NCBI RefSeq assembly: GCF_024653915.1
Contig: NZ_JANLGY010000001.1
Location: 1 to 64,000, forward strand
Direction of reading: 5' to 3'
DNA length: 64,000 nt
From: Sulfuricaulis sp.
Lineage (GTDB): Bacteria > Pseudomonadota > Gammaproteobacteria > Acidiferrobacterales > Sulfurifustaceae
In this document: positions 1 to 64,000 of the stretch, piece after piece
How positions within the stretch are numbered: the first letter of the stretch is position 1
Layout of the letters: each line of letters opens with the position of its first letter
Made by a program: the position numbers and the translations under genes
Notes under the pieces: generated by a model
What the model was told of the DNA's origin: nothing
Database searches by the model: none
The model's input: the letters and a program-made list of their open reading frames with translations, nothing else

Positions 1-1268
1 GTAAACTTTGGATCTCCGCCGGCGACGGCACCTACAAGACCAACGACGGCAAGTCGCTTATTGTGAAAGGTGGCATCATCGCGGCGCAGAGCGGGAGCAG
101 CGGCCCGCCCAGGAGCTACGTGCCATCCCGTTTCGCACTCCCCATCGATAAAGAGGGCCAGGCCGGCGTCATCGCGCCGATGAAACAGGGCCCAGGCAAA
201 CCTTTGCCCGCGGCACAGAAGCCATCCGCGTCGGGTATGGGCAGCATAGGTGGCTCCGGCATGAGTCAAATGCCGGGTGCCAGCCAAGGAATGGGTAAAC
301 CGGGTATCAATAAAGCCATCGGTAACCAAATTGGGGGCAAAATTGGCGCAGTACCCGGAAGAATTGAAATGCCCGCCCAAGGCATGGGTAGTCAGCAGGG
401 TGGCAGAGCAAGCCCTGGTGGTTTCGGCATGCCCGGCCGGAATGGCGACAGTAACAGGCAAGGTGGTGCCAGTAGCGGTGGTATCAGCATGCCCGGTCAG
501 GGTGGCGATAACAACAGGCGAGGCGGCAGTGGTGGCATCAGCATGCCTGGGCAGGGTGGCGATAACAGCAGGCAAGGCAGCAGCGGAAGCAGCGGTGCAC
601 CCGGTCGAAACGGGGGTGAAACCATGGAAAGCGGTGGTTCCGGAGGCTCTAGTGGCTTTGGTATCCCCGGCCGGGGTGGCGACAGCAACAGGAGAGGTGG
701 GAGTAATCAATCGGGCGGTTTTTCTATGGGCCCACCCCAAGTTGTTACAGGCGGTACCGATAAAGGCGATAAAAAGCCGGGCGATGGAGTTCTTGGCGCA
801 CCTGTTGATAGCGGTGACAAAGATCCCAAGGGTGGAGCTACCAAACCCGGGGCTTCGGGCGGCGGCGATAACAAACCCAAACCTGAAACTACTGGCGGCG
901 GTAAACCTGAACCCAAGGGTGAACCTACCAAACCTACTGGCGGCAATGACACCAAGCCAGAACCTAAAGATAAACCCGATAAGGAACCAGGCGGCAAACC
1001 AGACAAAAAAACGACGGGTACGCCCAATGAGAGCGGTTCGGGCAGTTCTGGTGGTGGCACACGACCCAGAGGCCGGGTTGGTGGCAGCATAGTTAACCCC
1101 GGGCGTGGTGAAAGCGGTGGCAGTAACAGCGGTGAGGATCGACGGAATATGGGCAACAACCCGGTGACCAATCCTGATGTTTCACGGGCTGGTGGCGGGC
1201 GTGCTCCCGGTGGTGGCGTAGGTCAGCTTACACAACCCGTCCCCGGTGGCACACCTGAACGTCCTTAA
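1..1268 (+). CDS. Gly/Ser-rich low-complexity repeat protein, 5' partial
   Basis: The frame is open from the left edge (first full codon at base 3), so the start lies outside the window. The visible part begins with an ordinary stretch (KLWISAGDGTYKTNDG). It then turns into Gly/Ser/Asn/Pro-rich sequence with degenerate tandem units of the type GISMPGQGGDNNRRGG or GFGMPGRNGDSNRQGG at about bases 424-710, followed by a Lys/Pro/Glu-rich tract (KPEPKGEPTKP, KPDKEPGGKPDKK) and another Gly-rich tail. No enzymatic domain is visible in this part. Low complexity and position ahead of a secretome array suggest an exported or surface protein, but the N-terminus that would show a signal peptide is missing. 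Function unknown. Other long open frames over the same bases are side effects of the repetitive GC-rich sequence. Confidence 0.75.
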   Translation, partial: KLWISAGDGTYKTNDGKSLIVKGGIIAAQSGSSGPPRSYVPSRFALPIDKEGQAGVIAPMKQGPGKPLPAAQKPSASGMGSIGGSGMSQMPGASQGMGKPGINKAIGNQIGGKIGAVPGRIEMPAQGMGSQQGGRASPGGFGMPGRNGDSNRQGGASSGGISMPGQGGDNNRRGGSGGISMPGQGGDNSRQGSSGSSGAPGRNGGETMESGGSGGSSGFGIPGRGGDSNRRGGSNQSGGFSMGPPQVVTGGTDKGDKKPGDGVLGAPVDSGDKDPKGGATKPGASGGGDNKPKPETTGGGKPEPKGEPTKPTGGNDTKPEPKDKPDKEPGGKPDKKTTGTPNESGSGSSGGGTRPRGRVGGSIVNPGRGESGGSNSGEDRRNMGNNPVTNPDVSRAGGGRAPGGGVGQLTQPVPGGTPERP

Positions 1269-1290
1269 GTCAAACGAAATCCGGATCCAA

Positions 1291-1545
1291 ATGGATATCG
1301 AGAAGCCTCTTGGGATCGCCGAAGGATCCTATGGGCCCTGGGGAGTCCGCTCCACCGGTATTGCCGACGAGATAGAGCCTCGACAATATTTTGGTGCGGC
1401 AAAGAAAACATCCGGTGTGGTCTGTATCGACTCTTGGGCAAAATGGCAGACCACACGGGATGACGGTTTCAAAAAGTATGAGGAGCGCATGTCCATGCCA
1501 TCTGAGGCTAATGCACGGATACTGAACCATGACCGCGACGCGTAG
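1291..1545 (+). CDS. Small hypothetical protein, doubtful
   Basis: Open frame of 84 codons from an ATG at 1291. It overlaps the start of the next gene by 17 bases. I do not recognise the product; it contains no sigma-factor region, signal peptide or membrane segment. Codon use is less GC-biased at third positions than in the neighbours. The position directly before an anti-sigma-like gene is where an ECF sigma factor would be expected, so this could be a real coupled gene, a degraded remnant, or chance. Confidence 0.3.
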   Translation: MDIEKPLGIAEGSYGPWGVRSTGIADEIEPRQYFGAAKKTSGVVCIDSWAKWQTTRDDGFKKYEERMSMPSEANARILNHDRDA

Positions 1546-2116
1546 CGAACATCCCAACGAACTCCTGCCGTGGTATGTCAACGGCACGCTCACGGGCCAG
1601 GAACAACGCGAGGTGATGAATCATCTGGAAACGTGTGAGCGCTGCCGCCAGGAAATTGCCTGGCTTCAGAAAATCAGGGCGCAGATAAAGGCAGACGAGT
1701 CCGGGGCGCCCGGCGAGTTCGGGCTCAATCGCCTCATGCGCGATATTCGCAGAGAACAAGCTGTTCCGGCACGCAAACGTTCATGGTGGCAGCCGGCGCT
1801 CGCGGCCGCGGCCGTGATCATCGTGGTTCAGGGCGCGGTGCTGATGAATCTGCTGTCGCAACCGGAACCCATCGTGCCGCTGGGCGGTCCGGCCGCGGAA
1901 GGCGTGGTGCTGCAAGTGCGCTTCCATCCGGAGGCGAGCGAGGCGCAGATACGCGCGCTGCTGCAACAGGTGCGCGGCAATATCGTCGGCGGACCCGGCG
2001 CCCTCGGTGTCTACCGCCTGCGGCTCGACGACATGGCCGGCGAGGCCGCCGTGGAGCACACGATCAACGAGCTGCGCGTGCAGCAAGAAACCATCACCCA
2101 TGTGGCGCGGGAATAA
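1529..2116 (+). CDS. Membrane anti-sigma-like zinc-finger protein with protease-prodomain-like C-terminus
   Basis: 195 residues. The N-terminal cytoplasmic part carries the zinc-binding anti-sigma pattern H32-x3-C36-x2-C39 (HLETCERCR). One membrane segment follows at about residues 89-109, then an extracytoplasmic domain (about 122-195) with VVLQVRFHPEASEAQIR and VGGPGALGVYRLRL. The last part resembles the small N-terminal prodomains of S8 proteases. ZAS-family proteins hold an ECF sigma factor inactive until an extracytoplasmic signal arrives. No sigma gene is present next to it, which is unusual. The next gene, a subtilase, starts 3 bases after this stop, so the two are probably translated together. 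Inference: the C-terminal domain may interact with that protease. Confidence 0.75.
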   Translation: MTATRSEHPNELLPWYVNGTLTGQEQREVMNHLETCERCRQEIAWLQKIRAQIKADESGAPGEFGLNRLMRDIRREQAVPARKRSWWQPALAAAAVIIVVQGAVLMNLLSQPEPIVPLGGPAAEGVVLQVRFHPEASEAQIRALLQQVRGNIVGGPGALGVYRLRLDDMAGEAAVEHTINELRVQQETITHVARE

Positions 2117-2119
2117 GCC

Positions 2120-3907
2120 ATGAATCGCGCCGCCATTCTTGGCGCACTGCTTGCAATAGCATCGCCGGCGCGAGCGGCCAATACCGCGATAGTGCCACTG
2201 AAGCCCTTGACCACTCTGCCGACACAGGCGCTCTCCCTCGCCAAGCCCGATCTGGCCATCACGAAACTCGCGGTGGACGGCAATTGCCGGATCGCCGTCA
2301 CGGTCGTGAATCACGGGCCCGGCAAGCTGCCGGATTCCGTGTGGGCGGTGAAGACTCCCTCGAGCAGCGGCGTCTACATTACCGTCGGCGGCAAGGGCTG
2401 GGGCGGCGGCACGATCTGGTCTTTCGACTCCGCGCAAAATCTGAAGAAGGCCGGTGGCAGCGCGGCCTATGTCTCGTCCTACGTGGTTCAGGGCAGCGTC
2501 AGCGTTCAGGCCACGGTGGATCACACCGCCCAGGTCGCGGAAACCAACGAAGGCAATAACGGCGCGACCGCAACGCTCACTTGTGGTTCGGTCCCCCTGG
2601 TGCAAATCCCTACCGGCGCGATCAAGGCATTCGCTTCACCGGGATCCGCAACAGGCGGCGAAACCCCGCCGGAACCGGAATATTCCGGCGAAGAAAGTTA
2701 TTACTACGACGACAGCGGCACGTCGCAAGGCCCCATGCCACCCTCGGGCGGCGGCAGTCTGCTCGGCGCGGCGCTGCCGCCGCCACCGCAGAACCTGCCG
2801 CCGGTCCCGCCGAAGGAAGCGCCGGACATCGAACCCGGTGAGCTGATCGTGGTGAGCCCCAGCATGGCCGAGGCGCAGGCGCTGGCCGCGCAACTGCAAT
2901 CGTTGGGGCTTGGCGTGAAACGCCGCACGGCATTATCGAAGCTCGGGCTGGTGATCAGCGTGTTGCGCGTGCCGAAAGATGCCGCTGTCGGCACCGCGCT
3001 CGCCGGTCTGCGCGAAACCCTGCCCAAGGCCTGGGCCGATGCCAATCACCGCTATGAACTATTGGGAGATGAAACCAGGCAATACGGCACAAAACTGATC
3101 GGCTGGAGTGGCTCCGCCACCTGCGGCAAGGGTCTGCGCATCGGCCTGCTCGATTCGGCGGTGGATGCGAATCATCCCGCGCTGCGCGGGAGCGCCATCA
3201 TGGCAAAAACTTTTCTCGCGGCGGGCATCCCAACCGCCGCACCGGACCACGGCACCGCCACGGCGGCGCTGCTGCTCGCCAACCCAGCCGCCACGGGCCC
3301 GGCCGGAATGTTGCCGGCGGCACAGCTCTACAGCGCGAACATTTTCCGTGACCGCGGCAGGAAACAGGTGGACACCACTGCCGAATGGATCGCGCTTGCG
3401 CTCGACTGGCTGGCCAGTCAAAACGTGAGCATCATTAATATGAGCCTGGGCGGGCCGCGCAACCTGCTGGTCGAGGCCGCGGTGCAACGGGTGCAGCAGC
3501 GCGGCATCGCCGTGGTGGCGGCCGCGGGTAACAGCGGCGAGAAAAGCCCGCCGGCCTTCCCGGCAGCGCAAGCGGGTGTGATCGCCGTGACGGCAGTGGA
3601 TGCCAGCCTCGAAATATATCGTCACGCCAGCCGCGGCGACTACATCGCCTTCAGCGCGCCCGGCGTGGACATCTGGACCGCGGCGCCGGGCAAGGATGGC
3701 ATTTATGTTTCCGGAACTTCTTATGCCGCTCCCTTTGTCACGGCGGCGCTGGCCAGCGCGCGGCTGGCCAACCCCAAGGCCTCATGGCCGGCGCTGCTCA
3801 AGCAGTTGCAGCAGAAATCTCGCGACTTGGGCACGCCGGGCAGGGACGCGGTTTTCGGCTGGGGACTGGTACAGTCCGGCGGCTGCATGGCTGCCAAACA
3901 ACATTGA
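2120..3907 (+). CDS. Secreted subtilisin-like (S8) protease with N-terminal CARDB domain
   Basis: 595 residues with a signal peptide cut near ASPARA-A. Residues about 43-155 form a CARDB-like domain (starts KPDLAITKL, ends with the typical AETNEGNN). A Pro/Gly-rich, Tyr-rich linker follows, then a propeptide-like region (about 240-315) and the S8 domain. The catalytic triad is visible: D345 (GLLDSAVD), H377 (DHGTA) and S534 (SGTSYAAP); the oxyanion Asn lies in AAAGNSG. The protein is therefore probably an active, exported serine protease. It is the only peptidase in a run of secreted proteins sharing the CARDB module, so maturation or turnover of those proteins is a plausible job (inference). 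There is no clear Shine-Dalgarno sequence; coupling to the anti-sigma-like gene is likely. Confidence 0.9.
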   Translation: MNRAAILGALLAIASPARAANTAIVPLKPLTTLPTQALSLAKPDLAITKLAVDGNCRIAVTVVNHGPGKLPDSVWAVKTPSSSGVYITVGGKGWGGGTIWSFDSAQNLKKAGGSAAYVSSYVVQGSVSVQATVDHTAQVAETNEGNNGATATLTCGSVPLVQIPTGAIKAFASPGSATGGETPPEPEYSGEESYYYDDSGTSQGPMPPSGGGSLLGAALPPPPQNLPPVPPKEAPDIEPGELIVVSPSMAEAQALAAQLQSLGLGVKRRTALSKLGLVISVLRVPKDAAVGTALAGLRETLPKAWADANHRYELLGDETRQYGTKLIGWSGSATCGKGLRIGLLDSAVDANHPALRGSAIMAKTFLAAGIPTAAPDHGTATAALLLANPAATGPAGMLPAAQLYSANIFRDRGRKQVDTTAEWIALALDWLASQNVSIINMSLGGPRNLLVEAAVQRVQQRGIAVVAAAGNSGEKSPPAFPAAQAGVIAVTAVDASLEIYRHASRGDYIAFSAPGVDIWTAAPGKDGIYVSGTSYAAPFVTAALASARLANPKASWPALLKQLQQKSRDLGTPGRDAVFGWGLVQSGGCMAAKQH

Positions 3908-3963
3908 ACCGGGTGTAACAGACGGACGACTTATTCGAATAATGGGAACCTCTAATAATTCAA

Positions 3964-4123
3964 ATGTAGGGTGGGTTGAGCTACAGCGAAACCCGCCGAA
4001 CAATATGATTTTGACTCGCCACATCCTTGTGGCTCGCCCTTCGGGCGCACTGTGTGCGCCCAATTTCGCTCCGGGCGAAATTGTGTTGGGTCCGCCGCTG
4101 ACGCGGCTTGACCCAACCTACAT
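3964..4123. repeat. MITE-like inverted-repeat element
   Basis: About 160 bases bounded by imperfect terminal inverted repeats: ATGTAGGGTGGGTT on the left and the complement of ACCCAACCTACAT on the right. Three nested hairpins lie inside: a GCCACA/TGTGGC stem near 4018-4033, GGGCGCAC/GTGCGCCC near 4043-4061, and CAATTTCG/CGAAATTG near 4061-4083. No coding capacity. It fills most of the gap between the protease and the next secreted-protein gene. The GTAGGGTGGGTTGAGC end is a common dispersed-repeat signature in proteobacteria. It could terminate or attenuate transcription of the array. Confidence 0.75.
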
Positions 4124-4183
4124 GAAAAGCGATTTTTAGAGGTGCCCTAATAACTGGTTGCCAACTACTCATTGGAGGTCAAC

Positions 4184-5200
4184 GTGAAATACACCGGACC
4201 GGCATCAAGCGCCCTGCTGATTATTGCGTGGCTCACAAGCGTCACTGCGATTGCTGCCGACACCGGCACCACGCGTAGTGTCACACCATCCACAGCCCCC
4301 GCGCGATCGGTCCCGCCACCGGCGGTGGCACCCGCAGCCGGAGCCACCGTCAATACCGGCGCCACACCCAGCGCCATGCCATCCGTAGCGGCGCCAGTCG
4401 TGACCAGCCCTGTTCCTGCATTCAAACAGGCACCACTGACAATCCCGACGATATCCGCCAAGGCTGACTATGCCATCGCATTCGGCTCGCAGCAGGAATT
4501 CGAGAACACGGCGCTCGCCTGGCGTTTTCGCATCGAGAACAAGGGCCCGGGGGATCCCGCCATCCAGAAGGGCAGCGGCCCGTACGGCATCGGCAGCAAG
4601 GTCGCCACGCTCGTCATCAGCGTTGGCTCACCCTGCCCCAACGGCACGAATAACTGGATGCAGGTCGCTTCGGCGTCCCTGCCTCCGTTGAAGCCGGGGG
4701 TTTCGACCATGTTTCCCGCCCAACCCTACCGCATGCCCGATGGCTACGCAGGCAAGGGCTGTCGCTTCAAGGCGGAGATCAAGGGCCCTACCAACGACGC
4801 CAATCTCGCGAACAATGCCATGCAGATGATCACCAAATCCGCGCTCCTGCCGGACCTTGTCATTGGCGACGCCCCATACCAGGGCGGGCCGGGCGGCGGG
4901 CTCGACGTCGTGAATGCCGGCAAGGCACCAGCGGAGCCGAGCAAGTTCCGCTTCGAGTGCACGAGCACAAAGCCGGATGTCTCCTGCGGCACGCCGCTTG
5001 AGAAATACAAATCGAATGTTGTCCTCGATGTACCGGTGCCAGCCCTGAACCCTAAGCAGAGCTTCTCGGTAAAGAAATCCACACCCGGAGGAATAGGAGG
5101 CCCGCCCGCCGGCGTCACCTGGAAGGCCTACGCCGATCACACCAACACCGTGACCGAGAGCAGCGAGGGGAACAATATCAGGATCGGTGGAAAAAAATAA
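4184..5200 (+). CDS. Secreted CARDB-like protein, paralogue A
   Basis: 338 residues. I chose GTG at 4184 because GGAGG lies 5 bases upstream (4174-4178) and the signal peptide (VKYTGPASSALLII...AIAADTG) then begins naturally. A Thr/Pro/Ala-rich linker leads to a CARDB-like region with YAIAFGSQQEFENTALAWRF, a second strand-rich half starting LPDLVIGDAPYQGGPGGGL, and the terminal TESSEGNN signature. Cysteines are paired through the sequence, as expected for a periplasmic or extracellular protein. It closely resembles the gene at 11454-12515 along most of its length (shared GGPGGGL, DVPVPALNP, GPPAGV blocks). No enzymatic motif. Probably binding or structural. Confidence 0.8.
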   Translation: MKYTGPASSALLIIAWLTSVTAIAADTGTTRSVTPSTAPARSVPPPAVAPAAGATVNTGATPSAMPSVAAPVVTSPVPAFKQAPLTIPTISAKADYAIAFGSQQEFENTALAWRFRIENKGPGDPAIQKGSGPYGIGSKVATLVISVGSPCPNGTNNWMQVASASLPPLKPGVSTMFPAQPYRMPDGYAGKGCRFKAEIKGPTNDANLANNAMQMITKSALLPDLVIGDAPYQGGPGGGLDVVNAGKAPAEPSKFRFECTSTKPDVSCGTPLEKYKSNVVLDVPVPALNPKQSFSVKKSTPGGIGGPPAGVTWKAYADHTNTVTESSEGNNIRIGGKK

Positions 5201-5340
5201 TCGCGCCGGATCAAGGCTGGGCCACGGAGTAAACCGGTTGCACCACAACCACCAAAGAGCATTGAACCAATCATGGGAGACAAACGACTGATCTGTACAC
5301 ATGCTGGTTCGCCACCAACTGCTTAACACAGGAGAATGAC

Positions 5341-6006
5341 ATGAAACTTTCCAGAATATTGTCATGCGGGTTGCTGATTGCCGCTTTGTTCGCCGGCGTC
5401 TCGGCGAACGCGGCTGAGAGCCGCAGCGCGACACCACTCAACCCCAACGCCGCACCCGGCGTGATACAACCTGGCGTGATTAAACCCGGCGCGGTTCAGG
5501 CAGTGCCGGGCGGGATGCCGGCCGCCCCGCTCAAGAACGAGATACGGCTCGGAACCGGAATGAGTAAACGCATCGTACAAATCGTGGCGCAGGTCAAATT
5601 CGACAAGCTCAACCAGCAATACACCGAGTTCTCGGGCAACGCCAAAAAGTTCGAGAGCGGTGCCGGGGTAATATCGGAAATCGCAAAAGAATGCGCCAAA
5701 AAAGCCTACAGCGTGCAGGACCAGAAGGCCGCCGGCTGCACCGGCAACGACACCCTGAATCAGTGCATGGACAAGCTGTACAAGCACTGCGTCAAGAACT
5801 TTTCTTCCAGCGGCTACAGCCTGCCTGGTGGTGGATACAACCCCGTCACCGGCCAAAAATACGGCGGCGGCGAGATTCCTGCTTTCTCGACCGCGCAATT
5901 CCTGCAATCGGCGCAGACAACCGCGGCACAGGCACGGGTATTGAGCCAGCAGCTCGGTCAGTACGCAAGCCAGGTTGAGCAGAACGCCAAGGCGCTCGTT
6001 CCCTAG
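5341..6006 (+). CDS. Secreted hypothetical protein
   Basis: 221 residues preceded by an AGGAG ribosome binding site. It has a clear Sec signal peptide (MKLSRILSCGLLIAALFAG...ANA). A Pro/Val-rich segment with PGVIQPGVIKPGAVQAVPGG follows, then a mostly helical region with four cysteines in the middle (KECAKKAYS, AGCTG, NQCMDK, KHCVKN) that could form two disulfides. The tail is Gln/Ala-rich and helical. I do not recognise a family. Position and signal peptide make it part of the secreted array. Confidence 0.7.
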   Translation: MKLSRILSCGLLIAALFAGVSANAAESRSATPLNPNAAPGVIQPGVIKPGAVQAVPGGMPAAPLKNEIRLGTGMSKRIVQIVAQVKFDKLNQQYTEFSGNAKKFESGAGVISEIAKECAKKAYSVQDQKAAGCTGNDTLNQCMDKLYKHCVKNFSSSGYSLPGGGYNPVTGQKYGGGEIPAFSTAQFLQSAQTTAAQARVLSQQLGQYASQVEQNAKALVP

Positions 6007-6061
6007 GAGTCGCGGCATGCCTCGATTTGTTCCTGCTCCTTGCCGTCATCGAGAAAGATGC

Positions 6062-6106
6062 TCAGGCAATGTACCGAATACGTTCCGGCTACGACACAAT
6101 GCCTGA
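6062..6106. other. Intergenic hairpin
   Basis: An 11-base imperfect inverted repeat, TCAGGCAATGT (6062-6072) against ACAATGCCTGA (6096-6106), with one mismatch and a 23-base loop. It lies in the 156-base gap between two secreted-protein genes. No T-run follows, so it is not a standard intrinsic terminator. It could be an mRNA-processing or stability element within the array transcript. Confidence 0.4.
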
Positions 6107-6162
6107 GAACCGGTCGGTACTATGAATAGTTGAGCCAACTTCAATCACAAGGAGGAATACCC

Positions 6163-6447
6163 ATGAACACGTCCCGTCGCACAATGATGAAACTGTTTTC
6201 CGGCATGGCCGCCGGTCTTGCCGTCAGCCGCAGCGTATACGCTCTTAATCCTCAACCCGAGGTTCCGTCCAAGCAAGCGCAAGACGGGCAGACAAAACCG
6301 AAGGCGCTGAACCCGCAACCGGAAGTGCCGTCCAAGTCCGGAAACTCGAGACAACAGCCACGCGCATTGAATCCGCAACCGGAAGTGCCTTCGAAATCCA
6401 AGAAGAAACAGCGGCGCGCCAGGAAAAAACCGAAGGCGCAACAATAA
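6163..6447 (+). CDS. Small exported protein with three ALNPQPEVPSK repeats
   Basis: 94 residues. ATG at 6163 follows AAGGAGG closely. The N-terminus has a twin-arginine-like signal (TSRRTMMK, then a short hydrophobic stretch to about residue 26). The mature part is almost only three identical 11-residue units ALNPQPEVPSK, encoded at 6241-6273, 6304-6336 and 6364-6396, with basic or polar spacers of about 9-10 residues and a strongly basic C-terminus (KKKQRRARKKPK). The DNA of the repeats differs at synonymous positions while the peptide is identical, which points to selection on the peptide. Small proteins with ALNPQP-type repeats exist in other bacteria; their role is not known to me. Confidence 0.75.
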   Translation: MNTSRRTMMKLFSGMAAGLAVSRSVYALNPQPEVPSKQAQDGQTKPKALNPQPEVPSKSGNSRQQPRALNPQPEVPSKSKKKQRRARKKPKAQQ

Positions 6448-6472
6448 CCAACTCGTACAGGAGGCTGGAGCG

Positions 6473-7429
6473 ATGATTTCGAAGATATACCTGATGGCAG
6501 CGATAACCACCGCCCTCGCCTCCATGCCGGGGGCGGTGCTGGCGGCGGTTACGCATGATTTCAATCCGCCGGGGGTGAAAACAGTTTCATTCAGTTCCGG
6601 TAATTTCGGAAAGGCCGATGCCGGGAAACCAGTCAGCGTCAAGTGCACGATTGGATTCGTCGGCACCAAGAAGATCAATCACGACGGCAAAGGCGCGGAC
6701 GCCTACCTGCACGCGAACAGCTGGCAGCTTCCGTTCGAGATGCGCGTCGGCGGCAAGGTCGTCCTGAGCGAAAAAATACCGGCCATCACGCCCACCGCGA
6801 CCTGGAACAAGGAATACCAATGGACACCCTCCGCCACGCAGGCCGGCAAGCCGGTGTGGGCCGAATGCGTGATCGATCCGCAGAACAAGGTGTACGCCAG
6901 CGCTCAGAAGGCCTACGTCACGGTCGCCGGCGCGCCGGCGGGGCCGCTGACGCGCACTTCGACCATCGCACAGACTCACAAGGCCGGCTCAGTCCAGATG
7001 GCCAGGCCGGATTTGCTGGTGGAAAATGCCGGCGTCTCCCTGGTAAACAGCTGCCAAACGAAACAGAGCGCCCGGGTGCGGGTAAGGGTGAAGAATGCCG
7101 GCGGCAGCCCCTTTCCTGCCTCGCCCGGCAATTACGTATTGTTTGTCGACGCCGGACCAGGCCTGATGGATGCCGGCGTTGAATTGCCGGCACTCTCGTC
7201 GAACCAGTCCGTTGAAAAGGAACTCGTACTGAACGCCCTCGGCGAGCCTTCCCAGCTGGCAGGGAAGACCATTCCGCTCGAGATTCAGCTCAACAAGCTG
7301 AAATGGGTGGCCGAGGCCAATCATCTCAACAACACGCGCAAGCTGTCCGTCAGTTTCCCGGCCAACTACTGCAAGACGGCCACAAGGGCATTGCCGGGAC
7401 ACTTGAAGCTGCCGGGCCCGCCGCGCTGA
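6473..7429 (+). CDS. Secreted protein with C-terminal CARDB domain
   Basis: 318 residues, with AGGAGG about 8 bases before the ATG and a signal peptide (MISKIYLMAAITTALASMPGAVLA). The first half (about 25-165) is a beta-rich domain I do not recognise, with two cysteines (VKCTIG, AECVID). The second half, after a Thr/Ser linker, is a CARDB domain beginning ARPDLLVENAGV and ending with AEANHLNN. The gene follows the repeat protein by 25 bases and is likely in the same transcript. Probably an extracellular or periplasmic binding or adhesion-type protein (inference from domain). Confidence 0.8.
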   Translation: MISKIYLMAAITTALASMPGAVLAAVTHDFNPPGVKTVSFSSGNFGKADAGKPVSVKCTIGFVGTKKINHDGKGADAYLHANSWQLPFEMRVGGKVVLSEKIPAITPTATWNKEYQWTPSATQAGKPVWAECVIDPQNKVYASAQKAYVTVAGAPAGPLTRTSTIAQTHKAGSVQMARPDLLVENAGVSLVNSCQTKQSARVRVRVKNAGGSPFPASPGNYVLFVDAGPGLMDAGVELPALSSNQSVEKELVLNALGEPSQLAGKTIPLEIQLNKLKWVAEANHLNNTRKLSVSFPANYCKTATRALPGHLKLPGPPR

Positions 7430-7450
7430 ACATCTGAAAGGTCCCATGCC

Positions 7451-7858
7451 ATGAACCGCGGACGATCCATAACATATGCACTCTCATTGGCATGCCTCCT
7501 GGGCGGGTCGTCAATAAGCGTGTTGGCAGACACGGTCCGAAAGCTTCCGTCCCCGCCCCGGACGAGTACACCCATGGCCGCCCCGCAAGGACAGCCGAAT
7601 CAGACGGCAACGATTCCCGCCTGGCGTTCAACAGCCGCAACACTGCGCTTCATTGGAATTCCCTCGCGCCAAAGCCGAAGCCCGGCGCCGGTTGCGGGTA
7701 GCATGCCCCTGCATCAGGCAACTGGCGGGACGGCGCAATCCATCCTAACCTGGCGCGTGAACAGCGGGACGCTGCGATTCATCGGAAACCCGCCGAATCA
7801 AATCGCCCCAGCCGTCCCGGGGCGGCTGTCCTCGCCGCCACAACGAATGAGGCGCTGA
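7451..7858 (+). CDS. Small secreted protein with two LRFIG repeats
   Basis: 135 residues with a signal peptide (MNRGRSITYALSLACLLGGSSISVLA). The mature part is Pro/Arg/Ser/Thr-rich with no cysteine and contains an internal duplication: AWRSTAATLRFIGIPSRQ and TWRVNSGTLRFIGNPPNQ, about 43 residues apart. The intervening sequence is low complexity. No known family. It sits 21 bases after the preceding gene and 16 before the next. Confidence 0.65.
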   Translation: MNRGRSITYALSLACLLGGSSISVLADTVRKLPSPPRTSTPMAAPQGQPNQTATIPAWRSTAATLRFIGIPSRQSRSPAPVAGSMPLHQATGGTAQSILTWRVNSGTLRFIGNPPNQIAPAVPGRLSSPPQRMRR

Positions 7859-7874
7859 TTAAAGGAGTGCCAAC

Positions 7875-8336
7875 ATGAAACGACTGCTACTGACTGCTCT
7901 CTTTCTCTGTCCGGCAACACTGTTCGCCGCCGCCCCGCTGGAAATCCTGGTGCCTTACCAGTTCAGCCAGTTGAGCCCGGAGGTCCAACAGGCCCGGATC
8001 AACTGCGGCGTCTACTCTACCGATAATCCTCCGACGGGCGGGTACGGTGCCATGGCTTCTGGCCTGGCAATGCTGTCGCTAATCGGAAAATCGTCGGCCA
8101 GCGGAAAGGCCACAGTGAAGATTGCAGTTCCGACGAATCAAACACCAAGATCCTATTTTTGCTCGATGGAATTTTTCAACGGTAAAACCTGGTCCATAGC
8201 CTCCACCAACTCCGGCGCGAACCAATGGGCCAAGGCCGGGCCCGGCAGTGTGTTGAGCGCCAAAGGCAAGGTGCCGCCGCGGCCAAGCCTGCCCATCCCC
8301 GGCCAGCCCACGGCCATCCCGGGGCTCAACCTTTAG
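7875..8336 (+). CDS. Small secreted hypothetical protein
   Basis: 153 residues, ribosome binding site AAAGGAG upstream, and a signal peptide (MKRLLLTALFLCPATLFAA). The body is a compact domain with two cysteines (INCGVYS, FCSMEF) and probably beta strands, followed by a Pro-rich tail (KVPPRPSLPIPGQP). Family unknown. Shape and size resemble the neighbouring 8374-8774 product, but I see no convincing sequence match. Confidence 0.65.
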   Translation: MKRLLLTALFLCPATLFAAAPLEILVPYQFSQLSPEVQQARINCGVYSTDNPPTGGYGAMASGLAMLSLIGKSSASGKATVKIAVPTNQTPRSYFCSMEFFNGKTWSIASTNSGANQWAKAGPGSVLSAKGKVPPRPSLPIPGQPTAIPGLNL

Positions 8337-8373
8337 CGCGCCATCGTTCAATGAAACCGCATGGGAGGAACAT

Positions 8374-8774
8374 ATGAAACCCTGGGGTCAATCAATTATT
8401 TTTTTCTGCTCTTATCCGCCATGGTAACAGCCCAGGCGCAGCAACGCGGCCTCCCCCTGTCCGCGTACTTTGACCTGACGACGGGTAACCCGCAGGATAT
8501 TTCTTCCAAGGCTACGGAGGACGCTGAACAAAGCGTCGGGTGCAATATCATCGTCAACGCGACGCCTTATGCCAGCGCGAACAAGATACCACTCCCGAAT
8601 TTCGTGGTCAGGATTGAAAACGAATTACAGGGGGTGAAAAAAACGCTGGCCAGCTACACCCCGATAATCCACCCAGGCCACTATCAAGGACCCAACATCC
8701 GGTGGCACAAGGTTGGGCTGAAGGGTACGGAGCAGCATGTCGTCCGCTGCGTTCTTGAGGAGATCCATCCATGA
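8374..8774 (+). pseudogene. Small secreted protein, frame broken at a T7 tract in the signal peptide
   Basis: The best start is ATG at 8374, with GGAGG 5 bases before it. Read from there the frame gives MKPWGQSIIFF and stops a few codons later. The rest of the protein (LLLSAMVTAQAQQRG... to the stop at 8774) is in the next frame, joined at a run of seven T (8399-8405). One extra T would restore a continuous product of about 134 residues with a textbook signal peptide. An alternative ATG at 8361 reads through in the downstream frame but has no Shine-Dalgarno sequence and gives a poor leader. Possibilities: sequencing error, mutation, or phase variation by slippage. The downstream gene overlaps the stop by ATGA. 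Confidence 0.6.
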
Positions 8775-11398
8775 CCTTCCGTTCGGTCGGCACCCTGTTT
8801 CATGGCCTGTGCCGCGCCATGGCGACAGCGTCTTGCGCGCTGCTATTCCTGTTCATCAGTCCTCCCGCGCACTCCGTTAACATTCAGTCGCTGTTCAACG
8901 ATCTGTGCCAGTACCAGGTGCTTGACAGCGACACCTGCGCCGCCAAGACCCTGGTCGAGTGCCTGACTAAAACCGGCGGCAACATGAACGCAATGCTCAA
9001 ATGCGCCGGGGACTACGATCCGAAGGCGAAAAAATTCATCGACATCTATTTTGCCGCCACCAAACCCGACATCGTGAAATTCATCGAGCTCGCCGGCCCC
9101 ATCGTGGCGTGCCAGGCTGCGGTGCTGCCGCCCGGGCCGCCGAAAAATATTTTCTGCGGCAAACTCATGCAGCCCATCGCCAAGCTTGGTTTCAGCACGG
9201 CGGCACAACTGTATCAGGCCGTAGTGGACAAGAACTGGGCCAAGGTCGTCTATCTGGCGGGCCCGGGGCTCGGTTGCAAGGCGCTCGATCTCGTCGGCAG
9301 CATTCCCGGCAAGGATGTGCTGTGTGGGATCGTCGCCAAGGTGATCGAGGAAGGCGTCAAGCTGGCGAAGGACGCGGTCAACACCGGCAAAGATGTGCTG
9401 GAGGGCGGGCTCGAGGCCGGCGCCGATGCGGTCAACGCCGTCGGCAACGCCCTTGGACTCGGCGGCGGGTCGGGCGCAAAAAAGATTTCCCAGGAAGATT
9501 ACTACCGCTACGAGATCAAATACTGGATGCACCACCGGGTCCTGCGACGGGTGATGGTCAACCAGCAGAACCTGGGTCTCGACACAAACCAGATGAAAAA
9601 GTGCCTAGCCTATTATCCGCCCATTGCCTACGGGAAAGCCTGCACGAACCTCAGCAATCGATTGCATAACGAAGCCGCGGCCGTCGCCAGCGTGGTGGCC
9701 ACGGCGCCGGCCGCTCATTTCGGTGAGCGGCTCAAGCAGCTGGTGGCCGATCTCGCGGCCGAGGAATACTGGGGCGGGATTGACGCTTACCAGAATTTCA
9801 TCACCGGCCTGCCGCCGCAAAACTGGAGCCCGGACAATTTTTCGAAGGGAACCAAGACAGCTTTCTCTGTCCTTTTCGGCAATTGCAAGAAGGAAATGAT
9901 GGACAAGTTCCCGGTGCCCCTTTACACCGGCGAGACCGGCGCGTTCGCGCCACGCAGCTTCTGGGACTGGGCCTGTTACCAGTCCACCGGCAAGATGTTC
10001 GCGGCGGCGCTGGTCAAGGAGAAGCAGCGGATCAACAAGTATGTCGTTCCCAAAATGAAATCCGCCGGCTGCCAACCGACCCAGCCGGCGGGAGCGTCAC
10101 TGTACTTCAAGTGTGCGAACTTCGCGTCGTATGACGCGTGCCAGGGAAGCTTCAATGGTTACCGTTACAAACATTGCGGCGTGGACAAGGCAGTGGCGGA
10201 ACAGGGGCTGGCGAAGAAAGTTGCGAAGATCCTGGGCAGCAAACGCTGCACCTACGCCGGGAACACCGGCCTGGGTCTCTCGCCCACCGTGCGTTGCACG
10301 CGACCCTACAAGCAGGAGGCCTGCCTGTCGATCGTCGCCCAGCACAAAAGCGCAAGCGGTGGCGCCACCGGCTCGCACGTGAAATGCGACCTGAAAGAGG
10401 ACGATGCCTTCCTCAACGGACTCAAGAAGGCCAAGGCGATCGTGAAAATCCTGAACGGCGTCACCACGATGCCCGTCACCAACATCGAAACCGGCGAAAA
10501 GAAAGATGTCCCGATCGCGTTCACACCCGGCTGCGGGACAACCTGGGACCCACTTGCCATCGTATGCAAACAGCCGAAGGCGTTGAAAATTCTCAAGGAG
10601 AAACTGCCGGATTGCGCCAAGGACCCCAACAAGGACGGGGCCGACGCGCCCTGCTACGACGGTCCGGTTTCGATCAAGTCTGCGATGCAGGATAAGGCCG
10701 TTGCTGGCACCAAACCGGTATTTCCTGCCGGCGGTCTGCCGCCATCCACCGGAAGACTCAATCCGGGAATTCAGCGTGGCACGCTTCCGCAGGCGGCCGC
10801 GCCCGCCAGAGGTGGATTCGTGCCAGCAGCACCGACACCATCGCCCATGACGCGCGCGACACAGACGGATTCGGCTCAGCGGATTGCTACGGCACGCGTG
10901 CCTCAAGGCCTCCCGGACATTACCAGCGCTGTTTCACTGACTGTAGGATCCACGCCGGCAAAATGGGGCGCGGCGGTTACAGTTGATGCCAGGCAAACGC
11001 ATAGCGTTAACATGAACAACAGCGGGCTGTGCGAATTTGAGTTCCGACATACGGCACGCAATATCGGTACTGGTGGAAGCGCAACGTTCAGCCACATTTG
11101 GCAGAACAGCGCCGTACCCGGGAGCTGGGGCCGCACGTGGGTGCCGTTGGCCGCGGGAACGGCCAACACCCAGACTGATCTGGTCGCCCTCAAGTCGGGG
11201 CAAAATATCCTGTCTCTTGCGCTCGACAATCTCAATCAAGTGAAAGAATCGAGCGAAAGCAACAACCGTTTCCGTATTATCGTGAATCTCACCGGGAATT
11301 GCGGCGGCATCGGCACCCGACGTTTGCCTTCCTCAACCACGCCACCGGCATCGACCGAACAAGCCCCACGCGGCCGTCTTGGTCTGCCGGTGCGCTGA
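8771..11398 (+). CDS. Large Cys-rich secreted protein with C-terminal CARDB domain
   Basis: 875 residues, the largest gene of the array, starting in an ATGA overlap with the previous one. After the signal peptide (ends near PPAHS) there are about 26 cysteines spread over residues 40-610, often in short motifs such as GC, KC and AC, which implies many disulfides. A Gly/Ala-rich amphipathic stretch lies near residues 195-235 (VNTGKDVLEGGLEAGADAV). A Pro/Ala linker (about 640-720) leads to a CARDB-like domain that ends KESSESNN. No catalytic motif found. It is likely the main effector or structural component of this secreted set, but the function is unknown. Confidence 0.75.
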   Translation: MTFRSVGTLFHGLCRAMATASCALLFLFISPPAHSVNIQSLFNDLCQYQVLDSDTCAAKTLVECLTKTGGNMNAMLKCAGDYDPKAKKFIDIYFAATKPDIVKFIELAGPIVACQAAVLPPGPPKNIFCGKLMQPIAKLGFSTAAQLYQAVVDKNWAKVVYLAGPGLGCKALDLVGSIPGKDVLCGIVAKVIEEGVKLAKDAVNTGKDVLEGGLEAGADAVNAVGNALGLGGGSGAKKISQEDYYRYEIKYWMHHRVLRRVMVNQQNLGLDTNQMKKCLAYYPPIAYGKACTNLSNRLHNEAAAVASVVATAPAAHFGERLKQLVADLAAEEYWGGIDAYQNFITGLPPQNWSPDNFSKGTKTAFSVLFGNCKKEMMDKFPVPLYTGETGAFAPRSFWDWACYQSTGKMFAAALVKEKQRINKYVVPKMKSAGCQPTQPAGASLYFKCANFASYDACQGSFNGYRYKHCGVDKAVAEQGLAKKVAKILGSKRCTYAGNTGLGLSPTVRCTRPYKQEACLSIVAQHKSASGGATGSHVKCDLKEDDAFLNGLKKAKAIVKILNGVTTMPVTNIETGEKKDVPIAFTPGCGTTWDPLAIVCKQPKALKILKEKLPDCAKDPNKDGADAPCYDGPVSIKSAMQDKAVAGTKPVFPAGGLPPSTGRLNPGIQRGTLPQAAAPARGGFVPAAPTPSPMTRATQTDSAQRIATARVPQGLPDITSAVSLTVGSTPAKWGAAVTVDARQTHSVNMNNSGLCEFEFRHTARNIGTGGSATFSHIWQNSAVPGSWGRTWVPLAAGTANTQTDLVALKSGQNILSLALDNLNQVKESSESNNRFRIIVNLTGNCGGIGTRRLPSSTTPPASTEQAPRGRLGLPVR

Positions 11399-11453
11399 GT
11401 ATGAATGCCTGCATCCATGATACCCGTAATGTGAACCAACAAAGGAGAAGAAT

Positions 11454-12515
11454 ATGTCTGACATGAACAGCAAAACGCGATTAATGCGCATGAACAACAT
11501 GACTGCCGCATCAATGCTGCTGATTCTTGCAGCCGGTAAAGGCGCACTTCCAGCCGCCATGGCCGCGGATACCGGCACGACACGCAGCAGCTCATCAGCG
11601 ACGGCGCCTGCCCGCCAGTCCGCGAGACTTCCGGCGCCACCCGTCACGGGCACTGCGCCAACTCAAAGCCCGACCGCTCCGTCTGTTGTCCCGGCTGCCC
11701 CGGCCACGCGGGTTCCGGCAATACCAAAAGCCCAGGCCGGCGGGCCCGCCCCCATCCTTATCCTTAAAACCGGGCCGATGATTCTGCCCAAACCCGATTA
11801 CGCCATCGGGCTCGACTGGCAACAGGAATATGAGAATACGGCGATGGCATGGCGCTTCCGCATCGAAAACCGGGGCATGGCCACGCCCAACTCGCAGTCG
11901 AGTGGCAATCCGTTTTACCCGCAGACAAGCGCGTCGCTCGCGATCAGCGTCGCACTGCCCTGCCCCGGCACGGGCAACTGGAAAAAACTTGCCTCCATCC
12001 CGTTGCCATCCTTGAAAGCGGGAGAATCCGTCATTTCGACGCCCTACCGCATGCCTGACAGCACGGCAGGCAAGGGCTGTCGTTTCCGTGCCGCAATCGA
12101 AGGCCCCGCGAACGACGCCAATTCCACGAACAATGTCATGCACATGTTCAGCAAAACGGTCTCGCTGCCCGATCTTGCCGTGGGGTCGGCGCCCTACATG
12201 GGCGGGCCGGGCGGCGGACTCCAGGTAAAAAACATCGGAAAGGCCCCGGCGGGTCCGAGCCAGTTTCACTTTTCGTGCTTTTCTTCGATCTCGGATGTTT
12301 CCTGCGGCAAGCTTCATGCAAAATACTTGCCGAAGCTCGACCTTGATGTACCGGTACCCGCCCTGAATCCGGGTCAAGGCTTCACGGTCATGGAGTCGAC
12401 ACCGGGAGGGGCAAAGGGGCCACCGGCGGGCGTTTCCTGGAACGGACAGGCCGATTATAAAAAAGAGGTCGTCGAAAGCAGCGAGAACAATAACATCAAG
12501 TTTGGCCGGAAATAA
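11454..12515 (+). CDS. Secreted CARDB-like protein, paralogue B
   Basis: 353 residues with AAAGGAG upstream. Signal region MRMNNMTAASMLLILAA...AMAADTG, then the same Thr/Ser/Pro linker (ADTGTTRS) as the gene at 4184. The CARDB-like part matches paralogue A through YENTAMAWRFRIENRG, PYRMPD, AGKGCRF, LPDLAVGSAPYMGGPGGGL, DVPVPALNP and VESSENNN. The two paralogues bracket the array at its two ends, which suggests duplication followed by gain of the genes between, or retention for separate roles. No enzymatic residues recognised. Confidence 0.8.
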   Translation: MSDMNSKTRLMRMNNMTAASMLLILAAGKGALPAAMAADTGTTRSSSSATAPARQSARLPAPPVTGTAPTQSPTAPSVVPAAPATRVPAIPKAQAGGPAPILILKTGPMILPKPDYAIGLDWQQEYENTAMAWRFRIENRGMATPNSQSSGNPFYPQTSASLAISVALPCPGTGNWKKLASIPLPSLKAGESVISTPYRMPDSTAGKGCRFRAAIEGPANDANSTNNVMHMFSKTVSLPDLAVGSAPYMGGPGGGLQVKNIGKAPAGPSQFHFSCFSSISDVSCGKLHAKYLPKLDLDVPVPALNPGQGFTVMESTPGGAKGPPAGVSWNGQADYKKEVVESSENNNIKFGRK

Positions 12516-12537
12516 TACTGTCCTGATGCGACAACAG

Positions 12538-12562
12538 GGTGCATGCGCATAGCGCATGCACC
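12538..12562. other. Perfect hairpin after the secretome array
   Basis: GGTGCATGCGC (12538-12548) pairs perfectly with GCGCATGCACC (12552-12562) around a 3-base loop. It lies 22 bases after the last array gene and about 120 before moaA. No T-tract follows, so it may stabilise the 3' end or act as a weak terminator rather than a classical intrinsic one. Confidence 0.5.
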
Positions 12563-12681
12563 AGACACGTGCGTCTCCAGATCAGTGAAGGCAAGGAAAG
12601 CTTCGACTGAATACCGGTTGCCTGATCGAATATTTATTCTGTGGTATACGGAATCCTTTTGCGGTCTTATAGTATCGCCTC

Positions 12682-13719
12682 ATGGGACATAAACTGATAG
12701 ACGCATTCAACCGGGAAATCGAATATGTGCGCCTGTCGGTGACGGATCGTTGCGACCTGCGCTGCACCTATTGCCTGCCGCCGGACCATCACGATTTCAT
12801 CGAGCCCGAAGATTGGCTCACGTTCGATGAAATCGAACGCGTGATACGCGCCTTCACCGAGCTCGGTGTTTATCGTGTGCGTCTCACCGGCGGCGAACCG
12901 CTGACACGGCATCACCTGCCTGACCTGGCGGCGCGCCTGAGCGCGCTCCCGCATCTCGAAGATTTGTCACTGAGCACCAATGGCGTGCAGCTGCGCAAAC
13001 AGGCCGGCGCGCTACGCAAGGCCGGCGTGAAGCGCATCAACGTCAGCCTCGACTCCCTGCAAGCCGCGCGCTTCGCCGCCATCACCGGCGGCGGCAAGCT
13101 GAACAAAGTGCTGGACGGACTTGCTGCCGCCAACGAAGCTGGGCTGCATCCGGTCAAGATCAACATGGTGGTGATGAATGGCGTCAACGACGATGAAATC
13201 GAAGACATGGTGCGGTACTGCATCGATCGCGATTTCACGCTGCGTTTGATCGAGACCATGCCCATGGGCGATACCGGGCGCTCGGCGAGCAGCCATTATC
13301 TCGATCTGGAGGTGGTGCGGAGTCGTCTGGAGGAACGATTCGATCTGGTTCCGGCCGTGATGCCGGGCGGTCGCTCCCGGCATCCTGCCTCCCGCGACAC
13401 TGGTACATCCATGTACGGCGGTGGGCCCGCGCGCTATGTGCAAGTCGCCGGGACCAGTCTTCGCATCGGCTTCATCACGCCGATCTCGCGTCACTTCTGT
13501 GAAAGCTGTAACCGCGTGCGCCTGTCTGCCGACGGCGCGCTTTATTTATGCCTCGGTCAAGACGATAAGGTCGAGCTAAGACCGTTACTGCGGGAAGGAA
13601 TCAGCGATGACGGGCTGAAGGAAGCGATTCGCGCCGCCATCGCGCGCAAACCGGAAAAACACGAGTTCCGTGAACAACCTCAGAAAATAGTCCGGTTCAT
13701 GTCCCGGACTGGGGGCTGA
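12682..13719 (+). CDS. moaA: GTP 3',8-cyclase MoaA (molybdenum cofactor biosynthesis)
   Basis: 345 residues, full family length. MoaA is a radical-SAM enzyme that, with MoaC, converts GTP to cyclic pyranopterin monophosphate, the first step of molybdopterin synthesis in the cytoplasm. The N-terminal SAM-cluster motif is C24-x3-C28-x2-C31 (CDLRCTYC). The C-terminal substrate-side cluster is C273-x2-C276-x13-C290. The conserved C-terminal Gly-Gly is present (SRTGG). The gene stands alone, with no other moa genes in the window. Confidence 0.95.
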   Translation: MGHKLIDAFNREIEYVRLSVTDRCDLRCTYCLPPDHHDFIEPEDWLTFDEIERVIRAFTELGVYRVRLTGGEPLTRHHLPDLAARLSALPHLEDLSLSTNGVQLRKQAGALRKAGVKRINVSLDSLQAARFAAITGGGKLNKVLDGLAAANEAGLHPVKINMVVMNGVNDDEIEDMVRYCIDRDFTLRLIETMPMGDTGRSASSHYLDLEVVRSRLEERFDLVPAVMPGGRSRHPASRDTGTSMYGGGPARYVQVAGTSLRIGFITPISRHFCESCNRVRLSADGALYLCLGQDDKVELRPLLREGISDDGLKEAIRAAIARKPEKHEFREQPQKIVRFMSRTGG

Positions 13720-13730
13720 TGCGATTAGAT

Positions 13731-13843
13731 AAAATAGACAGGATTAACAGGATTTCTCAGGATTAACAGGATTAAGGATTTAAGAAATTAAAGAATCCTG
13801 TTAATCGTGCTTTTTAATCCTGTGAATCCTGTCTAATTTTTTT
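13731..13843. repeat. ACAGGATT inverted-repeat element, copy 1 (possible bidirectional terminator)
   Basis: The left arm AATAGACAGGATTAACAGGA repeats internally, and the right arm AATCCTGTGAATCCTGTCTA is its near complement, followed by seven T. The element fills the gap between convergent moaA and rsd, so it could terminate both. Related copies lie at 38831-38925 and 54531-54630. Confidence 0.75.
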
Positions 13844-13855
13844 GGAAGTACTTAT

Positions 13856-14350
13856 TTAGTGGAGCTGCCGGATGAGCTTGTCTTCGAGCTCGATACGGGC
13901 CGCGAGTTTCTCTCCGAGCTGGGAAAGATCGTCGCTGAATGACGCGGCGATCTCGCAGTGGTCCCCACAATCGTACTTGTCGTTGAAATCCAGCGCGGAT
14001 CCGGTGGATTCGGCGATACGCGGATAGAGATTTTCGGCCAAATCAGAAATCTGCTGGCGGCGCTCAGTCCCGTTGACAATGCGCTCGTAAAGACTGAAAT
14101 GACCAGCGGCGATGTAATCGACCAGTACCTGGCAGAATTTCTGAAGCATCTCCTGCGTGTTTTTTGCGCGAGCATTCTTGCCGTTACCATTACCGTAAGG
14201 CTCCAGGCCCGCCAGCTGGCAGTACAAGGAAAGCATTTCGGTACGTTCCGTAACGAGCTTCTGCACGATCTCCTGGCTCCCGGTACGACGCTCCTTGTCC
14301 TTGTTGCCCGGTGGTGTCGTCTCTCTCTTGTGCTCCGTTGTCATGATCAT
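13856..14350 (-). CDS. rsd: Rsd/AlgQ family anti-sigma-70 regulator
   Basis: 164 residues. The block FCQVLVDYIAAGHFSLYERI is characteristic of Rsd/AlgQ proteins, as are the Leu-rich helices and the C-terminal LEDKLIRQLH. Rsd binds region 4 of the housekeeping sigma factor and shifts RNA polymerase toward alternative sigma factors in stationary phase; AlgQ acts similarly in Pseudomonas. Start taken at the first ATG of ATGATCATG (14350), with GGAAGG just upstream; the second ATG at 14344 is equally possible. The N-terminal 25 residues are polar and charged, longer than in E. coli Rsd. Confidence 0.85.
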   Translation of the reverse strand: MIMTTEHKRETTPPGNKDKERRTGSQEIVQKLVTERTEMLSLYCQLAGLEPYGNGNGKNARAKNTQEMLQKFCQVLVDYIAAGHFSLYERIVNGTERRQQISDLAENLYPRIAESTGSALDFNDKYDCGDHCEIAASFSDDLSQLGEKLAARIELEDKLIRQLH

Positions 14351-14463
14351 CCCGCCTTCCGTTTGTTCTGACTGGGTAGAGGAACTATACGCCCTGAAAA
14401 TGCTTTTGTTAACAGCACTAATACCAACAATAACCGATGATTACGTGAATATGAAAACAAATT

Positions 14464-15819
14464 TCAACCGGGCATTCCCGGCAGACGCCCCTTGACATCA
14501 CGCAGCATCTTCTGCAGTCCGCCCTTGCCCATGCGCTTCATCACCTTCTGCATCTGATCGAATTGCTTCAGCAGGCGGTTGACGTCCTGCACCTGCGTTC
14601 CTGAACCGGCAGCGATGCGCCGCTTGCGCGATCCGCGGATGGCGTCCGGGTGATTGCGCTCCTGAGGCGTCATGGAATTAATGATAGCCACCAGACGGCT
14701 GACCTGCCGGTCGCCGAGTTGTGATTTGGCTGCTTCACTGACTTCTCCGGCGCCCGGCAGCTTTTCCATGAGACTGGCCAAACCACCCATTTTTTCCATC
14801 TGCATCAACTGATCGCGGAAATCCTCAAGATCGAAGCCCTTGCCCTTGGAAAGTTTTTGGGCAAATTCCTGGGCCTTCTCCTTGTCGGCGGCCAGGCTCG
14901 CCTGCTCCACCAGACCCAACACGTCGCCCATGCCGAGGATGCGCGCGGCCACTCGGTCCGGATAAAACGCCTCCAGTGCGGCGGGTTTTTCGCCCACGCC
15001 CATGAACTTGATCGGCTTGCCGGTGACCTGACGAATCGAAAGTGCCGCGCCGCCACGGGCATCGCCATCGGTCTTGGTCAGGATCACGCCCGTGAGCGGC
15101 AGTACCTCGTTGAACGCCTTGGCGGTGTTGACGGCATCCTGTCCGGTCATGCTGTCCACCACAAACAATGTCTCGACCGGTTCTAGCGCCGCGTGAATGG
15201 CACGGATCTCCTGCATCATCGGCCCATCCACGTGCAGGCGGCCGGCGCTATCGACAATCAGCACGTCCATCACGCGTTTGCGCGCCTCATCCACTGCCTG
15301 ACGTGCGATATCCACCGGTTTCTGGTCTGGACGGCTCGGGAAAAATTCCGCGCCCACGGCAGCGGCCAGTTTCTGCAATTGTTCGATCGCCGCCGGGCGA
15401 TAAACGTCGGCGCTCACTACCATGACGGATTTGGCTTCACGCTCACGCAGGAAGCGCGCGAGCTTGGCAACGGTTGTGGTTTTGCCGGAGCCTTGGAGCC
15501 CTGCCACCAGGATCACCACGGGTGGGCGTGCCGCCAAATTGAGCTTTTCGTTCGCCGCGCCCATGAGCGCAACCAGCTCGTCGTACACGACCTTGATCAG
15601 CGCCTGCCCTGGCGTCAGGCTCGCGAGCACTTCATGGCCGGTTGCCTTGACGCGTACGTGTTCAATGAAATCCTTCACCACCGCCAAGGCCACGTCGGCC
15701 TCGAGCAGTGCCATGCGCACTTCACGCAGGGCCTCACGCGTGTTTTCCTCGGTAAGCCGGCCCTGTCCGCGCAGGCGCTTGAGGGTGACTTGCAGTCGTT
15801 GGCTTAAGTTGTCAAACAT
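14464..15819 (-). CDS. ffh: Signal recognition particle GTPase Ffh
   Basis: 451 residues. Ffh binds 4.5S RNA and signal sequences of nascent membrane proteins and docks with FtsY. Order: N domain (about 1-90), G domain with P-loop GLQGSGKTT (107-115), DSAGRL at 190-195 (usual form DTAGR), TKTDGDARGG (248-257), then the Met-rich M domain (about 320-451) with the RNA-binding SGTQVQDVNRLL helix. It is divergent from ypjD with one hydrolase gene between them, close to the gammaproteobacterial ffh-ypjD arrangement. No rpsP-rimM-trmD cluster is visible next to it. Confidence 0.96.
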   Translation of the reverse strand: MFDNLSQRLQVTLKRLRGQGRLTEENTREALREVRMALLEADVALAVVKDFIEHVRVKATGHEVLASLTPGQALIKVVYDELVALMGAANEKLNLAARPPVVILVAGLQGSGKTTTVAKLARFLREREAKSVMVVSADVYRPAAIEQLQKLAAAVGAEFFPSRPDQKPVDIARQAVDEARKRVMDVLIVDSAGRLHVDGPMMQEIRAIHAALEPVETLFVVDSMTGQDAVNTAKAFNEVLPLTGVILTKTDGDARGGAALSIRQVTGKPIKFMGVGEKPAALEAFYPDRVAARILGMGDVLGLVEQASLAADKEKAQEFAQKLSKGKGFDLEDFRDQLMQMEKMGGLASLMEKLPGAGEVSEAAKSQLGDRQVSRLVAIINSMTPQERNHPDAIRGSRKRRIAAGSGTQVQDVNRLLKQFDQMQKVMKRMGKGGLQKMLRDVKGRLPGMPG

Positions 15820-15830
15820 AAGAATTAAAT

Positions 15831-15939
15831 ATCACCGCAAAGGCGCAAAGAGCGCAAAGTAAAAACATATATAAAGGGTTTCGAATTTTAATGGAATTTC
15901 GCTTTTCTTTGCGTCCTTTGCGTCTTTGCGGTGAGAAAT
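15831..15939. repeat. CACCGCAAAG inverted-repeat element, copy 1
   Basis: The left arm ATCACCGCAAAGGCGCAAAG pairs with the right arm CTTTGCGTCTTTGCGGTGAG across an AT-rich loop of about 50 bases. It fills the gap between ffh and the hydrolase gene. Similar elements lie at 16724-16811 and 54068-54163, with GCAGAG in place of GCAAAG. Confidence 0.75.
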
Positions 15940-15941
15940 AT

Positions 15942-16706
15942 TTATAGCTCAAATACTTCGCCGAGCATGAGACGCTTGGGGGTATTGTGCGGGATATGCC
16001 GCGAGATTTCCTGCATGATCTCGTCCTCGTGTCCCGGCATCAGGTGCGTAATATAAACCTTGGCGGTGGATTTCAGTTTTTTGAGTTCGCCCGCGAGCAT
16101 CGAAGGGCACAGGTGTTTTGAAATTCGGCTCAACTCCTCATCTTTATCCATAAAACTGGCCTCGATGATTACATGCCGAAGATCTTCCGTTGCATTGAGT
16201 ACTTTCCAGAATTCATCCGTAATGGTGGTGTCACCGCTGAATGCGAGACTTCCTTTCGCGCCACGTGCAAGATATCCCACAGCGGGAACGACGTGATTGA
16301 CCGTGATGCTGCGCAACGTCCGCCCATTCAATACGATCTCAACGCCTGATGGCATTGCATGATATGTCATGAATGGTGACTCCGGGCTCGGTATACGGCT
16401 GAAGTCGGGCCAGAGCTGGTCGTTAAAAAGATGCCGGCGCAATGTCTCCAGTGTCGCCTCCTGGGCATGCACCTTGACCGGCCGTTCACGGTCCGCTCCC
16501 ACGGTGTCCAGCAGGAACGGCAGCATGGTCACATGATCGAGATGTGAGTGAGTCAGAAACACGTGATCGATGGCGCGCAGCTCATCCAGCGTGAGGTCCC
16601 CGACACCGGTGCCGGCATCGATCAGGATGTCCTGATCCACCAGCAGGGACGTCGTGCGTGCCTGCGCGCCGATGCCGCCGCTGGCGCCTAAAATCCGGAT
16701 TTTCAT
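15942..16706 (-). CDS. Metallo-beta-lactamase-fold hydrolase, class II cyclic-nucleotide phosphodiesterase-like
   Basis: 254 residues. The metal site HSHLDH (with THSHLDHVTML near residues 52-62) plus a later FSGDTT and a final THLMPGHE are arranged as in class II 3',5'-cyclic nucleotide phosphodiesterases and related small hydrolases. Such enzymes bind two metals and cleave phosphodiester bonds; the actual substrate here is not provable from sequence. No signal peptide (MKIRILGASGGIG), so it is cytoplasmic. It is preceded and followed by inverted-repeat elements and reads in the same direction as ffh. Confidence 0.75.
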   Translation of the reverse strand: MKIRILGASGGIGAQARTTSLLVDQDILIDAGTGVGDLTLDELRAIDHVFLTHSHLDHVTMLPFLLDTVGADRERPVKVHAQEATLETLRRHLFNDQLWPDFSRIPSPESPFMTYHAMPSGVEIVLNGRTLRSITVNHVVPAVGYLARGAKGSLAFSGDTTITDEFWKVLNATEDLRHVIIEASFMDKDEELSRISKHLCPSMLAGELKKLKSTAKVYITHLMPGHEDEIMQEISRHIPHNTPKRLMLGEVFEL

Positions 16707-16723
16707 CGGTACGGAATTTTAGT

Positions 16724-16811
16724 GTTCACCGCGGAGGGCACCGAGCACGCAGAGAGAAACAAAACTAAATCTCCCAAAACTCTGCGATCTCTGCGTACTC
16801 TGCGGTAAAAA
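16724..16811. repeat. CACCGCGGAG inverted-repeat element, copy 2
   Basis: The left arm CACCGCGGAGGGCACCGAG and the right arm CTCTGCGTACTCTGCGGTAA are imperfect complements around an A-rich loop. It lies between the divergent hydrolase and ypjD genes, so it may carry or flank their promoters. Same family as the elements at 15831 and 54068. Confidence 0.7.
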
Positions 16812-16912
16812 CTCATAAAGATATTGGAATTACGACGGTCCATCGGTTGAAATCATTTTAAGTATGCCGCCCTTCAAAGGCAGGACAACCTGTGCCATCA
16901 TGCGCGCACATT

Positions 16913-17728
16913 ATGACCAATCCCGTTATGAATTTCTTCGCCTTGGCGCTGTATTTCATCGTCGGCGGACTGCTGGGCCAGCGCTTGATGCGCGGACAAG
17001 TCGTCACGGGAGGCGTCAAAATCGGTATTTTCAGTCTCGGCCTCGGCGCAGTGGTGCTGCACGCGGCACTGCTCTACACCAGCTTGTGGACACCGTCCGG
17101 ACTCAATCTGGCCCTGACACCCGCGTTCTCGCTCGTTGCCTGGGTCGTGGCCACCATGTATCTCTCCAGCTCGCTCATTCGTCCGGTGGACAATCTCGGC
17201 GTCTTGATCATGCCGATCACCGGTCTCACGCTGTTGGCTGAATGGCTCTGGCCCGGCCAGATGTCCCTGGCCCTTACATCCAGCGTGTCCGCAGCACATA
17301 TTATCGTGTCGGTCCTGGCCTATAGCCTGATGTGCCTGGCGGCGGTGCAGAGCTTGATGTTGCTCATGCAGGAACGCCACTTGCGGGCCCGGCATCCGGG
17401 CGGATTCATCCGTGCCCTGCCGCCGGTGCAGACCATGGAAAGCGTGATGTTCCAGATGATTGGCTTCGGCTTCATTCTGCTCACACTCACGCTGATCAGC
17501 GGTGTATTCTTCTCCGAGGCAATTTTCGGCCAGCCACTCAAATTCACGCATCACATGGTGCTGGCGGTACTCGCGTGGATCGTTTACGCCATCCTGCTCA
17601 TCGGCCGCTGGCGCCTGGGCTGGCGCGGACGCCCGGCGATCCACTGGACGCTCGGCGGGTTTGCGCTGCTCCTGCTTGCCTACTTCGGCAGCAAATTCGT
17701 GCTGGAAGTGCTGCTGCACCGCGGCTGA
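16913..17728 (+). CDS. ypjD: YpjD/CcsA-type inner membrane protein (cytochrome c assembly family)
   Basis: 271 residues from ATG at 16913; a GTG at 16892 and an ATG at 16928 are alternatives. About eight membrane segments, family signature around FGFILLTLTLISGVFFSEAIFG and HHMVLAVLAWIVYAILL. The family is related to CcsA/CcmC haem handling proteins, but the WGxxW haem motif is absent, so a haem role is unproven. In E. coli the gene lies beside ffh and upstream of the corB (yfjD) transporter gene; here the corB-like gene is 7.7 kb further on. A decayed copy of this gene's 3' end lies at 20685-20847. Confidence 0.85.
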   Translation: MTNPVMNFFALALYFIVGGLLGQRLMRGQVVTGGVKIGIFSLGLGAVVLHAALLYTSLWTPSGLNLALTPAFSLVAWVVATMYLSSSLIRPVDNLGVLIMPITGLTLLAEWLWPGQMSLALTSSVSAAHIIVSVLAYSLMCLAAVQSLMLLMQERHLRARHPGGFIRALPPVQTMESVMFQMIGFGFILLTLTLISGVFFSEAIFGQPLKFTHHMVLAVLAWIVYAILLIGRWRLGWRGRPAIHWTLGGFALLLLAYFGSKFVLEVLLHRG

Positions 17729-17819
17729 ACACTGGCGAGGTCTGCAAGAAGCCGCTAAAATCGCGGCGTTCCGCAAATCCTGAAAGACGCTAATCAGCGC
17801 CGCTTCCACCGGGCCTTTC

Positions 17820-20465
17820 ATGCAGCAGACTGTGACGACCGCGCCGTACTGCAACCCCTTCTGGGTCAAGATTTTCCCGTTCCTGCGCTGGTGGCCGATG
17901 GTCACACGCGCGACCGTCAAGACCGATTTCATCGCCGGCCTGACCGGCGCCGTCGTGGTCCTGCCGCAGGGCGTCGCCTTCGCCATGATCGCCGGGCTGC
18001 CGCCGGTCTACGGCCTGTACACCGCCATGGTCCCGGCCATCATTGCCGGCCTGTTCGGCTCCTCGCGCCATCTCATTTCCGGCCCCACCACCGCGATCTC
18101 GATCGTGGTGTTCGCGGCGGTTTCAAAATTCGCCGAGCCCGGCAGCGCCAAGTTTATCCAGCTGGCGCTGACGCTCACCTTTCTCGCCGGGGTGTATCAG
18201 CTGGTGCTCGGCCTGGCGCGCATGGGCGCGCTGGTCAACTTCATCTCGCACTCGGTGGTGGTCGGCTTCACCGCCGGCGCGGCGGTGCTGATCGCCACCA
18301 GCCAGCTCAAGCACTATTTCGGCATGCACATCCCCTCGGGGGAGTCGTTTCTGCACACCTGGCGCGACCTGATCGCGCAGCTGCCCGAAACCAACCTGTA
18401 CGTGACCGGCATCGCGACCCTGACCCTGGCCACCCTGATCGTGCTCATGTGGTTCAAGCCGCGCTGGCCGGTGATGCTGATCGGCATGGTGCTCGGCAGC
18501 CTGGCCGCGGCCTTCGCCGGCGGCGAGAGCGAGGGCATCAAGCTGGTCGGCAAGCTGCCGTCGGAACTGCCGCCGCTCAGCATGCCGGACCTGCATCTGG
18601 CCGCGCTCAAGCAGCTCGGCAGCGCCGCGCTCGCCGTGGCCATGCTCGGTCTGGTGGAGGCGGTGTCGATCGCGCGTTCGGTGGCCTCGAAATCCGGCCA
18701 GCGCATCAATGGCAACCAGGAGTTCATCGGGCAGGGCCTGGCCAACGCCGTCGGCAGCTTTTTCTCGAGCTACGCCTCTTCCGGCTCCTTCACCCGCAGC
18801 GGCCTGAATTACACCGCCGGCGCGGTCACCCCGCTGTCGGCGGTCTTCGCCGCGATATCGCTGGCGCTGATCGTGCTGCTGGTCGCGCCCCTGGCCGCGC
18901 ACCTGCCGATCGCCGCCATGGCGGCCGTGCTGGTGGTGGTGGCTTACCGGCTGATCGACTTCCATCACATCAAGACCATCATCTCGACCAGCAAGCGCGA
19001 GACCGCGGTGCTGGCGACCACGTTCTTCGCCACCCTGTTCGTCGAACTCGAGTTCGCGATCTACGTCGGCGTAATGCTGTCGCTGATCATCTACCTGATG
19101 CGCACCGCGCAACCGAGGGTCGCCGTCACGGTACCGGACCCGAATACCCAGCACCGCAATTTCGTCAGCGACGCGAAGCTCCCGGAGTGCCCGCAGCTCA
19201 AGGTCGTCCGTATCGACGGCTCGATCTATTTTGGCGCCGTCGACCATATCGGCGAGCGGATGCACAGCTTCGCCGAGGCCAACCCCGCGCAGAAGCACCT
19301 GCTGGTGGTCGGCACCGGCGTCAACTTCATCGACCTGGCCGGCGCCGAACTGCTGGCGGCAGAGTCGCGCCGGCGGCGCGGACAGGGTGGCGATTTGTAC
19401 CTTGCCAAGATCAAGCCCGAAGCCTGTGAAACACTGCGGCGCGGCGGCTTCCGCGACCTGATCGGCGCTGACAACATCTTCCCCGGCAAAGCCAGCGCCA
19501 TTGCCAATATCTTTCAGCGCCTCGACCACGCGATCTGTGCGCGCTGCGACAAGCGCATTTTTGGCGAATGCGCGCAGGTTCGCCCGATAGCGCCCGGCAC
19601 CGAGGCACCCGCGGCCCCGGAATTCGGCACCCTGCCGCGTGTCGAACGCCTGCTCGTGGCGAGCGATGATTCCGAGTACAGCGCCGGCGCTATCCACGAG
19701 GCCCTGCGCATCGCCAGGAAGAGCGGCGCCCGGGTGCGAGTGATCCACCTGATCCCACGCGCCGATAGCGAGCTGACCACGGGTATCGGGGAGATTCCGG
19801 AACCGCTCCTGGCGCGGGCGCGCACGCATCTCGACGATGTCGAACGCGAGGCGACAGCCGCCGGCGTCGCTTGCGACACTGAAGTCATTTACACGAGCCT
19901 GCGTCTGTATCAGGAGATCGTCAATCAGGCCGACCAGATGAAGGCCGATCTCATCGTCATGGGTCGGCGCGGGCGACGCGGGCTGGCGCGCGTACGTCTC
20001 GGCCAGGCGACCGCCAAGGTGATCGGCCATGCACACTGCGCTGTGCTGGTCATGCCGCGCAACACCGAGATCACCGGACAGCGCCTGGTGCTCGCCACGG
20101 ACGGTTCAGTCTATGCCGATGCCGCCACTTCCATGGCCGGCAGTCTCGCCAAGATATTCGCGGCACCGGTGTCGACATTGTCGGTGACGCTACCGAGCCA
20201 GTCGGACCGGCGCCACGAAGAAGCCCGTGTCGCGGCCAATCGCGCCGCCGCGTTCCTCAGGAGCCACGAGCTCGATGCGGAAGCGGTGGTGTACCACGGC
20301 CGTCCCGACGAGGTCATCGTCGAAACCGCGATTGCGAAAAAGGCTGACCTGATCGTGATCGGCAGCCATGGTCGCACCGGTCTCGATCGCGTCATGCTTG
20401 GCAGCGTCTCCGAACGCGTGATCGACGCCGCCTCGACCGCGGTGCTGGTCGCCAAGCTTTCCTGA
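17820..20465 (+). CDS. SulP-family anion transporter with STAS and two C-terminal UspA domains
   Basis: 881 residues. The SulP membrane domain (about 15-440) shows PQGVAFAMIAGLPPVYGLY and the QEFIGQGLANAVGSFFSSY block. A STAS domain follows (about 455-560), then a Cys motif CARCDKRIFGEC near 572, and two universal-stress-protein domains (about 602-745 and 750-881). The second USP has the full ATP-binding pattern GSHGRTGLDRVMLGS; the first has Gln where Ser/Thr is expected (GRRGRRGLARVRLGQ). SulP members move sulfate, bicarbonate or other anions by proton or sodium symport; the substrate here is not decided by sequence. The USP pair suggests nucleotide-dependent control. Confidence 0.88.
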   Translation: MQQTVTTAPYCNPFWVKIFPFLRWWPMVTRATVKTDFIAGLTGAVVVLPQGVAFAMIAGLPPVYGLYTAMVPAIIAGLFGSSRHLISGPTTAISIVVFAAVSKFAEPGSAKFIQLALTLTFLAGVYQLVLGLARMGALVNFISHSVVVGFTAGAAVLIATSQLKHYFGMHIPSGESFLHTWRDLIAQLPETNLYVTGIATLTLATLIVLMWFKPRWPVMLIGMVLGSLAAAFAGGESEGIKLVGKLPSELPPLSMPDLHLAALKQLGSAALAVAMLGLVEAVSIARSVASKSGQRINGNQEFIGQGLANAVGSFFSSYASSGSFTRSGLNYTAGAVTPLSAVFAAISLALIVLLVAPLAAHLPIAAMAAVLVVVAYRLIDFHHIKTIISTSKRETAVLATTFFATLFVELEFAIYVGVMLSLIIYLMRTAQPRVAVTVPDPNTQHRNFVSDAKLPECPQLKVVRIDGSIYFGAVDHIGERMHSFAEANPAQKHLLVVGTGVNFIDLAGAELLAAESRRRRGQGGDLYLAKIKPEACETLRRGGFRDLIGADNIFPGKASAIANIFQRLDHAICARCDKRIFGECAQVRPIAPGTEAPAAPEFGTLPRVERLLVASDDSEYSAGAIHEALRIARKSGARVRVIHLIPRADSELTTGIGEIPEPLLARARTHLDDVEREATAAGVACDTEVIYTSLRLYQEIVNQADQMKADLIVMGRRGRRGLARVRLGQATAKVIGHAHCAVLVMPRNTEITGQRLVLATDGSVYADAATSMAGSLAKIFAAPVSTLSVTLPSQSDRRHEEARVAANRAAAFLRSHELDAEAVVYHGRPDEVIVETAIAKKADLIVIGSHGRTGLDRVMLGSVSERVIDAASTAVLVAKLS

Positions 20466-20684
20466 CGGCTGTTGCGTTCCGAGACGAGCCGGCCCGGTGC
20501 GCCGCCTGTACCGCACTTCTGGGAACAGCATGGACGCGCCGCACCAGCGAAGGAGCCGAACCGGATCCTGGAACCGCAAAGCCCACGGCACAGGCCGGCA
20601 CTCCCGCCAAACAAGCCCCCATTAGAACAAGTCCGCACATCGATCCCGGCTTATCAAACCGGGCGCAACCGCTTAATATATGGC

Positions 20685-20847
20685 GTACCGGCACTGGTCG
20701 TTTAGGTGACGATGCTGGTCAGGCATTGGCGCATGGGCTGGCGCAGGTGCCCGGACATTCATTGGACCCACGTCGGATTTTTTCTGCTTTTGCTGGCATA
20801 CTTCGGTGGCAAAGTTAGCGCTGGAAACACTGCTCAAACGTGACTGA
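20685..20847 (+). pseudogene. Decayed fragment of a ypjD 3' end
   Basis: Translating this stretch gives HWRMGWRRCPDIHWT and LLLLAYFGGK, close to RWRLGWRGRPAIHWT and LLLLAYFGSK near the C-terminus of the intact ypjD at 16913-17728. An in-frame TAG (20703) and a frameshift near 20811 disrupt it; after the shift the sequence continues LALETLLKRD to a stop at 20847, again like the ypjD end. The fragment lies on the far side of the SulP-USP gene, so it probably marks an insertion or recombination boundary. The rest of the 447-base gap (20466-20684, 20848-20912) shows no gene. Confidence 0.75.
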
Positions 20848-20912
20848 TGCAGCACGGGCAACCGGATGACAATAATCAAGGAATAACTTGCCGCACGAAA
20901 TAAGGGGCTGAC

Positions 20913-21152
20913 ATGACTGATCCGACTTCGCACAGCGGCGGCAAGATGATAACGCGCGTCGCGGTCTACGGGTTCATATCGCTGGCGTTATATTTTGTGT
21001 TGTACTTTTTCGAGGACCCCATCCTCGCCTACACCTCGCAGGGCGGCTGGTACTTCATCGCCCCTGTCGTGATCGCCTTCGTGTTTTCCTATTTCCACGG
21101 ATCCTTTACCTCCCACTTCTGGGACACCCTTGGCATCAAGGCCAAGAAATAA
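20913..21152 (+). CDS. Small membrane protein upstream of TauE/SafE exporter
   Basis: 79 residues with two likely membrane segments (AVYGFISLALYFVLYFF and GWYFIAPVVIAFVFSYF) and short charged ends. It ends 9 bases before the exporter gene and has an AAGGGG ribosome binding site, so it is probably co-translated with it. No family recognised. It could be an accessory subunit of the exporter, an inference from position only. Confidence 0.7.
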   Translation: MTDPTSHSGGKMITRVAVYGFISLALYFVLYFFEDPILAYTSQGGWYFIAPVVIAFVFSYFHGSFTSHFWDTLGIKAKK

Positions 21153-21161
21153 GGAAGCGGC

Positions 21162-23111
21162 GTGGATCTGGCAACGGCAACCAATTTCATTCCGCTCAAC
21201 GCGCTCGACGTAACCTATCTTCTAGTCGTCGGTTTCATCGGCGGCCTGGTCAGCGGTTTCATCGGATCCGGCGGCGCCTTCGTGCTCACGCCGGCCATGA
21301 TGAGCATGGGCGTGCCCGGCATCGTCGCGGTGGCCTCCAACATGTGCCACAAGTTCCCCAAGGCCCTGGTCGGCGCCATCAAGCGCGCCAAGTACGGTCA
21401 GGTGGACGTGAAGCTCGGGCTCGTGGTCGGCACCTCGGCCGAGGCCGGGGTGCTCTATGGAGCGCACATCCAGCAAATGATTCATGACAGCTTCGGCGAT
21501 GCCGGTTCGAACCTGTATGTCAGCCTCGCCTTCGTCGTCTCTCTTGGCGTCATAGGCAGCTACGTGCTGTGGGACGCATTGAAAATGCGCCGCGACACCG
21601 GCGACGAACCGGAAAAGGTCGCGCGTCTCGCCCGCTGGGTCCAGTCGATCCATATCCCTGGCACGATGGTTTACTTCAAGAGCCTCAATGCCCGCGTCTC
21701 GGTCCTGTTTACCATCCCGCTTGGATTCGCCACCGGCATGCTCGCGGCGACCATCGCCGTAGGCGGCTTTATAGGTGTCCCGGCCATGCACTACGTGCTC
21801 GGGGCGCCCGCGCTCATGGCCTCCGCCACCGAACTGGTAACCGCCTTCGTCATGGGCGTAGGCGGCACGATGAAGTTTTCCTGGAGCGGGCTGGTGGATA
21901 TACGCCTCGCCATGATCATTCTTGCCGGGTCCCTGTTCGGCATCCAGCTCGGCGCGATCGGCACCACCTATGTCAAGCCGCACATGATCAAGATGGTCAT
22001 GGGCGTGATCATGATACTGGTGCTGGTCTCGCGCGCGATCGCCATCCCCGTCTATCTTTCCGAGCTGGAGCTCATCGAGCCGCTGGCGCCCCATCTGCCC
22101 GGCGCCCTGAGCAACATCAGTTTCGTGGTGCTGATTGGCGCGCTGGCGGCCGGCGCGGCGATCGTATTCGCGGCGCTGTGGAGCGGCATCAGCGCCTCAC
22201 GCCGTGAGGCGGCACTGGCCACCGCAGCGGACGTGGCATTCGCGCCGGACACGGTGGCAGCTCCGGCCAGCCCGCAACTGTCACCGGTCGGCCGCTTCGA
22301 GCGATTCCTGCTTGCCTCCGACGGCTCGGAGTACAGCGACGGCGCCGTGCGCGAAGCCCTGCGCATGGCGAGCAAGTGCGGCGCCCGCGTGCGCGCGGTC
22401 AACGTGGTCGCCGGCGGCGACGCCGAACTTTACGCCATGGGTGAACAGCTGATCACCAAGGAGCTGAATTCCGCCCGCGCTTGCCTCGACGATGTGCACC
22501 TGCTGGCATCGTCCGCCGGCGTGGCCTATGAGAGCGAGGCCACCCAGGGCAACCAGGTTTACCAGGAAATCGTCAGTCAGGCGGAAAAAATGCAGGCCGA
22601 TCTTATTATCATGGGCCGGCGTGGGCGCCACGGATTGGCGCGGCTGATGGTCGGTCCAACGACCGTGCGTGTCATCGGCCACGCGCGATGCAATGTGCTT
22701 GTTGTCCCGCGTCTTGCGAAAATCTCCGGACAGCACTTCGTCGTGGCTTCCGACGGTTCACGCTTCGGCGACACCGCCGCGCACACGGCGGCGCGGCTCG
22801 CAAAACTGTACGACTCACAGGTCACCGTGGTCTCGGTCACCCGGCCGGAACACAGCGAAGAGCGGCGTCACGAAGCACGCCAGATCGTGAACCGGCTCAT
22901 TTCCTTCCTGAAGCAGGAAGGAGTCAAGGTGGAAGGCGTCGTCCCGCACGGCCGGCCCGACGAAATGATCGTCAAGACCGCGAACGAAAAAAACGCGGAT
23001 TTGATCATTATCGGCAGTCGTGGACGCACGGGCCTGGAGCGGGTTCTGCTGGGCAACACATCGGAGCGCGTCATCGACCAAACCCAGTGCGCCGTGCTTG
23101 TCGTCAAGTAG
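21162..23111 (+). CDS. TauE/SafE-family anion exporter with two C-terminal UspA domains
   Basis: 649 residues from GTG at 21162 with AGGAAG upstream. The membrane part (about 1-345) has the family features GFIGGLVSGFIGSGGAF and a second half with GFATGMLAATIAVGGFIGVP. TauE/SafE proteins export sulfite, sulfoacetate or related organic or sulfur anions. Two USP domains follow (about 375-505 and 515-649). Their loops are GRRGRHGLARLMVGP and GSRGRTGLERVLLGN, so the Ser/Thr after the last Gly is missing from both. The USP pair closely resembles that of the SulP protein at 17820, suggesting a shared regulatory module. Confidence 0.87.
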   Translation: MDLATATNFIPLNALDVTYLLVVGFIGGLVSGFIGSGGAFVLTPAMMSMGVPGIVAVASNMCHKFPKALVGAIKRAKYGQVDVKLGLVVGTSAEAGVLYGAHIQQMIHDSFGDAGSNLYVSLAFVVSLGVIGSYVLWDALKMRRDTGDEPEKVARLARWVQSIHIPGTMVYFKSLNARVSVLFTIPLGFATGMLAATIAVGGFIGVPAMHYVLGAPALMASATELVTAFVMGVGGTMKFSWSGLVDIRLAMIILAGSLFGIQLGAIGTTYVKPHMIKMVMGVIMILVLVSRAIAIPVYLSELELIEPLAPHLPGALSNISFVVLIGALAAGAAIVFAALWSGISASRREAALATAADVAFAPDTVAAPASPQLSPVGRFERFLLASDGSEYSDGAVREALRMASKCGARVRAVNVVAGGDAELYAMGEQLITKELNSARACLDDVHLLASSAGVAYESEATQGNQVYQEIVSQAEKMQADLIIMGRRGRHGLARLMVGPTTVRVIGHARCNVLVVPRLAKISGQHFVVASDGSRFGDTAAHTAARLAKLYDSQVTVVSVTRPEHSEERRHEARQIVNRLISFLKQEGVKVEGVVPHGRPDEMIVKTANEKNADLIIIGSRGRTGLERVLLGNTSERVIDQTQCAVLVVK

Positions 23112-23183
23112 GCACAGGGCCAAGTGAGCCGGTACCACCGCCTGCCAGCATGTCGACGGACCGCGTGCCGGTGAAAGAATTGC

Positions 23184-25343
23184 ATGATCCATAAATTGCG
23201 ACTCCCGTTCAGTTTGCAACGATTCCTGCCGTTCCTGGCCTGGATCGGCGAGATCCGCAACAGCCAAGTGCTGCGTGCCGACCTGATTGCCGGAATCACC
23301 GTAGCGCTGGTTCTTGTCCCGCAATCCATGGCGTACGCGCAGCTCGCCGGGCTGCCGGCCTATTACGGGCTCTATGCGGCGTTCTTGCCGCCCATGGTCG
23401 CCGCGCTGTTCGGTTCCTCGCGCCAGCTCGCCACCGGCCCGGTCGCCGTGGTGTCGCTGCTCACGGCCGCGGCGCTGCAACCGATCGCGGCAAGCGGCAG
23501 CCCGGGCTACGTGGCTTATGCCATCACCCTGTCGCTGTTCGTCGGCCTGTTTCAGCTCGGCCTGGGACTGCTGCGGCTCGGCGTGGTGGTGAATTTCCTT
23601 TCGCACCCCGTGATCATCGGCTTCACCAATGCCGCCGCGATCATTATCGCCACTTCGCAGCTCGACAAGATATTCGGCGTGCGCGTTGAAAGCGCCGAAC
23701 ATCATTACGAAACCGTGTGGAATACGATAGTAGCCGCCGGCCATCAGATGCACTGGCCGACATTCTTCATCGCTTCGGGCGCGTTCGCCATCATGATTGT
23801 TTTGCGGCGGATCGACCCGCGCATTCCCAACGTGCTCATCGCCGTCGCCGTCAGCACGACACTCTCCTGGATCATCCGCTTTGAGCACATCGAGACGGCC
23901 GATATCGCCCAGTTCGAAAACAAGTCGGTGCAGCTGGTGGTGCGCGACGAAATCGCGCTCACGCGCGAGATTCCGGAGCTCGACAAGGAGATACTCGACG
24001 CGGAGACGCAGTATCGTCAAACGCTCTCCCGGTTCGGCACCGACAACTCACGCACCCTGCTCGCCCAGCACGCCTACGACACGCTGAAGCTCAAGCGCGA
24101 GCGACGCATCAAGAGCGTCAAAACCGATATCGAAGAAATCAAGAAAATCCGTTTCGATCACGTGCCGGGTCCAGGGGACGCACTGGGCCGGTTCTACCTG
24201 CATGGACACGCGCCGCCGGGCGCCGTGGTCGACGGACGGCTGTGGCGCATCCGCAGCGTTGACGGGGAAAAGCTGGTCATGAACGGCGGCGGCAACGTGG
24301 TCGGTAGCATTCCCAGCGGCCTGCCGTCGCTGGCGCTGCCGAAGCTCGACTTCGGCGCCATGTTGCAGCTGCTCTCAGCGGCGATCACCATTTCGCTCAT
24401 CGGCTTCATGGAGGCAATTTCGATCGCCAAGGCCATGGCCACCAAGACGCGCCAGAAACTGGACGCCAACCAGGAACTGATCGGTCAGGGGCTGGCCAAT
24501 ATGGCCGGCAGCCTTGCGCTGAGTTATCCCACTTCCGGTTCATTCTCGCGCTCCGCAGTCAACATCAACGCCGGCGCCGTAACCGGGTTTTCCTCGGTGG
24601 TTACCAGCATCATTGTCATCATCACCCTGCTGTGGCTGACACCGCTGCTGTACCATCTGCCACAGGCGACCCTGGCGGCGGTCATCATGATGGCGGTGGT
24701 TGGCCTGATTAACGTCAAGGCTATTCAACATGCCTGGAAGGCGCAACGTCAGGATGGCGTCGTTGCCGTAGTCACGTTCATGCTGACACTGGCGTTCGCA
24801 CCGCACCTGGACAAAGGCATACTGATTGGCGCCGGCCTCGCCCTGATGCTCTATCTTTACCGCACCATGCAGCCGCGCGTGGCGGTGCTGGCGCGCCACC
24901 CGGATGGGACCCTGCGCGACGCGGAGATGTTCGGCCTCGACACCTGCAAGAACATCACCATGATCCGCTTCGACGGTTCGCTCTATTTCGCCAACACCGG
25001 CTATTTCGAGGACAAGATCCAGGAGCGCGTTGCCACCAAGCCCGAACTCAAATACGTGATCGTGCTGGCTGACGGCATCAATCAGGTAGATGCCACCGGC
25101 GAGGAAATGCTTTCGCATATGAGCGAGCGGCTGCAAGCCGGAGGCATCGAGATCTTGTTCGCTGGCGCGAAAAAACAGGTGCTGGACGTATTCCAGCGCA
25201 CCGGTCTGTATCAACATCTCGGCGCCGAGCGCTTCTTCCGCACGGAAGAGCAGGCGCTGGATCATGTCTGGAAAAAACTCGGCAACAATCACGAAGTGGA
25301 TTGTCCGCTCAATATCGTGTGTCCGGTCGCGCCAGCGAAGTAG
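23184..25343 (+). CDS. SulP-family anion transporter with STAS and a coiled-coil insertion
   Basis: 719 residues. N-terminal SulP half with VPQSMAYAQLAGLPAYYGLY; C-terminal half with QELIGQGLANMAGSLALSY; STAS domain from about residue 589 to the end (IRFDGSLYFANTGYF). Between the two membrane halves, residues about 231-384 form a large polar region with a predicted coiled coil (ELDKEILDAETQYRQ, LKLKRERRIKSVKTDIEEI) where SulP proteins usually have a short loop. There is no USP domain, unlike the first SulP. Substrate may be sulfate or bicarbonate. It follows the TauE gene by 72 bases. Confidence 0.88.
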   Translation: MIHKLRLPFSLQRFLPFLAWIGEIRNSQVLRADLIAGITVALVLVPQSMAYAQLAGLPAYYGLYAAFLPPMVAALFGSSRQLATGPVAVVSLLTAAALQPIAASGSPGYVAYAITLSLFVGLFQLGLGLLRLGVVVNFLSHPVIIGFTNAAAIIIATSQLDKIFGVRVESAEHHYETVWNTIVAAGHQMHWPTFFIASGAFAIMIVLRRIDPRIPNVLIAVAVSTTLSWIIRFEHIETADIAQFENKSVQLVVRDEIALTREIPELDKEILDAETQYRQTLSRFGTDNSRTLLAQHAYDTLKLKRERRIKSVKTDIEEIKKIRFDHVPGPGDALGRFYLHGHAPPGAVVDGRLWRIRSVDGEKLVMNGGGNVVGSIPSGLPSLALPKLDFGAMLQLLSAAITISLIGFMEAISIAKAMATKTRQKLDANQELIGQGLANMAGSLALSYPTSGSFSRSAVNINAGAVTGFSSVVTSIIVIITLLWLTPLLYHLPQATLAAVIMMAVVGLINVKAIQHAWKAQRQDGVVAVVTFMLTLAFAPHLDKGILIGAGLALMLYLYRTMQPRVAVLARHPDGTLRDAEMFGLDTCKNITMIRFDGSLYFANTGYFEDKIQERVATKPELKYVIVLADGINQVDATGEEMLSHMSERLQAGGIEILFAGAKKQVLDVFQRTGLYQHLGAERFFRTEEQALDHVWKKLGNNHEVDCPLNIVCPVAPAK

Positions 25344-25433
25344 TTGCAAATTTCCTTGCCCGACGCTGAATTGGGGAGGGCACGGCAATGATGCTAGAAT
25401 CAGCATTCCGCATGTTGATGAGGCTGACAAGCT

Positions 25434-26729
25434 TTGGGTGACATTTCCACCGGCATTCTGATCGGTGCGCTAGTTTTCCTGGTGTTCCTCTCCGCCTTCT
25501 TCTCGGCTGCCGAGATCGCGATGGTGAGCCTCAACCGCCACCGGCTGCGGCATCTTGCCACCTCTGGCCACCGTGGCGCGCAGATCGCCCAGCGCCTGCT
25601 GTCCCGTCCCGATCGCTTGATCGGCGTGATTCTCCTTGGCAGCAATACAGTCAATGCACTGTTCTCGGCGCTCACCACCGTCACCGTCATTCATCTGTGG
25701 GGCGAGGAAGAAAGCTCGATCGCTATCGCGACCGTTATCATCACGCTGGTCATCCTGATATTCACTGACCTCGCGCCGAAAACACTCGCCGCTCTGCATC
25801 CGGAACGCATCGCCTTCCCCAGCGCCTTCGTGTTGCGGCCGATGCTGTGGCTCATCTACCCGGTGGTGTGGGTTATCAACGGCATGGCCAACGGTCTGTT
25901 GCGGCTCATCGGCGTGCGCGTGCAGGCCCGTTCCGCCGACCAAGTGAGCCCGGAGGAATTGCGCGCCATCATCATGGAAGCCGGCGTGCTGATACCGGAA
26001 TCGCATCAGGACATGCTGCTGGCAATCCTCGACCTGGAAAAGATCACTGTCGACGATGTGATGGTGCCGCGTGGAAAAATCGAAGGCGTCAATCTCGACG
26101 TCGAATGGGACGATATCGTGTCCCAGCTTACCGGCAGCCGCTACACCCGGCTACCGGTTTACCGCGGCAGCCTCGACAACGTCAGCGGCATGATCCACGT
26201 GCGTCGTGTGCTGAACCTGATGCGCGAGGGCAAGCTCGACAAAGAGTCGCTGGAACAGGCCGTCGTTGAGCCCTATTTCATTCCATCGGGCACGACGCTG
26301 ACGACGCAGCTGCTGAACTTCCGGCAGGTTAAACGCCGCGTCGGTCTCGTGGTGGACGAATACGGCGACATCCAGGGGCTGGTCACGCTGGATGAAATCC
26401 TCGAGGAGATCGTCGGTGATTTCACCGCCCACGCCATGGGCAGGATCGAGGACGTCCACCCCCAGAGCGACGGCAGCTACCTTATTCGCGGCACGGTGAG
26501 CCTGCGCGACCTGAACCGCCAGCTCGACTGGAAACTGCCCACCGACGACTCCCGCACCCTCAATGGGCTGATCGTGGAATACCTGGAAGATATCCCCGAG
26601 CCCGGGACCAGCCTGATGATCCACGGCTTCCAGGTGGAAATCCTGCGCACCCGCGGCACTGCCATCGAGATCGCACGCGTGCGACCGGCTGCAAATCTCA
26701 CGGCCGAAACCCCCTCCGCACCTGAATGA
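25434..26729 (+). CDS. corB: CorB/HlyC-CorC family membrane protein (CNNM-type, with CBS pair)
   Basis: 431 residues from TTG at 25434, the only in-frame start, with GAGG about 10 bases upstream. Order: DUF21/CNNM membrane domain (about 5-180, FFSAAEIAMVSLNRHRL, FTDLAPKTLA), CBS pair (about 200-330, VMVPRGKIEGV, VVDEYGDIQGLVT), and CorC_HlyC C-terminal domain (about 345-420). Family members take part in magnesium/cobalt homeostasis. In E. coli the equivalent gene directly follows ypjD; here the transporter island separates the two. Confidence 0.9.
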   Translation: MGDISTGILIGALVFLVFLSAFFSAAEIAMVSLNRHRLRHLATSGHRGAQIAQRLLSRPDRLIGVILLGSNTVNALFSALTTVTVIHLWGEEESSIAIATVIITLVILIFTDLAPKTLAALHPERIAFPSAFVLRPMLWLIYPVVWVINGMANGLLRLIGVRVQARSADQVSPEELRAIIMEAGVLIPESHQDMLLAILDLEKITVDDVMVPRGKIEGVNLDVEWDDIVSQLTGSRYTRLPVYRGSLDNVSGMIHVRRVLNLMREGKLDKESLEQAVVEPYFIPSGTTLTTQLLNFRQVKRRVGLVVDEYGDIQGLVTLDEILEEIVGDFTAHAMGRIEDVHPQSDGSYLIRGTVSLRDLNRQLDWKLPTDDSRTLNGLIVEYLEDIPEPGTSLMIHGFQVEILRTRGTAIEIARVRPAANLTAETPSAPE

Positions 26730-26891
26730 TCGAGGACGGCAACGGCTTGAATTTTCCACCCCCAGGCTCTAGCATCCCGCGCAACAAGACGCGGCAGGAA
26801 ACCCCCGCGTTGTTTCGCGAAGGTTTAAATAAATCAACAAGATAACGCAAGTGGGGAACCGCCCCCTGCGCATTGCCGGTTAACCACAATC

Positions 26892-28919
26892 TTGTCGCCT
26901 CTAACACTCGCCTATCTGGCCCTCATCAGCGCCCTGGCCTCCGGGATCATCGCGTTGGGAGCGGACCGTTACCCCGCCCTGTTGCGCTATGGCTCATCCA
27001 TTCTGCTCGGCCTGTGCGGTCTGCTGGCGGTCATCACCGGTTTGTGGGCCATGATCGACGAAGCACCCACGAAAGATTTGCTCGCGCTCGGCCTGCCGTG
27101 GCTGAAGTGGCACCTGCGACTGGATGCGCTCTCCGGATTTTTCTTTGGCGTCGTCGGGATACTCGTGTTTGCCGTCAGTCTGTTTGCCCCCGGCTACCTG
27201 CGCGAATATACCCACCGGAAAAACCAAAACGCACTTTCGGTGCTCGGCCTGTTCACGGGTCTGTTCATCCTGGGCATGCTCCTGGTGCTGCTCGCGGACG
27301 ACGCTTTTGTCTTCATGATCTCGTGGGAGTTGATGTCGGTCTCGAGTTATTTTCTGGTCGTGTATCAGCATCAGCACGCCGCCAACCGGCGCGCGGCATT
27401 TCTGTACCTGCTCATGGCGCACATCGGCGGTCTGGCGATACTTCTGGGTTTCGGCGTGCTCGCCGGTTTTGGCGGCGGGTTTACTTTCGGTGCCATGCGC
27501 GCGGCGGAACTTTCCGCCACCTGGGCCTCGATCGCGTTCGCGCTGGCTTTCTTCGGCTTTGGCATGAAGGCCGGCATGGTGCCGCTGCATGCGTGGCTGC
27601 CGGAGGCGCATCCGGTGGCGCCCTCGCATATCTCGGCACTGATGAGCGGCGTCATGCTGAAGGTAGCCATCTACGGACTGATCCGTTTCACCTACGATCT
27701 GATCGGCGATATTCAGTGGCAGTGGGGCTTGGTCATGCTGGTCATCGGTTCGGCATCCACCCTGCTTGGCGTGCTGTACGCGATGCTGCGCAACAATCTC
27801 AAGCGCCTGCTGGCTTACAGCTCGATTGAGAATATCGGCATCATCCTCTCCGGTCTCGGCCTGTCCATGATTTTCATCGGCACCGGCCACAAGATTCTGG
27901 GCGTGATTGGATTGATCGCGGCGCTTTATCACGTCCTCAGCCACGCGCTGTTCAAGGGCCTGTTGTTTCTGGGCGCCGGCGCCATCGCGCATGCCACGCA
28001 TGAATACGATCTCAATAACATGGGCGGCCTGATCCGGCGCATGCCGCAGACGTCGGTCTTTTTCCTGATTGGGTGCATGTCCATTGCCGGCATACCATTG
28101 CTCAATGGCTTCGTCTCGGAATGGCTGACGTTCCAGACCGCCTTGCAGGCACCGGTGCTCGAGAGCGGCGTGCTACGCAGCATCATCCCGGTGGCGGCGG
28201 CGGTGCTGGCGCTGTCGGCCGCGCTCGCGGCCGCCTGTTTCGTCAAGGTCTACGGCGTCGCCTTCCTGGGGCAGGCGCGCAGCCGCCACGCGGCGCGGGC
28301 GCGCGAGGTTGATTTCGGCATGCGCGCCGCCATGGGGTTGCTCGCTTTCTTGTGCGTGGTTTTCGGAATTTTTCCCTCGACGGTGATCAGTATTATCGAT
28401 GCGGTTCCCAACCTGCTTCTGGGGGCCGGGCCTCCCAGCGCCACGGCGCAGGGCTGGTTGTGGCTCACGCCGATTTCGCCCAAGGTGGCTTCCTACTCCG
28501 CGCCGCTGGTGTTCGTGGCCATCATTATATTTGCGTTGATCAGTTATCTGGTGCTGCGCCGGCGCGCGGTGGACATCCGGCGCGGTCCCGCCTGGGACTG
28601 CGGTTTCGGCTCGCTCAACTCGCGCATGCAGTATACCGGCACCGCCTTTTCCATGCCGATCCAGCGCATCTTCGCGCCGGTCTGGGACTTGAAAGAGGAA
28701 ATCGAGGAAACGAAAAATTCCGCGCAACCATTGCGCACCGAGGGCATGCGCCATCAGATGCAGGCGCTGGACCGGTCCTGGTCGCGCGTCTATGAGCCGA
28801 TTGGCCGCCTCGTGCTGCTGGCGGCGCGCCGCATCGGCCGCATCCAGACCGGCAGCATTCACACCTATCTCGCGTATTCCTTCTTTACGCTGATCCTGCT
28901 GTTGTGGGTGGTGACATGA
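26892..28919 (+). CDS. hyfB: Hydrogenase-4 component B / NuoL-like proton-pumping subunit
   Basis: 675 residues, matching the usual HyfB length, from TTG at 26892. A multi-pass antiporter-type (Mrp/NuoL/M/N) protein with the conserved GFGMKAGMVPLHAWLPEAHP block, LLAYSSIENIG and LYHVLSHALFKG, i.e. the Lys and Glu/His residues of the proton channel. The C-terminal part (about 560-640) has WDCGFGSLNSRMQYTG, typical of HyfB/HycC rather than NuoL. First gene of a tight operon (ATGA overlap with the next). The subunit would translocate protons across the inner membrane. Confidence 0.92.
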   Translation: MSPLTLAYLALISALASGIIALGADRYPALLRYGSSILLGLCGLLAVITGLWAMIDEAPTKDLLALGLPWLKWHLRLDALSGFFFGVVGILVFAVSLFAPGYLREYTHRKNQNALSVLGLFTGLFILGMLLVLLADDAFVFMISWELMSVSSYFLVVYQHQHAANRRAAFLYLLMAHIGGLAILLGFGVLAGFGGGFTFGAMRAAELSATWASIAFALAFFGFGMKAGMVPLHAWLPEAHPVAPSHISALMSGVMLKVAIYGLIRFTYDLIGDIQWQWGLVMLVIGSASTLLGVLYAMLRNNLKRLLAYSSIENIGIILSGLGLSMIFIGTGHKILGVIGLIAALYHVLSHALFKGLLFLGAGAIAHATHEYDLNNMGGLIRRMPQTSVFFLIGCMSIAGIPLLNGFVSEWLTFQTALQAPVLESGVLRSIIPVAAAVLALSAALAAACFVKVYGVAFLGQARSRHAARAREVDFGMRAAMGLLAFLCVVFGIFPSTVISIIDAVPNLLLGAGPPSATAQGWLWLTPISPKVASYSAPLVFVAIIIFALISYLVLRRRAVDIRRGPAWDCGFGSLNSRMQYTGTAFSMPIQRIFAPVWDLKEEIEETKNSAQPLRTEGMRHQMQALDRSWSRVYEPIGRLVLLAARRIGRIQTGSIHTYLAYSFFTLILLLWVVT

Positions 28920-29863
28920 TTAGCTGGCTGCTGGCACTTGCCCAAACGCTTTTGTTCATCGCCATGGCGCCGTTCCTGCTTGGCTGGATCAAGCGCGTCA
29001 AATGCCACATGCAGAACCGCGCGGCGCCGTCGCTGTGGCAGCCCTACCGCGACCTCGCCAAACTGTTCCGCAAGCACGTGGTGATGGCGGAGCAGGCCTC
29101 GTGGATCTTCCGCGCCACGCCCTACATCGTGTTCGGCGCCACCGTGCTCTGCGCCGCCGTGGTGCCGCTGGTGGCGGTGAACCTGCCAACGGCTGCCATT
29201 GCCGACGTCATTGTGCTGGTGGCTTTCTTTTCGCTGGCGCGCTTTTTCACGGCGCTGGCCGGCATGGACGTCGGCACCGCCTTTGGTGGCATGGGCTCCT
29301 CGCGTGACATGATGATTGGCGCGCTCGCCGAACCTGTCTTGCTGATGGCGGTGTTCACGATGGCGATGACGGCCTCCACCACCAACCTGTCGGAGGCCAC
29401 GACGTACACGTTGAACAGCGGATTGGTCCTGCGGCCTTCGTATATCTTCGCGATGCTGGGGCTGATGATGGTGGCGGTGGCGGAAACCGGGCGCGTGCCG
29501 GTGGACAACCCGGCCACGCACCTGGAGCTGACCATGGTGCATGAGGCCATGATCCTGGAATACAGCGGCCGCCATCTGGCGCTGATCGAATGGGCCGGCC
29601 AGATCAAGCTGATGATTTACATGGTGCTCATTGCCAATATCTTTTTCCCCTGGGGCATCGCCACTGAGTTGGAGGCGAACGACCTTGCCGTGGGCCTGGT
29701 CGCCATCGCCGGGAAGCTCGTATTGCTCGGCGTCGTGCTCGTTACCTGGGAAACCGTGATGGCCAAGATGCGTTTGTTCCGCGTACCACAGTTTCTGGGC
29801 TTCGCGTTCCTGCTGAGCCTGCTCGGCATGCTGACGCACGTTGTGTTAGAGACGGGAGGCTGA
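28916..29863 (+). CDS. hyfC: Hydrogenase-4 component C / NuoH-like membrane subunit
   Basis: 315 residues from ATG at 28916 in an ATGA overlap with hyfB; an in-frame GTG 12 bases earlier is less likely. About eight membrane segments, with the family block GRVPVDNPATHLELTMVHEAM holding the acidic residues that line the quinone or electron-transfer interface in NuoH/HyfC. LWQPYRDLAKLFRKH near residue 45 is also typical. It anchors the hydrophilic HyfG/HyfI-like module to the membrane. Confidence 0.92.
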   Translation: MISWLLALAQTLLFIAMAPFLLGWIKRVKCHMQNRAAPSLWQPYRDLAKLFRKHVVMAEQASWIFRATPYIVFGATVLCAAVVPLVAVNLPTAAIADVIVLVAFFSLARFFTALAGMDVGTAFGGMGSSRDMMIGALAEPVLLMAVFTMAMTASTTNLSEATTYTLNSGLVLRPSYIFAMLGLMMVAVAETGRVPVDNPATHLELTMVHEAMILEYSGRHLALIEWAGQIKLMIYMVLIANIFFPWGIATELEANDLAVGLVAIAGKLVLLGVVLVTWETVMAKMRLFRVPQFLGFAFLLSLLGMLTHVVLETGG

Positions 29864-29864
29864 T

Positions 29865-30542
29865 ATGGATTTTACGCAACTCAGTCTCTACGATCAGGCG
29901 ATTCTGCTGTTCGCGGCGCTCATTCTTTTCACGTCATTTATCATGCTGGCGCAGCCGCGCATCGTGCCGTTGATTCATGCATTTGCCTGGCAGGGCGTGT
30001 TGCTCGCCGTTACGACGACGCTCGTGGCCTACGCCACGGATCACCCGCATCTCTACATTTCGGCCGGCATGACCTTCGCGCTCAAGGCCCTGTTGATTCC
30101 CTGGATGCTGCACCGGCTCGCGGTCCGGCTCAAGATTCATCGCGATATCGAGGCCGTGACGTATCCGTCCCTGACGCTGCTGGCCGGCGCCAGCCTCGTC
30201 GTCTTCAGCTATTACGTCGCGATCCCCATCGTGCAGCTCTCGGCGCTGGTGGCGCGCAATGCCATCGCCATCAGCATCGCCATCATTCTGCTCGGCATGC
30301 TGATGATGATCACGCGCAAGAAGGCGATCTCCCAGGTGGTCGGCTTCATGTCTATCGAAAACGGATTGTTCTTTGCCGCGGTGGTGTCGACCTACGGTAT
30401 GCCGATGGTGGTCGAACTGGGCGTCGCCTTCGACGTGCTGGTAGCCGCGATTCTCTTTGGCGTGTTCTTCTTCCAGATGCGCGAGTCCATCGATTCGCTC
30501 GACGTGGACCGGCTTAACCGGCTGCGGGAGGGGGACGAATGA
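29865..30542 (+). CDS. hyfE: Hydrogenase-4 component E-like membrane subunit
   Basis: 225 residues, GGGAGG before ATG at 29865. Seven or so membrane segments; the NuoK-like C-terminal part contains GFMSIENGLFFAA with the conserved membrane Glu, and the tail FFFQMRESIDSLDVDRLNRL is typical of HyfE. HyfE is found in Hyf-type but not Hyc-type complexes, so the operon belongs to the larger antiporter-rich class. Overlaps the next gene by ATGA. Confidence 0.9.
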   Translation: MDFTQLSLYDQAILLFAALILFTSFIMLAQPRIVPLIHAFAWQGVLLAVTTTLVAYATDHPHLYISAGMTFALKALLIPWMLHRLAVRLKIHRDIEAVTYPSLTLLAGASLVVFSYYVAIPIVQLSALVARNAIAISIAIILLGMLMMITRKKAISQVVGFMSIENGLFFAAVVSTYGMPMVVELGVAFDVLVAAILFGVFFFQMRESIDSLDVDRLNRLREGDE

Positions 30543-32005
30543 CGGCGGTGTGGCTGATCCTGCTGATTCCTCTTGTCGGCATCGTCTTGATGGCGCTCAT
30601 TGGCCATACCCGCGTGGCCGGCTGGTTCAACGTCACCATGTCCGCCGTGAGTTTTGTGGTTTCGGTGTGGCTGGCGCTGATCGTGTACGCGGATGGGCCG
30701 CTGCTGTCCCCGAGCCGCATGCTTTATATCGACGCTTTCAATGTTTACCTTGTCACGCTCACGGCCTTCGTGGGACTGACCACGGCGATCTTCTCGCGTC
30801 CCTACATGCAGCACGAAGTTGAAACGCGACAGATCAGCAAGGGCCGCATGCGGTTGTATCACTCCATGTACCAGGGCTTCATGTTCGCCATGCTGGCGGC
30901 GCTCACGACTAATAATGTCGGCATCCTGTGGGTGGCGATGGAGGGGGCAACGCTGGCCACCGTGTTACTCGTCTCACTTTACCGCACCCCGGAAGCAGTG
31001 GAGGCCGCCTGGAAGTATTTCATACTCTGCGGTGTCGGCATTGCCCAGGCGCTGTTCGGCACGGTGCTGCTGTTTTTCGCGGCAGAGCGTGTCGTGACCG
31101 TGCGCGATGACGCACTGCTATGGAATGTGTTGTACAGCTCCGCCGCGCAGCTGGAGCCGACGGTGCTGACACTGTCGTTTGTGTTCCTGCTCGTGGGCTA
31201 CGGTACCAAGGTGGGCCTGGTGCCGCTCCACAACTGGCTGCCGGACGCGCACTCCGAGGGCCCCACGCCGATGTCGGCAATTCTTTCCGGATTGCTGCTC
31301 AATGTCGCGCTGTACGCGCTGGTGCGCGTGAAAATGATCGTTGACGGTTCGCTGCAAAACCATCTGGCGGGATACTTGATGATGGCCTTCGGCCTGCTGT
31401 CGTTCACGGTCGCGTGCCTGTTCCTGCATCGCCAGCGCGACATCAAGCGCATGTTCAGCTATTCGTCCATCGAGCACATGGGATTGATGACTTTCGCTTT
31501 TGGTATCGGCGGACCGATCGCCACGTTCGGAGCGTTGCTGCACATGACGGTGCACTCGCTTACCAAGTCCGCCATTTTCGTCACGGTTGGTCACGCGGCC
31601 CAGATTGCCGGCACCCAGTCCATTGAAAAAATCCGCGGGCTGATCCGCACTCAGCCTACCGTCGGCTGGGGGTTGTTGATCGGCACCATGGCCATCGCCG
31701 GGTTTCCGCCGTTTGGAGTGTTTACCAGCGAATTCCTCGTGCTCGTCGCCACCATGAAATCCTGGCCGTGGCTGACCGTGCCGCTGCTCGTGGGGCTGGC
31801 GGTGGCATTCGCCGGTTTGTTCCGGCACATCCATCCGATGGTGTACGGCGATCAGCCGGAAGGCCAGGTGCCGGTGAAGGCCAACATGTTGCCGGTGATG
31901 ATCCAGCTCGGGCTGGTGCTCTGGCTGGGCATCGCCATTCCCGTGTTTCTGTCGAAATGGTTTGAGCAGGCCACGGTGCTGATTTCCGGGAGTTCACCGC
32001 TATGA
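30539..32005 (+). CDS. hyfF: Hydrogenase-4 component F-like proton-pumping subunit
   Basis: 488 residues, slightly shorter than E. coli HyfF. Second NuoL/M/N-type antiporter of the operon: GYGTKVGLVPLHNWLPDAHS, KYFILCGVGIAQALFG and FSYSSIEHMGLMTFAFG are the conserved channel blocks. With HyfB it gives at least two proton-translocating subunits. There is no HyfD gene, so the set is reduced compared with E. coli Hyf. Coupled by overlaps on both sides (ATGA with hyfE and with hyfG). Confidence 0.92.
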   Translation: MTAVWLILLIPLVGIVLMALIGHTRVAGWFNVTMSAVSFVVSVWLALIVYADGPLLSPSRMLYIDAFNVYLVTLTAFVGLTTAIFSRPYMQHEVETRQISKGRMRLYHSMYQGFMFAMLAALTTNNVGILWVAMEGATLATVLLVSLYRTPEAVEAAWKYFILCGVGIAQALFGTVLLFFAAERVVTVRDDALLWNVLYSSAAQLEPTVLTLSFVFLLVGYGTKVGLVPLHNWLPDAHSEGPTPMSAILSGLLLNVALYALVRVKMIVDGSLQNHLAGYLMMAFGLLSFTVACLFLHRQRDIKRMFSYSSIEHMGLMTFAFGIGGPIATFGALLHMTVHSLTKSAIFVTVGHAAQIAGTQSIEKIRGLIRTQPTVGWGLLIGTMAIAGFPPFGVFTSEFLVLVATMKSWPWLTVPLLVGLAVAFAGLFRHIHPMVYGDQPEGQVPVKANMLPVMIQLGLVLWLGIAIPVFLSKWFEQATVLISGSSPL

Positions 32006-33585
32006 CTGCCGACTGGCTGACTGCTTTTCTCGGCAGGCTCACGACGCGGGAGATTCAGGCGCAGGAGGAGCCGGCGGCCGGTTTGGCACCGGCTCACCTG
32101 TTGACCGTCCAAGCCGATGACTGGGGACAATTTGCCCATGAGGCTAAAAACTGGGATTGCCGCTGGGTGGCGGCCTGGGGCGAGGACAGCGGGGATGACC
32201 TCATCGCCAATGCCTGTTTTGAAAAAGACGGCACCTATCTGGTGGCGCGCACGCACGTCAAGCGCGCGACTCCCATTTTGCCCTCGCACACGCCTTATTT
32301 TCTGGCGGCCGATCGCCCCGAGCGCCACATGCAGGACATGTTTGGGATTGCCTTCATGGATCATCCGGATCCGCGCCGTTGGACGCGGCACCGGGCGTGG
32401 AAGGAGTCCGAGTATCCGCTACGCAAGAATTTTCCCGCGGCAGGAAATCCGCTTGCCCAGACACCCCCGAACGACAACTACCGCTTCCTTTTCGCGCACG
32501 GCAGCGGTGTGTACGAGATTCCCGTTGGCCCGGTGCACGCGGGCATCATCGAGCCGGGACATTTCCGTTTTCAGGCCGTGGGCGAGACCGTGCTCAACCT
32601 GGAAGAGCGGCTGGGCTATGTGCACAAAGGTATCGAGAAAATCGCGGAAGGACGCGACGCCAAGGGATTGGCGCGTCTCGCGGGACGCGTTTCCGGTGAC
32701 TCCACCGTGGCGCACGCCTGGGCCGCCTGCATGGCGATGGAAAAGGCGGCAGGCATCGAAGTGCCGCCGCGGGCGCTGGCGCTGCGCGCCATCATGGCCG
32801 AGCGTGAGCGCGTGGCCAATCATCTGGGCGACATCGGTGCGATTTGCAACGACGTTTCATTTGCCTTTGCCTTTTACCAGTTCGGACGCTTGCGCGAAGT
32901 CTGGCAGCGCGTATCGCGCGAGACCTTCGGTCATCGCTTCATGATGGACCGTATTGTTCCGGGAGGCGTGCTTTCGGATCTTGACGATCAGGCGTCGGGA
33001 TCGATGCAAAAGCAGATGGTATCTCTGAAAAAAGAACTCGATGGCCTGTATAACATCATTGACGACTTGCCCTCGCTCGAAGACCGGCTCGATACCACCG
33101 GACACCTCAGCCCGGAAACCGCCAAGGCCTTCGGGGCGCTGGGCTACGTGGGACGCGCCAGCGGCATACCGTACGACGTGCGCAAGGATGCGCCGTATGC
33201 GCCCTACGACCGTTTGAGCGTCGAGGTGCCGGTATTTCAAGACGGTGACGTCGCCGCGCGTGTCAAGGTGCGGGCAGAGGAAATCCTGGCGTCATTCAAG
33301 CTGATTGAAACACTGATCGAATATTTGCCCCCCGGGTCTGTACGCGCTGACTGGAAACCTGCGCCGGCGGGCGCCGAAGGCCTGGGATTCACTGAGGGTT
33401 TCCGTGGTGAAATTCTTGCTTACGTGCGCTTCGGCGAAAACGGACAGATCGCGCGCTACTTCCCGCGCGATACGAGCTGGCTGACCTGGCCGACGCTCGA
33501 GAAGCTGATACGCGACAACATCGTCCCGGATTTTCCGGTATGCAACAAATCCGTGAACGGCTCTTATTCTGGACACGATTTATAG
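32002..33585 (+). CDS. hyfG: HyfG-like NuoC-NuoD fusion large subunit lacking Ni-Fe cysteines
   Basis: 527 residues. The N-terminal NuoC-like part (to about 165) has FLAADRPERHMQDMFGIAF and HPDPRRW. The C-terminal NuoD/hydrogenase-large-subunit part starts near 175 (GPVHAGIIEPGHFRF, LEERLGYVHKGIEK). The first Ni-Fe motif R-x-C-G-x-C is R229-V-S231-G-D-S234, both Cys replaced by Ser. The C-terminus reads DFPVCNKSVNGSYSGHDL in place of DPCxxC. The subunit therefore cannot bind a normal Ni-Fe centre and should not be called a hydrogenase. Such complexes are known as energy-converting-hydrogenase-related (Ehr); their electron donors are largely undefined. Confidence 0.9.
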   Translation: MTADWLTAFLGRLTTREIQAQEEPAAGLAPAHLLTVQADDWGQFAHEAKNWDCRWVAAWGEDSGDDLIANACFEKDGTYLVARTHVKRATPILPSHTPYFLAADRPERHMQDMFGIAFMDHPDPRRWTRHRAWKESEYPLRKNFPAAGNPLAQTPPNDNYRFLFAHGSGVYEIPVGPVHAGIIEPGHFRFQAVGETVLNLEERLGYVHKGIEKIAEGRDAKGLARLAGRVSGDSTVAHAWAACMAMEKAAGIEVPPRALALRAIMAERERVANHLGDIGAICNDVSFAFAFYQFGRLREVWQRVSRETFGHRFMMDRIVPGGVLSDLDDQASGSMQKQMVSLKKELDGLYNIIDDLPSLEDRLDTTGHLSPETAKAFGALGYVGRASGIPYDVRKDAPYAPYDRLSVEVPVFQDGDVAARVKVRAEEILASFKLIETLIEYLPPGSVRADWKPAPAGAEGLGFTEGFRGEILAYVRFGENGQIARYFPRDTSWLTWPTLEKLIRDNIVPDFPVCNKSVNGSYSGHDL

Positions 33586-33588
33586 ATC

Positions 33589-34113
33589 ATGCTGCGTATA
33601 CTTGGAAAAATTCAACGTATCGGCATCGTCACCGAGCCTCTGCCGAAAATTGACGAGCCCGCGCTCGAAGAGGTGGGTGCGCAGATCAAGGCAAAGATCG
33701 GCGAGATGTTCAGCGGCAGCCTGGCGATCCGTCAGGTGGACGCCGGATCGTGCAATGGCTGTGAGCTGGAGATCCACGCGTTGAACAATCCTTATTATGG
33801 TATCGAGCGTTTCGGTGTGCATTTCGTCGCCAGCCCGCGCCATGCCGACATGCTGCTCGTGACCGGGCCGGTGTCGCGCCACATGGAGGCGGCGCTGCGC
33901 CGTACTTATGATGCCACGCCGGAGCCCAAGCTCGTGATTGCCGTCGGCGAATGCGGCGCCAATGGCGGTGAATTTGGCGTGAGCTATGCTTCGTGCGGCG
34001 CGGTGTCGAACGTCATTCCGGTGGATGCGGTCATCCGTGGCTGCCCGCCGACACCACTGGATCTGATGCGCGGGATACTACAAGCCGTCGGGGAACTGCC
34101 TGCCCTCAAATGA
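33589..34113 (+). CDS. hyfI: HyfI/NuoB-like subunit with N2-type [4Fe-4S] site
   Basis: 174 residues. Cysteine pattern C55-x2-C58 (SCNGCELE), C122 (GECGANGG), C152 (RGCPPTP) is the proximal (N2) cluster set of NuoB and small hydrogenase subunits. It starts 3 bases after hyfG. The electron route from this cluster would normally lead to quinone or Ni-Fe; here the partner has no Ni-Fe site. No ferredoxin-type (HyfH/NuoI or HyfA) subunit is encoded nearby, so the electron input is unknown. Confidence 0.92.
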   Translation: MLRILGKIQRIGIVTEPLPKIDEPALEEVGAQIKAKIGEMFSGSLAIRQVDAGSCNGCELEIHALNNPYYGIERFGVHFVASPRHADMLLVTGPVSRHMEAALRRTYDATPEPKLVIAVGECGANGGEFGVSYASCGAVSNVIPVDAVIRGCPPTPLDLMRGILQAVGELPALK

Positions 34114-34188
34114 TTCTGCGATCCATAGGTTCTGCTGCGGGACGGGCCGCCCTTGCCGTTCCGGGGTGATGCCCGTATAAAGCTTTCA

Positions 34189-35250
34189 ATGGATACCCAC
34201 AATAAACCCATCGCGCAGCGCATCGAATGGCTGATGGAGCATGCGCACCGGCACGCGGAGGCCTTTACCAGTTCCGAGGCCTTTCTTGCCCGGCAACGCT
34301 ATCTGGCGCAGCACACGTCGGCGGTGGCGGCGCTCAAGTGCATGGATGGGCGGATAAATCTTTCTGTTGCCACCCATACGCCGCTTGGCATCATCCAGCC
34401 TTTTCGCAATCTCGGTGGAATGTTCGATCTCGGTTGGCCCCACCTGGGCGAGGTACTCGCCAGTTATGTGCATGACAAGGTCGCCACCGGGCGCCGCGTG
34501 CTGCTGCTCATCACTTATCACTATTCGAAAAGCGACAAACAGCGGGGCTGCGCCGGTTTCAACTTCGACACCGAAGCCGCGCGTGCACATACTTATGCCA
34601 TCAAGCGTCAGGTCGAGCATGTCTTCGGCGCCAATCACGACACGGTCTATCCGATCGTGTGCGGCTTCGAAACCGACGAGGACGCGCTGGTGCTGCACGG
34701 CACCAACGGCGAGCCGATGGATGTGTCACGTCTTGCCGCACGCGACCAGGAGGGTTTGCGCCCGGCGCTGGAAAAAATATTCCCGGATATGCCGAGCCAG
34801 GTGCGGTTCGATCTGGAGCCACTGGTGCTCGGCAACCAGGCGCGTATCGCCGAGGTGCGCAAGCTATCGCGCACGCTGGATGTGGAACACCGCGAGTGGA
34901 TGATCTGCGTCGGGCGCGGCTTCGATTTTTTGCACATGCCCAACCTCGCGCTGATCATTGGCCCTTACAGCCCGAATCTTGCCGAGCCGATCAGCATTGC
35001 CGGCGGCATTATCGAGAACAACATGCGCGCGAGGCGGATACCCGACGACGGTTTCCTGCTGCTGGCCTCGGTGCCCTATGCCGAAATCGGCGTGGACCGC
35101 GCGCGTGCCGAACTGAAATCGCGTTTTCTTTCGAAGTTCGCCGCCGATGTCATCCGCAGCGGACATCCGTCGCTCGCGGCCAAGATGCAGGTGCGCACCG
35201 CCGTGCTTGATTGGCGTTCTCGTACTCTGGAGACTATCAACGCAGAATAG
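34189..35250 (+). CDS. Beta-carbonic-anhydrase-like zinc protein (possibly CsoSCA-related)
   Basis: 353 residues from ATG at 34189, 75 bases after hyfI. It has a Cys-x-Asp-x-Arg motif (C51-M-D53-G-R55) followed by PLGIIQPFRNLGG, as in beta-carbonic anhydrases. The second half of the zinc site would be H111 and C121 (HYSKSDKQRGC), ten residues apart rather than the usual three; carboxysomal CsoSCA also has a widely spaced His/Cys pair. No signal peptide, so it is cytoplasmic. Same strand and close spacing place it with the Hyf-like operon. Activity as carbonic anhydrase is an inference from these residues. Confidence 0.6.
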   Translation: MDTHNKPIAQRIEWLMEHAHRHAEAFTSSEAFLARQRYLAQHTSAVAALKCMDGRINLSVATHTPLGIIQPFRNLGGMFDLGWPHLGEVLASYVHDKVATGRRVLLLITYHYSKSDKQRGCAGFNFDTEAARAHTYAIKRQVEHVFGANHDTVYPIVCGFETDEDALVLHGTNGEPMDVSRLAARDQEGLRPALEKIFPDMPSQVRFDLEPLVLGNQARIAEVRKLSRTLDVEHREWMICVGRGFDFLHMPNLALIIGPYSPNLAEPISIAGGIIENNMRARRIPDDGFLLLASVPYAEIGVDRARAELKSRFLSKFAADVIRSGHPSLAAKMQVRTAVLDWRSRTLETINAE

Positions 35251-35263
35251 CCCTTATCCATCC

Positions 35264-36211
35264 GTGGAACACATCGTCTTTCTCGACCGTGACAGCATTC
35301 AGGCCAATATTCGCCGGCCCGGATTTCCGCACGAATGGCGTGATTACCCGGCAACCATTGCCACGCAGGTCACCGATCATTTGAGTAATGCGACCATTGC
35401 CATCAGCAACAAAGTTCCGCTGATGGCAGAGAACCTCTCACCGCTCCGGAATCTCAAGATGATCGCGGTATGCGCCACGGGAACCAACAACATCGATCTC
35501 GATTATTGTCGTGAGCATAAGATCACTGTCTCGAATATCCGTAACTATGCTGTGAATGCCGTTCCCGAGCATGTCTTCACCTTGATCCTGGCTCTGCGAC
35601 GCAATCTTCCAGGTTATCGCGAAGATGTAAACAACGGGCTGTGGCAGAAGGCCGAACAATTCTGTTTGTTCACCCGCCCCATCCTGGATTTGCACGGCAG
35701 CACGCTGGGCGTGATTGGCCACGGGGCGCTGGGCCAGGCCACGGCCAAACTGGGTGAGGCCTTCGGCATGCGCGTACTTTTTGCCGAACATAAGGGTGCG
35801 GCACAAATCAGGTCTGGTTACACATCCTTCGAGACCGTCCTCGCTGACAGCGATGTCATCAGCCTGCACTGCCCGCTTACACCCGCGACGCACCATCTGA
35901 TCGGCGCACCGGAATTCAGGGAAATGCGCCGTCACGCCTTGCTCATCAACACCGCCCGCGGCGGCTTGGTGGATGAAGCGGCGCTGGTACAGACGCTCAA
36001 GGATGGCGTGATCGGCGGAGCGGGATTCGATGTGCTGACTACAGAACCTCCGCGCGCAGGTAATCCACTGCTCGATCTTCGCCTGCCCAATTTCATCCTG
36101 ACGCCGCACGTCGCCTGGGCCAGCCGCAACGCCATGCAGATCATGGCGGACCAGCTGGTCGACAATATCGAAGCCTTCGTCCGCAGTGCGCCGCAAAATC
36201 GGGTCGTCTAG
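35264..36211 (+). CDS. D-isomer-specific 2-hydroxyacid dehydrogenase
   Basis: 315 residues from GTG at 35264. NAD-binding Rossmann motif at G152-x-G154-x2-G157 (GVIGHGALGQA). Catalytic Arg in NTARGGLVDEAAL, the Glu in FDVLTTEPP and the His in TPHVAWAS are all present. Related to glycerate/hydroxypyruvate reductases, so it may interconvert hydroxypyruvate and D-glycerate with NADH. The substrate is not fixed by sequence. It starts 14 bases after the carbonic-anhydrase-like gene and could be in the same transcript. Confidence 0.87.
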   Translation: MEHIVFLDRDSIQANIRRPGFPHEWRDYPATIATQVTDHLSNATIAISNKVPLMAENLSPLRNLKMIAVCATGTNNIDLDYCREHKITVSNIRNYAVNAVPEHVFTLILALRRNLPGYREDVNNGLWQKAEQFCLFTRPILDLHGSTLGVIGHGALGQATAKLGEAFGMRVLFAEHKGAAQIRSGYTSFETVLADSDVISLHCPLTPATHHLIGAPEFREMRRHALLINTARGGLVDEAALVQTLKDGVIGGAGFDVLTTEPPRAGNPLLDLRLPNFILTPHVAWASRNAMQIMADQLVDNIEAFVRSAPQNRVV

Positions 36212-36241
36212 GCAACGTTACAGGACTACAATTGCACAGGC

Positions 36242-37078
36242 ATGACGCCCGCCAAACCCCAGCGTACTGTGTTTTTCGTCTCCGACCGCACCGGCATCAC
36301 GGCCGAGCTGCTGGGTAAGACGTTGCTGACACAGTTTCCCGGTATTGAATTCCGCCGACGTACCTTGCCGTTTGTGGATACGGTGGAAAAAGCAAAAACT
36401 GCACTCGCGGAGATCAATGACACCGCCCAAAAGGAAATTCAGCGGCCAATCGTCTTCAGCACCTTGATCAATGAAGAGGTTCGCGCGTCAATGACATCCG
36501 ACAGCGCCCTGTTCATCGATCTCTTCGCGAATTTCATTCAGCGCCTGGAAGCGGAATTGGGCCTGGAGTCTTCCCATGCCCTCGGACTCAGCCACGGCAT
36601 GGGTGATGAGCTGGTCTACCAGAAACGCATGGACGCATTGAATTACACGCTGTCACATGACGACGGCATGCATACCAACAACTATGACCGGGCCGAGGTG
36701 ATCCTGGTCGGTGTATCACGCACCGGCAAAACGCCCACCTGTCTTTATCTGGCGATGCAGCACGGTATCTGTGCCGCCAATTATCCGCTGACACCCGATG
36801 ATTTTACCGATCATGCTCTGCCGAAACCGCTGCTGCCGCACCGCGCCAAGTTGTATGGTTTGACGATACTGGCTGAGCGGTTGGCTAAAATCCGTCACGA
36901 ACGCAAGCCCGAAAGCCGTTATGCCTCCCTGGAAAATTGCCAGAGCGAAATCCGCGCCGCCGAGGCTCTGCTGCGCCAGGCGCATATCCCCATTCTCGAT
37001 ACCACCACCATGTCCGTGGAGGAAATCGCTATCTCGATTCTTTACGGAACGGGTCTGATCAAGCGCCTTAAAAATTAA
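36242..37078 (+). CDS. ppsR: PEP synthase regulatory kinase/phosphorylase PpsR
   Basis: 278 residues. Opens with the family signature TVFFVSDRTGITAE, carries the ADP/P-loop-like GVSRTGKTPT at about 157-166 and ends with the MSVEEIAISIL region. PpsR inactivates and reactivates phosphoenolpyruvate synthase by ADP-dependent threonine phosphorylation and phosphate-dependent dephosphorylation. No ppsA is in the window. The stop overlaps the stop of the convergent tsaB by 4 bases. Confidence 0.92.
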   Translation: MTPAKPQRTVFFVSDRTGITAELLGKTLLTQFPGIEFRRRTLPFVDTVEKAKTALAEINDTAQKEIQRPIVFSTLINEEVRASMTSDSALFIDLFANFIQRLEAELGLESSHALGLSHGMGDELVYQKRMDALNYTLSHDDGMHTNNYDRAEVILVGVSRTGKTPTCLYLAMQHGICAANYPLTPDDFTDHALPKPLLPHRAKLYGLTILAERLAKIRHERKPESRYASLENCQSEIRAAEALLRQAHIPILDTTTMSVEEIAISILYGTGLIKRLKN

Positions 37079-37764
37079 CTGACGCCGCGTTCTCTGGCTT
37101 TCGCCTGCTTCACTGCCACATCATCTCGCACATAGACCGGCAGTGCCTGTTCCGCGGGAAGCGCCTTTCCTGCTTGGCACGCCACAGCCCCAAGATGGCC
37201 AATATGCCGAGCGAGCGGATAAGCCCCTGTTTGCCATGTCATGACGTGCTTGCCCATACGCGCCAATAACGCCGCATGATACTGGTCCCAGCCATTGCCG
37301 GCGCCAACCCAATCATTTCCTTCAGGTAACCGAGCATCGGACGGTGCGACCACACTTTCAATGCCGATCAGTTCGACAATATTGTGATTATTTCTTACAA
37401 AAGCACCGAGATAGATCTGATTCATGTGCGCATCGAATGCCGCCAACACTTTGAGAGCATTCTCCCCCTGCGCCAATGCGGCAAGCGATGAAACTGGAAC
37501 CACTGGGGTATCCGCTCCGAAAGCCAGGCCCTGCGCCACCCCCGCGCCGATGCGCAGCCCCGTGAACGACCCCGGGCCGCGACCGAAGGCAATCGCGTCG
37601 AACTGCGTCAGGGAAAACCCGGATTCCACCAGCAGGCCGTCCACCATGGCAAGAATGCGACCGGAATGCTGGTTGCCGGATTCAAATCGTTCCCTCACGG
37701 CACCATCCGTCCAGATCGCGACGGAACAGGCTTCGGTGGAGGTCTCCAGGGCGAGAATTTTCAA
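37075..37764 (-). CDS. tsaB: tRNA threonylcarbamoyladenosine synthesis protein TsaB
   Basis: 229 residues. Begins MKILALETSTEACSVA, with the ASKHA-fold block FGRGPGSFTGLRIG typical of TsaB. TsaB is the non-catalytic dimerisation partner of TsaD in making the t6A modification at position 37 of ANN-decoding tRNAs. It reads away from the small membrane-protein genes that follow on the same strand upstream (37784 onward), 20 bases apart. Confidence 0.92.
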   Translation of the reverse strand: MKILALETSTEACSVAIWTDGAVRERFESGNQHSGRILAMVDGLLVESGFSLTQFDAIAFGRGPGSFTGLRIGAGVAQGLAFGADTPVVPVSSLAALAQGENALKVLAAFDAHMNQIYLGAFVRNNHNIVELIGIESVVAPSDARLPEGNDWVGAGNGWDQYHAALLARMGKHVMTWQTGAYPLARHIGHLGAVACQAGKALPAEQALPVYVRDDVAVKQAKARERGVS

Positions 37765-37783
37765 GGCAGGAAAAAACGGAAGC

Positions 37784-38131
37784 CTAGCTGTACATCGGTT
37801 TGTTGTCGTACAGATTCAACCAACCCTTGAGAATACGGTAGATCACCCAAAGTGCGACCACACCAATGATTATCCAGCCAATGATAAAAATATAGGTAAG
37901 CACTCCCAGCACAAACCACGGCAGACTGAACCAGAATGTGCGGATTTGCCAGCGGAAATGCGACTCAAGCCATGTTCCGCGCACATCGTCACCCTTGATG
38001 TAATTGATCATCACAGCAATGACAAAAGTAATAACAAACAGGAAGCTGACCGCCTGCAGGGCATATACCACCATGGTGATATTTTTCAGTCTCTGGAGAT
38101 CGCTGGCATCGGACATGATGGGTTGATTCAT
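37784..38131 (-). CDS. DUF4870-type small membrane protein
   Basis: 115 residues with three likely membrane segments. The central HFRWQIRTFWFSLPWFVLG and the closing WIIYRILKGWLNL-like segment (VALWVIYRILKGWLNLYDN) match the small DUF4870 membrane family. Function unknown. Its start overlaps the stop of the next upstream gene by ATGA, so the two are translated together. Confidence 0.7.
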   Translation of the reverse strand: MNQPIMSDASDLQRLKNITMVVYALQAVSFLFVITFVIAVMINYIKGDDVRGTWLESHFRWQIRTFWFSLPWFVLGVLTYIFIIGWIIIGVVALWVIYRILKGWLNLYDNKPMYS

Positions 38132-38397
38132 TCCATTCCTCTGGGATTGTCATGGTGCTGTGTTAAGTGATTATCCGGCGGCAGGCAGGCGCGGCATCCC
38201 GGCCGGAAAACCGAATAATAACGAAAATACACGAATAGCCATACCGGCAGGAGCCCAATCCAAATCCACTCCCAGACGCCAGCTACCCGTTCACCTTTCC
38301 ACCAGGCCACGGTAACCATGATCGACTGGATCAGGCTTAAAAAGAATACCATCCCCAGAATGAAGACGGCTGCTAATTTAATCCAGATGGCCTGCAC
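38128..38397 (-). CDS. Small two-segment membrane protein
   Basis: 89 residues with two membrane segments (AAVFILGMVFFLSLIQSIMV and WEWIWIGLLPVWLFVYF) and a polar tail with two Cys (GCRACLPP) and several His. No family recognised. Coupled by overlap to the DUF4870-type gene downstream and 8 bases after the HIT gene on the same strand. Confidence 0.6.
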   Translation of the reverse strand: MQAIWIKLAAVFILGMVFFLSLIQSIMVTVAWWKGERVAGVWEWIWIGLLPVWLFVYFRYYSVFRPGCRACLPPDNHLTQHHDNPRGME

Positions 38398-38405
38398 AGG
38401 ATGCT

Positions 38406-38822
38406 TCAGTCAAGCTGATCACCAAGCCGTTGTGCCAGCTCCCGGGCCAGCTCCGCACCGGTTTTCGTATGCGTGCGAGTGACGTGCTTGCGAACAACCC
38501 AAATCGGATCGGGAAAGTGAGCGTCGTCAGCAAAACGCGGGATAACATGCCAGTGTAAATGCGGAACCTGGTTACCCAGCGAGGCCAGATTGATTTTGTC
38601 CGGATGCATCGTTTCTCGCAGAATCTCCTCGGTAACGAATACCACCGCCATCAGATGCGAGCGCTCCGGTTCCGTGAGATCGGTCATTTCCTTCACGTGC
38701 GCCCCCCAGATTACCCGGCAGAAGCCGGGATAATCGGGGTCTTCCACGAAGATCACGCGGCATCTGTCGTCCTGCCAGAGGACTTTCTCATTTTCGGGAT
38801 GACAGAGCAAACAAGGCTTCAT
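38406..38822 (-). CDS. HIT-family nucleotide-binding protein
   Basis: 138 residues with the histidine triad H88-L-H90-W-H92 (QVPHLHWHVIPR) and a CLLC pair at residues 4-7, which is common in this branch. HIT proteins hydrolyse or transfer nucleotidyl groups; specific substrate unknown. It is first of a short minus-strand run ending at tsaB. An inverted-repeat element precedes it. Confidence 0.88.
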   Translation of the reverse strand: MKPCLLCHPENEKVLWQDDRCRVIFVEDPDYPGFCRVIWGAHVKEMTDLTEPERSHLMAVVFVTEEILRETMHPDKINLASLGNQVPHLHWHVIPRFADDAHFPDPIWVVRKHVTRTHTKTGAELARELAQRLGDQLD

Positions 38823-38830
38823 AAAAAGAA

Positions 38831-38925
38831 AGAATTGACAGGATTTACGGGATTAAAACCGGAACGGAAGCAATTGAAAAGGCATTTTGTTTTTTGAATC
38901 CTGTAAATCCTGTCCATTCCAATTC
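38831..38925. repeat. ACAGGATT inverted-repeat element, copy 2
   Basis: The left arm AGAATTGACAGGATTTACGG pairs with the right arm AATCCTGTAAATCCTGTCCA and a final CCAATTCT. It lies exactly between the purT stop and the HIT gene start. Same family as the elements at 13731 and 54531. Confidence 0.75.
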
Positions 38926-40125
38926 TTATCCTTTCACTGTCTTTACCTTCGAAGCCGCGAGCTTGGCGCGGGAACGAGCCTCATCGGTCGTGGCGCCGTT
39001 TGCCAGCGCCACACCCATGCGCCGGCGCGTGAACGCCTCGGGCTTGCCGAACAACCGCAGATCGGACTGCGGCACACGCAGTGCCTCATCCAAGCCCTCA
39101 AAAGCAATGCCCTTGGCCTCCATGCTCCCGTAAATCACTGCACTCGCGCCGGGTGCACGCATGGCTACCGACACTGGCAGCCTGAGAATGGCGCGGGCGT
39201 GCAATTCGAACTCATTTTGGGCCTGACTGATCATGGTCACCATGCCGGTATCGTGCGGGCGCGGGCTGACTTCGCTGAACCAGACGTGATCGCCCTTGAC
39301 GAACAGCTCCACGCCAAAAATTCCGCGGCCACCCAGATTGTCAGTGACTTTCCTGGCAATCTCGCGTGAGCGTTTCAGCGACTTTTCACTCATGGCTTGC
39401 GGTTGCCAGGATTCGACATAGTCTCCCTTGACTTGCACATGTCCGATCGGTTCACAAAAAAAGGTTTCCAATTTTCCCGAATCGCCGATAGCCCGCACTG
39501 TCAACAGCGTGATTTCATAATCGAACTTGATGATCTCTTCGACAATCACCCGAGTCTGATTAACGCGCGCGCCACTCATGGCGTATTCCCAGGCTTTGGC
39601 GACATCATCCGGCCCATTCACCACCGACTGCCCCTTCCCGGAGGAAGACATCACCGGCTTGATCACACAGGGATAACCAATGCCTCCATCAATGGCCTCT
39701 TTGAGCTCGGTCATGCTGGTGGCAAAGGCATAACGCGAAGTCGGCAGTTCCAGCGTCTCGGCCGCCAGCCGCCGGATTCCTTCACGGTTCATGGTGAGCT
39801 GTGTGGCGCGCGCCACGGGAATCACCTCAGCCAGCTTGTCGCGCTCAATTTCCGCCAGCATGTCCGTGGCGATGGCCTCAATCTCGGGGACGATGATGTG
39901 CGGGCGTTCCTTTTCCACCAATGCGCGTAGCGCGGCACCATCCGCCATGTTAATCACATGCGCACGGTGCGCGACCTGATGTCCCGGTGCATCGGGATAA
40001 CGATCCACGGCGATGACTTCAACGCCAAATCGCTGCAAGGCAATAATAACTTCCTTGCCCAACTCTCCCGCGCCCAGCAACATGACCCGCGTCGCGCCGG
40101 GGCTCAGTGGTGTACCGATTTTCAT
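38926..40125 (-). CDS. purT: Formate-dependent GAR transformylase PurT
   Basis: 399 residues, ATP-grasp enzyme. Opens with [20 protein letters not shown], then [11 protein letters not shown] and the ATP-grasp blocks [18 protein letters not shown] and [14 protein letters not shown]. PurT uses formate and ATP to formylate glycinamide ribonucleotide in purine synthesis, an alternative to folate-dependent PurN. Stands alone, reading the same way as the thiL-nusB-rib genes upstream. Confidence 0.95.
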
Positions 40126-40137
40126 TATTTTTAACCT

Positions 40138-41091
40138 CTACGCGAAATGATTGTGACCTGTTTCCCGTGGCTGATAGGGCTTACCGGCTTCATCGACGAT
40201 ACGCAGACCCGGCTCCGCTTCGATGACACCGATACGGTGAAATCCACAGGCAGGCGCAAGCTTTTCCAAGGCGGCTCTGTTTTTCTCCGGTGAGGTAAAA
40301 CAGAGTTCGTAGTCATCACCGCTTGCCAGCACCATGTCCCAACCCGTCTCCCTGAGATGAGGTCGGCTGGTCGGGGAAACAGGTATTTTGTCGAGTCTGA
40401 TTTGCGCGCCAACCTGGCTCATTTTCAGGATATGACCCAAATCCGCCAAGAGACCATCGGAAATATCGATGGCGCTGTGGGCAATACCCCGCAAGGCCAT
40501 GCCCTCGCGCACACGTGGCGTAGGACGGTCCAGCCGCTCAGCAACAACCCCCAGTTCATGTTCTGATAAGCGAATACCGCCCAGACGGGAACGCAACGCC
40601 AGCGCCGCGTCACCCAATGTGCCCGTAATATAGATCCCGTCACCCGCCTTGGCACCCGACCGACGCAGCGCCTTGCCTGCGGGCACAAAGCCATGCGCCT
40701 CAATGGCGATGGCCAGCGGTCCGCGCGAGGTATCTCCGCCCACCAGTTGCACGTTATGTTCTTTAGCCAGCTGAAACATGCCCCGGCAAAACGGCTCAAG
40801 CCAGCGGGCATCTGCCTTGGGCAGCGTCAGGTTCAACAGGAACCAGGCCGGCTCCGTGCCCATGGCCGCGAGATCGCTCAAGTTGACCGCGAGGGCCTTG
40901 TGACCGAGGGTAAACGGGTCGACGTCCGGGAGAAAATGCACGCCGGAAACCAGCAGATCGGATGTCACCGCTAACAGTTGACCAGCGGGCGGTTGCAAGA
41001 GCGCGGCGTCATCGCCGATACCGGCGACCACATCAGGACGCGAGACGTCCTGGCGCGTAAAAAAATTGTGGATGAGCTCGAATTCCGTCAT
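40138..41091 (-). CDS. thiL: Thiamine-monophosphate kinase ThiL
   Basis: 317 residues using ATG at 41091 (MTEFELIHNFF), the family's usual start; the frame runs further upstream but into a repeat. Visible motifs: GIGDDAALL (metal and phosphate), VTSDLLVSGVHF, ALAVNLSDLAAMG and GGDTSRG. It makes thiamine pyrophosphate from thiamine monophosphate with ATP. Placed after nusB, as in many proteobacteria. Confidence 0.93.
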   Translation of the reverse strand: MTEFELIHNFFTRQDVSRPDVVAGIGDDAALLQPPAGQLLAVTSDLLVSGVHFLPDVDPFTLGHKALAVNLSDLAAMGTEPAWFLLNLTLPKADARWLEPFCRGMFQLAKEHNVQLVGGDTSRGPLAIAIEAHGFVPAGKALRRSGAKAGDGIYITGTLGDAALALRSRLGGIRLSEHELGVVAERLDRPTPRVREGMALRGIAHSAIDISDGLLADLGHILKMSQVGAQIRLDKIPVSPTSRPHLRETGWDMVLASGDDYELCFTSPEKNRAALEKLAPACGFHRIGVIEAEPGLRIVDEAGKPYQPRETGHNHFA

Positions 41092-41107
41092 ATGGAATTT
41101 TTTACCG

Positions 41108-41242
41108 ACTCCTCCTCTCCCTCGACGGGAGAGGGCAAGGGGTGAGGGTGATGCGTCTCTGATAAGCACGCGGCATTATTATATCGCTCGGGATTTATAT
41201 GATACCCCTCACCCTATCCCTCTCCCGCAAGGGGAGAGGGAA
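41108..41242. repeat. CTCTCCC/GGGAGAGG hairpin elements between thiL and nusB
   Basis: Two GC-rich hairpins: CTCTCCCTCGACGGGAGAGG (near 41115-41134) followed by GGGGTGAGGGTG, and CCCCTCACCC then CTCTCCCGCAAGGGGAGAGG (near 41203-41240). The two units are roughly inverted with respect to each other. The same motif recurs at 43460-43548. Length and position suggest dispersed REP-like elements that may also affect mRNA stability between nusB and thiL. Confidence 0.65.
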
Positions 41243-41262
41243 ACCCTGCATTCGACTTCCCG

Positions 41263-41703
41263 TCAGGCCGTGGAACGCTCAGCCTTGATTTCGCGCGAAC
41301 GCAGACCCGCGGCGATCTTGTCGAGAATGGCGTTGACGTATTTGTGGCCATGCTCGGCGCCAAAGGTTTTGGCCAGCTCTACGGCCTCGTTCAGGATGAC
41401 CTTGTAGGGAATCTCGGGATGGAACTCGAACTCGTAGGTGCCGATGCGCAGGCACGCCAGCTCCACAGGATCAACGTCGTTGAGTTTACGGTCAAGATGC
41501 GGGGCGATGTGATCGTCCAGCTCGTGCAGATGCAGTGGAATCTCGCGCACCAGGTGATGGAAATAGTCGAGGTCGACGTCAGCCATCTCGTGATCGAGAA
41601 TGAAGTGATCCTCGATATCGTGCGGCGGCTGCTCGGTAAGCTGCCATTGATAAAGGGCCTGCACGGCGGCGCGGCGAGCCTTGTGACGACTGCCCTTGAC
41701 CAT
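41263..41703 (-). CDS. nusB: Transcription antitermination factor NusB
   Basis: 146 residues. Begins with KGSRHKARRAAVQALYQWQL and has the family block PVELACLRIGTYEFEF plus VILNEAVELAKTFG. NusB with NusE (S10) binds boxA RNA in rRNA antitermination. It follows ribH by 10 bases in the standard rib-nusB-thiL order. Confidence 0.94.
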   Translation of the reverse strand: MVKGSRHKARRAAVQALYQWQLTEQPPHDIEDHFILDHEMADVDLDYFHHLVREIPLHLHELDDHIAPHLDRKLNDVDPVELACLRIGTYEFEFHPEIPYKVILNEAVELAKTFGAEHGHKYVNAILDKIAAGLRSREIKAERSTA

Positions 41704-41713
41704 AGACCCTCCG

Positions 41714-42190
41714 TCAGACGCGCAATTTCTTGAGCAGATTTACCATTTCAATTGCGGTGAGCGCAGCATCCACGCCCTTGTTACCGCTCTTGGTGCCCGC
41801 GCGCTCAATGGCCTGCTCGATGGTGTCAACCGTCAACACGCCAAAGGCAACCGGCAGATCGAATTGCATGCTGACTTGCGAGACACCTTTGGCGCATTCG
41901 CCGGCAACGTATTCAAAATGCGGTGTCGCGCCGCGAATAACCGCGCCAAGCGCGATCAGCGCATCGTATTTACCGCTGGCAGCCATGGTTTTCAGAGTCA
42001 ACGGCATCTCGAAAGCACCCGGCACGCGAACGACTTCTATGTTAACAGCTTCGGCACCATGACGCACCAGCGTGTCGATCGCGCCTTCGAGCAGGCGCTC
42101 ACCAATGAAACTGTTGAAACGACCTAGAGCAATTCCAAAGCGTGCAGTGCGTGCAATCAAATCGCCATCAATGGTTTTAACATCATTCAT
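41714..42190 (-). CDS. ribH: 6,7-dimethyl-8-ribityllumazine synthase RibH
   Basis: 158 residues. Characteristic blocks: [31 protein letters not shown] and [15 protein letters not shown], holding substrate- and phosphate-binding residues. RibH joins ribitylaminouracil with dihydroxybutanone phosphate to give lumazine. Overlaps ribBA by ATGA, so it is co-translated with the enzyme that makes one of its substrates. Confidence 0.95.
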
Positions 42191-43353
42191 CCGGATACCT
42201 TTTTGTTTTGTTTACGCTGAGTACCTGAGAGTTGCGCTGGGTCGTTTTCAATGTACTCCACGATCTCCAATCCGAAACCGGACAGGCCGGGTGCTTTCAT
42301 GGCATGTCCCAACACGCGCATTTTGCTCACGCCGAGATCCGCCAAAATCTGGCTCCCCAAACCATAGGTGCGCATTTCCTGGTGACCGCGCTTGCCTGTG
42401 GTCGATTCTAATACTTTGCCCTGCTCCTGAAAATGCCGAACGCGCTGTACCAGATCAGCGGGCTTCTCATGCTGTTGCAGTATAACCATCACGCCCGCGC
42501 CTTCGGCAGCCACGTGTGCGAGCGCCTCGTGCAAGGTCCAGGAGCCGGCACGATGCGCCGTGGTGACGAGGTCGAGCAGGCTTTCTTGCATGTGCACGCG
42601 CACGAGCGCCGGGCGATCGCGGCGAATCTCGCCCTTGACCAGGGCAAGATGCACCGAGTCACTGATATCGTCATGGTAAGCCAGCACGCGGAAGTCACCG
42701 AATTCCGTCGGCATCGTGCACTCACCGACACGCTGGATGGTCGATTCGTGTTCCGTACGGTAGCGGATAATATCGGCGATAGTGCCAATTTTGAGACCAT
42801 GCTGCTGGGCGAATTTTTCCAGTTCTGGAAGGCGCGCCATGGTGCCGTCTTCGTTCATGATCTCGCAGATGACGCTGGCTGCTTCTAGCCCGGCAAGACG
42901 CGCAAGATCAACACCCGCTTCGGTGTGTCCAGCGCGCGCCAGCACCCCGCCGCGCTGCGCCATCAGCGGGAATACATGGCCGGGTTGCACCAGATCGCTG
43001 GGCCTCGCGCCCTGCCTGACGGCAGCCTGGATAGTACGTGCGCGATCGGCGGCAGAGATACCGGTGGTCACGCCTTCCGCTGCCTCAATGGTGACAGTGA
43101 AATTGGTCGAACGCTGATGATGCGTGTCGTTCACCATGAGCGGCAGCTGCAACTGGCGACAACGATCCTGCGTCAGCGTGAGACAAATCAGGCCGCGGCC
43201 ATAACGCGCCATGAAATTGATGTCCTCGGCACGCGCATGCACCCCGGCCATGACCAGATCACCTTCGTTCTCACGGTCCTCGTCGTCCATCAGAACGACC
43301 ATACGGCCGCACTTAATGTCGCTGATGATCTCGTTAATCGGGCTGATTGGCAT
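42187..43353 (-). CDS. ribB: DHBP synthase with degenerate GTP cyclohydrolase II domain (RibBX type)
   Basis: 388 residues. The N-terminal DHBP synthase (to about 200) is intact: [28 protein letters not shown] and [17 protein letters not shown]. The C-terminal half has the GTP cyclohydrolase II outline ([28 protein letters not shown]). However, the three zinc cysteines (normally HSECLTGD and RCDCG) are absent: the sequence reads [10 protein letters not shown]. So it should make dihydroxybutanone phosphate but probably not open GTP. A separate RibA would be needed elsewhere in the genome. Confidence 0.9.
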
Positions 43354-43459
43354 AAAACTACGGGAAAAGACTGAATTGGGCGTGCATTATCACCTATTTT
43401 CAAATCGGATGCCCTGATTCCAGAGTGAGGTGTGGTGCGCGCGCGGCGCGCCTCGGCTC

Positions 43460-43548
43460 GCCCCCTTCTCCCCTTGCGGGAGAAGGGATGGGGATGAGGG
43501 GTAAAACCCCCTCACCCTTTGCCCTCTCCCGCGAGGGGAGAGGGGAAG
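43460..43548. repeat. CTCTCCC/GGGAGAGG hairpin element, second site
   Basis: Contains CTTCTCCCCTTGCGGGAGAAGG and, after a short spacer GGGTAAAACCCCC, the CTCTCCCGCGAGGGGAGAG hairpin; the two halves are inverted. It sits in the 366-base gap between the divergent ribB and Ser/Thr kinase genes. The rest of the gap (43354-43459, 43549-43719) shows no gene and no FMN-riboswitch-like sequence. Confidence 0.65.
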
Positions 43549-43719
43549 TCGGTGAACGTATTCATTTTGATTGGGCCGCCGTCTGTCGGGCTTTATCCAG
43601 CTTCTGTCCCGGCTTTTCTGGCCCAACGCAGTTCCGTGGCCATACTCCTAATATAGATGCGGGTACTGCCAGGGGGGTGGCGTCCGTGAACCCTTTATTT
43701 ATGCCGGGTACACACAACT

Positions 43720-44997
43720 ATGTCCGCCAAGACCAATAAGGCCGACAAACTGCAAAGCACGGTCATTATCGCCGGCCGCTTCACCGAACGTCGAGCACAG
43801 CTCACTACCCAACCCGTTGAAGAATCGGCAGCGGAGCCGCTTGAACCCGGCAGCATGGTCGGTCGTTACCTGACGCTGAGCCGGATCGGCGTGGGCGGCA
43901 TGGGCATTGTGTATCGCGCTCACGATACCGAGCTCAACCGCACGGTCGCGCTCAAGGTGCTCCCTCCCAAGCTCAAAAAATACCCCGAATATCTGAAACG
44001 GTTTCACACCGAAGCCCAGGCCCAGGCGCGGCTGAACAGCCCCCATGTCGTCACGCTATACGAGCTGATGGACCATCCCGTAGGCCAGGTGTTGGTGCTT
44101 GAATATGTCGAGGGTGAAACGCTTGAGAGCCGTCTGCGCCATTACGGGCCCCTGTCCGTACCCGAAGCCATGCGCGTGTTCGAGCAGGCCATGCGCGGCG
44201 TGGAACACATCCATCGCATGGGCGTGGTGCATCGGGACCTCAAACCCAGCAATATTTTCATCACGCGCGACGGCGAGATCAAGCTGATGGATTTTGGCAT
44301 CGCCCGGCTGATGGACAATCATGATCCGTCGCAAAATGGCGCCATGGTCGGCACGCTCCTGTACATATCACCCGAACAAATCAATGGGCGTGAGACGGAT
44401 TGCCGTTCCGACGTTTACACGCTTGGCATCAGCCTGTTCGAGGCCGTTACCGGAAGGTTGCCGTTCGAGCGTCGCACCGATTACGGCCTCATGCACGCGC
44501 ATGTTCAGGAAAATCCGCCCAGTCCCAAGGAATTCCAGCGCCGACTGCCACGCGAATTGGTATCCGTCATTCTCAAGGCCATCGCCAAAGACCCGAACCG
44601 GCGCTTCCAATCCGTGACGGAATTCCGCACGGCGCTGCAGGAGCTGGGACTGGTTGAGCGCCGGCAATCGGCCGACGCCGGCATTATTTCGGGGACACAT
44701 CACAAACACCGTTCTACAGAGAATTCATCGCATCGCATCTGGGGTGGAGTCTGGATGGACTTTTCCATGGTGTCGGCCGTGTTTCTGCTGGCACTTATAC
44801 TTGGTTTCTTTCCCGTACATCTTGGTCCGTCACGTAACCCATCGGACGAGGCGATGCATACACAAGCGGTCAAGTGGAAAAAAGCTTCGCCCGCGAATAA
44901 ACCGACGGAGTCACGCGAAACAAAAGCCTACACACCCCAAAGGGTTATCGAGCGCAAGGACAAATACGAAACGCTGCGGCAAGCCTGGGGTGGCTAA
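43720..44997 (+). CDS. Membrane-anchored Ser/Thr protein kinase
   Basis: 425 residues. Hanks-type kinase domain (about 48-310): Gly loop IGVGGMGIVY (G57-G60), ATP Lys79 (VALKVL), catalytic loop H171-R-D173-x-K175-x2-N178, DFG at 191-193, and SPE (217-219) in place of APE. One membrane segment near 345-370 (MVSAVFLLALILGFF) and a short charged C-terminus outside. All catalytic residues are present, so it is likely active. No extracytoplasmic sensor domain of note. It lies on the opposite strand to the rib genes on both sides and 24 bases before a lipoprotein gene. Confidence 0.92.
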   Translation: MSAKTNKADKLQSTVIIAGRFTERRAQLTTQPVEESAAEPLEPGSMVGRYLTLSRIGVGGMGIVYRAHDTELNRTVALKVLPPKLKKYPEYLKRFHTEAQAQARLNSPHVVTLYELMDHPVGQVLVLEYVEGETLESRLRHYGPLSVPEAMRVFEQAMRGVEHIHRMGVVHRDLKPSNIFITRDGEIKLMDFGIARLMDNHDPSQNGAMVGTLLYISPEQINGRETDCRSDVYTLGISLFEAVTGRLPFERRTDYGLMHAHVQENPPSPKEFQRRLPRELVSVILKAIAKDPNRRFQSVTEFRTALQELGLVERRQSADAGIISGTHHKHRSTENSSHRIWGGVWMDFSMVSAVFLLALILGFFPVHLGPSRNPSDEAMHTQAVKWKKASPANKPTESRETKAYTPQRVIERKDKYETLRQAWGG

Positions 44998-45021
44998 GCC
45001 ACAGCACAGCCAGGGACGGCC

Positions 45022-45603
45022 ATGAAACAGGTGCTGTACTTCATTCCACTCAAGCGGATATTACCGGCCGTCCTCGCTGGTTTAGGCCTGCTGCTTTCCG
45101 GCTGCGCGTCGTTTCGTGAAACGACCTGCGCACAGTTCGAGGAGAATCGCCAGGAAGCAGACTACACCACTCAATACCATTTTCTGGAATCGGATTCAGA
45201 AACCGCCGCACGAAATTTCAAATCTTTGCCCAAAGACGCGCGCGCCGTCGTGCGACTGTACAAAATGCGGGTTGAAATACCCAAAATCGCTCCCTGCAAC
45301 CATCTTATCGTCTACAAGGAATTTTATCTGCAGCGGAAAACAGGCGGGAACCTGGCGCTGGAGGAAGTGCGGGAATTTTACACCGCCGACGGTGCCTTGA
45401 TTGCCACCAAGGTGGAGACCATTGGCAACCAACTGCGCACCAGCGGGTACTACATTGGCGATACGTCACTGCCTATTCCGGAGAAGGCCCCGCCGGGAAA
45501 ATATCGTATCGTCAGCAAGTTGGTGTTGAAAGCGAAAAATACCTCACGCACCACACTGCTTGCCAAAACCAGCGTTAATTTCCAGGTAGTCTCCCGGAAA
45601 TAA
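45022..45603 (+). CDS. Lipoprotein linked to the Ser/Thr kinase
   Basis: 193 residues with a lipobox LLLSGC (Cys28). The mature part has a few charged and aromatic residues, three further Cys or fewer, and a beta-rich end (KYRIVSKLVLKAKNTSR). I do not recognise a family. It follows the kinase by 24 bases on the same strand, so a common transcript and functional link are likely (inference). The stop is 4 bases from the convergent ribE stop. Confidence 0.75.
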   Translation: MKQVLYFIPLKRILPAVLAGLGLLLSGCASFRETTCAQFEENRQEADYTTQYHFLESDSETAARNFKSLPKDARAVVRLYKMRVEIPKIAPCNHLIVYKEFYLQRKTGGNLALEEVREFYTADGALIATKVETIGNQLRTSGYYIGDTSLPIPEKAPPGKYRIVSKLVLKAKNTSRTTLLAKTSVNFQVVSRK

Positions 45604-45607
45604 TCAT

Positions 45608-46264
45608 CTATTTGATGTAGCCGTGCCTGGCAAGAAAATCGTGTGTGATGCCTGAACTGTCTTGGGCGGCGCCTTCGCCGAGCATGAGTCGCTCGAGATA
45701 CCGCGCCAGCAAATCCACCTCCAGATTTACTTTGGAACCCGGTCGCAGATTATCCAGCGTGGTTTCAGTCAATGTATGTGGCACGATGTTCACATCGAAT
45801 TTTGCGCCGTTGACGGCGTTGACCGTGAGGCTCACACCATCCACACAAATCGAGCCCTTTTCCGCGATATAACGGGCCAATACATCCGGCGCCTGGAATC
45901 TGAACTGCACCGATCTCCCCTCTGGCTCGCGGCTGAGAACCGTTCCCACTCCGTCCACGTGACCACTGACCAGATGTCCCCCCAGCGGAGTACCAAGCGT
46001 CAGGGCTTTTTCCAGATTCACGGCATCGCTGGGTCGAAATGCAACCAGCGTCGTACGTGAAAGCGTCTCTCCCGAAACATCAGCGGAGAATCCCGATGTG
46101 GAATGCTCTACGACTGTCAGGCATATACCGCTGACGGCGATGCTGTCACCGGTATTAACGTTCGACATGTCAAGCCGGCCGGTATCAATGCGCACCTGCG
46201 AGTCGACACCCTTCTGCTCGATGGAGGCGATTTTTCCAACGGCTTGAATTATTCCGGTGAACAT
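45608..46264 (-). CDS. ribE: Riboflavin synthase alpha chain RibE
   Basis: 218 residues from MFTGIIQAVG at 46264; longer reading starting at 46282 would only add a few residues. Two tandem lumazine-binding repeats: the first contains DSIAVSGICLTVVE and the second KGSICVDGVSLTVNAV. Dismutates two lumazines into riboflavin and ribitylaminouracil. It overlaps or abuts the end of ribD upstream. Confidence 0.94.
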   Translation of the reverse strand: MFTGIIQAVGKIASIEQKGVDSQVRIDTGRLDMSNVNTGDSIAVSGICLTVVEHSTSGFSADVSGETLSRTTLVAFRPSDAVNLEKALTLGTPLGGHLVSGHVDGVGTVLSREPEGRSVQFRFQAPDVLARYIAEKGSICVDGVSLTVNAVNGAKFDVNIVPHTLTETTLDNLRPGSKVNLEVDLLARYLERLMLGEGAAQDSSGITHDFLARHGYIK

Positions 46265-46265
46265 T

Positions 46266-47372
46266 TCAGCTCTTTTTTTCACTCACCCGGGCAATGAATC
46301 GCCAATCCTGTCCCACGGCCCTGGAATCCGTGATTTCCAGGTTGATACGATCGGACATGCGCAGTAACGGTGGAAACAGGAACATGCCGCGCTCATGGCT
46401 ACCCATTACATGGGGCGCGTAATACAGCACCAGCTCATCCACCAGGCCCTGGCGCAGCAACACACCACACAGGGTGGCGCCTGCCTCGACCAGGACTTCA
46501 TTCACTTCCAGCCAGGCCAGGTGCTTGAGCAACGCCGCCAGATCCACGGATTTATGAGGTGTTGAGAAATGCGCGACCTGGGCGCCGGCGGCCTTCAGTG
46601 CATTGGACGATGCCACATCGTCACTGGCCGTCACTATCAGTGTCTCGCCATCGCCACGCAACATGCGTGCCTTGGGCGGCATGCGCAAGCGGCTGTCGAG
46701 CACGATTCTCAGTGGTTGTCGCCCTGTCTTGAAATCACGCACGGTCAGCTGCGGATCGTCCGCCAGCACGGTTTGCACGCCGGTCAGAATCGCCGAGCTG
46801 CGCGCACGCCATTTTTGCACGTCAGCGCGCGCCGCTTCGCTGGTAATCCATTTGCTGTCGCCGTTTGCCATGCCAGTTCGGCCATCGAGGCTGGCGGCGA
46901 GTTTCACCCGTACATAGGGACGACCGCGCGTCATGCGGCTGATGAAGCCCGGATTAAGCGCCTCGGCCTCACGCTCCATCAGGCCGACCGCGACCTGGAT
47001 TCCATGGGCCTCGAGTTCCTTGAACCCCTTACCCGACACCAATGGATTGGGATCGCGCATGGCTGCCACCACGCGCTTTACACCCGCCTTGATGAGCGCC
47101 GGCGTACAGGGCGGAGTGCGTCCTTCGTGGCAACACGGTTCCAGCGTCAGGTACACGCCGGCACTGTGGGTGTTCATCTTACCGGCTTTCTGCAAGGCAT
47201 CGATTTCGGCGTGCGGTTGTCCGGCGCGTTCATGCCAGCCTTCACCGACGATCCTGCCGTCCTTGACGATGACACAACCCACGCGTGGATTGGGATCGGT
47301 GGTGTACAGGCCGCGGCGCGCCAGTTGCAGCGCACGCGCCATGAATTGCGCATCGGCGGCGGAGGTAGTCAT
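46266..47372 (-). CDS. ribD: Bifunctional diaminohydroxyphosphoribosylaminopyrimidine deaminase/reductase RibD
   Basis: 368 residues. Deaminase half with zinc ligands H54 (PHAEIDAL), C80 and C89 ([12 protein letters not shown]). Reductase half from about 150 with [22 protein letters not shown] and the C-terminal [19 protein letters not shown]. It does two consecutive steps of riboflavin synthesis, using NADPH for the second. Overlaps nrdR by 4 bases upstream. Confidence 0.94.
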
Positions 47373-47926
47373 GACTTTTTCCCGGACGGCTTGCGACCGT
47401 TACCAGCCGGTGGTTTAACTGATGGTTCCGGTTCGGGGATCAGAGACAGCTGTTTGCGTCGCAGCTCGGCGCTGGGCTCATTCTGCAGACGTTGCACCTC
47501 GTCGCGAAAAGCGTTCAGATCATCGAAGCTGCGGTAGACGGACGCGAATCGCACGTACGCGACCGGGTCGAGCTCCTTCAGCTCATCCATGACCCACTCG
47601 CCGATTTGGCGCGAAGGCACTTCGCCCTCGCCGCTCGCCATCAGTTTGTGGCGGATGCGTCCAATGATCTTTTCAACGGCATCGGTATCCACCGGGCGCT
47701 TTTCCAACGCGCGCGCAAGGCCGTTGTTCAGTTTCTTTTCATTGAAGGGTTCACGCCGCCCATCGGATTTGATCACTTGCGGGAGACGCAGTTCGGCGCG
47801 TTCAAACGTGGTGAAACGTTCACCGCAGACTTCGCACTCACGCCGCCGGCGCACGGAATCGCCATCATCGGACAGGCGCGAATCCACGACGCGGGTTTCA
47901 TCGGCGGAACAGAACGGGCAGCGCAT
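47369..47926 (-). CDS. nrdR: Ribonucleotide reductase regulator NrdR
   Basis: 185 residues. N-terminal zinc ribbon C3-x2-C6...C31-x2-C34 and an ATP-cone domain (about 49-139, [18 protein letters not shown]). NrdR represses nrd operons according to dATP/ATP. The C-terminus is longer than usual (about 150 residues in most) with a Pro/Lys-rich basic tail ([22 protein letters not shown] region). First of the nrdR-ribD-ribE series. Confidence 0.94.
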
Positions 47927-47936
47927 ATTTCAAAAT

Positions 47937-48068
47937 AGTAGCAAGTGGCGAGTAGCAAGTAACAAGGTAAAAATTTCCCACGTGTTTTTGATACTTGCTA
48001 CTTGAAACTTGCGATGTACAGGGACGTACAAGTGTCGCGCAAGGCAGGATGCCGAGAGCGGCCTAGTT
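47937..48068. repeat. AGTAGCAAGT inverted-repeat element
   Basis: The left part AGTAGCAAGTGGCGAGTAGC and a second AGCAAGTAAC face the right parts ATACTTGCTACTTGAAACTT and AGTTGCTACTTG. A separate small TGTAC/GTACA palindrome lies at about 48015-48030. The right end overlaps the last codons of glyA (the final Ser-Ser-Asn and stop come from it), so the element appears to have supplied the 3' end of that gene. It occupies the whole gap between nrdR and glyA. Confidence 0.6.
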
Positions 48069-49328
48069 GCTACTTGATTCATAAACCGGAAATCTGCGGC
48101 AAATCTCCTGCGCCTTGGCCCGTACCGCGGCGCGCACCGAGACATCGCCCAGGCGGTCGAGGATATCGCAAATCCAGCCGGCCAAATCGCGCGACTCTTT
48201 CTCGCCAAAACCGCGCGTAGTGATCGCCGGGGTGCCGATGCGCATACCGCTGGTAATGAACGGGGATTGCGGGTCGTTCGGAACGGTGTTCTTGTTCACC
48301 GTGATGTGCGCCTCACCCAGGGCCGCCTCGACATCTTTCCCGGTCAGACCCTTGTCGATGAAACTCACCAGGAACAAGTGATTGTCGGTGCCGTTGGAAA
48401 CAACCTGGTAGCCGCGATCGATCATGACTTTTGCCATGGCGCGCGAATTATTCAGCACCTGTTGCTGATAGGTCTTGAACCCCGGTTCCAGCGCTTCCTT
48501 GAAGGCCACGGCCTTGGCGGCGATGACGTGCATGAGCGGGCCGCCCTGCGTGCCGGGAAAAATCATTGAGTTCAGCTTTTTCTCGATCTCGGGATTGGCC
48601 TTGGCCAGAATGATGCCGCCGCGCGGTCCGCGCAGGGTCTTGTGCGTTGTTGACGTGGTGACATCGGCGATCGACACCGGGTTGGGATAAATGCCCGCCG
48701 CCACCAGTCCCGCCACATGCGCCATGTCCACGAACAGATAGGCGCCGACCTTGTCGGCGATTTCGCGGAATCGCTGCCAGTCCACCACGCGCGAGTAGGC
48801 GGAGAAACCGGCTACGATCATTTTTGGCTTATGTTCCTGCGCCAGACGCTCGACCTGCGCATAATCGATCTCGCCGGTTTTTTCATTCAGGCCATACTGC
48901 GCCGCGTTATAAATTTTTCCGGAGAAATTCACCTTCGCCCCATGCGTGAGATGCCCGCCGTGCGCGAGACTCATGCCAAGAATGTGATCGCCCGGATTCA
49001 AAAGCGCCATGTACACCGCGGCGTTGGCCTGCGAACCCGAGTGCGGCTGCACGTTAGCGTAGGCCGCGCCGAACAACTGCTTGGCGCGCTCGATGGCGAG
49101 GCGCTCGGCCACGTCCACGTATTCACATCCGCCGTAGTAGCGCTTGCCGGGATAACCCTCAGCGTATTTATTGGTAAGCTGCGAACCTTGGGCCTGCAAC
49201 ACGCGAGGGCTGGCGTAATTCTCGGAGGCGATCAGCTCGATGTGGTCTTCCTGACGGCGGTTCTCGTTTTGGATGGCGGTCCACAGCTCATCGTCAAAAC
49301 CCTTGATGGTCATGTCTTTGGTGAACAT
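48063..49328 (-). CDS. glyA: Serine hydroxymethyltransferase GlyA
   Basis: 421 residues. PLP Lys in [16 protein letters not shown]; other blocks: [30 protein letters not shown] and [14 protein letters not shown]. Converts serine and tetrahydrofolate to glycine and 5,10-methylene-THF. Length and motifs are complete; its last codons overlap a repeat. Commonly precedes nrdR in gammaproteobacteria, as here. Confidence 0.96.
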
Positions 49329-49473
49329 TGAGGCCCTGAACTCCTGTATGTGGTGTCCCGCATCGTCCCCAACCCCCAGCGGTGGGGTTCAGGCGGGCTG
49401 AAAAGCGGCTAAGGATATACGATTCAGGCCACCGATGCATGATGGCCTCGCAAGCTTTCTCCCCGCTAATCAG

Positions 49474-49634
49474 CCGTCATTCCGGCAATGCCGGACAAAA
49501 TCGCCGGGAGCGATTTTGGACAGCTGAAGGCTGGCCCGAAGGGCGGAATACAGGGATGTATTCCGCAATCCAGTTTATTAATGCATTTATTGCCTTAAAT
49601 TATCTGGACCCCGGCTTCCGCCGGGGTGACGACA
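49474..49634. repeat. CGTCATTCCGGC inverted-repeat element
   Basis: The left end CGTCATTCCGGCAATGCCGG is matched by the complement of the right end CCCCGGCTTCCGCCGGGGTG. Inside are a GGAATAC/GTATTCC hairpin and an AT-rich centre. It occupies most of the 354-base gap between glyA (upstream side) and the haem lipoprotein gene; the rest (49329-49473, 49635-49682) has no visible gene. The type is widespread in proteobacterial genomes. Confidence 0.65.
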
Positions 49635-49682
49635 AGCTTTTCAGCGGACTCTCGTTCCTACCGCTGCACATTTCGTACGCAC

Positions 49683-51068
49683 TCATTTACTCTGCGGACG
49701 CAGACGCACCACCGCGCTGGTGTCGAACGGCATCTGGGTATGCGCGTTCGGAAACGAAGCGTAATTGGTCCAGACGTCGCCGTTCTCAGTGAAGCTCACG
49801 GTGCGCGTGTACGCGCCCCGGCGCGGCAGGCGGTAGATCGTGAATTGCTTCGTCTTCGGGTCGAGCCGGTAAAGACTGTCGGAACCCGAGCCGGTGATCC
49901 AGAAATCGCCGGTGTAGCGGTTGCGGCGGATGCCGTAGGGAAAATCCCCGGGGATCGGCAGCGCGATCCGGTCCGTGACCTTGCGCTTGCGCGTGTCGTA
50001 GATGGTGATCTTCCCGGTCGCTAACTCCGGTATCCACAGCACGTCGTCCTTGTCGATGGCGAGGCGCTTGGGCCCGACGGATTTCTGCTCCATGTCCTGT
50101 TCCCAAGCCGTTCCGGTTTTGGGGTCGAGCATGCCGAGGCGGTTGCCGTGGGTTTCGGTGTACCAGAGATTGCCCTGGCTGTCGGCGACCGCGGCGTACA
50201 AGTGCACGCCCTTCTCCGGCAAGCTGGTCGTGCGCGGCGTCGTGAAGTTCTTCACTTCACCGGTCTTCGGTTTGAGGCGAGTCAGGAATTCGCGCGAGAA
50301 GTTGGTCATCCAGATGCCGCCATCCGCGTCCTCGTGGATGTAACGCTCGGCATCCATCACGAAATACTGGATGTTCGCGCCCTTCTGGAAATCGGAATAA
50401 ACCTTGAATTCTTTCTTATTGGGATCGAAGCGGATCACCTGCTCCGACTTGGTGAAGGTCATCCAGACCATGCCGTCGCGTGTGGTGTCGATCTGGTGCG
50501 CCCCGCCCGGCTTGCCCGGCTCGACCGTCACGGGAATATCGAAACTCTCCACCGCGCCGCTCTCGATATCGGTGCCGTAGAGCTTGTTGCCGAAGTAGTC
50601 CGCGGTCCAGGCGCGGCCTGCGCTCACCGTCATGTCGTGATAGAAACCGGTCTTGGCCCCGGCCGGGTATTCGCGGATGTCTGCTTTCGCCGTCTCGAAG
50701 TAGCGCCCGTGCTTGGGCATTTTGGCGTTGGCCGTCAGCCACTGCGCCAGTTCCTCGGTATCGAGCCGGATGAGATTGAGTTCAAGGCTGTCGTCGGTCT
50801 TCTTCATGCGCGCGATGACCTCGCGCCATTCCTCCAGCGACTTGCGGTAGGCCACCGGTGGGCCCATCTGATGGCACGGCGTGCACCCGAGTATCACCTG
50901 CCGCCGGGTTTCGCCTTCGGGCAGCATGGCGATCCAGTCAGCCGAACGCACCGGCTCGGCCTGCGACCGCTCATCTTCAGGGTAAATGAATTTCTCGGAA
51001 CAACCGGAGACCAGAAACAGAAACAACAGGAAAAATCCCAGCCGCACCCGCGTAAATCCGTGGATCAT
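49683..51068 (-). CDS. Haem-binding lipoprotein with Vgb-type beta-propeller
   Basis: 461 residues. Start chosen at 51068 (MIHGFTRVRLG) because GAGGAG lies 6 bases upstream; earlier ATGs are too close to it or lack a site. Lipobox LVSGC (Cys23), then a cytochrome-type haem motif C62-T-P-C65-H66 followed by a helical region. From about 130 comes a repeated propeller with ADYFGNKLYGTDIESG, DGMVWMTF, GNLWYTETHGNRLGMLDP and NGDVWTNYA, as in streptogramin (virginiamycin B) lyase-like proteins. Fused haem plus propeller suggests a periplasmic electron-transfer or redox-enzyme role rather than antibiotic breakdown. Lies downstream of secF. Confidence 0.8.
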   Translation of the reverse strand: MIHGFTRVRLGFFLLFLFLVSGCSEKFIYPEDERSQAEPVRSADWIAMLPEGETRRQVILGCTPCHQMGPPVAYRKSLEEWREVIARMKKTDDSLELNLIRLDTEELAQWLTANAKMPKHGRYFETAKADIREYPAGAKTGFYHDMTVSAGRAWTADYFGNKLYGTDIESGAVESFDIPVTVEPGKPGGAHQIDTTRDGMVWMTFTKSEQVIRFDPNKKEFKVYSDFQKGANIQYFVMDAERYIHEDADGGIWMTNFSREFLTRLKPKTGEVKNFTTPRTTSLPEKGVHLYAAVADSQGNLWYTETHGNRLGMLDPKTGTAWEQDMEQKSVGPKRLAIDKDDVLWIPELATGKITIYDTRKRKVTDRIALPIPGDFPYGIRRNRYTGDFWITGSGSDSLYRLDPKTKQFTIYRLPRRGAYTRTVSFTENGDVWTNYASFPNAHTQMPFDTSAVVRLRPQSK

Positions 51069-51188
51069 CGCCATCTCCTCGCTTGTAGTGGAAAGCACCT
51101 GCGCTGGGCCGCAGGTAGGGGAATTATTCCATTGTGCCATCAGGCGCACAACTCTAGGATAGGACAGAAATAACGAGAGGAAGATTAT

Positions 51189-52121
51189 TTAAGGACGTCC
51201 GTCCTCAATCGTGTCTTTCTTGGACGGCATCAGGTCTTCGCGCGAAACACCCAGCCACATGACGATGGGGCTCGCCACCAGTACCGAGGAATATATCCCG
51301 AACAGGATGCCGATGGTCAGCGCCAAAGCAAAATAGTGGAGCGCCTCGCCGCCGAAAAACAACATCGCGAGCACGGCCATCTGGGTGCTGCCGTGTGTGA
51401 TGATGGTGCGGGAGATAGTGCGTGTAATGGCGTTGTCAATGATCTGGATCGTATTACTCTTGCGCAACTTGCGAAAATTTTCCCGCACGCGATCAAACAC
51501 CACCACCGACTCGTTCACCGAATAGCCCAGGATCGCGAGCACGGCCGCCAGCACCGGCAGCGAGAAATCCCACTGGAACAACGCAAAGCAACCCAGAATG
51601 ATCACGATGTCATGCAGGTTGGCGATGATCGCCGCTATGCCGAATTTCCATTCGAACCGGAACCAGAGGTAGAGCACGATACCGATGGACACGAACAACA
51701 GCGCCAGCGCGCCGTTTTCCACCAGTTCGCTTCCGATCTGGGGGCCGACAAATTCCACGCGTCGCAGCTCGACAGCGGGGTCCGTCTGACGCAGGGACGT
51801 TATGACGGTCTCGGAAAGATTGGCGCTGGACGTATCTTTTTTCAACGGCAGGCGAATCAGGACATCGCGCGCGGTGCCAAAATTCTGCACGGCGGCGTCC
51901 GGAAAGCCGAGTTTGGTGAGCGCATCCCGTATCTGGGGGACATTGGCCGGCTGAGTGTAGCTAACCTCCATCACCGTGCCACCGGTGAAATCGACGCCAA
52001 AATTCAGTCCCTTGCTAATCAGGAAGAACACCGCGAGGACAAACGTGACGGCCGAAATCACGTTGAACACCAGCGCGTAGCGCATGAAGGGGATGTCTTT
52101 TTTGATCTTGAAGAATTCCAT
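51189..52121 (-). CDS. secF: Protein translocase accessory subunit SecF
   Basis: 310 residues, six membrane segments. N-terminal GLNFGVDFTGGTVMEV and the C-terminal block GYSVNESVVVFDRVREN with the conserved Asp residues of the family. SecF with SecD uses the proton gradient to pull proteins through the SecYEG channel. Follows secD by 9 bases. Confidence 0.95.
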   Translation of the reverse strand: MEFFKIKKDIPFMRYALVFNVISAVTFVLAVFFLISKGLNFGVDFTGGTVMEVSYTQPANVPQIRDALTKLGFPDAAVQNFGTARDVLIRLPLKKDTSSANLSETVITSLRQTDPAVELRRVEFVGPQIGSELVENGALALLFVSIGIVLYLWFRFEWKFGIAAIIANLHDIVIILGCFALFQWDFSLPVLAAVLAILGYSVNESVVVFDRVRENFRKLRKSNTIQIIDNAITRTISRTIITHGSTQMAVLAMLFFGGEALHYFALALTIGILFGIYSSVLVASPIVMWLGVSREDLMPSKKDTIEDGRP

Positions 52122-52130
52122 GGTGCGTCT

Positions 52131-54056
52131 CTATCCCTGCGCCAGACTGGTTTCTTTCCAGGCGGTGTTGCCGATGGATATTTTTTCGAGCTTGCGCCGG
52201 CCGCCGTACAGCAGATTGGCCATGGCGCGCGACACCATCACCGCGCTGAACATCGAGGTCATGATGCCGAGACACAGCACGACCGCGAATCCACGCACCG
52301 CTCCCGAGCCGAACAGGAACAGCGCCAGGCCGGCGATCAGCGTGGTGACGTTGGAATCGAAGATGGTGCCAAACGCGCGCTCGTATCCGGCATAGATACT
52401 GGCCTGCGGGGTGTTGCCGTTGCGCAATTCCTCGCGGATGCGCTCGTTGATGAGCACGTTGGCGTCAATCGCCATGCCGACGGTCAGCGCGATCGCGGCC
52501 ATGCCGGGCAGCGTCAGCGTGGCCTGGAGCATGGATAACAAGGCCACCAGCAACACGACGTTGACGGCCAGCGCCGCCACCGAGATGAACCCGAAGACGA
52601 CGTAGTAGACGATCATGAAAAGCGCGATCGCCGCAAAACCGACCCAGATTGACTGAAAACCCTTGGCGATATTATCAGCGCCGAGGCTCGGACCCACGGT
52701 GCGTTCTTCGATGATCTCGACCGGCGCGGCAAAGGCGCCGGCGCGCAGCAACAACGAGAGCTCATTCGCTTCTTGCACCGAATCCAGGCCTTCGATCTGG
52801 AAGCGCTTGCCCAATTGTGAGCGAATCACGGGCGCCGTAATCACCTCTTCCACGCGCCGGGTCACGCGCACCGGACGCCCGTTCGCATCCAGCACCGGCC
52901 TGCCCTGTTCGTCAAGTTTGGTGTCCGATTTGATTTCGACGTAGTTCACCGCCATGCGCTTGCCGACATTCTCGCCGGTGACACGTTGATTGATGGCCGC
53001 ACCGCGGGCGTCGAGGGTGATGGAAACGATCGGGGTACTAGACTGGCTGTCAAAACCCGGGGCGGAGTCGATAATGTTGTCACCCGAGTAGATCAGCCGG
53101 TTCTTGAGCAGGATCGGACGTCCATCGCGCATCTTGTAGAGCTTCGAGCCGGCCGGTATCTGACCGGAAAGCGCACCCGCCAAGTCATGCTCCTCGTCCA
53201 CCATCATGATTTCGAGGGTTGCCGTGCGCCCGAGGATTTCCTTGGCCTTCGCGGTGTCCTGCACACCGGGCAACTGCACCACGATGCGATCCTGCCCCTG
53301 CTGCTGGATGATCGGCTCAGCCACACCGAGTTCATTCACGCGGTTTTGCAGGGAGGTAATATTCTGTTCCAACGCGAAGCGGTTTTTTTCCGTGACCGAG
53401 GTTGGCTTCATTTGTGCGCTGATAACGAAGTCCCCGCTGCGCTCTATTTCGCTGAATTCAAGATCAAGCAGTTCCTTGCGCACCACTTCCAGGCCCTTTT
53501 CACGTTCAGCCTTGTCGCGGAAGCGGATCTCGATGCCGCCGCGCTCCAGCCGGTTCACCGTCAGATACTGCACTTTTTTCTCGCGCAGGATGCGGCGCAT
53601 GTCGTCGGTGTAATTTTCCTCGGCTTTCTTGAGCACCGCCGCCGTGTCCACTTGCATCAGAAAATGCACGCCGCCACGCAGATCGAGGCCAAGATACATG
53701 GGCCTGGCATTGACCACCGCGAGCCAGGCCGGTGTTGCCGGCAACAGATTGAGCGCCACAACATATTTATCGCCCACCTCATTCTGGATCAGATCGCGTG
53801 CGTGTATTTGGGTCTCCGTATCGACAAAGCGGATCCGCGCGCCCTGCTCATCAAGTGCCGCTGCGGTGTATGCGATATTCGACTGTTTGAGCTTTCCCTC
53901 GACGCGCGCAAGCAGGGCCTGGTCAACCTTGGTGGTGCGTGTGGGAGAAATCTGGACCGCGGGGTACTCGCCGTAAATGTTCGGCAAGGCATAAACAAAG
54001 CCGATCACGACAATGACGAGAATCAGGAGGTATTTCCAGAGCGGATATTTATTCAT
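52131..54056 (-). CDS. secD: Protein translocase accessory subunit SecD
   Basis: 641 residues. A first membrane segment (YLLILVIVVIGFVYALPNIY), a large periplasmic P1 region (about 40-450) including LGLDLRGGVHFLMQVD, and five C-terminal membrane segments with ALTVGMAIDANVLINERIRE. Works with SecF and YajC at the translocon. Order yajC-secD-secF is conserved. Confidence 0.96.
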   Translation of the reverse strand: MNKYPLWKYLLILVIVVIGFVYALPNIYGEYPAVQISPTRTTKVDQALLARVEGKLKQSNIAYTAAALDEQGARIRFVDTETQIHARDLIQNEVGDKYVVALNLLPATPAWLAVVNARPMYLGLDLRGGVHFLMQVDTAAVLKKAEENYTDDMRRILREKKVQYLTVNRLERGGIEIRFRDKAEREKGLEVVRKELLDLEFSEIERSGDFVISAQMKPTSVTEKNRFALEQNITSLQNRVNELGVAEPIIQQQGQDRIVVQLPGVQDTAKAKEILGRTATLEIMMVDEEHDLAGALSGQIPAGSKLYKMRDGRPILLKNRLIYSGDNIIDSAPGFDSQSSTPIVSITLDARGAAINQRVTGENVGKRMAVNYVEIKSDTKLDEQGRPVLDANGRPVRVTRRVEEVITAPVIRSQLGKRFQIEGLDSVQEANELSLLLRAGAFAAPVEIIEERTVGPSLGADNIAKGFQSIWVGFAAIALFMIVYYVVFGFISVAALAVNVVLLVALLSMLQATLTLPGMAAIALTVGMAIDANVLINERIREELRNGNTPQASIYAGYERAFGTIFDSNVTTLIAGLALFLFGSGAVRGFAVVLCLGIMTSMFSAVMVSRAMANLLYGGRRKLEKISIGNTAWKETSLAQG

Positions 54057-54067
54057 TTAATTTATTT

Positions 54068-54163
54068 TGCACCGCAGAGGGCGCAGAGTTCGCTAGAGAA
54101 ACTATATAAGTTAGCTTTTTTAAATTTCAAGCTCTCTGTGCCCTCTGCGATCTCCGCGGTTAA
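54068..54163. repeat. CACCGCAGAG inverted-repeat element, copy 3
   Basis: The left arm GCACCGCAGAGGGCGCAGAG pairs with the right arm CTCTGTGCCCTCTGCGATCT and CCGCGGT, with an AT-rich loop. It lies between yajC and secD within their operon, so it is transcribed. Same family as 15831 and 16724. Confidence 0.7.
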
Positions 54164-54168
54164 ATTTA

Positions 54169-54510
54169 TTACACCGACTTGATCGTGCCTTTGGGAAGAA
54201 CGGTTTGTACCGCCTGGCGTTGTACCTTGATCTCCACGCCGTCGGCGATGTCCACCGTGATATAGCCATCGCTGAGATTCGTGACCTTCCCGAGCACACC
54301 GCCGCCGGTGACGATTTCGTCACCCTTGGCCAGTGCGGTGATCATGGCCTTGTGCTCCTTGGCGCGCTTGGCCTGCGGTCGAATCAGGATGAAATAAAAA
54401 GCCGCAAACAGCACACCGAGCATGATCAGCGTCATGAAAGGACTGCCCTGCGAAGCGCCCGCGGCGGCGGCCGGGGCCTCGGCCCAAGCTTCAGAGATAA
54501 AGATATTCAT
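54169..54510 (-). CDS. yajC: Preprotein translocase subunit YajC
   Basis: 113 residues. One membrane segment (PFMTLIMLGVLFAAFYFILI), then the YajC block RPQAKRAKEHKAMITAL and a C-terminal KGDEIVTGGGVLGKV. YajC associates with SecDF. Between tgt and secD, as usual. Confidence 0.94.
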   Translation of the reverse strand: MNIFISEAWAEAPAAAAGASQGSPFMTLIMLGVLFAAFYFILIRPQAKRAKEHKAMITALAKGDEIVTGGGVLGKVTNLSDGYITVDIADGVEIKVQRQAVQTVLPKGTIKSV

Positions 54511-54530
54511 TGATAATTCCTCTCAACAAA

Positions 54531-54630
54531 AATTCACAGGATTAACAGGATTGTTCAAGATTAACAGGATTTAATTCAAATCGGGTTTAATCCTGTAAAT
54601 CCTGAGAAATCCTGCCAATCCTGTCTATTC
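54531..54630. repeat. ACAGGATT inverted-repeat element, copy 3
   Basis: The left arm CACAGGATTAACAGGATTGT, with a second AGATTAACAGGATT, faces AATCCTGTAAATCCTGAGAA and CCAATCCTGTCTATTC on the right. It lies between the end of tgt and the start of yajC, probably within one transcript. Same family as 13731 and 38831. Confidence 0.75.
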
Positions 54631-54632
54631 TT

Positions 54633-55796
<1,164 letters not shown>

Positions 55797-55974
55797 CTAT
55801 CGCATGCGGCGCGGTCAATGACATACAGCAATGCCAGTTCTGCGGAGACTTATCGCTGCTGCAAAAGCACACTAAAACAGCCGGTTAGTTCCGCATTTGG
55901 AGCCTTCTGCGCGTTATGTGAAAATGCGAGGAATAAATAAGCTCCTTCAATGTACAGGGAGCGGGAGGAGGGTT

Positions 55975-57336
55975 GTGAAAGTCTCGTCGTTAATTTCCCT
56001 GATCGTTATTTTCTTTCGTTGTCATGGGCGCGGCCGGGCGTATTGGAGAATCACGGCCTGTGCCGCCATTGCGTCGGCGCTCTCCTCGCCTCTACTTACA
56101 GCAAACACAATCGTGCGGATGGAGATCAATTTCGGCAATACTCCGGCCGGCAATATTGACATCGAGCTTTACGACGATCAGGCCCCAATAACTGTCACAA
56201 ACTTTCTGCACTACGCTGGCAGTGGCCGTTACACGACCAACGGATTCATCCATCGCCACGCGACGATAAATTCCAGCAGCGTTTCGGTCATTCAGGGGGG
56301 TGGATACGAGTACTATGAGTATTCCCAGGGAATATCCGTCGTTCGCCATATTCAGGTGGACTCACCGATTAGAAATGAATTCTCTCCATTGCGGTCGAAC
56401 GTCCGCGGCAAGATCGCAATGGCCAAAACAGCCAATCCCGATAGCGCCACCAGCGAATGGTTTATTAACTATGCTGATAACTCGGCAGCTCTCGACAACC
56501 CCAACAATAGCGGCGGATTCACTGTTTTCGGAGACGTAATCGCCGGGATGAATGTCGTCGATGCGATCACCAACTTGTCGGTACAGCCTTCAAATTTATG
56601 GATCTCTCCTAGTCAGACAATGCCATTCAACGAGTTGCCCGTCATCAATAGTTTCGACCCGGCATCAGACTTGGATTTAAACAACAAACTCGTGATGGTG
56701 AACCGCATCCCCAATGTCGCATCAACGCGCACGGATCTGGGAACCATGCCAACGTTTACGGCCGATGTTGATATGGCATTTGACCCTGCTTTTGTCGGGA
56801 CTGCGACAAAAGACTACGCATTAAAATTGCTGTCGAGCTTCTCCTCTCCACAAAACCAATCCGTCCATTTCAACAATGGAATACATACCATGAAGGTGAG
56901 TGGTGTTATGGGCTCAGCGGGTCGTATCGTGACACTGCGTGACGGCGCCTCCGTGCGCCCGACCCACTATTACGCCTACGGCGCGACGCCGGATAATCCG
57001 ACTCCACACTGGTACGACTTTGCGTTCGACGGCACAACCGGCGCCGAGATCCTGGGCGACAAGATTTTGCTGCATTTCGTGGACGGCCAACGCGGCGATG
57101 AAGACCTGACGGCTAACAGCATTACTCATACCGGCGCGCAGGCGGTGGTGACGACAACCGGCTCAAATCAGTCCGCCCAGTCGGGAGGCTGCTCCATCGC
57201 GACGACACCATCGAAAACGCCGCGCGGCGGAGATTGGGTTATGGTTTCCCTGTTTCTCGGCATGCTGGCGCTCGTCAGGAGACGCGCCCGCCGCCAATTT
57301 CAGCGCGAGCGCGTGACGAACATCGCGTCTCCGTAA
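55975..57336 (+). CDS. Exported cyclophilin-type peptidyl-prolyl isomerase with C-terminal sorting tail
   Basis: 453 residues from GTG at 55975, with GGGAGGAGG just before it. Signal-like N-terminus, then a cyclophilin domain (about 45-210): FIHRHA (catalytic Arg), [24 protein letters not shown] and [17 protein letters not shown]. Residues about 210-400 are an unrecognised beta-rich region. The C-terminus has SGGCSI, a hydrophobic segment ([14 protein letters not shown]) and RRRARRQF, i.e. a CTERM-type sorting signal of the GG-Cys-Ser class. Base composition is lower in GC than the neighbours. The last 37 bases overlap the convergent queA. It separates queA from tgt. Confidence 0.82.
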
Positions 57337-58328
57337 CTGTAGAAACGGTATTTCTGCTCTACTGCATGAGAATAGGCATTCATCACATTTCCCGTTCCGC
57401 CGAAAGCGCACACCAGCATGAGCAAAGTGGATTCCGGCAAATGAAAGTTAGTCAATAACGCATCGACAATCTGGAAGCGATAGCCGGGATAAATAAAAAT
57501 ATCAGTTTCATTTTCAAAGGTATTCACGCGCCCGTCCCGTGCGGCCGTTTCCAGTGCCCTTACCACCGTTGTGCCAACAGCCACCACGCGACGACCTTCA
57601 TTTTTTGCGGCATTTATTTGATCGCAGACATCAGGCATAACTCGAAGATATTCCGCATGCATGCGATGCTCGCGGATATCGTCAACCCGCAACGGCTGAA
57701 ACGTGCCGGCGCCGACGTGCAGCGTGACGAAGGCGCTGTCCACGCCCATCTCCTTCAGCCGGCTGAGCATGGCCTCGTCGAAATGCAGACCGGCCGTGGG
57801 TGCCGCCACCGCCCCACGCTGGCGTGCGTACACCGTCTGGTAACGCTCGCGGTCGGCGGTTTCATCCGCGCGTCCGATGTAGGGCGGCAGCGGTACATGA
57901 CCGATGCGATCCAGAATATCCAGGATTGGCTTATCCGTATCAAATGTAAGTTCATAGAACTCGCCGTCACGGCTTTGCACCACGGCCGTTACGTCCCCTT
58001 CCAGCATTAACTTCTGTCCCGGCTTGGGCGATTTGCTGGCCCGCACCTGGGCCAGCGCACGATGCGCATCCAGCAGGCGCTCGATCAACACTTCAATGCG
58101 CCCGCCGCTGTCCTTGTGCCCAAGGAGTCGCGCCGGAATCACGCGCGTGTCATTGAAAACAAGCAGATCTCCCGCTTGCAATAGACTCGGCAGATCGGTA
58201 AAACGCAGATCGCGAATAACGCCGCTGGCACTTTCAAGATGCAACAAGCGGCTGGATGTGCGCGGTGACGCTGGATATTGCGCTACCAACTCCGGGGGCA
58301 GGGAATAATTAAAATCGGATTTACGCAT
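57300..58328 (-). CDS. queA: S-adenosylmethionine:tRNA ribosyltransferase-isomerase QueA
   Basis: 342 residues from [19 protein letters not shown] at 58328, the family's usual start. Other blocks: [39 protein letters not shown] and [12 protein letters not shown]. Adds the ribosyl moiety of SAM to preQ1-tRNA to give epoxyqueuosine. With tgt it serves queuosine synthesis; normally adjacent, here interrupted by the cyclophilin gene. Confidence 0.95.
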
Positions 58329-58441
58329 GACGTTGGCCGGGTAACGCATAAGCGGCGCGGAATTGCCGCAGTCACCCTGAACGGGGACGTCATACTATAC
58401 TATGTAGCCTGAGACTGTCCCAGAACGAACCAAGAGAAAAT

Positions 58442-61000
58442 ATGCCCGGCACACGCTACACACTTGAAGTTCAGCCGGTCCTGCCGGAACGCCTGAAGCG
58501 CCTGAAGGAACTGGCCAACGATTTGCTTTACAGCTGGGATCGCGAAGTGCGCGCGTTGTTCTTCCGCCTCGATCGCGAACTGTGGGAATCCTGCGGACAC
58601 AATCCCAAGGTATTCCTCCGGCGCGTAGCGCAGAAACGGCTGAATGAAGCCGCCGAAGACCGCGTGTTCATGGAGGATTACAACCGCGTCCTGTCTGTCT
58701 ACGACACCTACCAGCAGGAAACCGCGCGCGCCGACATTCTGCAATATCTCGACCCCAAGGAAGACCTGGTGGCCTATTTCTGCGCCGAATTCGGTCTGCA
58801 TGAGAGTTTCCCGATCTACTCCGGAGGCCTTGGCATCCTTGCAGGCGATCATTGCAAGGCGGCAAGCGATCTCAACATCCCCTTCGTGGCCGTCGGCATG
58901 CTCTACCGGCAGGGCTATTTTACCCAGACCATTGACGCGCGCGGCAGCCAGGTCGCGCACTACCAGCCCACGCATTTCTCCGACCTGCCGGTGGCTCCGG
59001 CACTGGATGTGGATGGCAAGGAAATCCACGTGCATATCGACCTGTCGGACAAACGCATCACACTTAAGGTCTGGAAGGCCAAGGCCGGCCATATCACGCT
59101 CTACCTGCTCGACAGCGATCTGCCGGAAAACGACGAGTCCGACCGGCGCATCACCTATCAGTTATACGGCGGCGACATCAACACGCGCATTCAGCAGGAA
59201 ATGGTTCTCGGCATTGGCGGTGTGCGCGCACTGAACGCCGTCGGCCACAAACCCACGGTATGGCACATCAATGAAGGTCACGCTGCCTTCCAGATTCTGG
59301 AGCGCTGCCGCGAATTTGTCGCCCAGGGTCTGGATTTCGACAGCGCCCTGGAACTGGTGGCGGCCAACACTGTTTTCACGACCCATACCCCCGTACCCGC
59401 CGGCCACGACATCTTCGACTACGTACTGATGGGAAGGTATTTCGGTCATAAAGTGAAGGCGCTTGGCCTGGACATGGAGAAACTGTTCTCCCTGGGCTCG
59501 AGTCCCGACGGACAGGGCGGCTTTAACATGACAGCATTGGCCTTCCGCGGTTCACGTTTTCGCAACGGGGTTTCCCGCATTCACGGCGACGTAGCTTCGC
59601 GCATGGCAGCCTACATCTGGCCGCAGATCCCGCCGGAGGAAAACCCGGTCGGTTGCATCACCAACGGCGTGCACGTGCCTACGTTTCTGGCGCGCGAGTG
59701 GTCGAACCTCTTTGATATGCGCTTTGGTGGCGGCTGGCGTAGCGAGCTCCTCAACGAGGCATTCTGGAAACACATCGACGACATCCCCGATCACAGTTAC
59801 TGGAGCCTGCACCAATCGCTGAAAGCGGAAATGCTTGCCGAGGTGAAGCGTCGGTTGATCTTCCAGCATCATCGCAATGGCACCAGCGAAGCACTGATCG
59901 AGCGCTATGTTCAGTACCTTACCCCGCACGATGCTGACGTACTTACGGTGGGTTTTGCCCGGCGCTTCGCCACCTACAAGCGCGCCACGCTGTTGTTCTC
60001 CGACCCGGTGCGGTTGGCGCAACTCCTAAATGATCCGAAACGACGCGTGCTGTTTATTTTCGCCGGCAAGGCGCACCCACACGACCTGCCGGCACAGCGA
60101 CTGATTGAAATCGTCCACGAATATTCACGTCGCCCGGAATTTGAAGGCAAGATCATCCTGCTGGAAGGATACGACCTCGCGCTCGCGCGCAAACTCGTGA
60201 CCAGCGTCGACGTCTGGCTCAACAATCCCGAGTACCCACTGGAGGCCAGCGGCACTTCCGGTGAGAAGGCCGGCATCAACGGTGTCATCAATTTGAGCGT
60301 GCTCGACGGCTGGTGGGGCGAGGGTTACAACGGCGACAATGGCTGGGCGATCACACCGCACGGCCCGCAATACGACAGCAGCTACCGTGACCGCGAGGAA
60401 GCCCAGGAATTGCTCGATATCCTGGAAAAGCAGGTGATTCCGCTTTATTACGGCCGTAATGGCCACGGCTATTCGGAAAATTGGGTGAAGAAATCCAAGA
60501 ATTCAATGAAGTCTCTGATTCCGCGTTTCAATGCCCAGCGCATGGTAATGGATTACGTCCGCAACTATTACGCCCCTGCCAAGCGGCAGCGCCTGATGAT
60601 GATGGGAAACAACTTCGCGCGCGCCAAGGAGATTGCTTCGTGGCGCAAACGGCTCGATCAAAGCTGGCCGAAGGTCAGTGTGTGGCGAGTCGACAGCAAT
60701 CGGTCGGAAATCCGCGCCGGTGAAGCGCTTGAATTGCGTGTGAAGACGCGCCTGAACGGCTTGCATCCGGACGACGTGCTGGTGGAATGCCTGGTGGGAT
60801 ATGAATCGGAGAACGGCGAGTTCATAAGACTGGACAGCCATATTTTCACCGCCGAAACGCCGGACCAGTCGGGCGAAACCCAGTTCAAGCTGGATCTTAA
60901 TCCACGGCTATCGGGCTTGCAGTATTACAAAATCCGCATGTTCCCTTTCCACCCAGCCCTGTCGCACCGATTTGAATCAGGCTACATGCTCTGGCTGTAG
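58442..61000 (+). CDS. glgP: Alpha-glucan phosphorylase (short GT35 type)
   Basis: 852 residues. The PLP-binding block is EASGTSGEKAGINGVINLS with SVLDGWWGEG; ATYKRATLL and WHINEGHAAFQILE are further family motifs. Cleaves alpha-1,4-glucan with phosphate to glucose-1-phosphate. The N-terminal region is of the compact type found in many bacteria and archaea rather than E. coli GlgP. Stops 3 bases before the convergent malQ stop. Confidence 0.92.
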   Translation: MPGTRYTLEVQPVLPERLKRLKELANDLLYSWDREVRALFFRLDRELWESCGHNPKVFLRRVAQKRLNEAAEDRVFMEDYNRVLSVYDTYQQETARADILQYLDPKEDLVAYFCAEFGLHESFPIYSGGLGILAGDHCKAASDLNIPFVAVGMLYRQGYFTQTIDARGSQVAHYQPTHFSDLPVAPALDVDGKEIHVHIDLSDKRITLKVWKAKAGHITLYLLDSDLPENDESDRRITYQLYGGDINTRIQQEMVLGIGGVRALNAVGHKPTVWHINEGHAAFQILERCREFVAQGLDFDSALELVAANTVFTTHTPVPAGHDIFDYVLMGRYFGHKVKALGLDMEKLFSLGSSPDGQGGFNMTALAFRGSRFRNGVSRIHGDVASRMAAYIWPQIPPEENPVGCITNGVHVPTFLAREWSNLFDMRFGGGWRSELLNEAFWKHIDDIPDHSYWSLHQSLKAEMLAEVKRRLIFQHHRNGTSEALIERYVQYLTPHDADVLTVGFARRFATYKRATLLFSDPVRLAQLLNDPKRRVLFIFAGKAHPHDLPAQRLIEIVHEYSRRPEFEGKIILLEGYDLALARKLVTSVDVWLNNPEYPLEASGTSGEKAGINGVINLSVLDGWWGEGYNGDNGWAITPHGPQYDSSYRDREEAQELLDILEKQVIPLYYGRNGHGYSENWVKKSKNSMKSLIPRFNAQRMVMDYVRNYYAPAKRQRLMMMGNNFARAKEIASWRKRLDQSWPKVSVWRVDSNRSEIRAGEALELRVKTRLNGLHPDDVLVECLVGYESENGEFIRLDSHIFTAETPDQSGETQFKLDLNPRLSGLQYYKIRMFPFHPALSHRFESGYMLWL

Positions 61001-61003
61001 TAT

Positions 61004-62476
61004 TTACATCCTTCCATAGGACTTCGCCATCCGCATCAGGCGTTCCGTCAGGTCGGGCGGTAACTGATCCCAGGTAAAACGCCAACTCCAATTCCCGTCC
61101 GAAATGCCGGGAGTATTCATTCGCTGCCCACGTCCCAGCGCCAGCACGTCCTGCATGGGAATGACCGCCAGTTGCGAAACCGAAGCCAGCGCGGCGCGGA
61201 TCATTGGCCAGGGCATCGGCTCATGAGGATAACCAAGATATTCCACCACGCGCAACTGCCGTTCCGCCGGCAGATCCTCGAACCAGGCCAACGTCGTGTC
61301 GTTGTCATGAGTACCGGTGTAAACCACGCTGGCCTGACGATGATTGTGCGGCAGATAAGGATTGTCCGCGCCACTGTCAAAGGCAAATTGCAGGATTTCC
61401 ATCCCGGGCAATTCATAATTGTCACGCAACGCGAGCACTTCCGGCGTGATCAGGCCGAGATCTTCCGCCACCAGCGGCAGGCTGCCAAAATGTTTTCGCA
61501 GTGATTCGAACAGTGCATCGCCCGGCGTTTTGACCCAACGTCCATTCACCGCGGTTCTATCCGCTGCCGGAATTTCCCAGCAGGCCTCAAATCCGCGGAA
61601 GTGATCCACGCGCACTAAATCGAAACGCCTGAATTCGGTGGTCATGCGCGCAATCCACCAGCGGAATCCGTCTGCCTGCATCCGGTTCCAACGGTACAAT
61701 GGGTTTCCCCAACGCTGGCCTTGTGCGGAAAAATAATCTGGCGGCACTCCCGCTACCATCGCAGGCTGTCCACTGTCATCGAGCTGGAAATATTCGCGCT
61801 GAGTCCAGACATCGACGCTGTCATGCGCCACGAATATCGGCATGTCTCCGAACAGCAGTACGTTGCGCTCCGCCGCGTACGTGCGCAGCGCCTGCCACTG
61901 ACGCTCAAAGACAAATTGCTCGAAATACACATGCGCAATTTCATCGATAAGCCGCACGCGCACCGCGGCCAAGGCCTCCGGTTCACGGTCGCGCAACGGT
62001 GCCGGCCACTGGAACCAGGCCTGGCCGGAATATTCCCGGCGCAAAGCGCGATACAGCGCATAGTCTTCCAGCCAGTGCGCTTGCGCGTTGATAAACGTCT
62101 CAAAGGCCTGAATCTCGGATTCCGAAGCGCGCTGCATGAAGGTGGTATGCGCTTGTGTGAGCCGATCGAGACGATAAGTGATGGCATTTACCGTGCTGTC
62201 GGGCTTGTCCCCTTCCAGCCATCCCCATTCGACGAGCCTGTCGAGGCTGATGAGCATGGGATTGCCGGCGTGCAGCGACAACGCCGCATAGGGTGAGCCG
62301 TCGCGATGCGTCGGACCGAGCGGCAACATCTGCCAAACACTGAATCCGGTCTGCGCCAGGAGATCCACAAAACGGTGTGCATCGGCACCCAGGTCGCCAT
62401 TGCCGACGCCGCCCGGCAACGACGTGGGATGGAGCAACACCCCGGCGCGCCGCTGTTCGAGGACGGCGGGAATCAT
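61004..62476 (-). CDS. malQ: 4-alpha-glucanotransferase MalQ (GH77)
   Basis: 490 residues. RRAGVLLHPTSLPGG at the start, the catalytic nucleophile block FDLVRVDHFRGFEACWEIP, the acid region LVAEDLGLITPEV and VVYTGTHDNDTTLAWF. Transfers maltodextrin segments, giving glucans for the phosphorylase. Overlaps the upstream GH57 gene by ATGA, so co-translated. Confidence 0.94.
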   Translation of the reverse strand: MIPAVLEQRRAGVLLHPTSLPGGVGNGDLGADAHRFVDLLAQTGFSVWQMLPLGPTHRDGSPYAALSLHAGNPMLISLDRLVEWGWLEGDKPDSTVNAITYRLDRLTQAHTTFMQRASESEIQAFETFINAQAHWLEDYALYRALRREYSGQAWFQWPAPLRDREPEALAAVRVRLIDEIAHVYFEQFVFERQWQALRTYAAERNVLLFGDMPIFVAHDSVDVWTQREYFQLDDSGQPAMVAGVPPDYFSAQGQRWGNPLYRWNRMQADGFRWWIARMTTEFRRFDLVRVDHFRGFEACWEIPAADRTAVNGRWVKTPGDALFESLRKHFGSLPLVAEDLGLITPEVLALRDNYELPGMEILQFAFDSGADNPYLPHNHRQASVVYTGTHDNDTTLAWFEDLPAERQLRVVEYLGYPHEPMPWPMIRAALASVSQLAVIPMQDVLALGRGQRMNTPGISDGNWSWRFTWDQLPPDLTERLMRMAKSYGRM

Positions 62477-64000
62477 CCGGTGGAAAGCTGACCGGGGCGC
62501 ATGGTGCCACCGTGCACGGGAGCACCCCCGCCACGCGTGAATACTTGCGCCAGATATTCCGGTGGCTCCACGCCAATCAGTTGATACAGGTTGGTGAGAT
62601 GCAGACGGTAAAGCTGTTCAAAATCGGCCACCGTTGTGGCCGGATTATCGCCACCGAACCACCAGAACCAATCCGAGCCCTCGCAGATGGCAAGCTGGCG
62701 CCTGGCGCGTTCAAGGTGTGACGCATCGAGGCGGACCATCGCGTCGTCAAATGCGCGCTTGGCGTCACCGAGCATGTCCCAACCGCGGTTCTTGTCCGGC
62801 TCGCCGATCCAGGTTGACAGCGTGCCGTATACCCACGATCCGGTGACAAGCTGGCGCAGAGGTTTGGCTGCCACGGATTTCAGGCAATCGGAGAAAGTGG
62901 TCAGTTCGATACCGGGGTGTTCCGACAGACGTCGATAAAGCGCACTTAGAAAGAAATAGGCATTCTCCGGGTAGTGCTCCCACGCATTCTCCCCATCCAT
63001 GATGATCGAAACAACATGCTCGGGGTGTGCGCGGCAGCAATGCGCGATGTTTTCCAGATGATGCACGAGGTTGCTGACCGCGTCTTCGGCGTGCCAGGTG
63101 GCATAAGTGAAGCCGATGAGATCCGACAATCCGTCGTCGCGGAAGAAACAGCTCATGCCGCTCTCGGCAACTGAATAATGCCGGTATAGCCAGGCCTCTT
63201 TCATGTGGTGATCCGCGTGGCCCGAATGGATCAGACTGTTGTGAAGCACAGCCTCGCCGCTCGCGGCCCAACGGAAACCCGCTGCCGCCAGCAATTTCAG
63301 GGTGGGTGCGCTCACCGCACCCTCCGATGGCCAGCAACCAACGGGCGCAAAACCAAAATGCCGACGGAACGTTTCAATGCCTTCACGGATATGCCAGCTT
63401 GCACGCTCTTCGCCGCCGGGATACTGCGGCAACAATGGCAAAGGTGCCTGCGGCATGGCTTCGCGCGCACAGGAAAAATCAAGCAACAATGGCGAAATGG
63501 GATGGGCATAGGGCGTGACGGAAAGTTCAATCTGCCCGCGCGCGGCCAACTGTGCGTAGCGAGGAATCACGTTCGACAGCAATTCGCCGATGACGGTGAG
63601 CAACTCGCGCCGATCGTGGAGCGTGTAACCCGACGCTTTTTCCAGCAAACGCCTGACGCGTGCATCGCCGCGGCGCACCGTTTCGCCGAGCCAGGCGAGG
63701 TGATACCACACCAGCAGATCCGCAAGGTACTGGTTACTCATGTAACGGAGGGAATCGTGATGCGCCACAATCCATTTCGCCATGTCAGCCAAACGGCGAT
63801 AGGCAGGATATCGGTCTATCATGCGCGACTCATTGGCGCGCAGGCAGGCCTTGATGAGCATTACGCGCTGTTCTTCCGAAGGCGGCAACGCGGGACTGAC
63901 AAGAGCGGCGAGCACGGGATCTCGGATGGAAAGACTGTTGGTGAGAAAACCTTCGACCTGCTTTGCATAGTCTTCTATCTGCTCAAGCAGCAGCGGAGCG
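62473..64000 (-). CDS. Glycoside hydrolase family 57, 5' partial
   Basis: The frame continues open to the right edge, so the N-terminus is missing; about 508 residues are visible. The GH57 nucleophile region is FAPVGCWPSEGAVS and the acid region IIMDGENAWEHYP; AASGEAVLHNSL is also family-like. GH57 enzymes act on alpha-glucans (amylase, branching or glucanotransferase); which one cannot be said. Operon with malQ, next to glgP, so a maltodextrin/glycogen role is likely. Confidence 0.88.
   Translation of the reverse strand, partial: APLLLEQIEDYAKQVEGFLTNSLSIRDPVLAALVSPALPPSEEQRVMLIKACLRANESRMIDRYPAYRRLADMAKWIVAHHDSLRYMSNQYLADLLVWYHLAWLGETVRRGDARVRRLLEKASGYTLHDRRELLTVIGELLSNVIPRYAQLAARGQIELSVTPYAHPISPLLLDFSCAREAMPQAPLPLLPQYPGGEERASWHIREGIETFRRHFGFAPVGCWPSEGAVSAPTLKLLAAAGFRWAASGEAVLHNSLIHSGHADHHMKEAWLYRHYSVAESGMSCFFRDDGLSDLIGFTYATWHAEDAVSNLVHHLENIAHCCRAHPEHVVSIIMDGENAWEHYPENAYFFLSALYRRLSEHPGIELTTFSDCLKSVAAKPLRQLVTGSWVYGTLSTWIGEPDKNRGWDMLGDAKRAFDDAMVRLDASHLERARRQLAICEGSDWFWWFGGDNPATTVADFEQLYRLHLTNLYQLIGVEPPEYLAQVFTRGGGAPVHGGTMRPGQLSTG

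Follow-up and report, generated by a model that had tools for sequence, protein, structure and literature searches.

A hydrogenase-4-like operon, very probably of Ehr type, adjoins a CsoSCA-like carbonic anhydrase gene in Sulfuricaulis

The hyf operon and its surroundings

The window, meaning the whole stretch of DNA analyzed, covers 64,000 nt of Sulfuricaulis sp. (assembly GCF_024653915.1, contig NZ_JANLGY010000001.1, positions 1 to 64,000, forward strand). It carries a six-gene operon, hyfBCEFGI, which contains the open reading frame of a HyfG-like large subunit (Table 1). The hyfF gene overlaps both hyfE and hyfG by 4 bases each, and the hyfBCEFGI order recurs in relatives. Neighborhood genes were taken as longest-ORF calls, and the absence of a match was judged by phmmer cut-offs. 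Genes for HyfA, HyfD, HyfH, HyfJ and a maturation protease were not found in the operon or the neighbors examined (Pfam; phmmer for HyfJ), and no HyfH- or HyfA-like match was obtained at the phmmer cut-offs in the hyfBCEFGI loci of relatives. The electron-entry subunits NuoE, NuoF, NuoG and NuoI were not detected by Pfam among ten neighbors in the window.

Table 1 Genes of the hyf locus in the window and the evidence for their assignment.
Feature	Position	Strand	Evidence
hyfB, NuoL/M-like antiporter subunit	26892..28919	+	NCBIfam PRK06521, 838.8 bits (cut-off 667); Pfam PF00361
hyfC, NuoH-like membrane subunit	28904..29863	+	Pfam PF00146, 133 bits; overlaps hyfB
hyfE, NuoK-like membrane subunit	29865..30542	+	PF00420, 21.8 bits (below cut-off); conserved operon position
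hyfF, second antiporter-like subunit	30539..32005	+	NCBIfam PRK06458.1-5, 769 bits (cut-off 543)
hyfG-like fused NuoC+NuoD large subunit, 527 aa	32002..33585	+	Alignment; AlphaFold model
hyfI, NuoB-like small subunit, one predicted [4Fe-4S] site	33589..34113	+	PF01058, 100 bits; C55, C58, C122, C152
CsoSCA-like carbonic anhydrase	34153..35250	+	TIGR02701, 33 bits (cut-off 241); model match to CsoSCA structures
CNNM/CorC-type protein, neighbor	25434..26729	+	PF01595
SulP-family anion permease with STAS domain, neighbor	23184..25343	+	TIGR00815, 461.9 bits (cut-off 380)
TauE/SafE permease with two Usp domains, neighbor	21162..23111	+	PF01925, 119.9 bits; PF00582, 178.4 bits
SulP-STAS-Usp protein, farther neighbor	17820..20465	+	PF00916, 336.5 bits; PF00582; PF01740

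The charged residues of the membrane subunits are well conserved. HyfB residues E146, K226, K304, H351, K355 and K452 and HyfF residues E135, K224, K303, H335 and H339 are each kept in at least 93% of 66 and 76 rows, respectively. Acidic residues of HyfC, such as D101, D122, E143, E208, E214, E219 and E283, are kept in at least 93% of 70 rows. HyfE scored 85 bits against the NCBIfam hydrogenase 4 membrane subunit, below the cut-off. The CNNM/CorC-type gene also adjoins hyf at loci L231-L233, L236, L237 and L239-L242, and SulP lies close to hyf at L231, L232, L236, L046 and L127. As for a recurrent extra partner gene beside Ehr, no family was present across most loci.

Loss of the nickel ligands and conservation of the cluster cysteines

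In group 4 [NiFe] hydrogenases, nickel is bound by four cysteines within the RxCGxC and DPCxxC motifs, and both motifs are seen in E. coli HyfG and HycE. The first-pass annotation read both cysteines of the first motif as replaced by serine. This was confirmed by the alignment, in which R229-V-S-G-D-S234 stands opposite RVCGIC of E. coli HyfG and HycE. Its placement of the second motif at a DFPVC-NKS form has to be corrected, since SLDPCYSC of HyfG and HycE aligns to S517-V-N-G-S-Y-S-G524 and the DFPVC-NKS stretch lies just upstream. The four ligand positions are occupied by S231, S234, S521 and G524. C514 of DFPVC was considered as a substitute nickel ligand and rejected: it is out of register and, as the DFPLINKS of the sister clade illustrates, unconserved across clades, and therefore offers no replacement. 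Alternative nickel-ligating cysteines, named at first pass as the finding that would speak against the reading, did not appear in the alignments. Among 79 HyfG-like clade rows (only ORFs above 100 bits, with one pair, L125/L230, identical because both come from the same contig), none of the four ligand cysteines is kept in 60, one is kept in 19, and two or more in none. The protein ends in ...SGHDL, and HyfG and HycE run about 30 residues past TDR, after whose Arg the E. coli maturation protease cleaves.

The former Ni-Fe pocket is lined by invariant polar residues (R229, D233, N515, K516, S517 and N519), which suggests a bound substrate. The quinone head-group residues of NuoD are replaced: the second His is Ile (I183) in 79/79 rows, and the Tyr is Gly in 69/79 and Ala in 10/79. 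A quinone role of the complex is thus not supported by these two classic residues. The AlphaFold model of the HyfG-like protein (pLDDT 83.5) found E. coli HycE (7z0s_E, E 3.2e-34) as its best PDB match, and the MBS-type 6u8y was a much weaker match.

The small subunit was said to keep all four N2-cluster cysteines, and it does: each of C55, C58, C122 and C152 is present in 75/75 family rows, and E. coli HyfI and NuoB have them too. This strict conservation argues for a redox step. An apparent loss of hyfI in the f34 genomes (G032, G177 and G284) was rejected, as the gene, 71-73% identical, is present elsewhere in the genome, separated from the other hyf genes. In G315 no hyfI match was found, the hyf genes are split and one internal stop is present; this set appears to be decaying.

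Group-4-like large and small subunits, antiporter-like subunits and the disappearance of the nickel ligands are found together in the window. Judged from these sequences, the complex is almost certainly of Ehr type and not a hydrogenase, as proposed at first pass: all four ligands are lost, no alternative cysteines appear, and 24/44 sampled carrier genomes lack the [NiFe] maturation factor HypD. The factor is present in the other 20/44, the window's genome among them, and a real [NiFe] hydrogenase may therefore exist elsewhere in that genome. The prediction that automatic annotation would call the complex hydrogenase-4 held for hyfB and hyfF, which are labeled 'hydrogenase 4 subunit' and pass the NCBIfam cut-offs. 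It failed for the large subunit, which does not pass and is usually labeled 'NADH-quinone oxidoreductase subunit C'.

Ehr denotes the energy-converting hydrogenase-related complexes, reportedly treated by Coppi in 2005 and Marreiros in 2013. We take Rv0082-Rv0087 of Mycobacterium tuberculosis to be a relative. Ehr matches were found in 37/57 genomes of the order and in 83 plasmid records; plasmids of rhizobia and Burkholderia carry Ehr, with no carbonic anhydrase annotated nearby. Three papers describe Ehr as group-4 hydrogenase-like with lost nickel-ligand motifs and call its function unknown or speculative (PMC6349859, PMC10284858, PMC10432482). Catalytic-subunit sequences of hyfBCEFGI in Acidithiobacillus ferrooxidans are non-hydrogenase by HydDB and are already so called in print (PMC7735108). 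Genes of the hyf set in metagenomes should not be counted as hydrogen metabolism, a reading met in PMC10696704.

A carbonic anhydrase gene that adjoins Ehr or DAB

The CsoSCA-like carbonic anhydrase gene after hyfI is new here. The first-pass annotation did not mention this adjoining gene. It more likely starts at the ATG at 34189, where its homologues begin. C63, D65, R67, H123 and C133 are invariant in 6/6 sequences; in CsoSCA-type enzymes we take Cys/His/Cys to be the Zn ligands, accompanied by an Asp-Arg pair. The predicted model matches CsoSCA structures at E 3.3e-15 to 4.4e-14. The modeled fold, the Zn ligands and the Asp-Arg pair together place the protein among CsoSCA-type carbonic anhydrases. 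The hyfI and carbonic anhydrase genes lie on the same strand, and no terminator-like site was found on the + strand of the gap between them.

The hyfI-carbonic anhydrase arrangement is intact in three genomes (G000, G082 and G411). Across the order, the carbonic anhydrase occurs in 5/57 genomes, against Ehr in 37/57, and most Ehr loci are without it. Within the window's genus, two genomes, G410 and G412, carry Ehr but not the carbonic anhydrase. In G414, a stretch with all five catalytic residues is missing from the gene, a break that may be an assembly fault. No match to the carbonic anhydrase was found on plasmids. The window's genome contains RuBisCO with CbbX, and neither a BMC (carboxysome) shell gene nor a DabA (PF10070) match was found in it. 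In the class sample, 5/6 genomes with the full-length carbonic anhydrase lack a BMC shell gene.

The neighborhoods of 80 named carbonic anhydrase loci, the best 80 of 363 relatives, were compared; these are not independent, because many belong to Candidatus Thiodiazotropha and Accumulibacter, and only 44/80 stretches exceed 18 kb. DAB genes adjoin 22 of these loci, with DabA itself in 17 and only its antiporter-like neighbors within the stretch in 5. Ehr adjoins 3, against a rough expectation of 0.067, and 52/80 show no DAB, Ehr, SulP or RuBisCO within the stretch examined. Two of the three Ehr loci, L127 and L170, fall in a HyfG clade other than that of the window, in a quick tree made only of E. 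coli controls (flagged as long branches) and unnamed or MAG relatives. The pairing of Ehr and carbonic anhydrase therefore appears to have arisen at least twice. At L127 a SulP gene precedes hyfB, and RuBisCO lies close to the L170 locus.

Ehr and DAB alternate at this place within the genus. In G411 the order is hyf, carbonic anhydrase, pyrC-nudix. In G413, which has DabA and no Ehr match, the carbonic anhydrase (87% identity) has a DAB cluster beside it and is followed by a purK-like gene and then pyrC-nudix (G413 and G350 are the genomes of loci L122 and L142). On the RuBisCO contig of the window's genome, pyrC-nudix is immediately preceded by a carbonic anhydrase remnant of 40 residues.

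The idea that Ehr tracks autotrophy or excludes DAB was unsupported overall in 369 genomes of the class. Carriers were the 44 genomes with a match of at least 42% identity at E 1e-95 or better; G302, at only 131 residues, was left out, as were weaker matches (other families, complex I). RuBisCO was found in 25/44 carriers (2 weak matches) and 162/325 others (p 0.42), and DabA in 11/44 and 71/325 (p 0.70). The closer 30 carriers had a weak RuBisCO excess (21/30, p 0.035, kinship not corrected). That Ehr tracks neither gene overall limits the CO2 claim. No link of hydrogenase-4 or Ehr with carbonic anhydrase, DAB or inorganic carbon was found in the open-licence literature searched.

Possible function and relation to known systems

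We infer a complex-I/hydrogenase-4 chassis in which HyfB, HyfC, HyfE and HyfF would assemble into a membrane arm, and HyfG and HyfI into a cytoplasmic foot with one [4Fe-4S] cluster, no nickel and no NuoI/HyfH-like electron-entry subunit. This complex may work with the adjoining carbonic anhydrase and energize inorganic-carbon supply in this lineage. Ion translocation by the arm, presumably of protons, would be coupled, directly or via pH and charge, to CO2 being kept hydrated as bicarbonate, a task performed by DAB in other species. The explanation as a whole is our leading one and is held tentatively, at somewhat less than even chance. The same caution applies to the energizing of carbon supply in this lineage, and a generic redox pump has much the same probability. 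The extension to Ehr in general, by which such complexes would be energy-coupled inorganic-carbon systems, with the emptied pocket handling CO2/bicarbonate or the complex powering a docked carbonic anhydrase, and with Ehr and DAB able to replace each other at the same chromosomal site, is unlikely.

Counted for a CO2 role were the carbonic anhydrase 3' of hyfI, the DAB and Ehr loci, the two-clade pairing, the alternation in the genus, and RuBisCO without shell genes or DabA. Counted against it were the missing tie to RuBisCO and DabA, the rarity of the carbonic anhydrase at Ehr loci, the bare loci (52/80) and plasmid-borne Ehr. The kept cluster cysteines also count against it, as the redox step they argue for is one that DAB lacks.

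A general redox-driven proton pump, with electrons passing from a soluble donor through the [4Fe-4S] cluster to a small acceptor in the remodeled pocket and the carbonic anhydrase unrelated in function, is a comparably plausible alternative. The invariant cluster cysteines (75/75), the charged residues of the antiporter- and NuoH-like subunits, the retention of hyfI in the f34 genomes despite its separation, and the wide spread, including plasmids, without a tie to RuBisCO are consistent with it. A formate link for Ehr is also proposed in two papers (PMC6349859, PMC7894505). However, the operon has no NuoI/HyfH-type subunit, the pocket lacks quinone residues and nickel ligands, and such a pump leaves unexplained both the association of two separate Ehr clades with the carbonic anhydrase and the Ehr/DAB alternation at one locus.

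A sulfur-related relative of archaeal MBS, whose substrate close to the cluster would be sulfane sulfur or sulfite and for which SulP/TauE permeases would move sulfur anions, is rather improbable. In its favor, both the window and G177 have SulP and TauE genes upstream, and several relatives of the neighbor gene come from records with sulfur-oxidizer names; HycE, however, is the best sequence and fold match, well ahead of 6u8y, and the family is widespread among organisms without a known sulfur metabolism. We give slightly less credence still to a non-redox ion/proton antiporter or pH-homeostasis complex with a structural cluster. The intact antiporter-like subunits, the lack of an entry subunit and of nickel or quinone residues, and the adjoining CNNM and SulP transport genes would fit it, but the strictly kept cluster cysteines and the invariant polar pocket do not. 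An active hydrogenase with unusual ligands can practically be dismissed: fold and subunit set resemble hydrogenase-4 and the genome has HypD, but no ligand cysteine remains (0/4), none of the 79 rows has more than one, the C-terminal extension is missing, and 24/44 carriers lack HypD.

If the preferred carbonic anhydrase-linked reading is true, it would add an inorganic-carbon system for autotrophs without carboxysomes. Ehr and DAB trading places by the carbonic anhydrase within one genus offers a concrete, testable function for widespread Ehr operons.

The hyfBCEFGI cluster of Acidithiobacillus ferrooxidans has the same six genes as the window; the accessible text suggests formate and mentions no carbonic anhydrase or DAB link (PMC7735108). 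Compared with published Ehr complexes, the window variant adds the CsoSCA-like gene after hyfI. E. coli hydrogenase-4 (Hyf) and FHL-1 (Hyc) share with it homologues of HyfB, C, E, F, G and I and the fused NuoC+NuoD large subunit; their four nickel cysteines, HyfA, HyfD, HyfH, HyfJ and C-terminal extension are all absent from the window. Respiratory complex I has the quinone His/Tyr and the NuoE/F/G/I entry subunits, neither of which was found in the operon or its neighbors. The neighbor protein (~350 aa) is shorter than CsoSCA, with which it shares the predicted fold and the putative Zn and Asp-Arg residues. Cyanobacterial NDH-1MS is tied to ferredoxin oxidation, whereas the window showed neither a ferredoxin-docking subunit nor quinone residues. 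DAB has DabA, unlike the window complex, and is not known to have a [4Fe-4S] subunit. DAB pumps (DabA PF10070 + DabB) nevertheless contain complex-I-type antiporter subunit(s) (DAB2 structure, PMC13144422), and in the neighborhoods compared above they stand beside the same carbonic anhydrase family. That report also cites NDH-1MS, for which coupling of a complex-I chassis to CO2 hydration has been proposed.

Nickel-site motifs of the HyfG-like subunit

The HyfG-like protein was matched by Pfam to the complex I 30-kDa and 49-kDa subunits and, over part of the family model, to NiFe hydrogenases. HycE of the E. coli formate hydrogenlyase was the best solved relative by sequence (7z0s, E 3e-68) and also the best match by predicted fold (E 3.2e-34, TM 0.87; model pLDDT 83.5). 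The first Ni-Fe motif is R229-V-S-G-D-S, compared with RVCGIC in E. coli HyfG, which bears out the cysteine-to-serine replacement proposed by the first-pass annotation. The second motif is N519-G-S-Y-S-G524, compared with DPCYSC; the DFPVC-NKS form previously taken for it is a neighbouring stretch. Serine thus stands at the first three ligand positions and glycine at the fourth. Ni-ligand cysteines numbered zero in 60 of the 79 rows of the HyfG-like clade, one in 19 and two in none. A lone relic cysteine occupies the first Ni-ligand position in 17 of the 79 rows.

R229, D233, N515, K516, S517, N519 and Y522 are new invariant residues of the HyfG motif region (24/24 in the A2 set, at least 93% of the 79 rows). 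In complex I a second His and a Tyr bind the head group of the quinone, and the equivalents of both were also missing from the aligned HyfG-like rows. Charged residues in the membrane subunits are conserved in the clade alignments, and the HyfI small subunit retains all four cluster cysteines in 75/75 rows, as had been noted for the window's own subunit. Three adjacent gene pairs of the six-gene set overlap by 4-16 bases, and no HyfA, HyfD, HyfH or HyfJ homologues were seen in the hyfBCEFGI operons examined. HypD, which is required for building the NiFe centre, was missing in 24 of the 44 operon-carrying genomes and found in 20, including the window's own. The cysteine counts and the HypD distribution agree with the earlier Ehr-like assignment; judged by its sequence, the window's complex is almost certainly not a hydrogenase and fits the energy-converting hydrogenase-related (Ehr) complexes. 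A more distant, second nickel-less family (loci L074-L082, gene order C-E-F-G-I-B) also has no Ni ligands, and at times two copies occur in a single genome.

Features of the window and related loci
Feature	Location	Strand	Remarks
Three permease genes	17820-25343		upstream; SulP-STAS-Usp, TauE-Usp, SulP-STAS
hyfB-C-E-F-G-I	26892-34113		compact six-gene set
HyfG-like protein gene	32002-33585	+	527 residues; fifth gene of the set
CsoSCA-like carbonic anhydrase (short)	34189-35250 (34153 as the less likely start)		next after hyfI
Carbonic anhydrase remnant, window's genome	L112:8233-8352 = C5:179232-179351		40 residues, 80% identical
Defective carbonic anhydrase gene, G414	L235:8536-9284		genus genome
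Phosphoenolpyruvate carboxykinase gene	L272:16292-17890		near Ehr operon, Bradyrhizobium plasmid
Phosphoenolpyruvate carboxykinase gene	L108:11428-13008		near carbonic anhydrase relative, genome G014

The carbonic anhydrase and its neighbours

CsoSCA is the carbonic anhydrase of the carboxysome. The NCBIfam CsoSCA match of the window's gene is weak (33 bits, cut-off 241), its predicted fold matches CsoSCA structures, and C63, D65, R67, H123 and C133 are invariant in 6/6 sequences. The window's genome has RuBisCO and CbbX; no BMC shell gene and no DabA were found in it. Full-length relatives occur in 6 of the 369 class genomes, the window's own counted.

A named scan returned 363 relatives, and neighbourhoods were counted for the best 80. 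Genes of the inorganic-carbon pump DAB adjoin 22 of these 80 (17 with DabA, 5 with antiporter-like subunits alone). The DAB query came from locus L107, assigned by its contig to Candidatus Thiodiazotropha endolucinida; the protein there has 1123 residues and matches DabA PF10070 with 763 bits. DAB clusters at L107, L132, L138, L142 and other loci comprise DabA and four NuoL/M-like genes, exceeding the two-gene DAB. SulP lies near 4 of the 80 (one also an Ehr locus). RuBisCO lies near 2, at one of them together with DabA and at the other with Ehr; 52 have no DAB, Ehr, SulP or RuBisCO beside them. Ehr adjoins 3 of the 80, against a crude expectation of 0.067: at L125 (Sulfuricaulis sp. S40-5, from the same genus as the window); at L127 (betaproteobacterial MAG), where the two are convergent, <20 bases apart, with SulP upstream of hyfB; and at L170 (Thiobacillus MAG), about 2.4 kb apart with RuBisCO nearby. 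L127 and L170 fall in a different clade from the window in the HyfG tree; the pairing therefore arose at least twice. Outside the window, SulP and TauE adjoin hyfF-hyfG in the unrelated genome G177 (L046).

Possible roles: inorganic carbon or a redox pump

Nine genomes of the window's genus were searched. Ehr was found in seven and not in G409 and G413; DabA was found in G413 only. G000, G082, G411 and G413 carry a full-length carbonic anhydrase gene; the G414 copy is broken, and no copy was found in the other four genomes. In G411, hyfBCEFGI is followed by the carbonic anhydrase, then pyrC and nudix. In G413 the carbonic anhydrase comes after a DAB cluster and is followed by a purK-like gene, pyrC and nudix, the last two identified through shared clusters. 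On the RuBisCO contig of the window's genome, the remnant sits directly upstream of pyrC and a Nudix/ThiE gene. Most simply, these arrangements would mean that Ehr and DAB have taken turns as neighbours of a single carbonic anhydrase. G410 and G412, which have Ehr and in which no carbonic anhydrase was found, show that the pairing is optional. The G414 gene lacks the stretch bearing its five catalytic residues; hyf is intact there up to the contig limit.

In the 369-genome class sample, Ehr showed no link to RuBisCO (25/44 carriers, 162/325 others) and no exclusion of DabA (11/44, 71/325), and it is common on plasmids of rhizobia, Azospirillum, Cupriavidus and Burkholderia. A CO2 role is therefore only tentatively proposed for the window's lineage and is improbable as a general statement on Ehr. 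A generic redox pump is about as likely as the CO2 role in this lineage.

Relation to described complexes

On public plasmid records, hyfB and hyfF carry the label 'hydrogenase 4', so the misannotation that the first-pass annotation had predicted for the complex does occur for the membrane genes; the large subunit usually escapes this label, being called 'NADH-quinone oxidoreductase subunit C'. Three papers describe Ehr as having no Ni ligands and a function unknown or unsettled (PMC6349859, PMC10432482, PMC10284858). Acidithiobacillus ferrooxidans has a hyfBCEFGI cluster, with the same six genes as the window's set, reported as non-hydrogenase in PMC7735108. With Ehr and this cluster already in print, the core finding thus adds a further member to a published kind of complex.

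Follow-up and report, generated by a model that had tools for sequence, protein, structure and literature searches.

A CsoSCA2-type carbonic anhydrase gene beside an Ehr operon in Sulfuricaulis, and the recurrent linkage of its family to Ehr or DAB genes

The stretch of DNA analysed here (the window) comprises 64,000 nt of Sulfuricaulis sp. (contig NZ_JANLGY010000001.1, positions 1–64,000), and all coordinates without a prefix refer to it. A SulP transporter (17820–20465; PF00916, PF00582) and a TauE/SafE transporter (21162–23111; PF01925, PF00582), both fused to Usp domains, are encoded on the plus strand, followed by a further SulP family transporter, SulP2 (23184–25343; TIGR00815, 462 bits), and by a CNNM/CorC protein (from 25434) that lies between SulP2 and the first of six Hyf-like genes. 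These specify, in order and on the same strand, a HyfB-like subunit (26892–28919; NuoL/M-type proton-channel subunit; PRK06521, 838.8 bits, cut-off 667), a HyfC-like subunit (28904–29863; NuoH-type; PF00146, E 1.4e-38), a HyfE-like hydrogenase-4 membrane subunit with a NuoK-like end (29865–30542; PRK11492, 85 bits; PF00420, E 1.6e-4), a HyfF-like subunit (30539–32005; NuoN/M-type proton-channel subunit; PRK06458.1-5, 769 bits, cut-off 543), a HyfG-like subunit (32002–33585; NuoC/D-type; PF00329, PF00346) and a HyfI-like subunit (33589–34113; NuoB-type; PF01058, E 9e-29). The gene for a 353 aa carbonic anhydrase (CA) of the CsoSCA2 type (34189–35250, plus strand; carboxysomal-CsoSCA-like, epsilon/beta class) begins 75 bp past HyfI. 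The original prediction had linked a CsoSCA-like protein to a proton-pump operon, and this is borne out by its position directly downstream of a complex-I-like membrane operon. Each of the two Usp fusions carries two C-terminal Usp domains, and a homologue of the SulP fusion adjoins CsoSCA2 in another locus (L055).

The HyfB-C-E-F-G-I operon has the same subunit make-up and order as Hydrogenase-4/FHL-2 and Ehr complexes (HyfBCEFGI), but differs from Hydrogenase-4/FHL-2 in having no NiFe ligands, HyfA/HyfH or formate dehydrogenase. In the HyfG-like protein the L1 region reads GRVSGD instead of CxxC, and the C-terminus is FPVCNKSVNGSYSGHDL, with the L2 pair missing. The L1 region is alike in 66 aligned HyfG-like rows, none of which has a CxxC pair there or a C-terminal NiFe pair, and no electron-entry subunit, formate dehydrogenase or ferredoxin-type subunit is found in the operon. 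The HyfI-like protein retains conserved cysteines for one FeS cluster, as read from its sequence. Because the subunits are Hyf-like but without NiFe ligands, the operon is identified from its predicted products as an Ehr (energy-converting hydrogenase-related) complex, in which two channel subunits are of the NuoL/M type and a single FeS subunit is NuoB-like. A group 4 NiFe hydrogenase (Hyf/Hyc) or formate hydrogenlyase is ruled out by the missing ligand pairs, formate dehydrogenase and ferredoxin-type subunit. A promoter and terminator scan between HyfI and CsoSCA2 gave no site, and the arrangement is compatible with co-transcription of CsoSCA2 with the Ehr operon. A conserved tie to the 2-hydroxyacid dehydrogenase/PPSR pair downstream was also considered and rejected: most relatives showed no such pair beside their CsoSCA2 gene, and in L177 it lies a few kb away.

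The CsoSCA2 reading frame starts with the ATG at 34189, and relatives with 64–92% identity align from the same start. The first zinc ligand and the Asp/Arg dyad form the motif C51-x-D53-x-R55 (34339–34353; C51 at 34339–34341, D53 from 34345, R55 from 34351), which matches the CxDGR of carboxysomal CsoSCA. The other two zinc ligands, H111 (34519–34521) and C121 (34549–34551), match YHxSxxDxxxxGCAA of CsoSCA. All five residues had been named in the original prediction, as had the distance of ten residues from His to Cys, and both are confirmed in the translation. Its remark that CsoSCA is also wide-spaced holds too, the corresponding distance being 11 in a reference set of seven carboxysomal-type CsoSCAs (509–550 aa) from the same class as the window organism. 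C51, D53, R55, H111 and C121 are kept in all 88 relatives that cover those positions, and R73-N74-L75-G76-G77 is likewise invariant in a 37-sequence alignment in which relatives are 64–87% identical to the window protein. Since the five residues are conserved without exception, and the same blocks occur in carboxysomal-type CsoSCAs, the motif set is, by these alignments, real and well past chance. The aligned zinc ligands are confined to the first half of the protein and are lacking from the second, and about 40 residues precede the catalytic domain.

Three further residues that do not belong to the known zinc site stand out in the alignments: of 89 CsoSCA2 sequences, every one has Cys158 and Cys240, and 88 have His249. 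The aligned carboxysomal CsoSCAs have no counterpart at those positions, and a structural or redox role is possible.

In profile searches there is no Pfam match at E ≤ 1, including none to DabA or to PF00484, and the sole NCBIfam match is to the carboxysomal CsoSCA model TIGR02701 (33.2 bits, E 2.5e-8), well short of its curated cut-off of 241 bits. An AlphaFold2 model built from the alignment (mean pLDDT 89) matches the CsoSCA structures 8thm, 9g4t and 2fgy over 329–337 residues, i.e., across the full chain (residues 1–353), with Z scores of 30.8, 29.5 and 29.2, and a Foldseek search concurs. The next best structure is the double-domain beta-CA of Porphyridium (Z 19.1), and single-domain beta-CAs score about 10 or below. 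The CsoSCA-like character that had been predicted is thus upheld by both profile (E 2.5e-8) and fold (Z 29–31), and the clear match to an unrelated family that had been named as a refutation did not turn up, this fold and the motifs being those of CsoSCA. The protein does not conform to a classical beta-CA, as it has no Pro_CA profile match and has H-x9-C in place of HxxC. It shares with carboxysomal CsoSCA (2FGY, 8THM, 9G4T) the whole-chain fold, CxDGR, YHxS...GCA and a single active site per pseudo-dimer, but is shorter (353 aa versus 509–550 aa), has an H–C spacing of 10 rather than 11, and is only 16–19% identical by structural alignment. It also lacks the long N-terminal RuBisCO-binding/oligomerisation domain, and there is no cso operon and no BMC gene in the window genome. 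The two-halved CsoSCA fold with zinc ligands in one half, the complete set of catalytic residues and the short N-terminus, away from any carboxysome locus, identify the window protein by sequence and model as CsoSCA2, so the protein itself is not new.

Non-carboxysomal homologues of CsoSCA were named CsoSCA2 in 2022 (PMC9164163), and that review describes a short N-terminus, an active and a defunct half, and a location outside carboxysome loci; its alignment includes a Sulfuricaulis limicola protein, and CsoSCA2 is also reported there from heterotrophs. The window protein agrees with the published ones: it has the same length and short N-terminus, one half active and the other defunct, and the same active-site residues, and it too is not encoded in a carboxysome locus. 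In 2024 the same cluster was called ‘non-cso’, with neighbours that are ‘often’ annotated as [Fe-Ni] hydrogenases or permeases (PMC11086599), a description given there in general terms only. At the protein level there is no difference from the published CsoSCA2, and DAB linkage or Ehr–DAB arrays are not mentioned in the passages of these two papers that were consulted. DAB is described as a PMF-driven, one-way CO2 hydratase in which the beta-CA-fold protein DabA sits on the NuoL-like DabB (PMC13144422). Within the literature searched, which left out subscription papers and preprints, nothing beyond PMC11086599 was found on Ehr together with DAB or CsoSCA2.

The window genome (completeness 99.78%) gave no match to either of the two CA families searched for, PF00484 (beta-CA) and PF00194 (alpha-CA). 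From the lack of matches to these two families, CsoSCA2 is likely to be an important CA of the cell. The absence of carboxysome genes from the window had been pointed out before; no BMC shell protein family is matched anywhere in the genome either, and a carboxysome encoded elsewhere is thereby rejected. One RuBisCO large subunit was found, which we take from its sequence to be form I, red-type(-like). There is no match to DabA (PF10070), so the genome does not carry the DAC/DAB system (DabA plus DabB). That system couples a beta-CA-fold protein to NuoL-like proton-channel subunits and adjoins CsoSCA2 or Ehr in relatives, whereas the Ehr operon encodes six subunits, one of them NuoC/D-like and another NuoB-like.

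The surroundings of CsoSCA2 were compared across public genomes, in which L-numbers denote loci and G-numbers denote genomes. Ehr genes lie 50 bp to 2.4 kb from CsoSCA2 in three lineages: Sulfuricaulis (the window, L004, L131 and L177), L003, and Thiobacillus (L038, L069). The nearest relative in the CsoSCA2 tree is L004, labelled Sulfuricaulis sp., with a protein 92% identical to that of the window. In Sulfuricaulis, CsoSCA2 follows HyfI on the same strand after a gap of 75–170 bp, and only there are CsoSCA2 and Ehr co-directional; the other Ehr- or DAB-linked loci are convergent or divergent. DabA is found less than 10 kb from CsoSCA2 in 13 distinct loci (L001, L009, L011, L018, L020–L022, L027, L032, L037, L070, L171 and L172), and NuoL/M-like genes lie between CsoSCA2 and DabA there. 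On the CsoSCA2 tree, several forks of which are weak, the Ehr-linked state changes at least four times and the DAB-linked state nine times, the DAB label also covering three loci (L010, L015, L023) with NuoL/M-like genes but no DabA in the fetched stretch. Within the genus of the window organism, G026 (= L001) has DabA and no Ehr, the window genome, G024 and G027 have Ehr and no DabA, and G025 has Ehr with neither CsoSCA2 nor DabA. A homologue of SulP2 lies directly upstream of HyfB at seven other loci from CsoSCA2 genomes (L003, L201, L206, L207, L214, L216 and L219). RuBisCO is found near Ehr in L132 (from the family of the window organism, 85% identical) and L219, and near Ehr or CsoSCA2 in L202. 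Many CsoSCA2 genes are solitary.

The DAB clusters of L001 (507–9758) and of the Thiodiazotropha loci L009, L018 and L021 have several NuoL/M-like genes around a DabA of about 1100 aa, and are not of the two-gene DabA–DabB form.

In two lineages the Ehr and DAB genes are contiguous. HyfB-C-E-F-G-I is followed by NuoM-DabA-DabB-NuoM-NuoM in one continuous, same-strand array in L200 (2528–19126), from Accumulibacter phosphatis, and in L201 (16–19130), from a betaproteobacterial MAG; both genomes carry CsoSCA2. The contig of L201 has CsoSCA2, two SulP genes, Ehr, DAB and a RuBisCO gene all within about 40 kb, and in L203 a NuoM-like end stands directly before HyfB. The continuous arrays of Ehr and DAB suggest a part in CO2 uptake for some Ehr complexes. 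According to the original prediction, the locus would be a new context for a CsoSCA-like protein. That claim stands in part: the kind of protein and some of its context were already published (PMC9164163, PMC11086599), and what appears from the gene maps to be new is the recurrent partnership of CsoSCA2 with Ehr or DAB together with the Ehr–DAB contiguity.

The association also extends to gene content. Among 50 CsoSCA2 genomes, DabA occurs in 20, Ehr in 25 and at least one of the two in 39; in a sample of 370 genomes of the class the counts are 95, 54 and 134. Fisher tests, which ignore kinship and compare differently sampled sets, give p = 2e-8 for either, 7e-8 for Ehr and 0.04 for DabA. Within the class sample itself, four of the seven genomes with a short CsoSCA2 have DabA or Ehr. 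Most Ehr operons of the class have no carbon-related neighbours: at about 40 of the 46 Ehr loci from genomes lacking a short CsoSCA2, no SulP, DabA, RuBisCO or CA gene was found within about 10 kb. At least one such gene occurs in 18 of 74 entries of the Ehr list versus 1 of 40 control stretches, which is not a fair test because the CsoSCA2 loci are part of that list, L177 with two entries. A universal link of Ehr to carbon is therefore unsupported; since most operons have no such gene nearby, carbon uptake need not be a property of Ehr complexes in themselves, which in general may do something else. We know of no settled function for Ehr complexes.

The position of CsoSCA2, repeatedly beside proton-channel complexes and bicarbonate-type transporters in unrelated bacteria, suggests a part in providing the cell with CO2 or bicarbonate. 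The reading that we favour, and hold to be moderately probable, is that CsoSCA2 is a reversible cytoplasmic CA belonging, with the SulP-type transporters and the NiFe-less Ehr complex, to one inorganic-carbon supply module in which Ehr stands in the place of DAB. CsoSCA2 would be a catalytically competent enzyme whose one zinc site (C51, H111 and C121 plus the D53/R55 dyad) lies in the N-terminal half, the second half having no zinc. The organism has form I RuBisCO and no detected carboxysome shell, and in its cytoplasm the enzyme would interconvert CO2 and HCO3-. The Ehr complex would most likely fill the role of the PMF-driven, CO2-hydrating DAB complex of relatives. With free RuBisCO, HCO3- accumulated by a DAB-like pump or by SulP would need conversion to CO2, which CsoSCA2 could carry out; the enzyme would thus either equilibrate the delivered inorganic carbon with CO2 for RuBisCO, or provide HCO3- for other carboxylations. 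Several features of the gene maps count against such a module, namely the solitary CsoSCA2 genes, the sulfate-assimilation neighbours in Accumulibacter, the varied orientation to Ehr or DAB, and the Ehr operons without carbon-related neighbours; SulP and TauE members may also transport sulfur oxyanions.

The solitary genes, the Accumulibacter copies beside cys genes, the occurrence in heterotrophs (PMC9164163) and the lack of alpha- and beta-CA family matches in the genome would all suit a simpler role, in which CsoSCA2 merely substitutes for the usual cytoplasmic beta-CA, beside genes that are there by chance or have no more in common with it than a low-CO2 regulon. We regard this as unlikely, though worth keeping in mind, given that linkage to DAB, Ehr and SulP recurs independently, that DAB or Ehr is commoner in genomes with CsoSCA2, and that some loci have another CA right beside CsoSCA2 (a beta-CA in L003, an alpha-CA-like protein in L058).

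A more intimate connection with Ehr can also be envisaged, in which CsoSCA2 docks on the complex as its catalytic subunit and proton flux through HyfB and HyfF drives one-way hydration of CO2. This would account for the Sulfuricaulis arrangement, where CsoSCA2 shares its strand with the Ehr operon and begins 75–170 bp past HyfI, a 3′ position that in L200 and L201 is held by a DAB cluster with another beta-CA-fold protein, DabA. It also fits a complex with proton-channel subunits but no NiFe site and no electron-entry subunit in the operon, and the swapping of Ehr and DAB as neighbours within one genus. On the other side, the majority of Ehr operons have no CsoSCA2 and the majority of CsoSCA2 genes are not co-directional with Ehr; in L200 and L201 DAB is complete, DabB included, which means that DabA could do without Ehr subunits; and CsoSCA2 also adjoins complete DAB clusters that have their own CA-fold subunit. 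The model of CsoSCA2 reveals no additional docking domain, and the active site appears to resemble that of a freely reversible CA. We therefore consider such docking quite improbable. If true, CsoSCA2 plus Ehr would join DAB (DabA–DabB) and the cyanobacterial NDH-1MS (CupA/B on NDH-1) as a third vectorial CO2-hydrating pump, assembled independently of them, with a multi-subunit complex-I relative driving a CsoSCA-type enzyme, and at least a subset of Ehr complexes would gain a function.

That SulP and TauE/SafE in the window and cysDN in Accumulibacter reflect sulfate or sulfite handling, with CsoSCA2 acting on another substrate, is very hard to credit, since the 16 loci with cys genes beside CsoSCA2 all fall within a single clade of the tree, the complete CA active site is conserved without exception, and DAB and RuBisCO neighbours favour carbon.

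For the inorganic-carbon supply module, the wider interest lies in a question raised in the 2022 review that named CsoSCA2 (PMC9164163), i.e., why such enzymes are so widespread and what role they have. The linkage of CsoSCA2 to DAB or Ehr, their exchange within a genus and the Ehr–DAB arrays offer a testable answer for CsoSCA2 and for a subset of Ehr, namely that carboxysome-less bacteria couple their carbon supply to membrane complexes that conduct protons.

Some individual loci deserve mention. In Accumulibacter (L034, L036, L056, L064 and others; about 10001–11070), CsoSCA2 is flanked by sulfate-assimilation genes of the cysN/cysD type and by an rRNA methyltransferase gene, mostly at distances of tens to some 200 bp. 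The CAs of other classes directly beside CsoSCA2 are located at L003:9218–9856 (beta-CA) and L058:7656–8399 (alpha-CA-like). A short, highly divergent homologue (L175:9463–10512, genome G123), with 34% identity and a long branch, keeps the catalytic residues and perhaps represents a separate subfamily. In L086 (1468–1626; G000:C5:179232–179345), a second CsoSCA2 gene survives as a remnant of 38 C-terminal residues before a purE-like ORF, about 17 kb from the RuBisCO gene (C5:161107).
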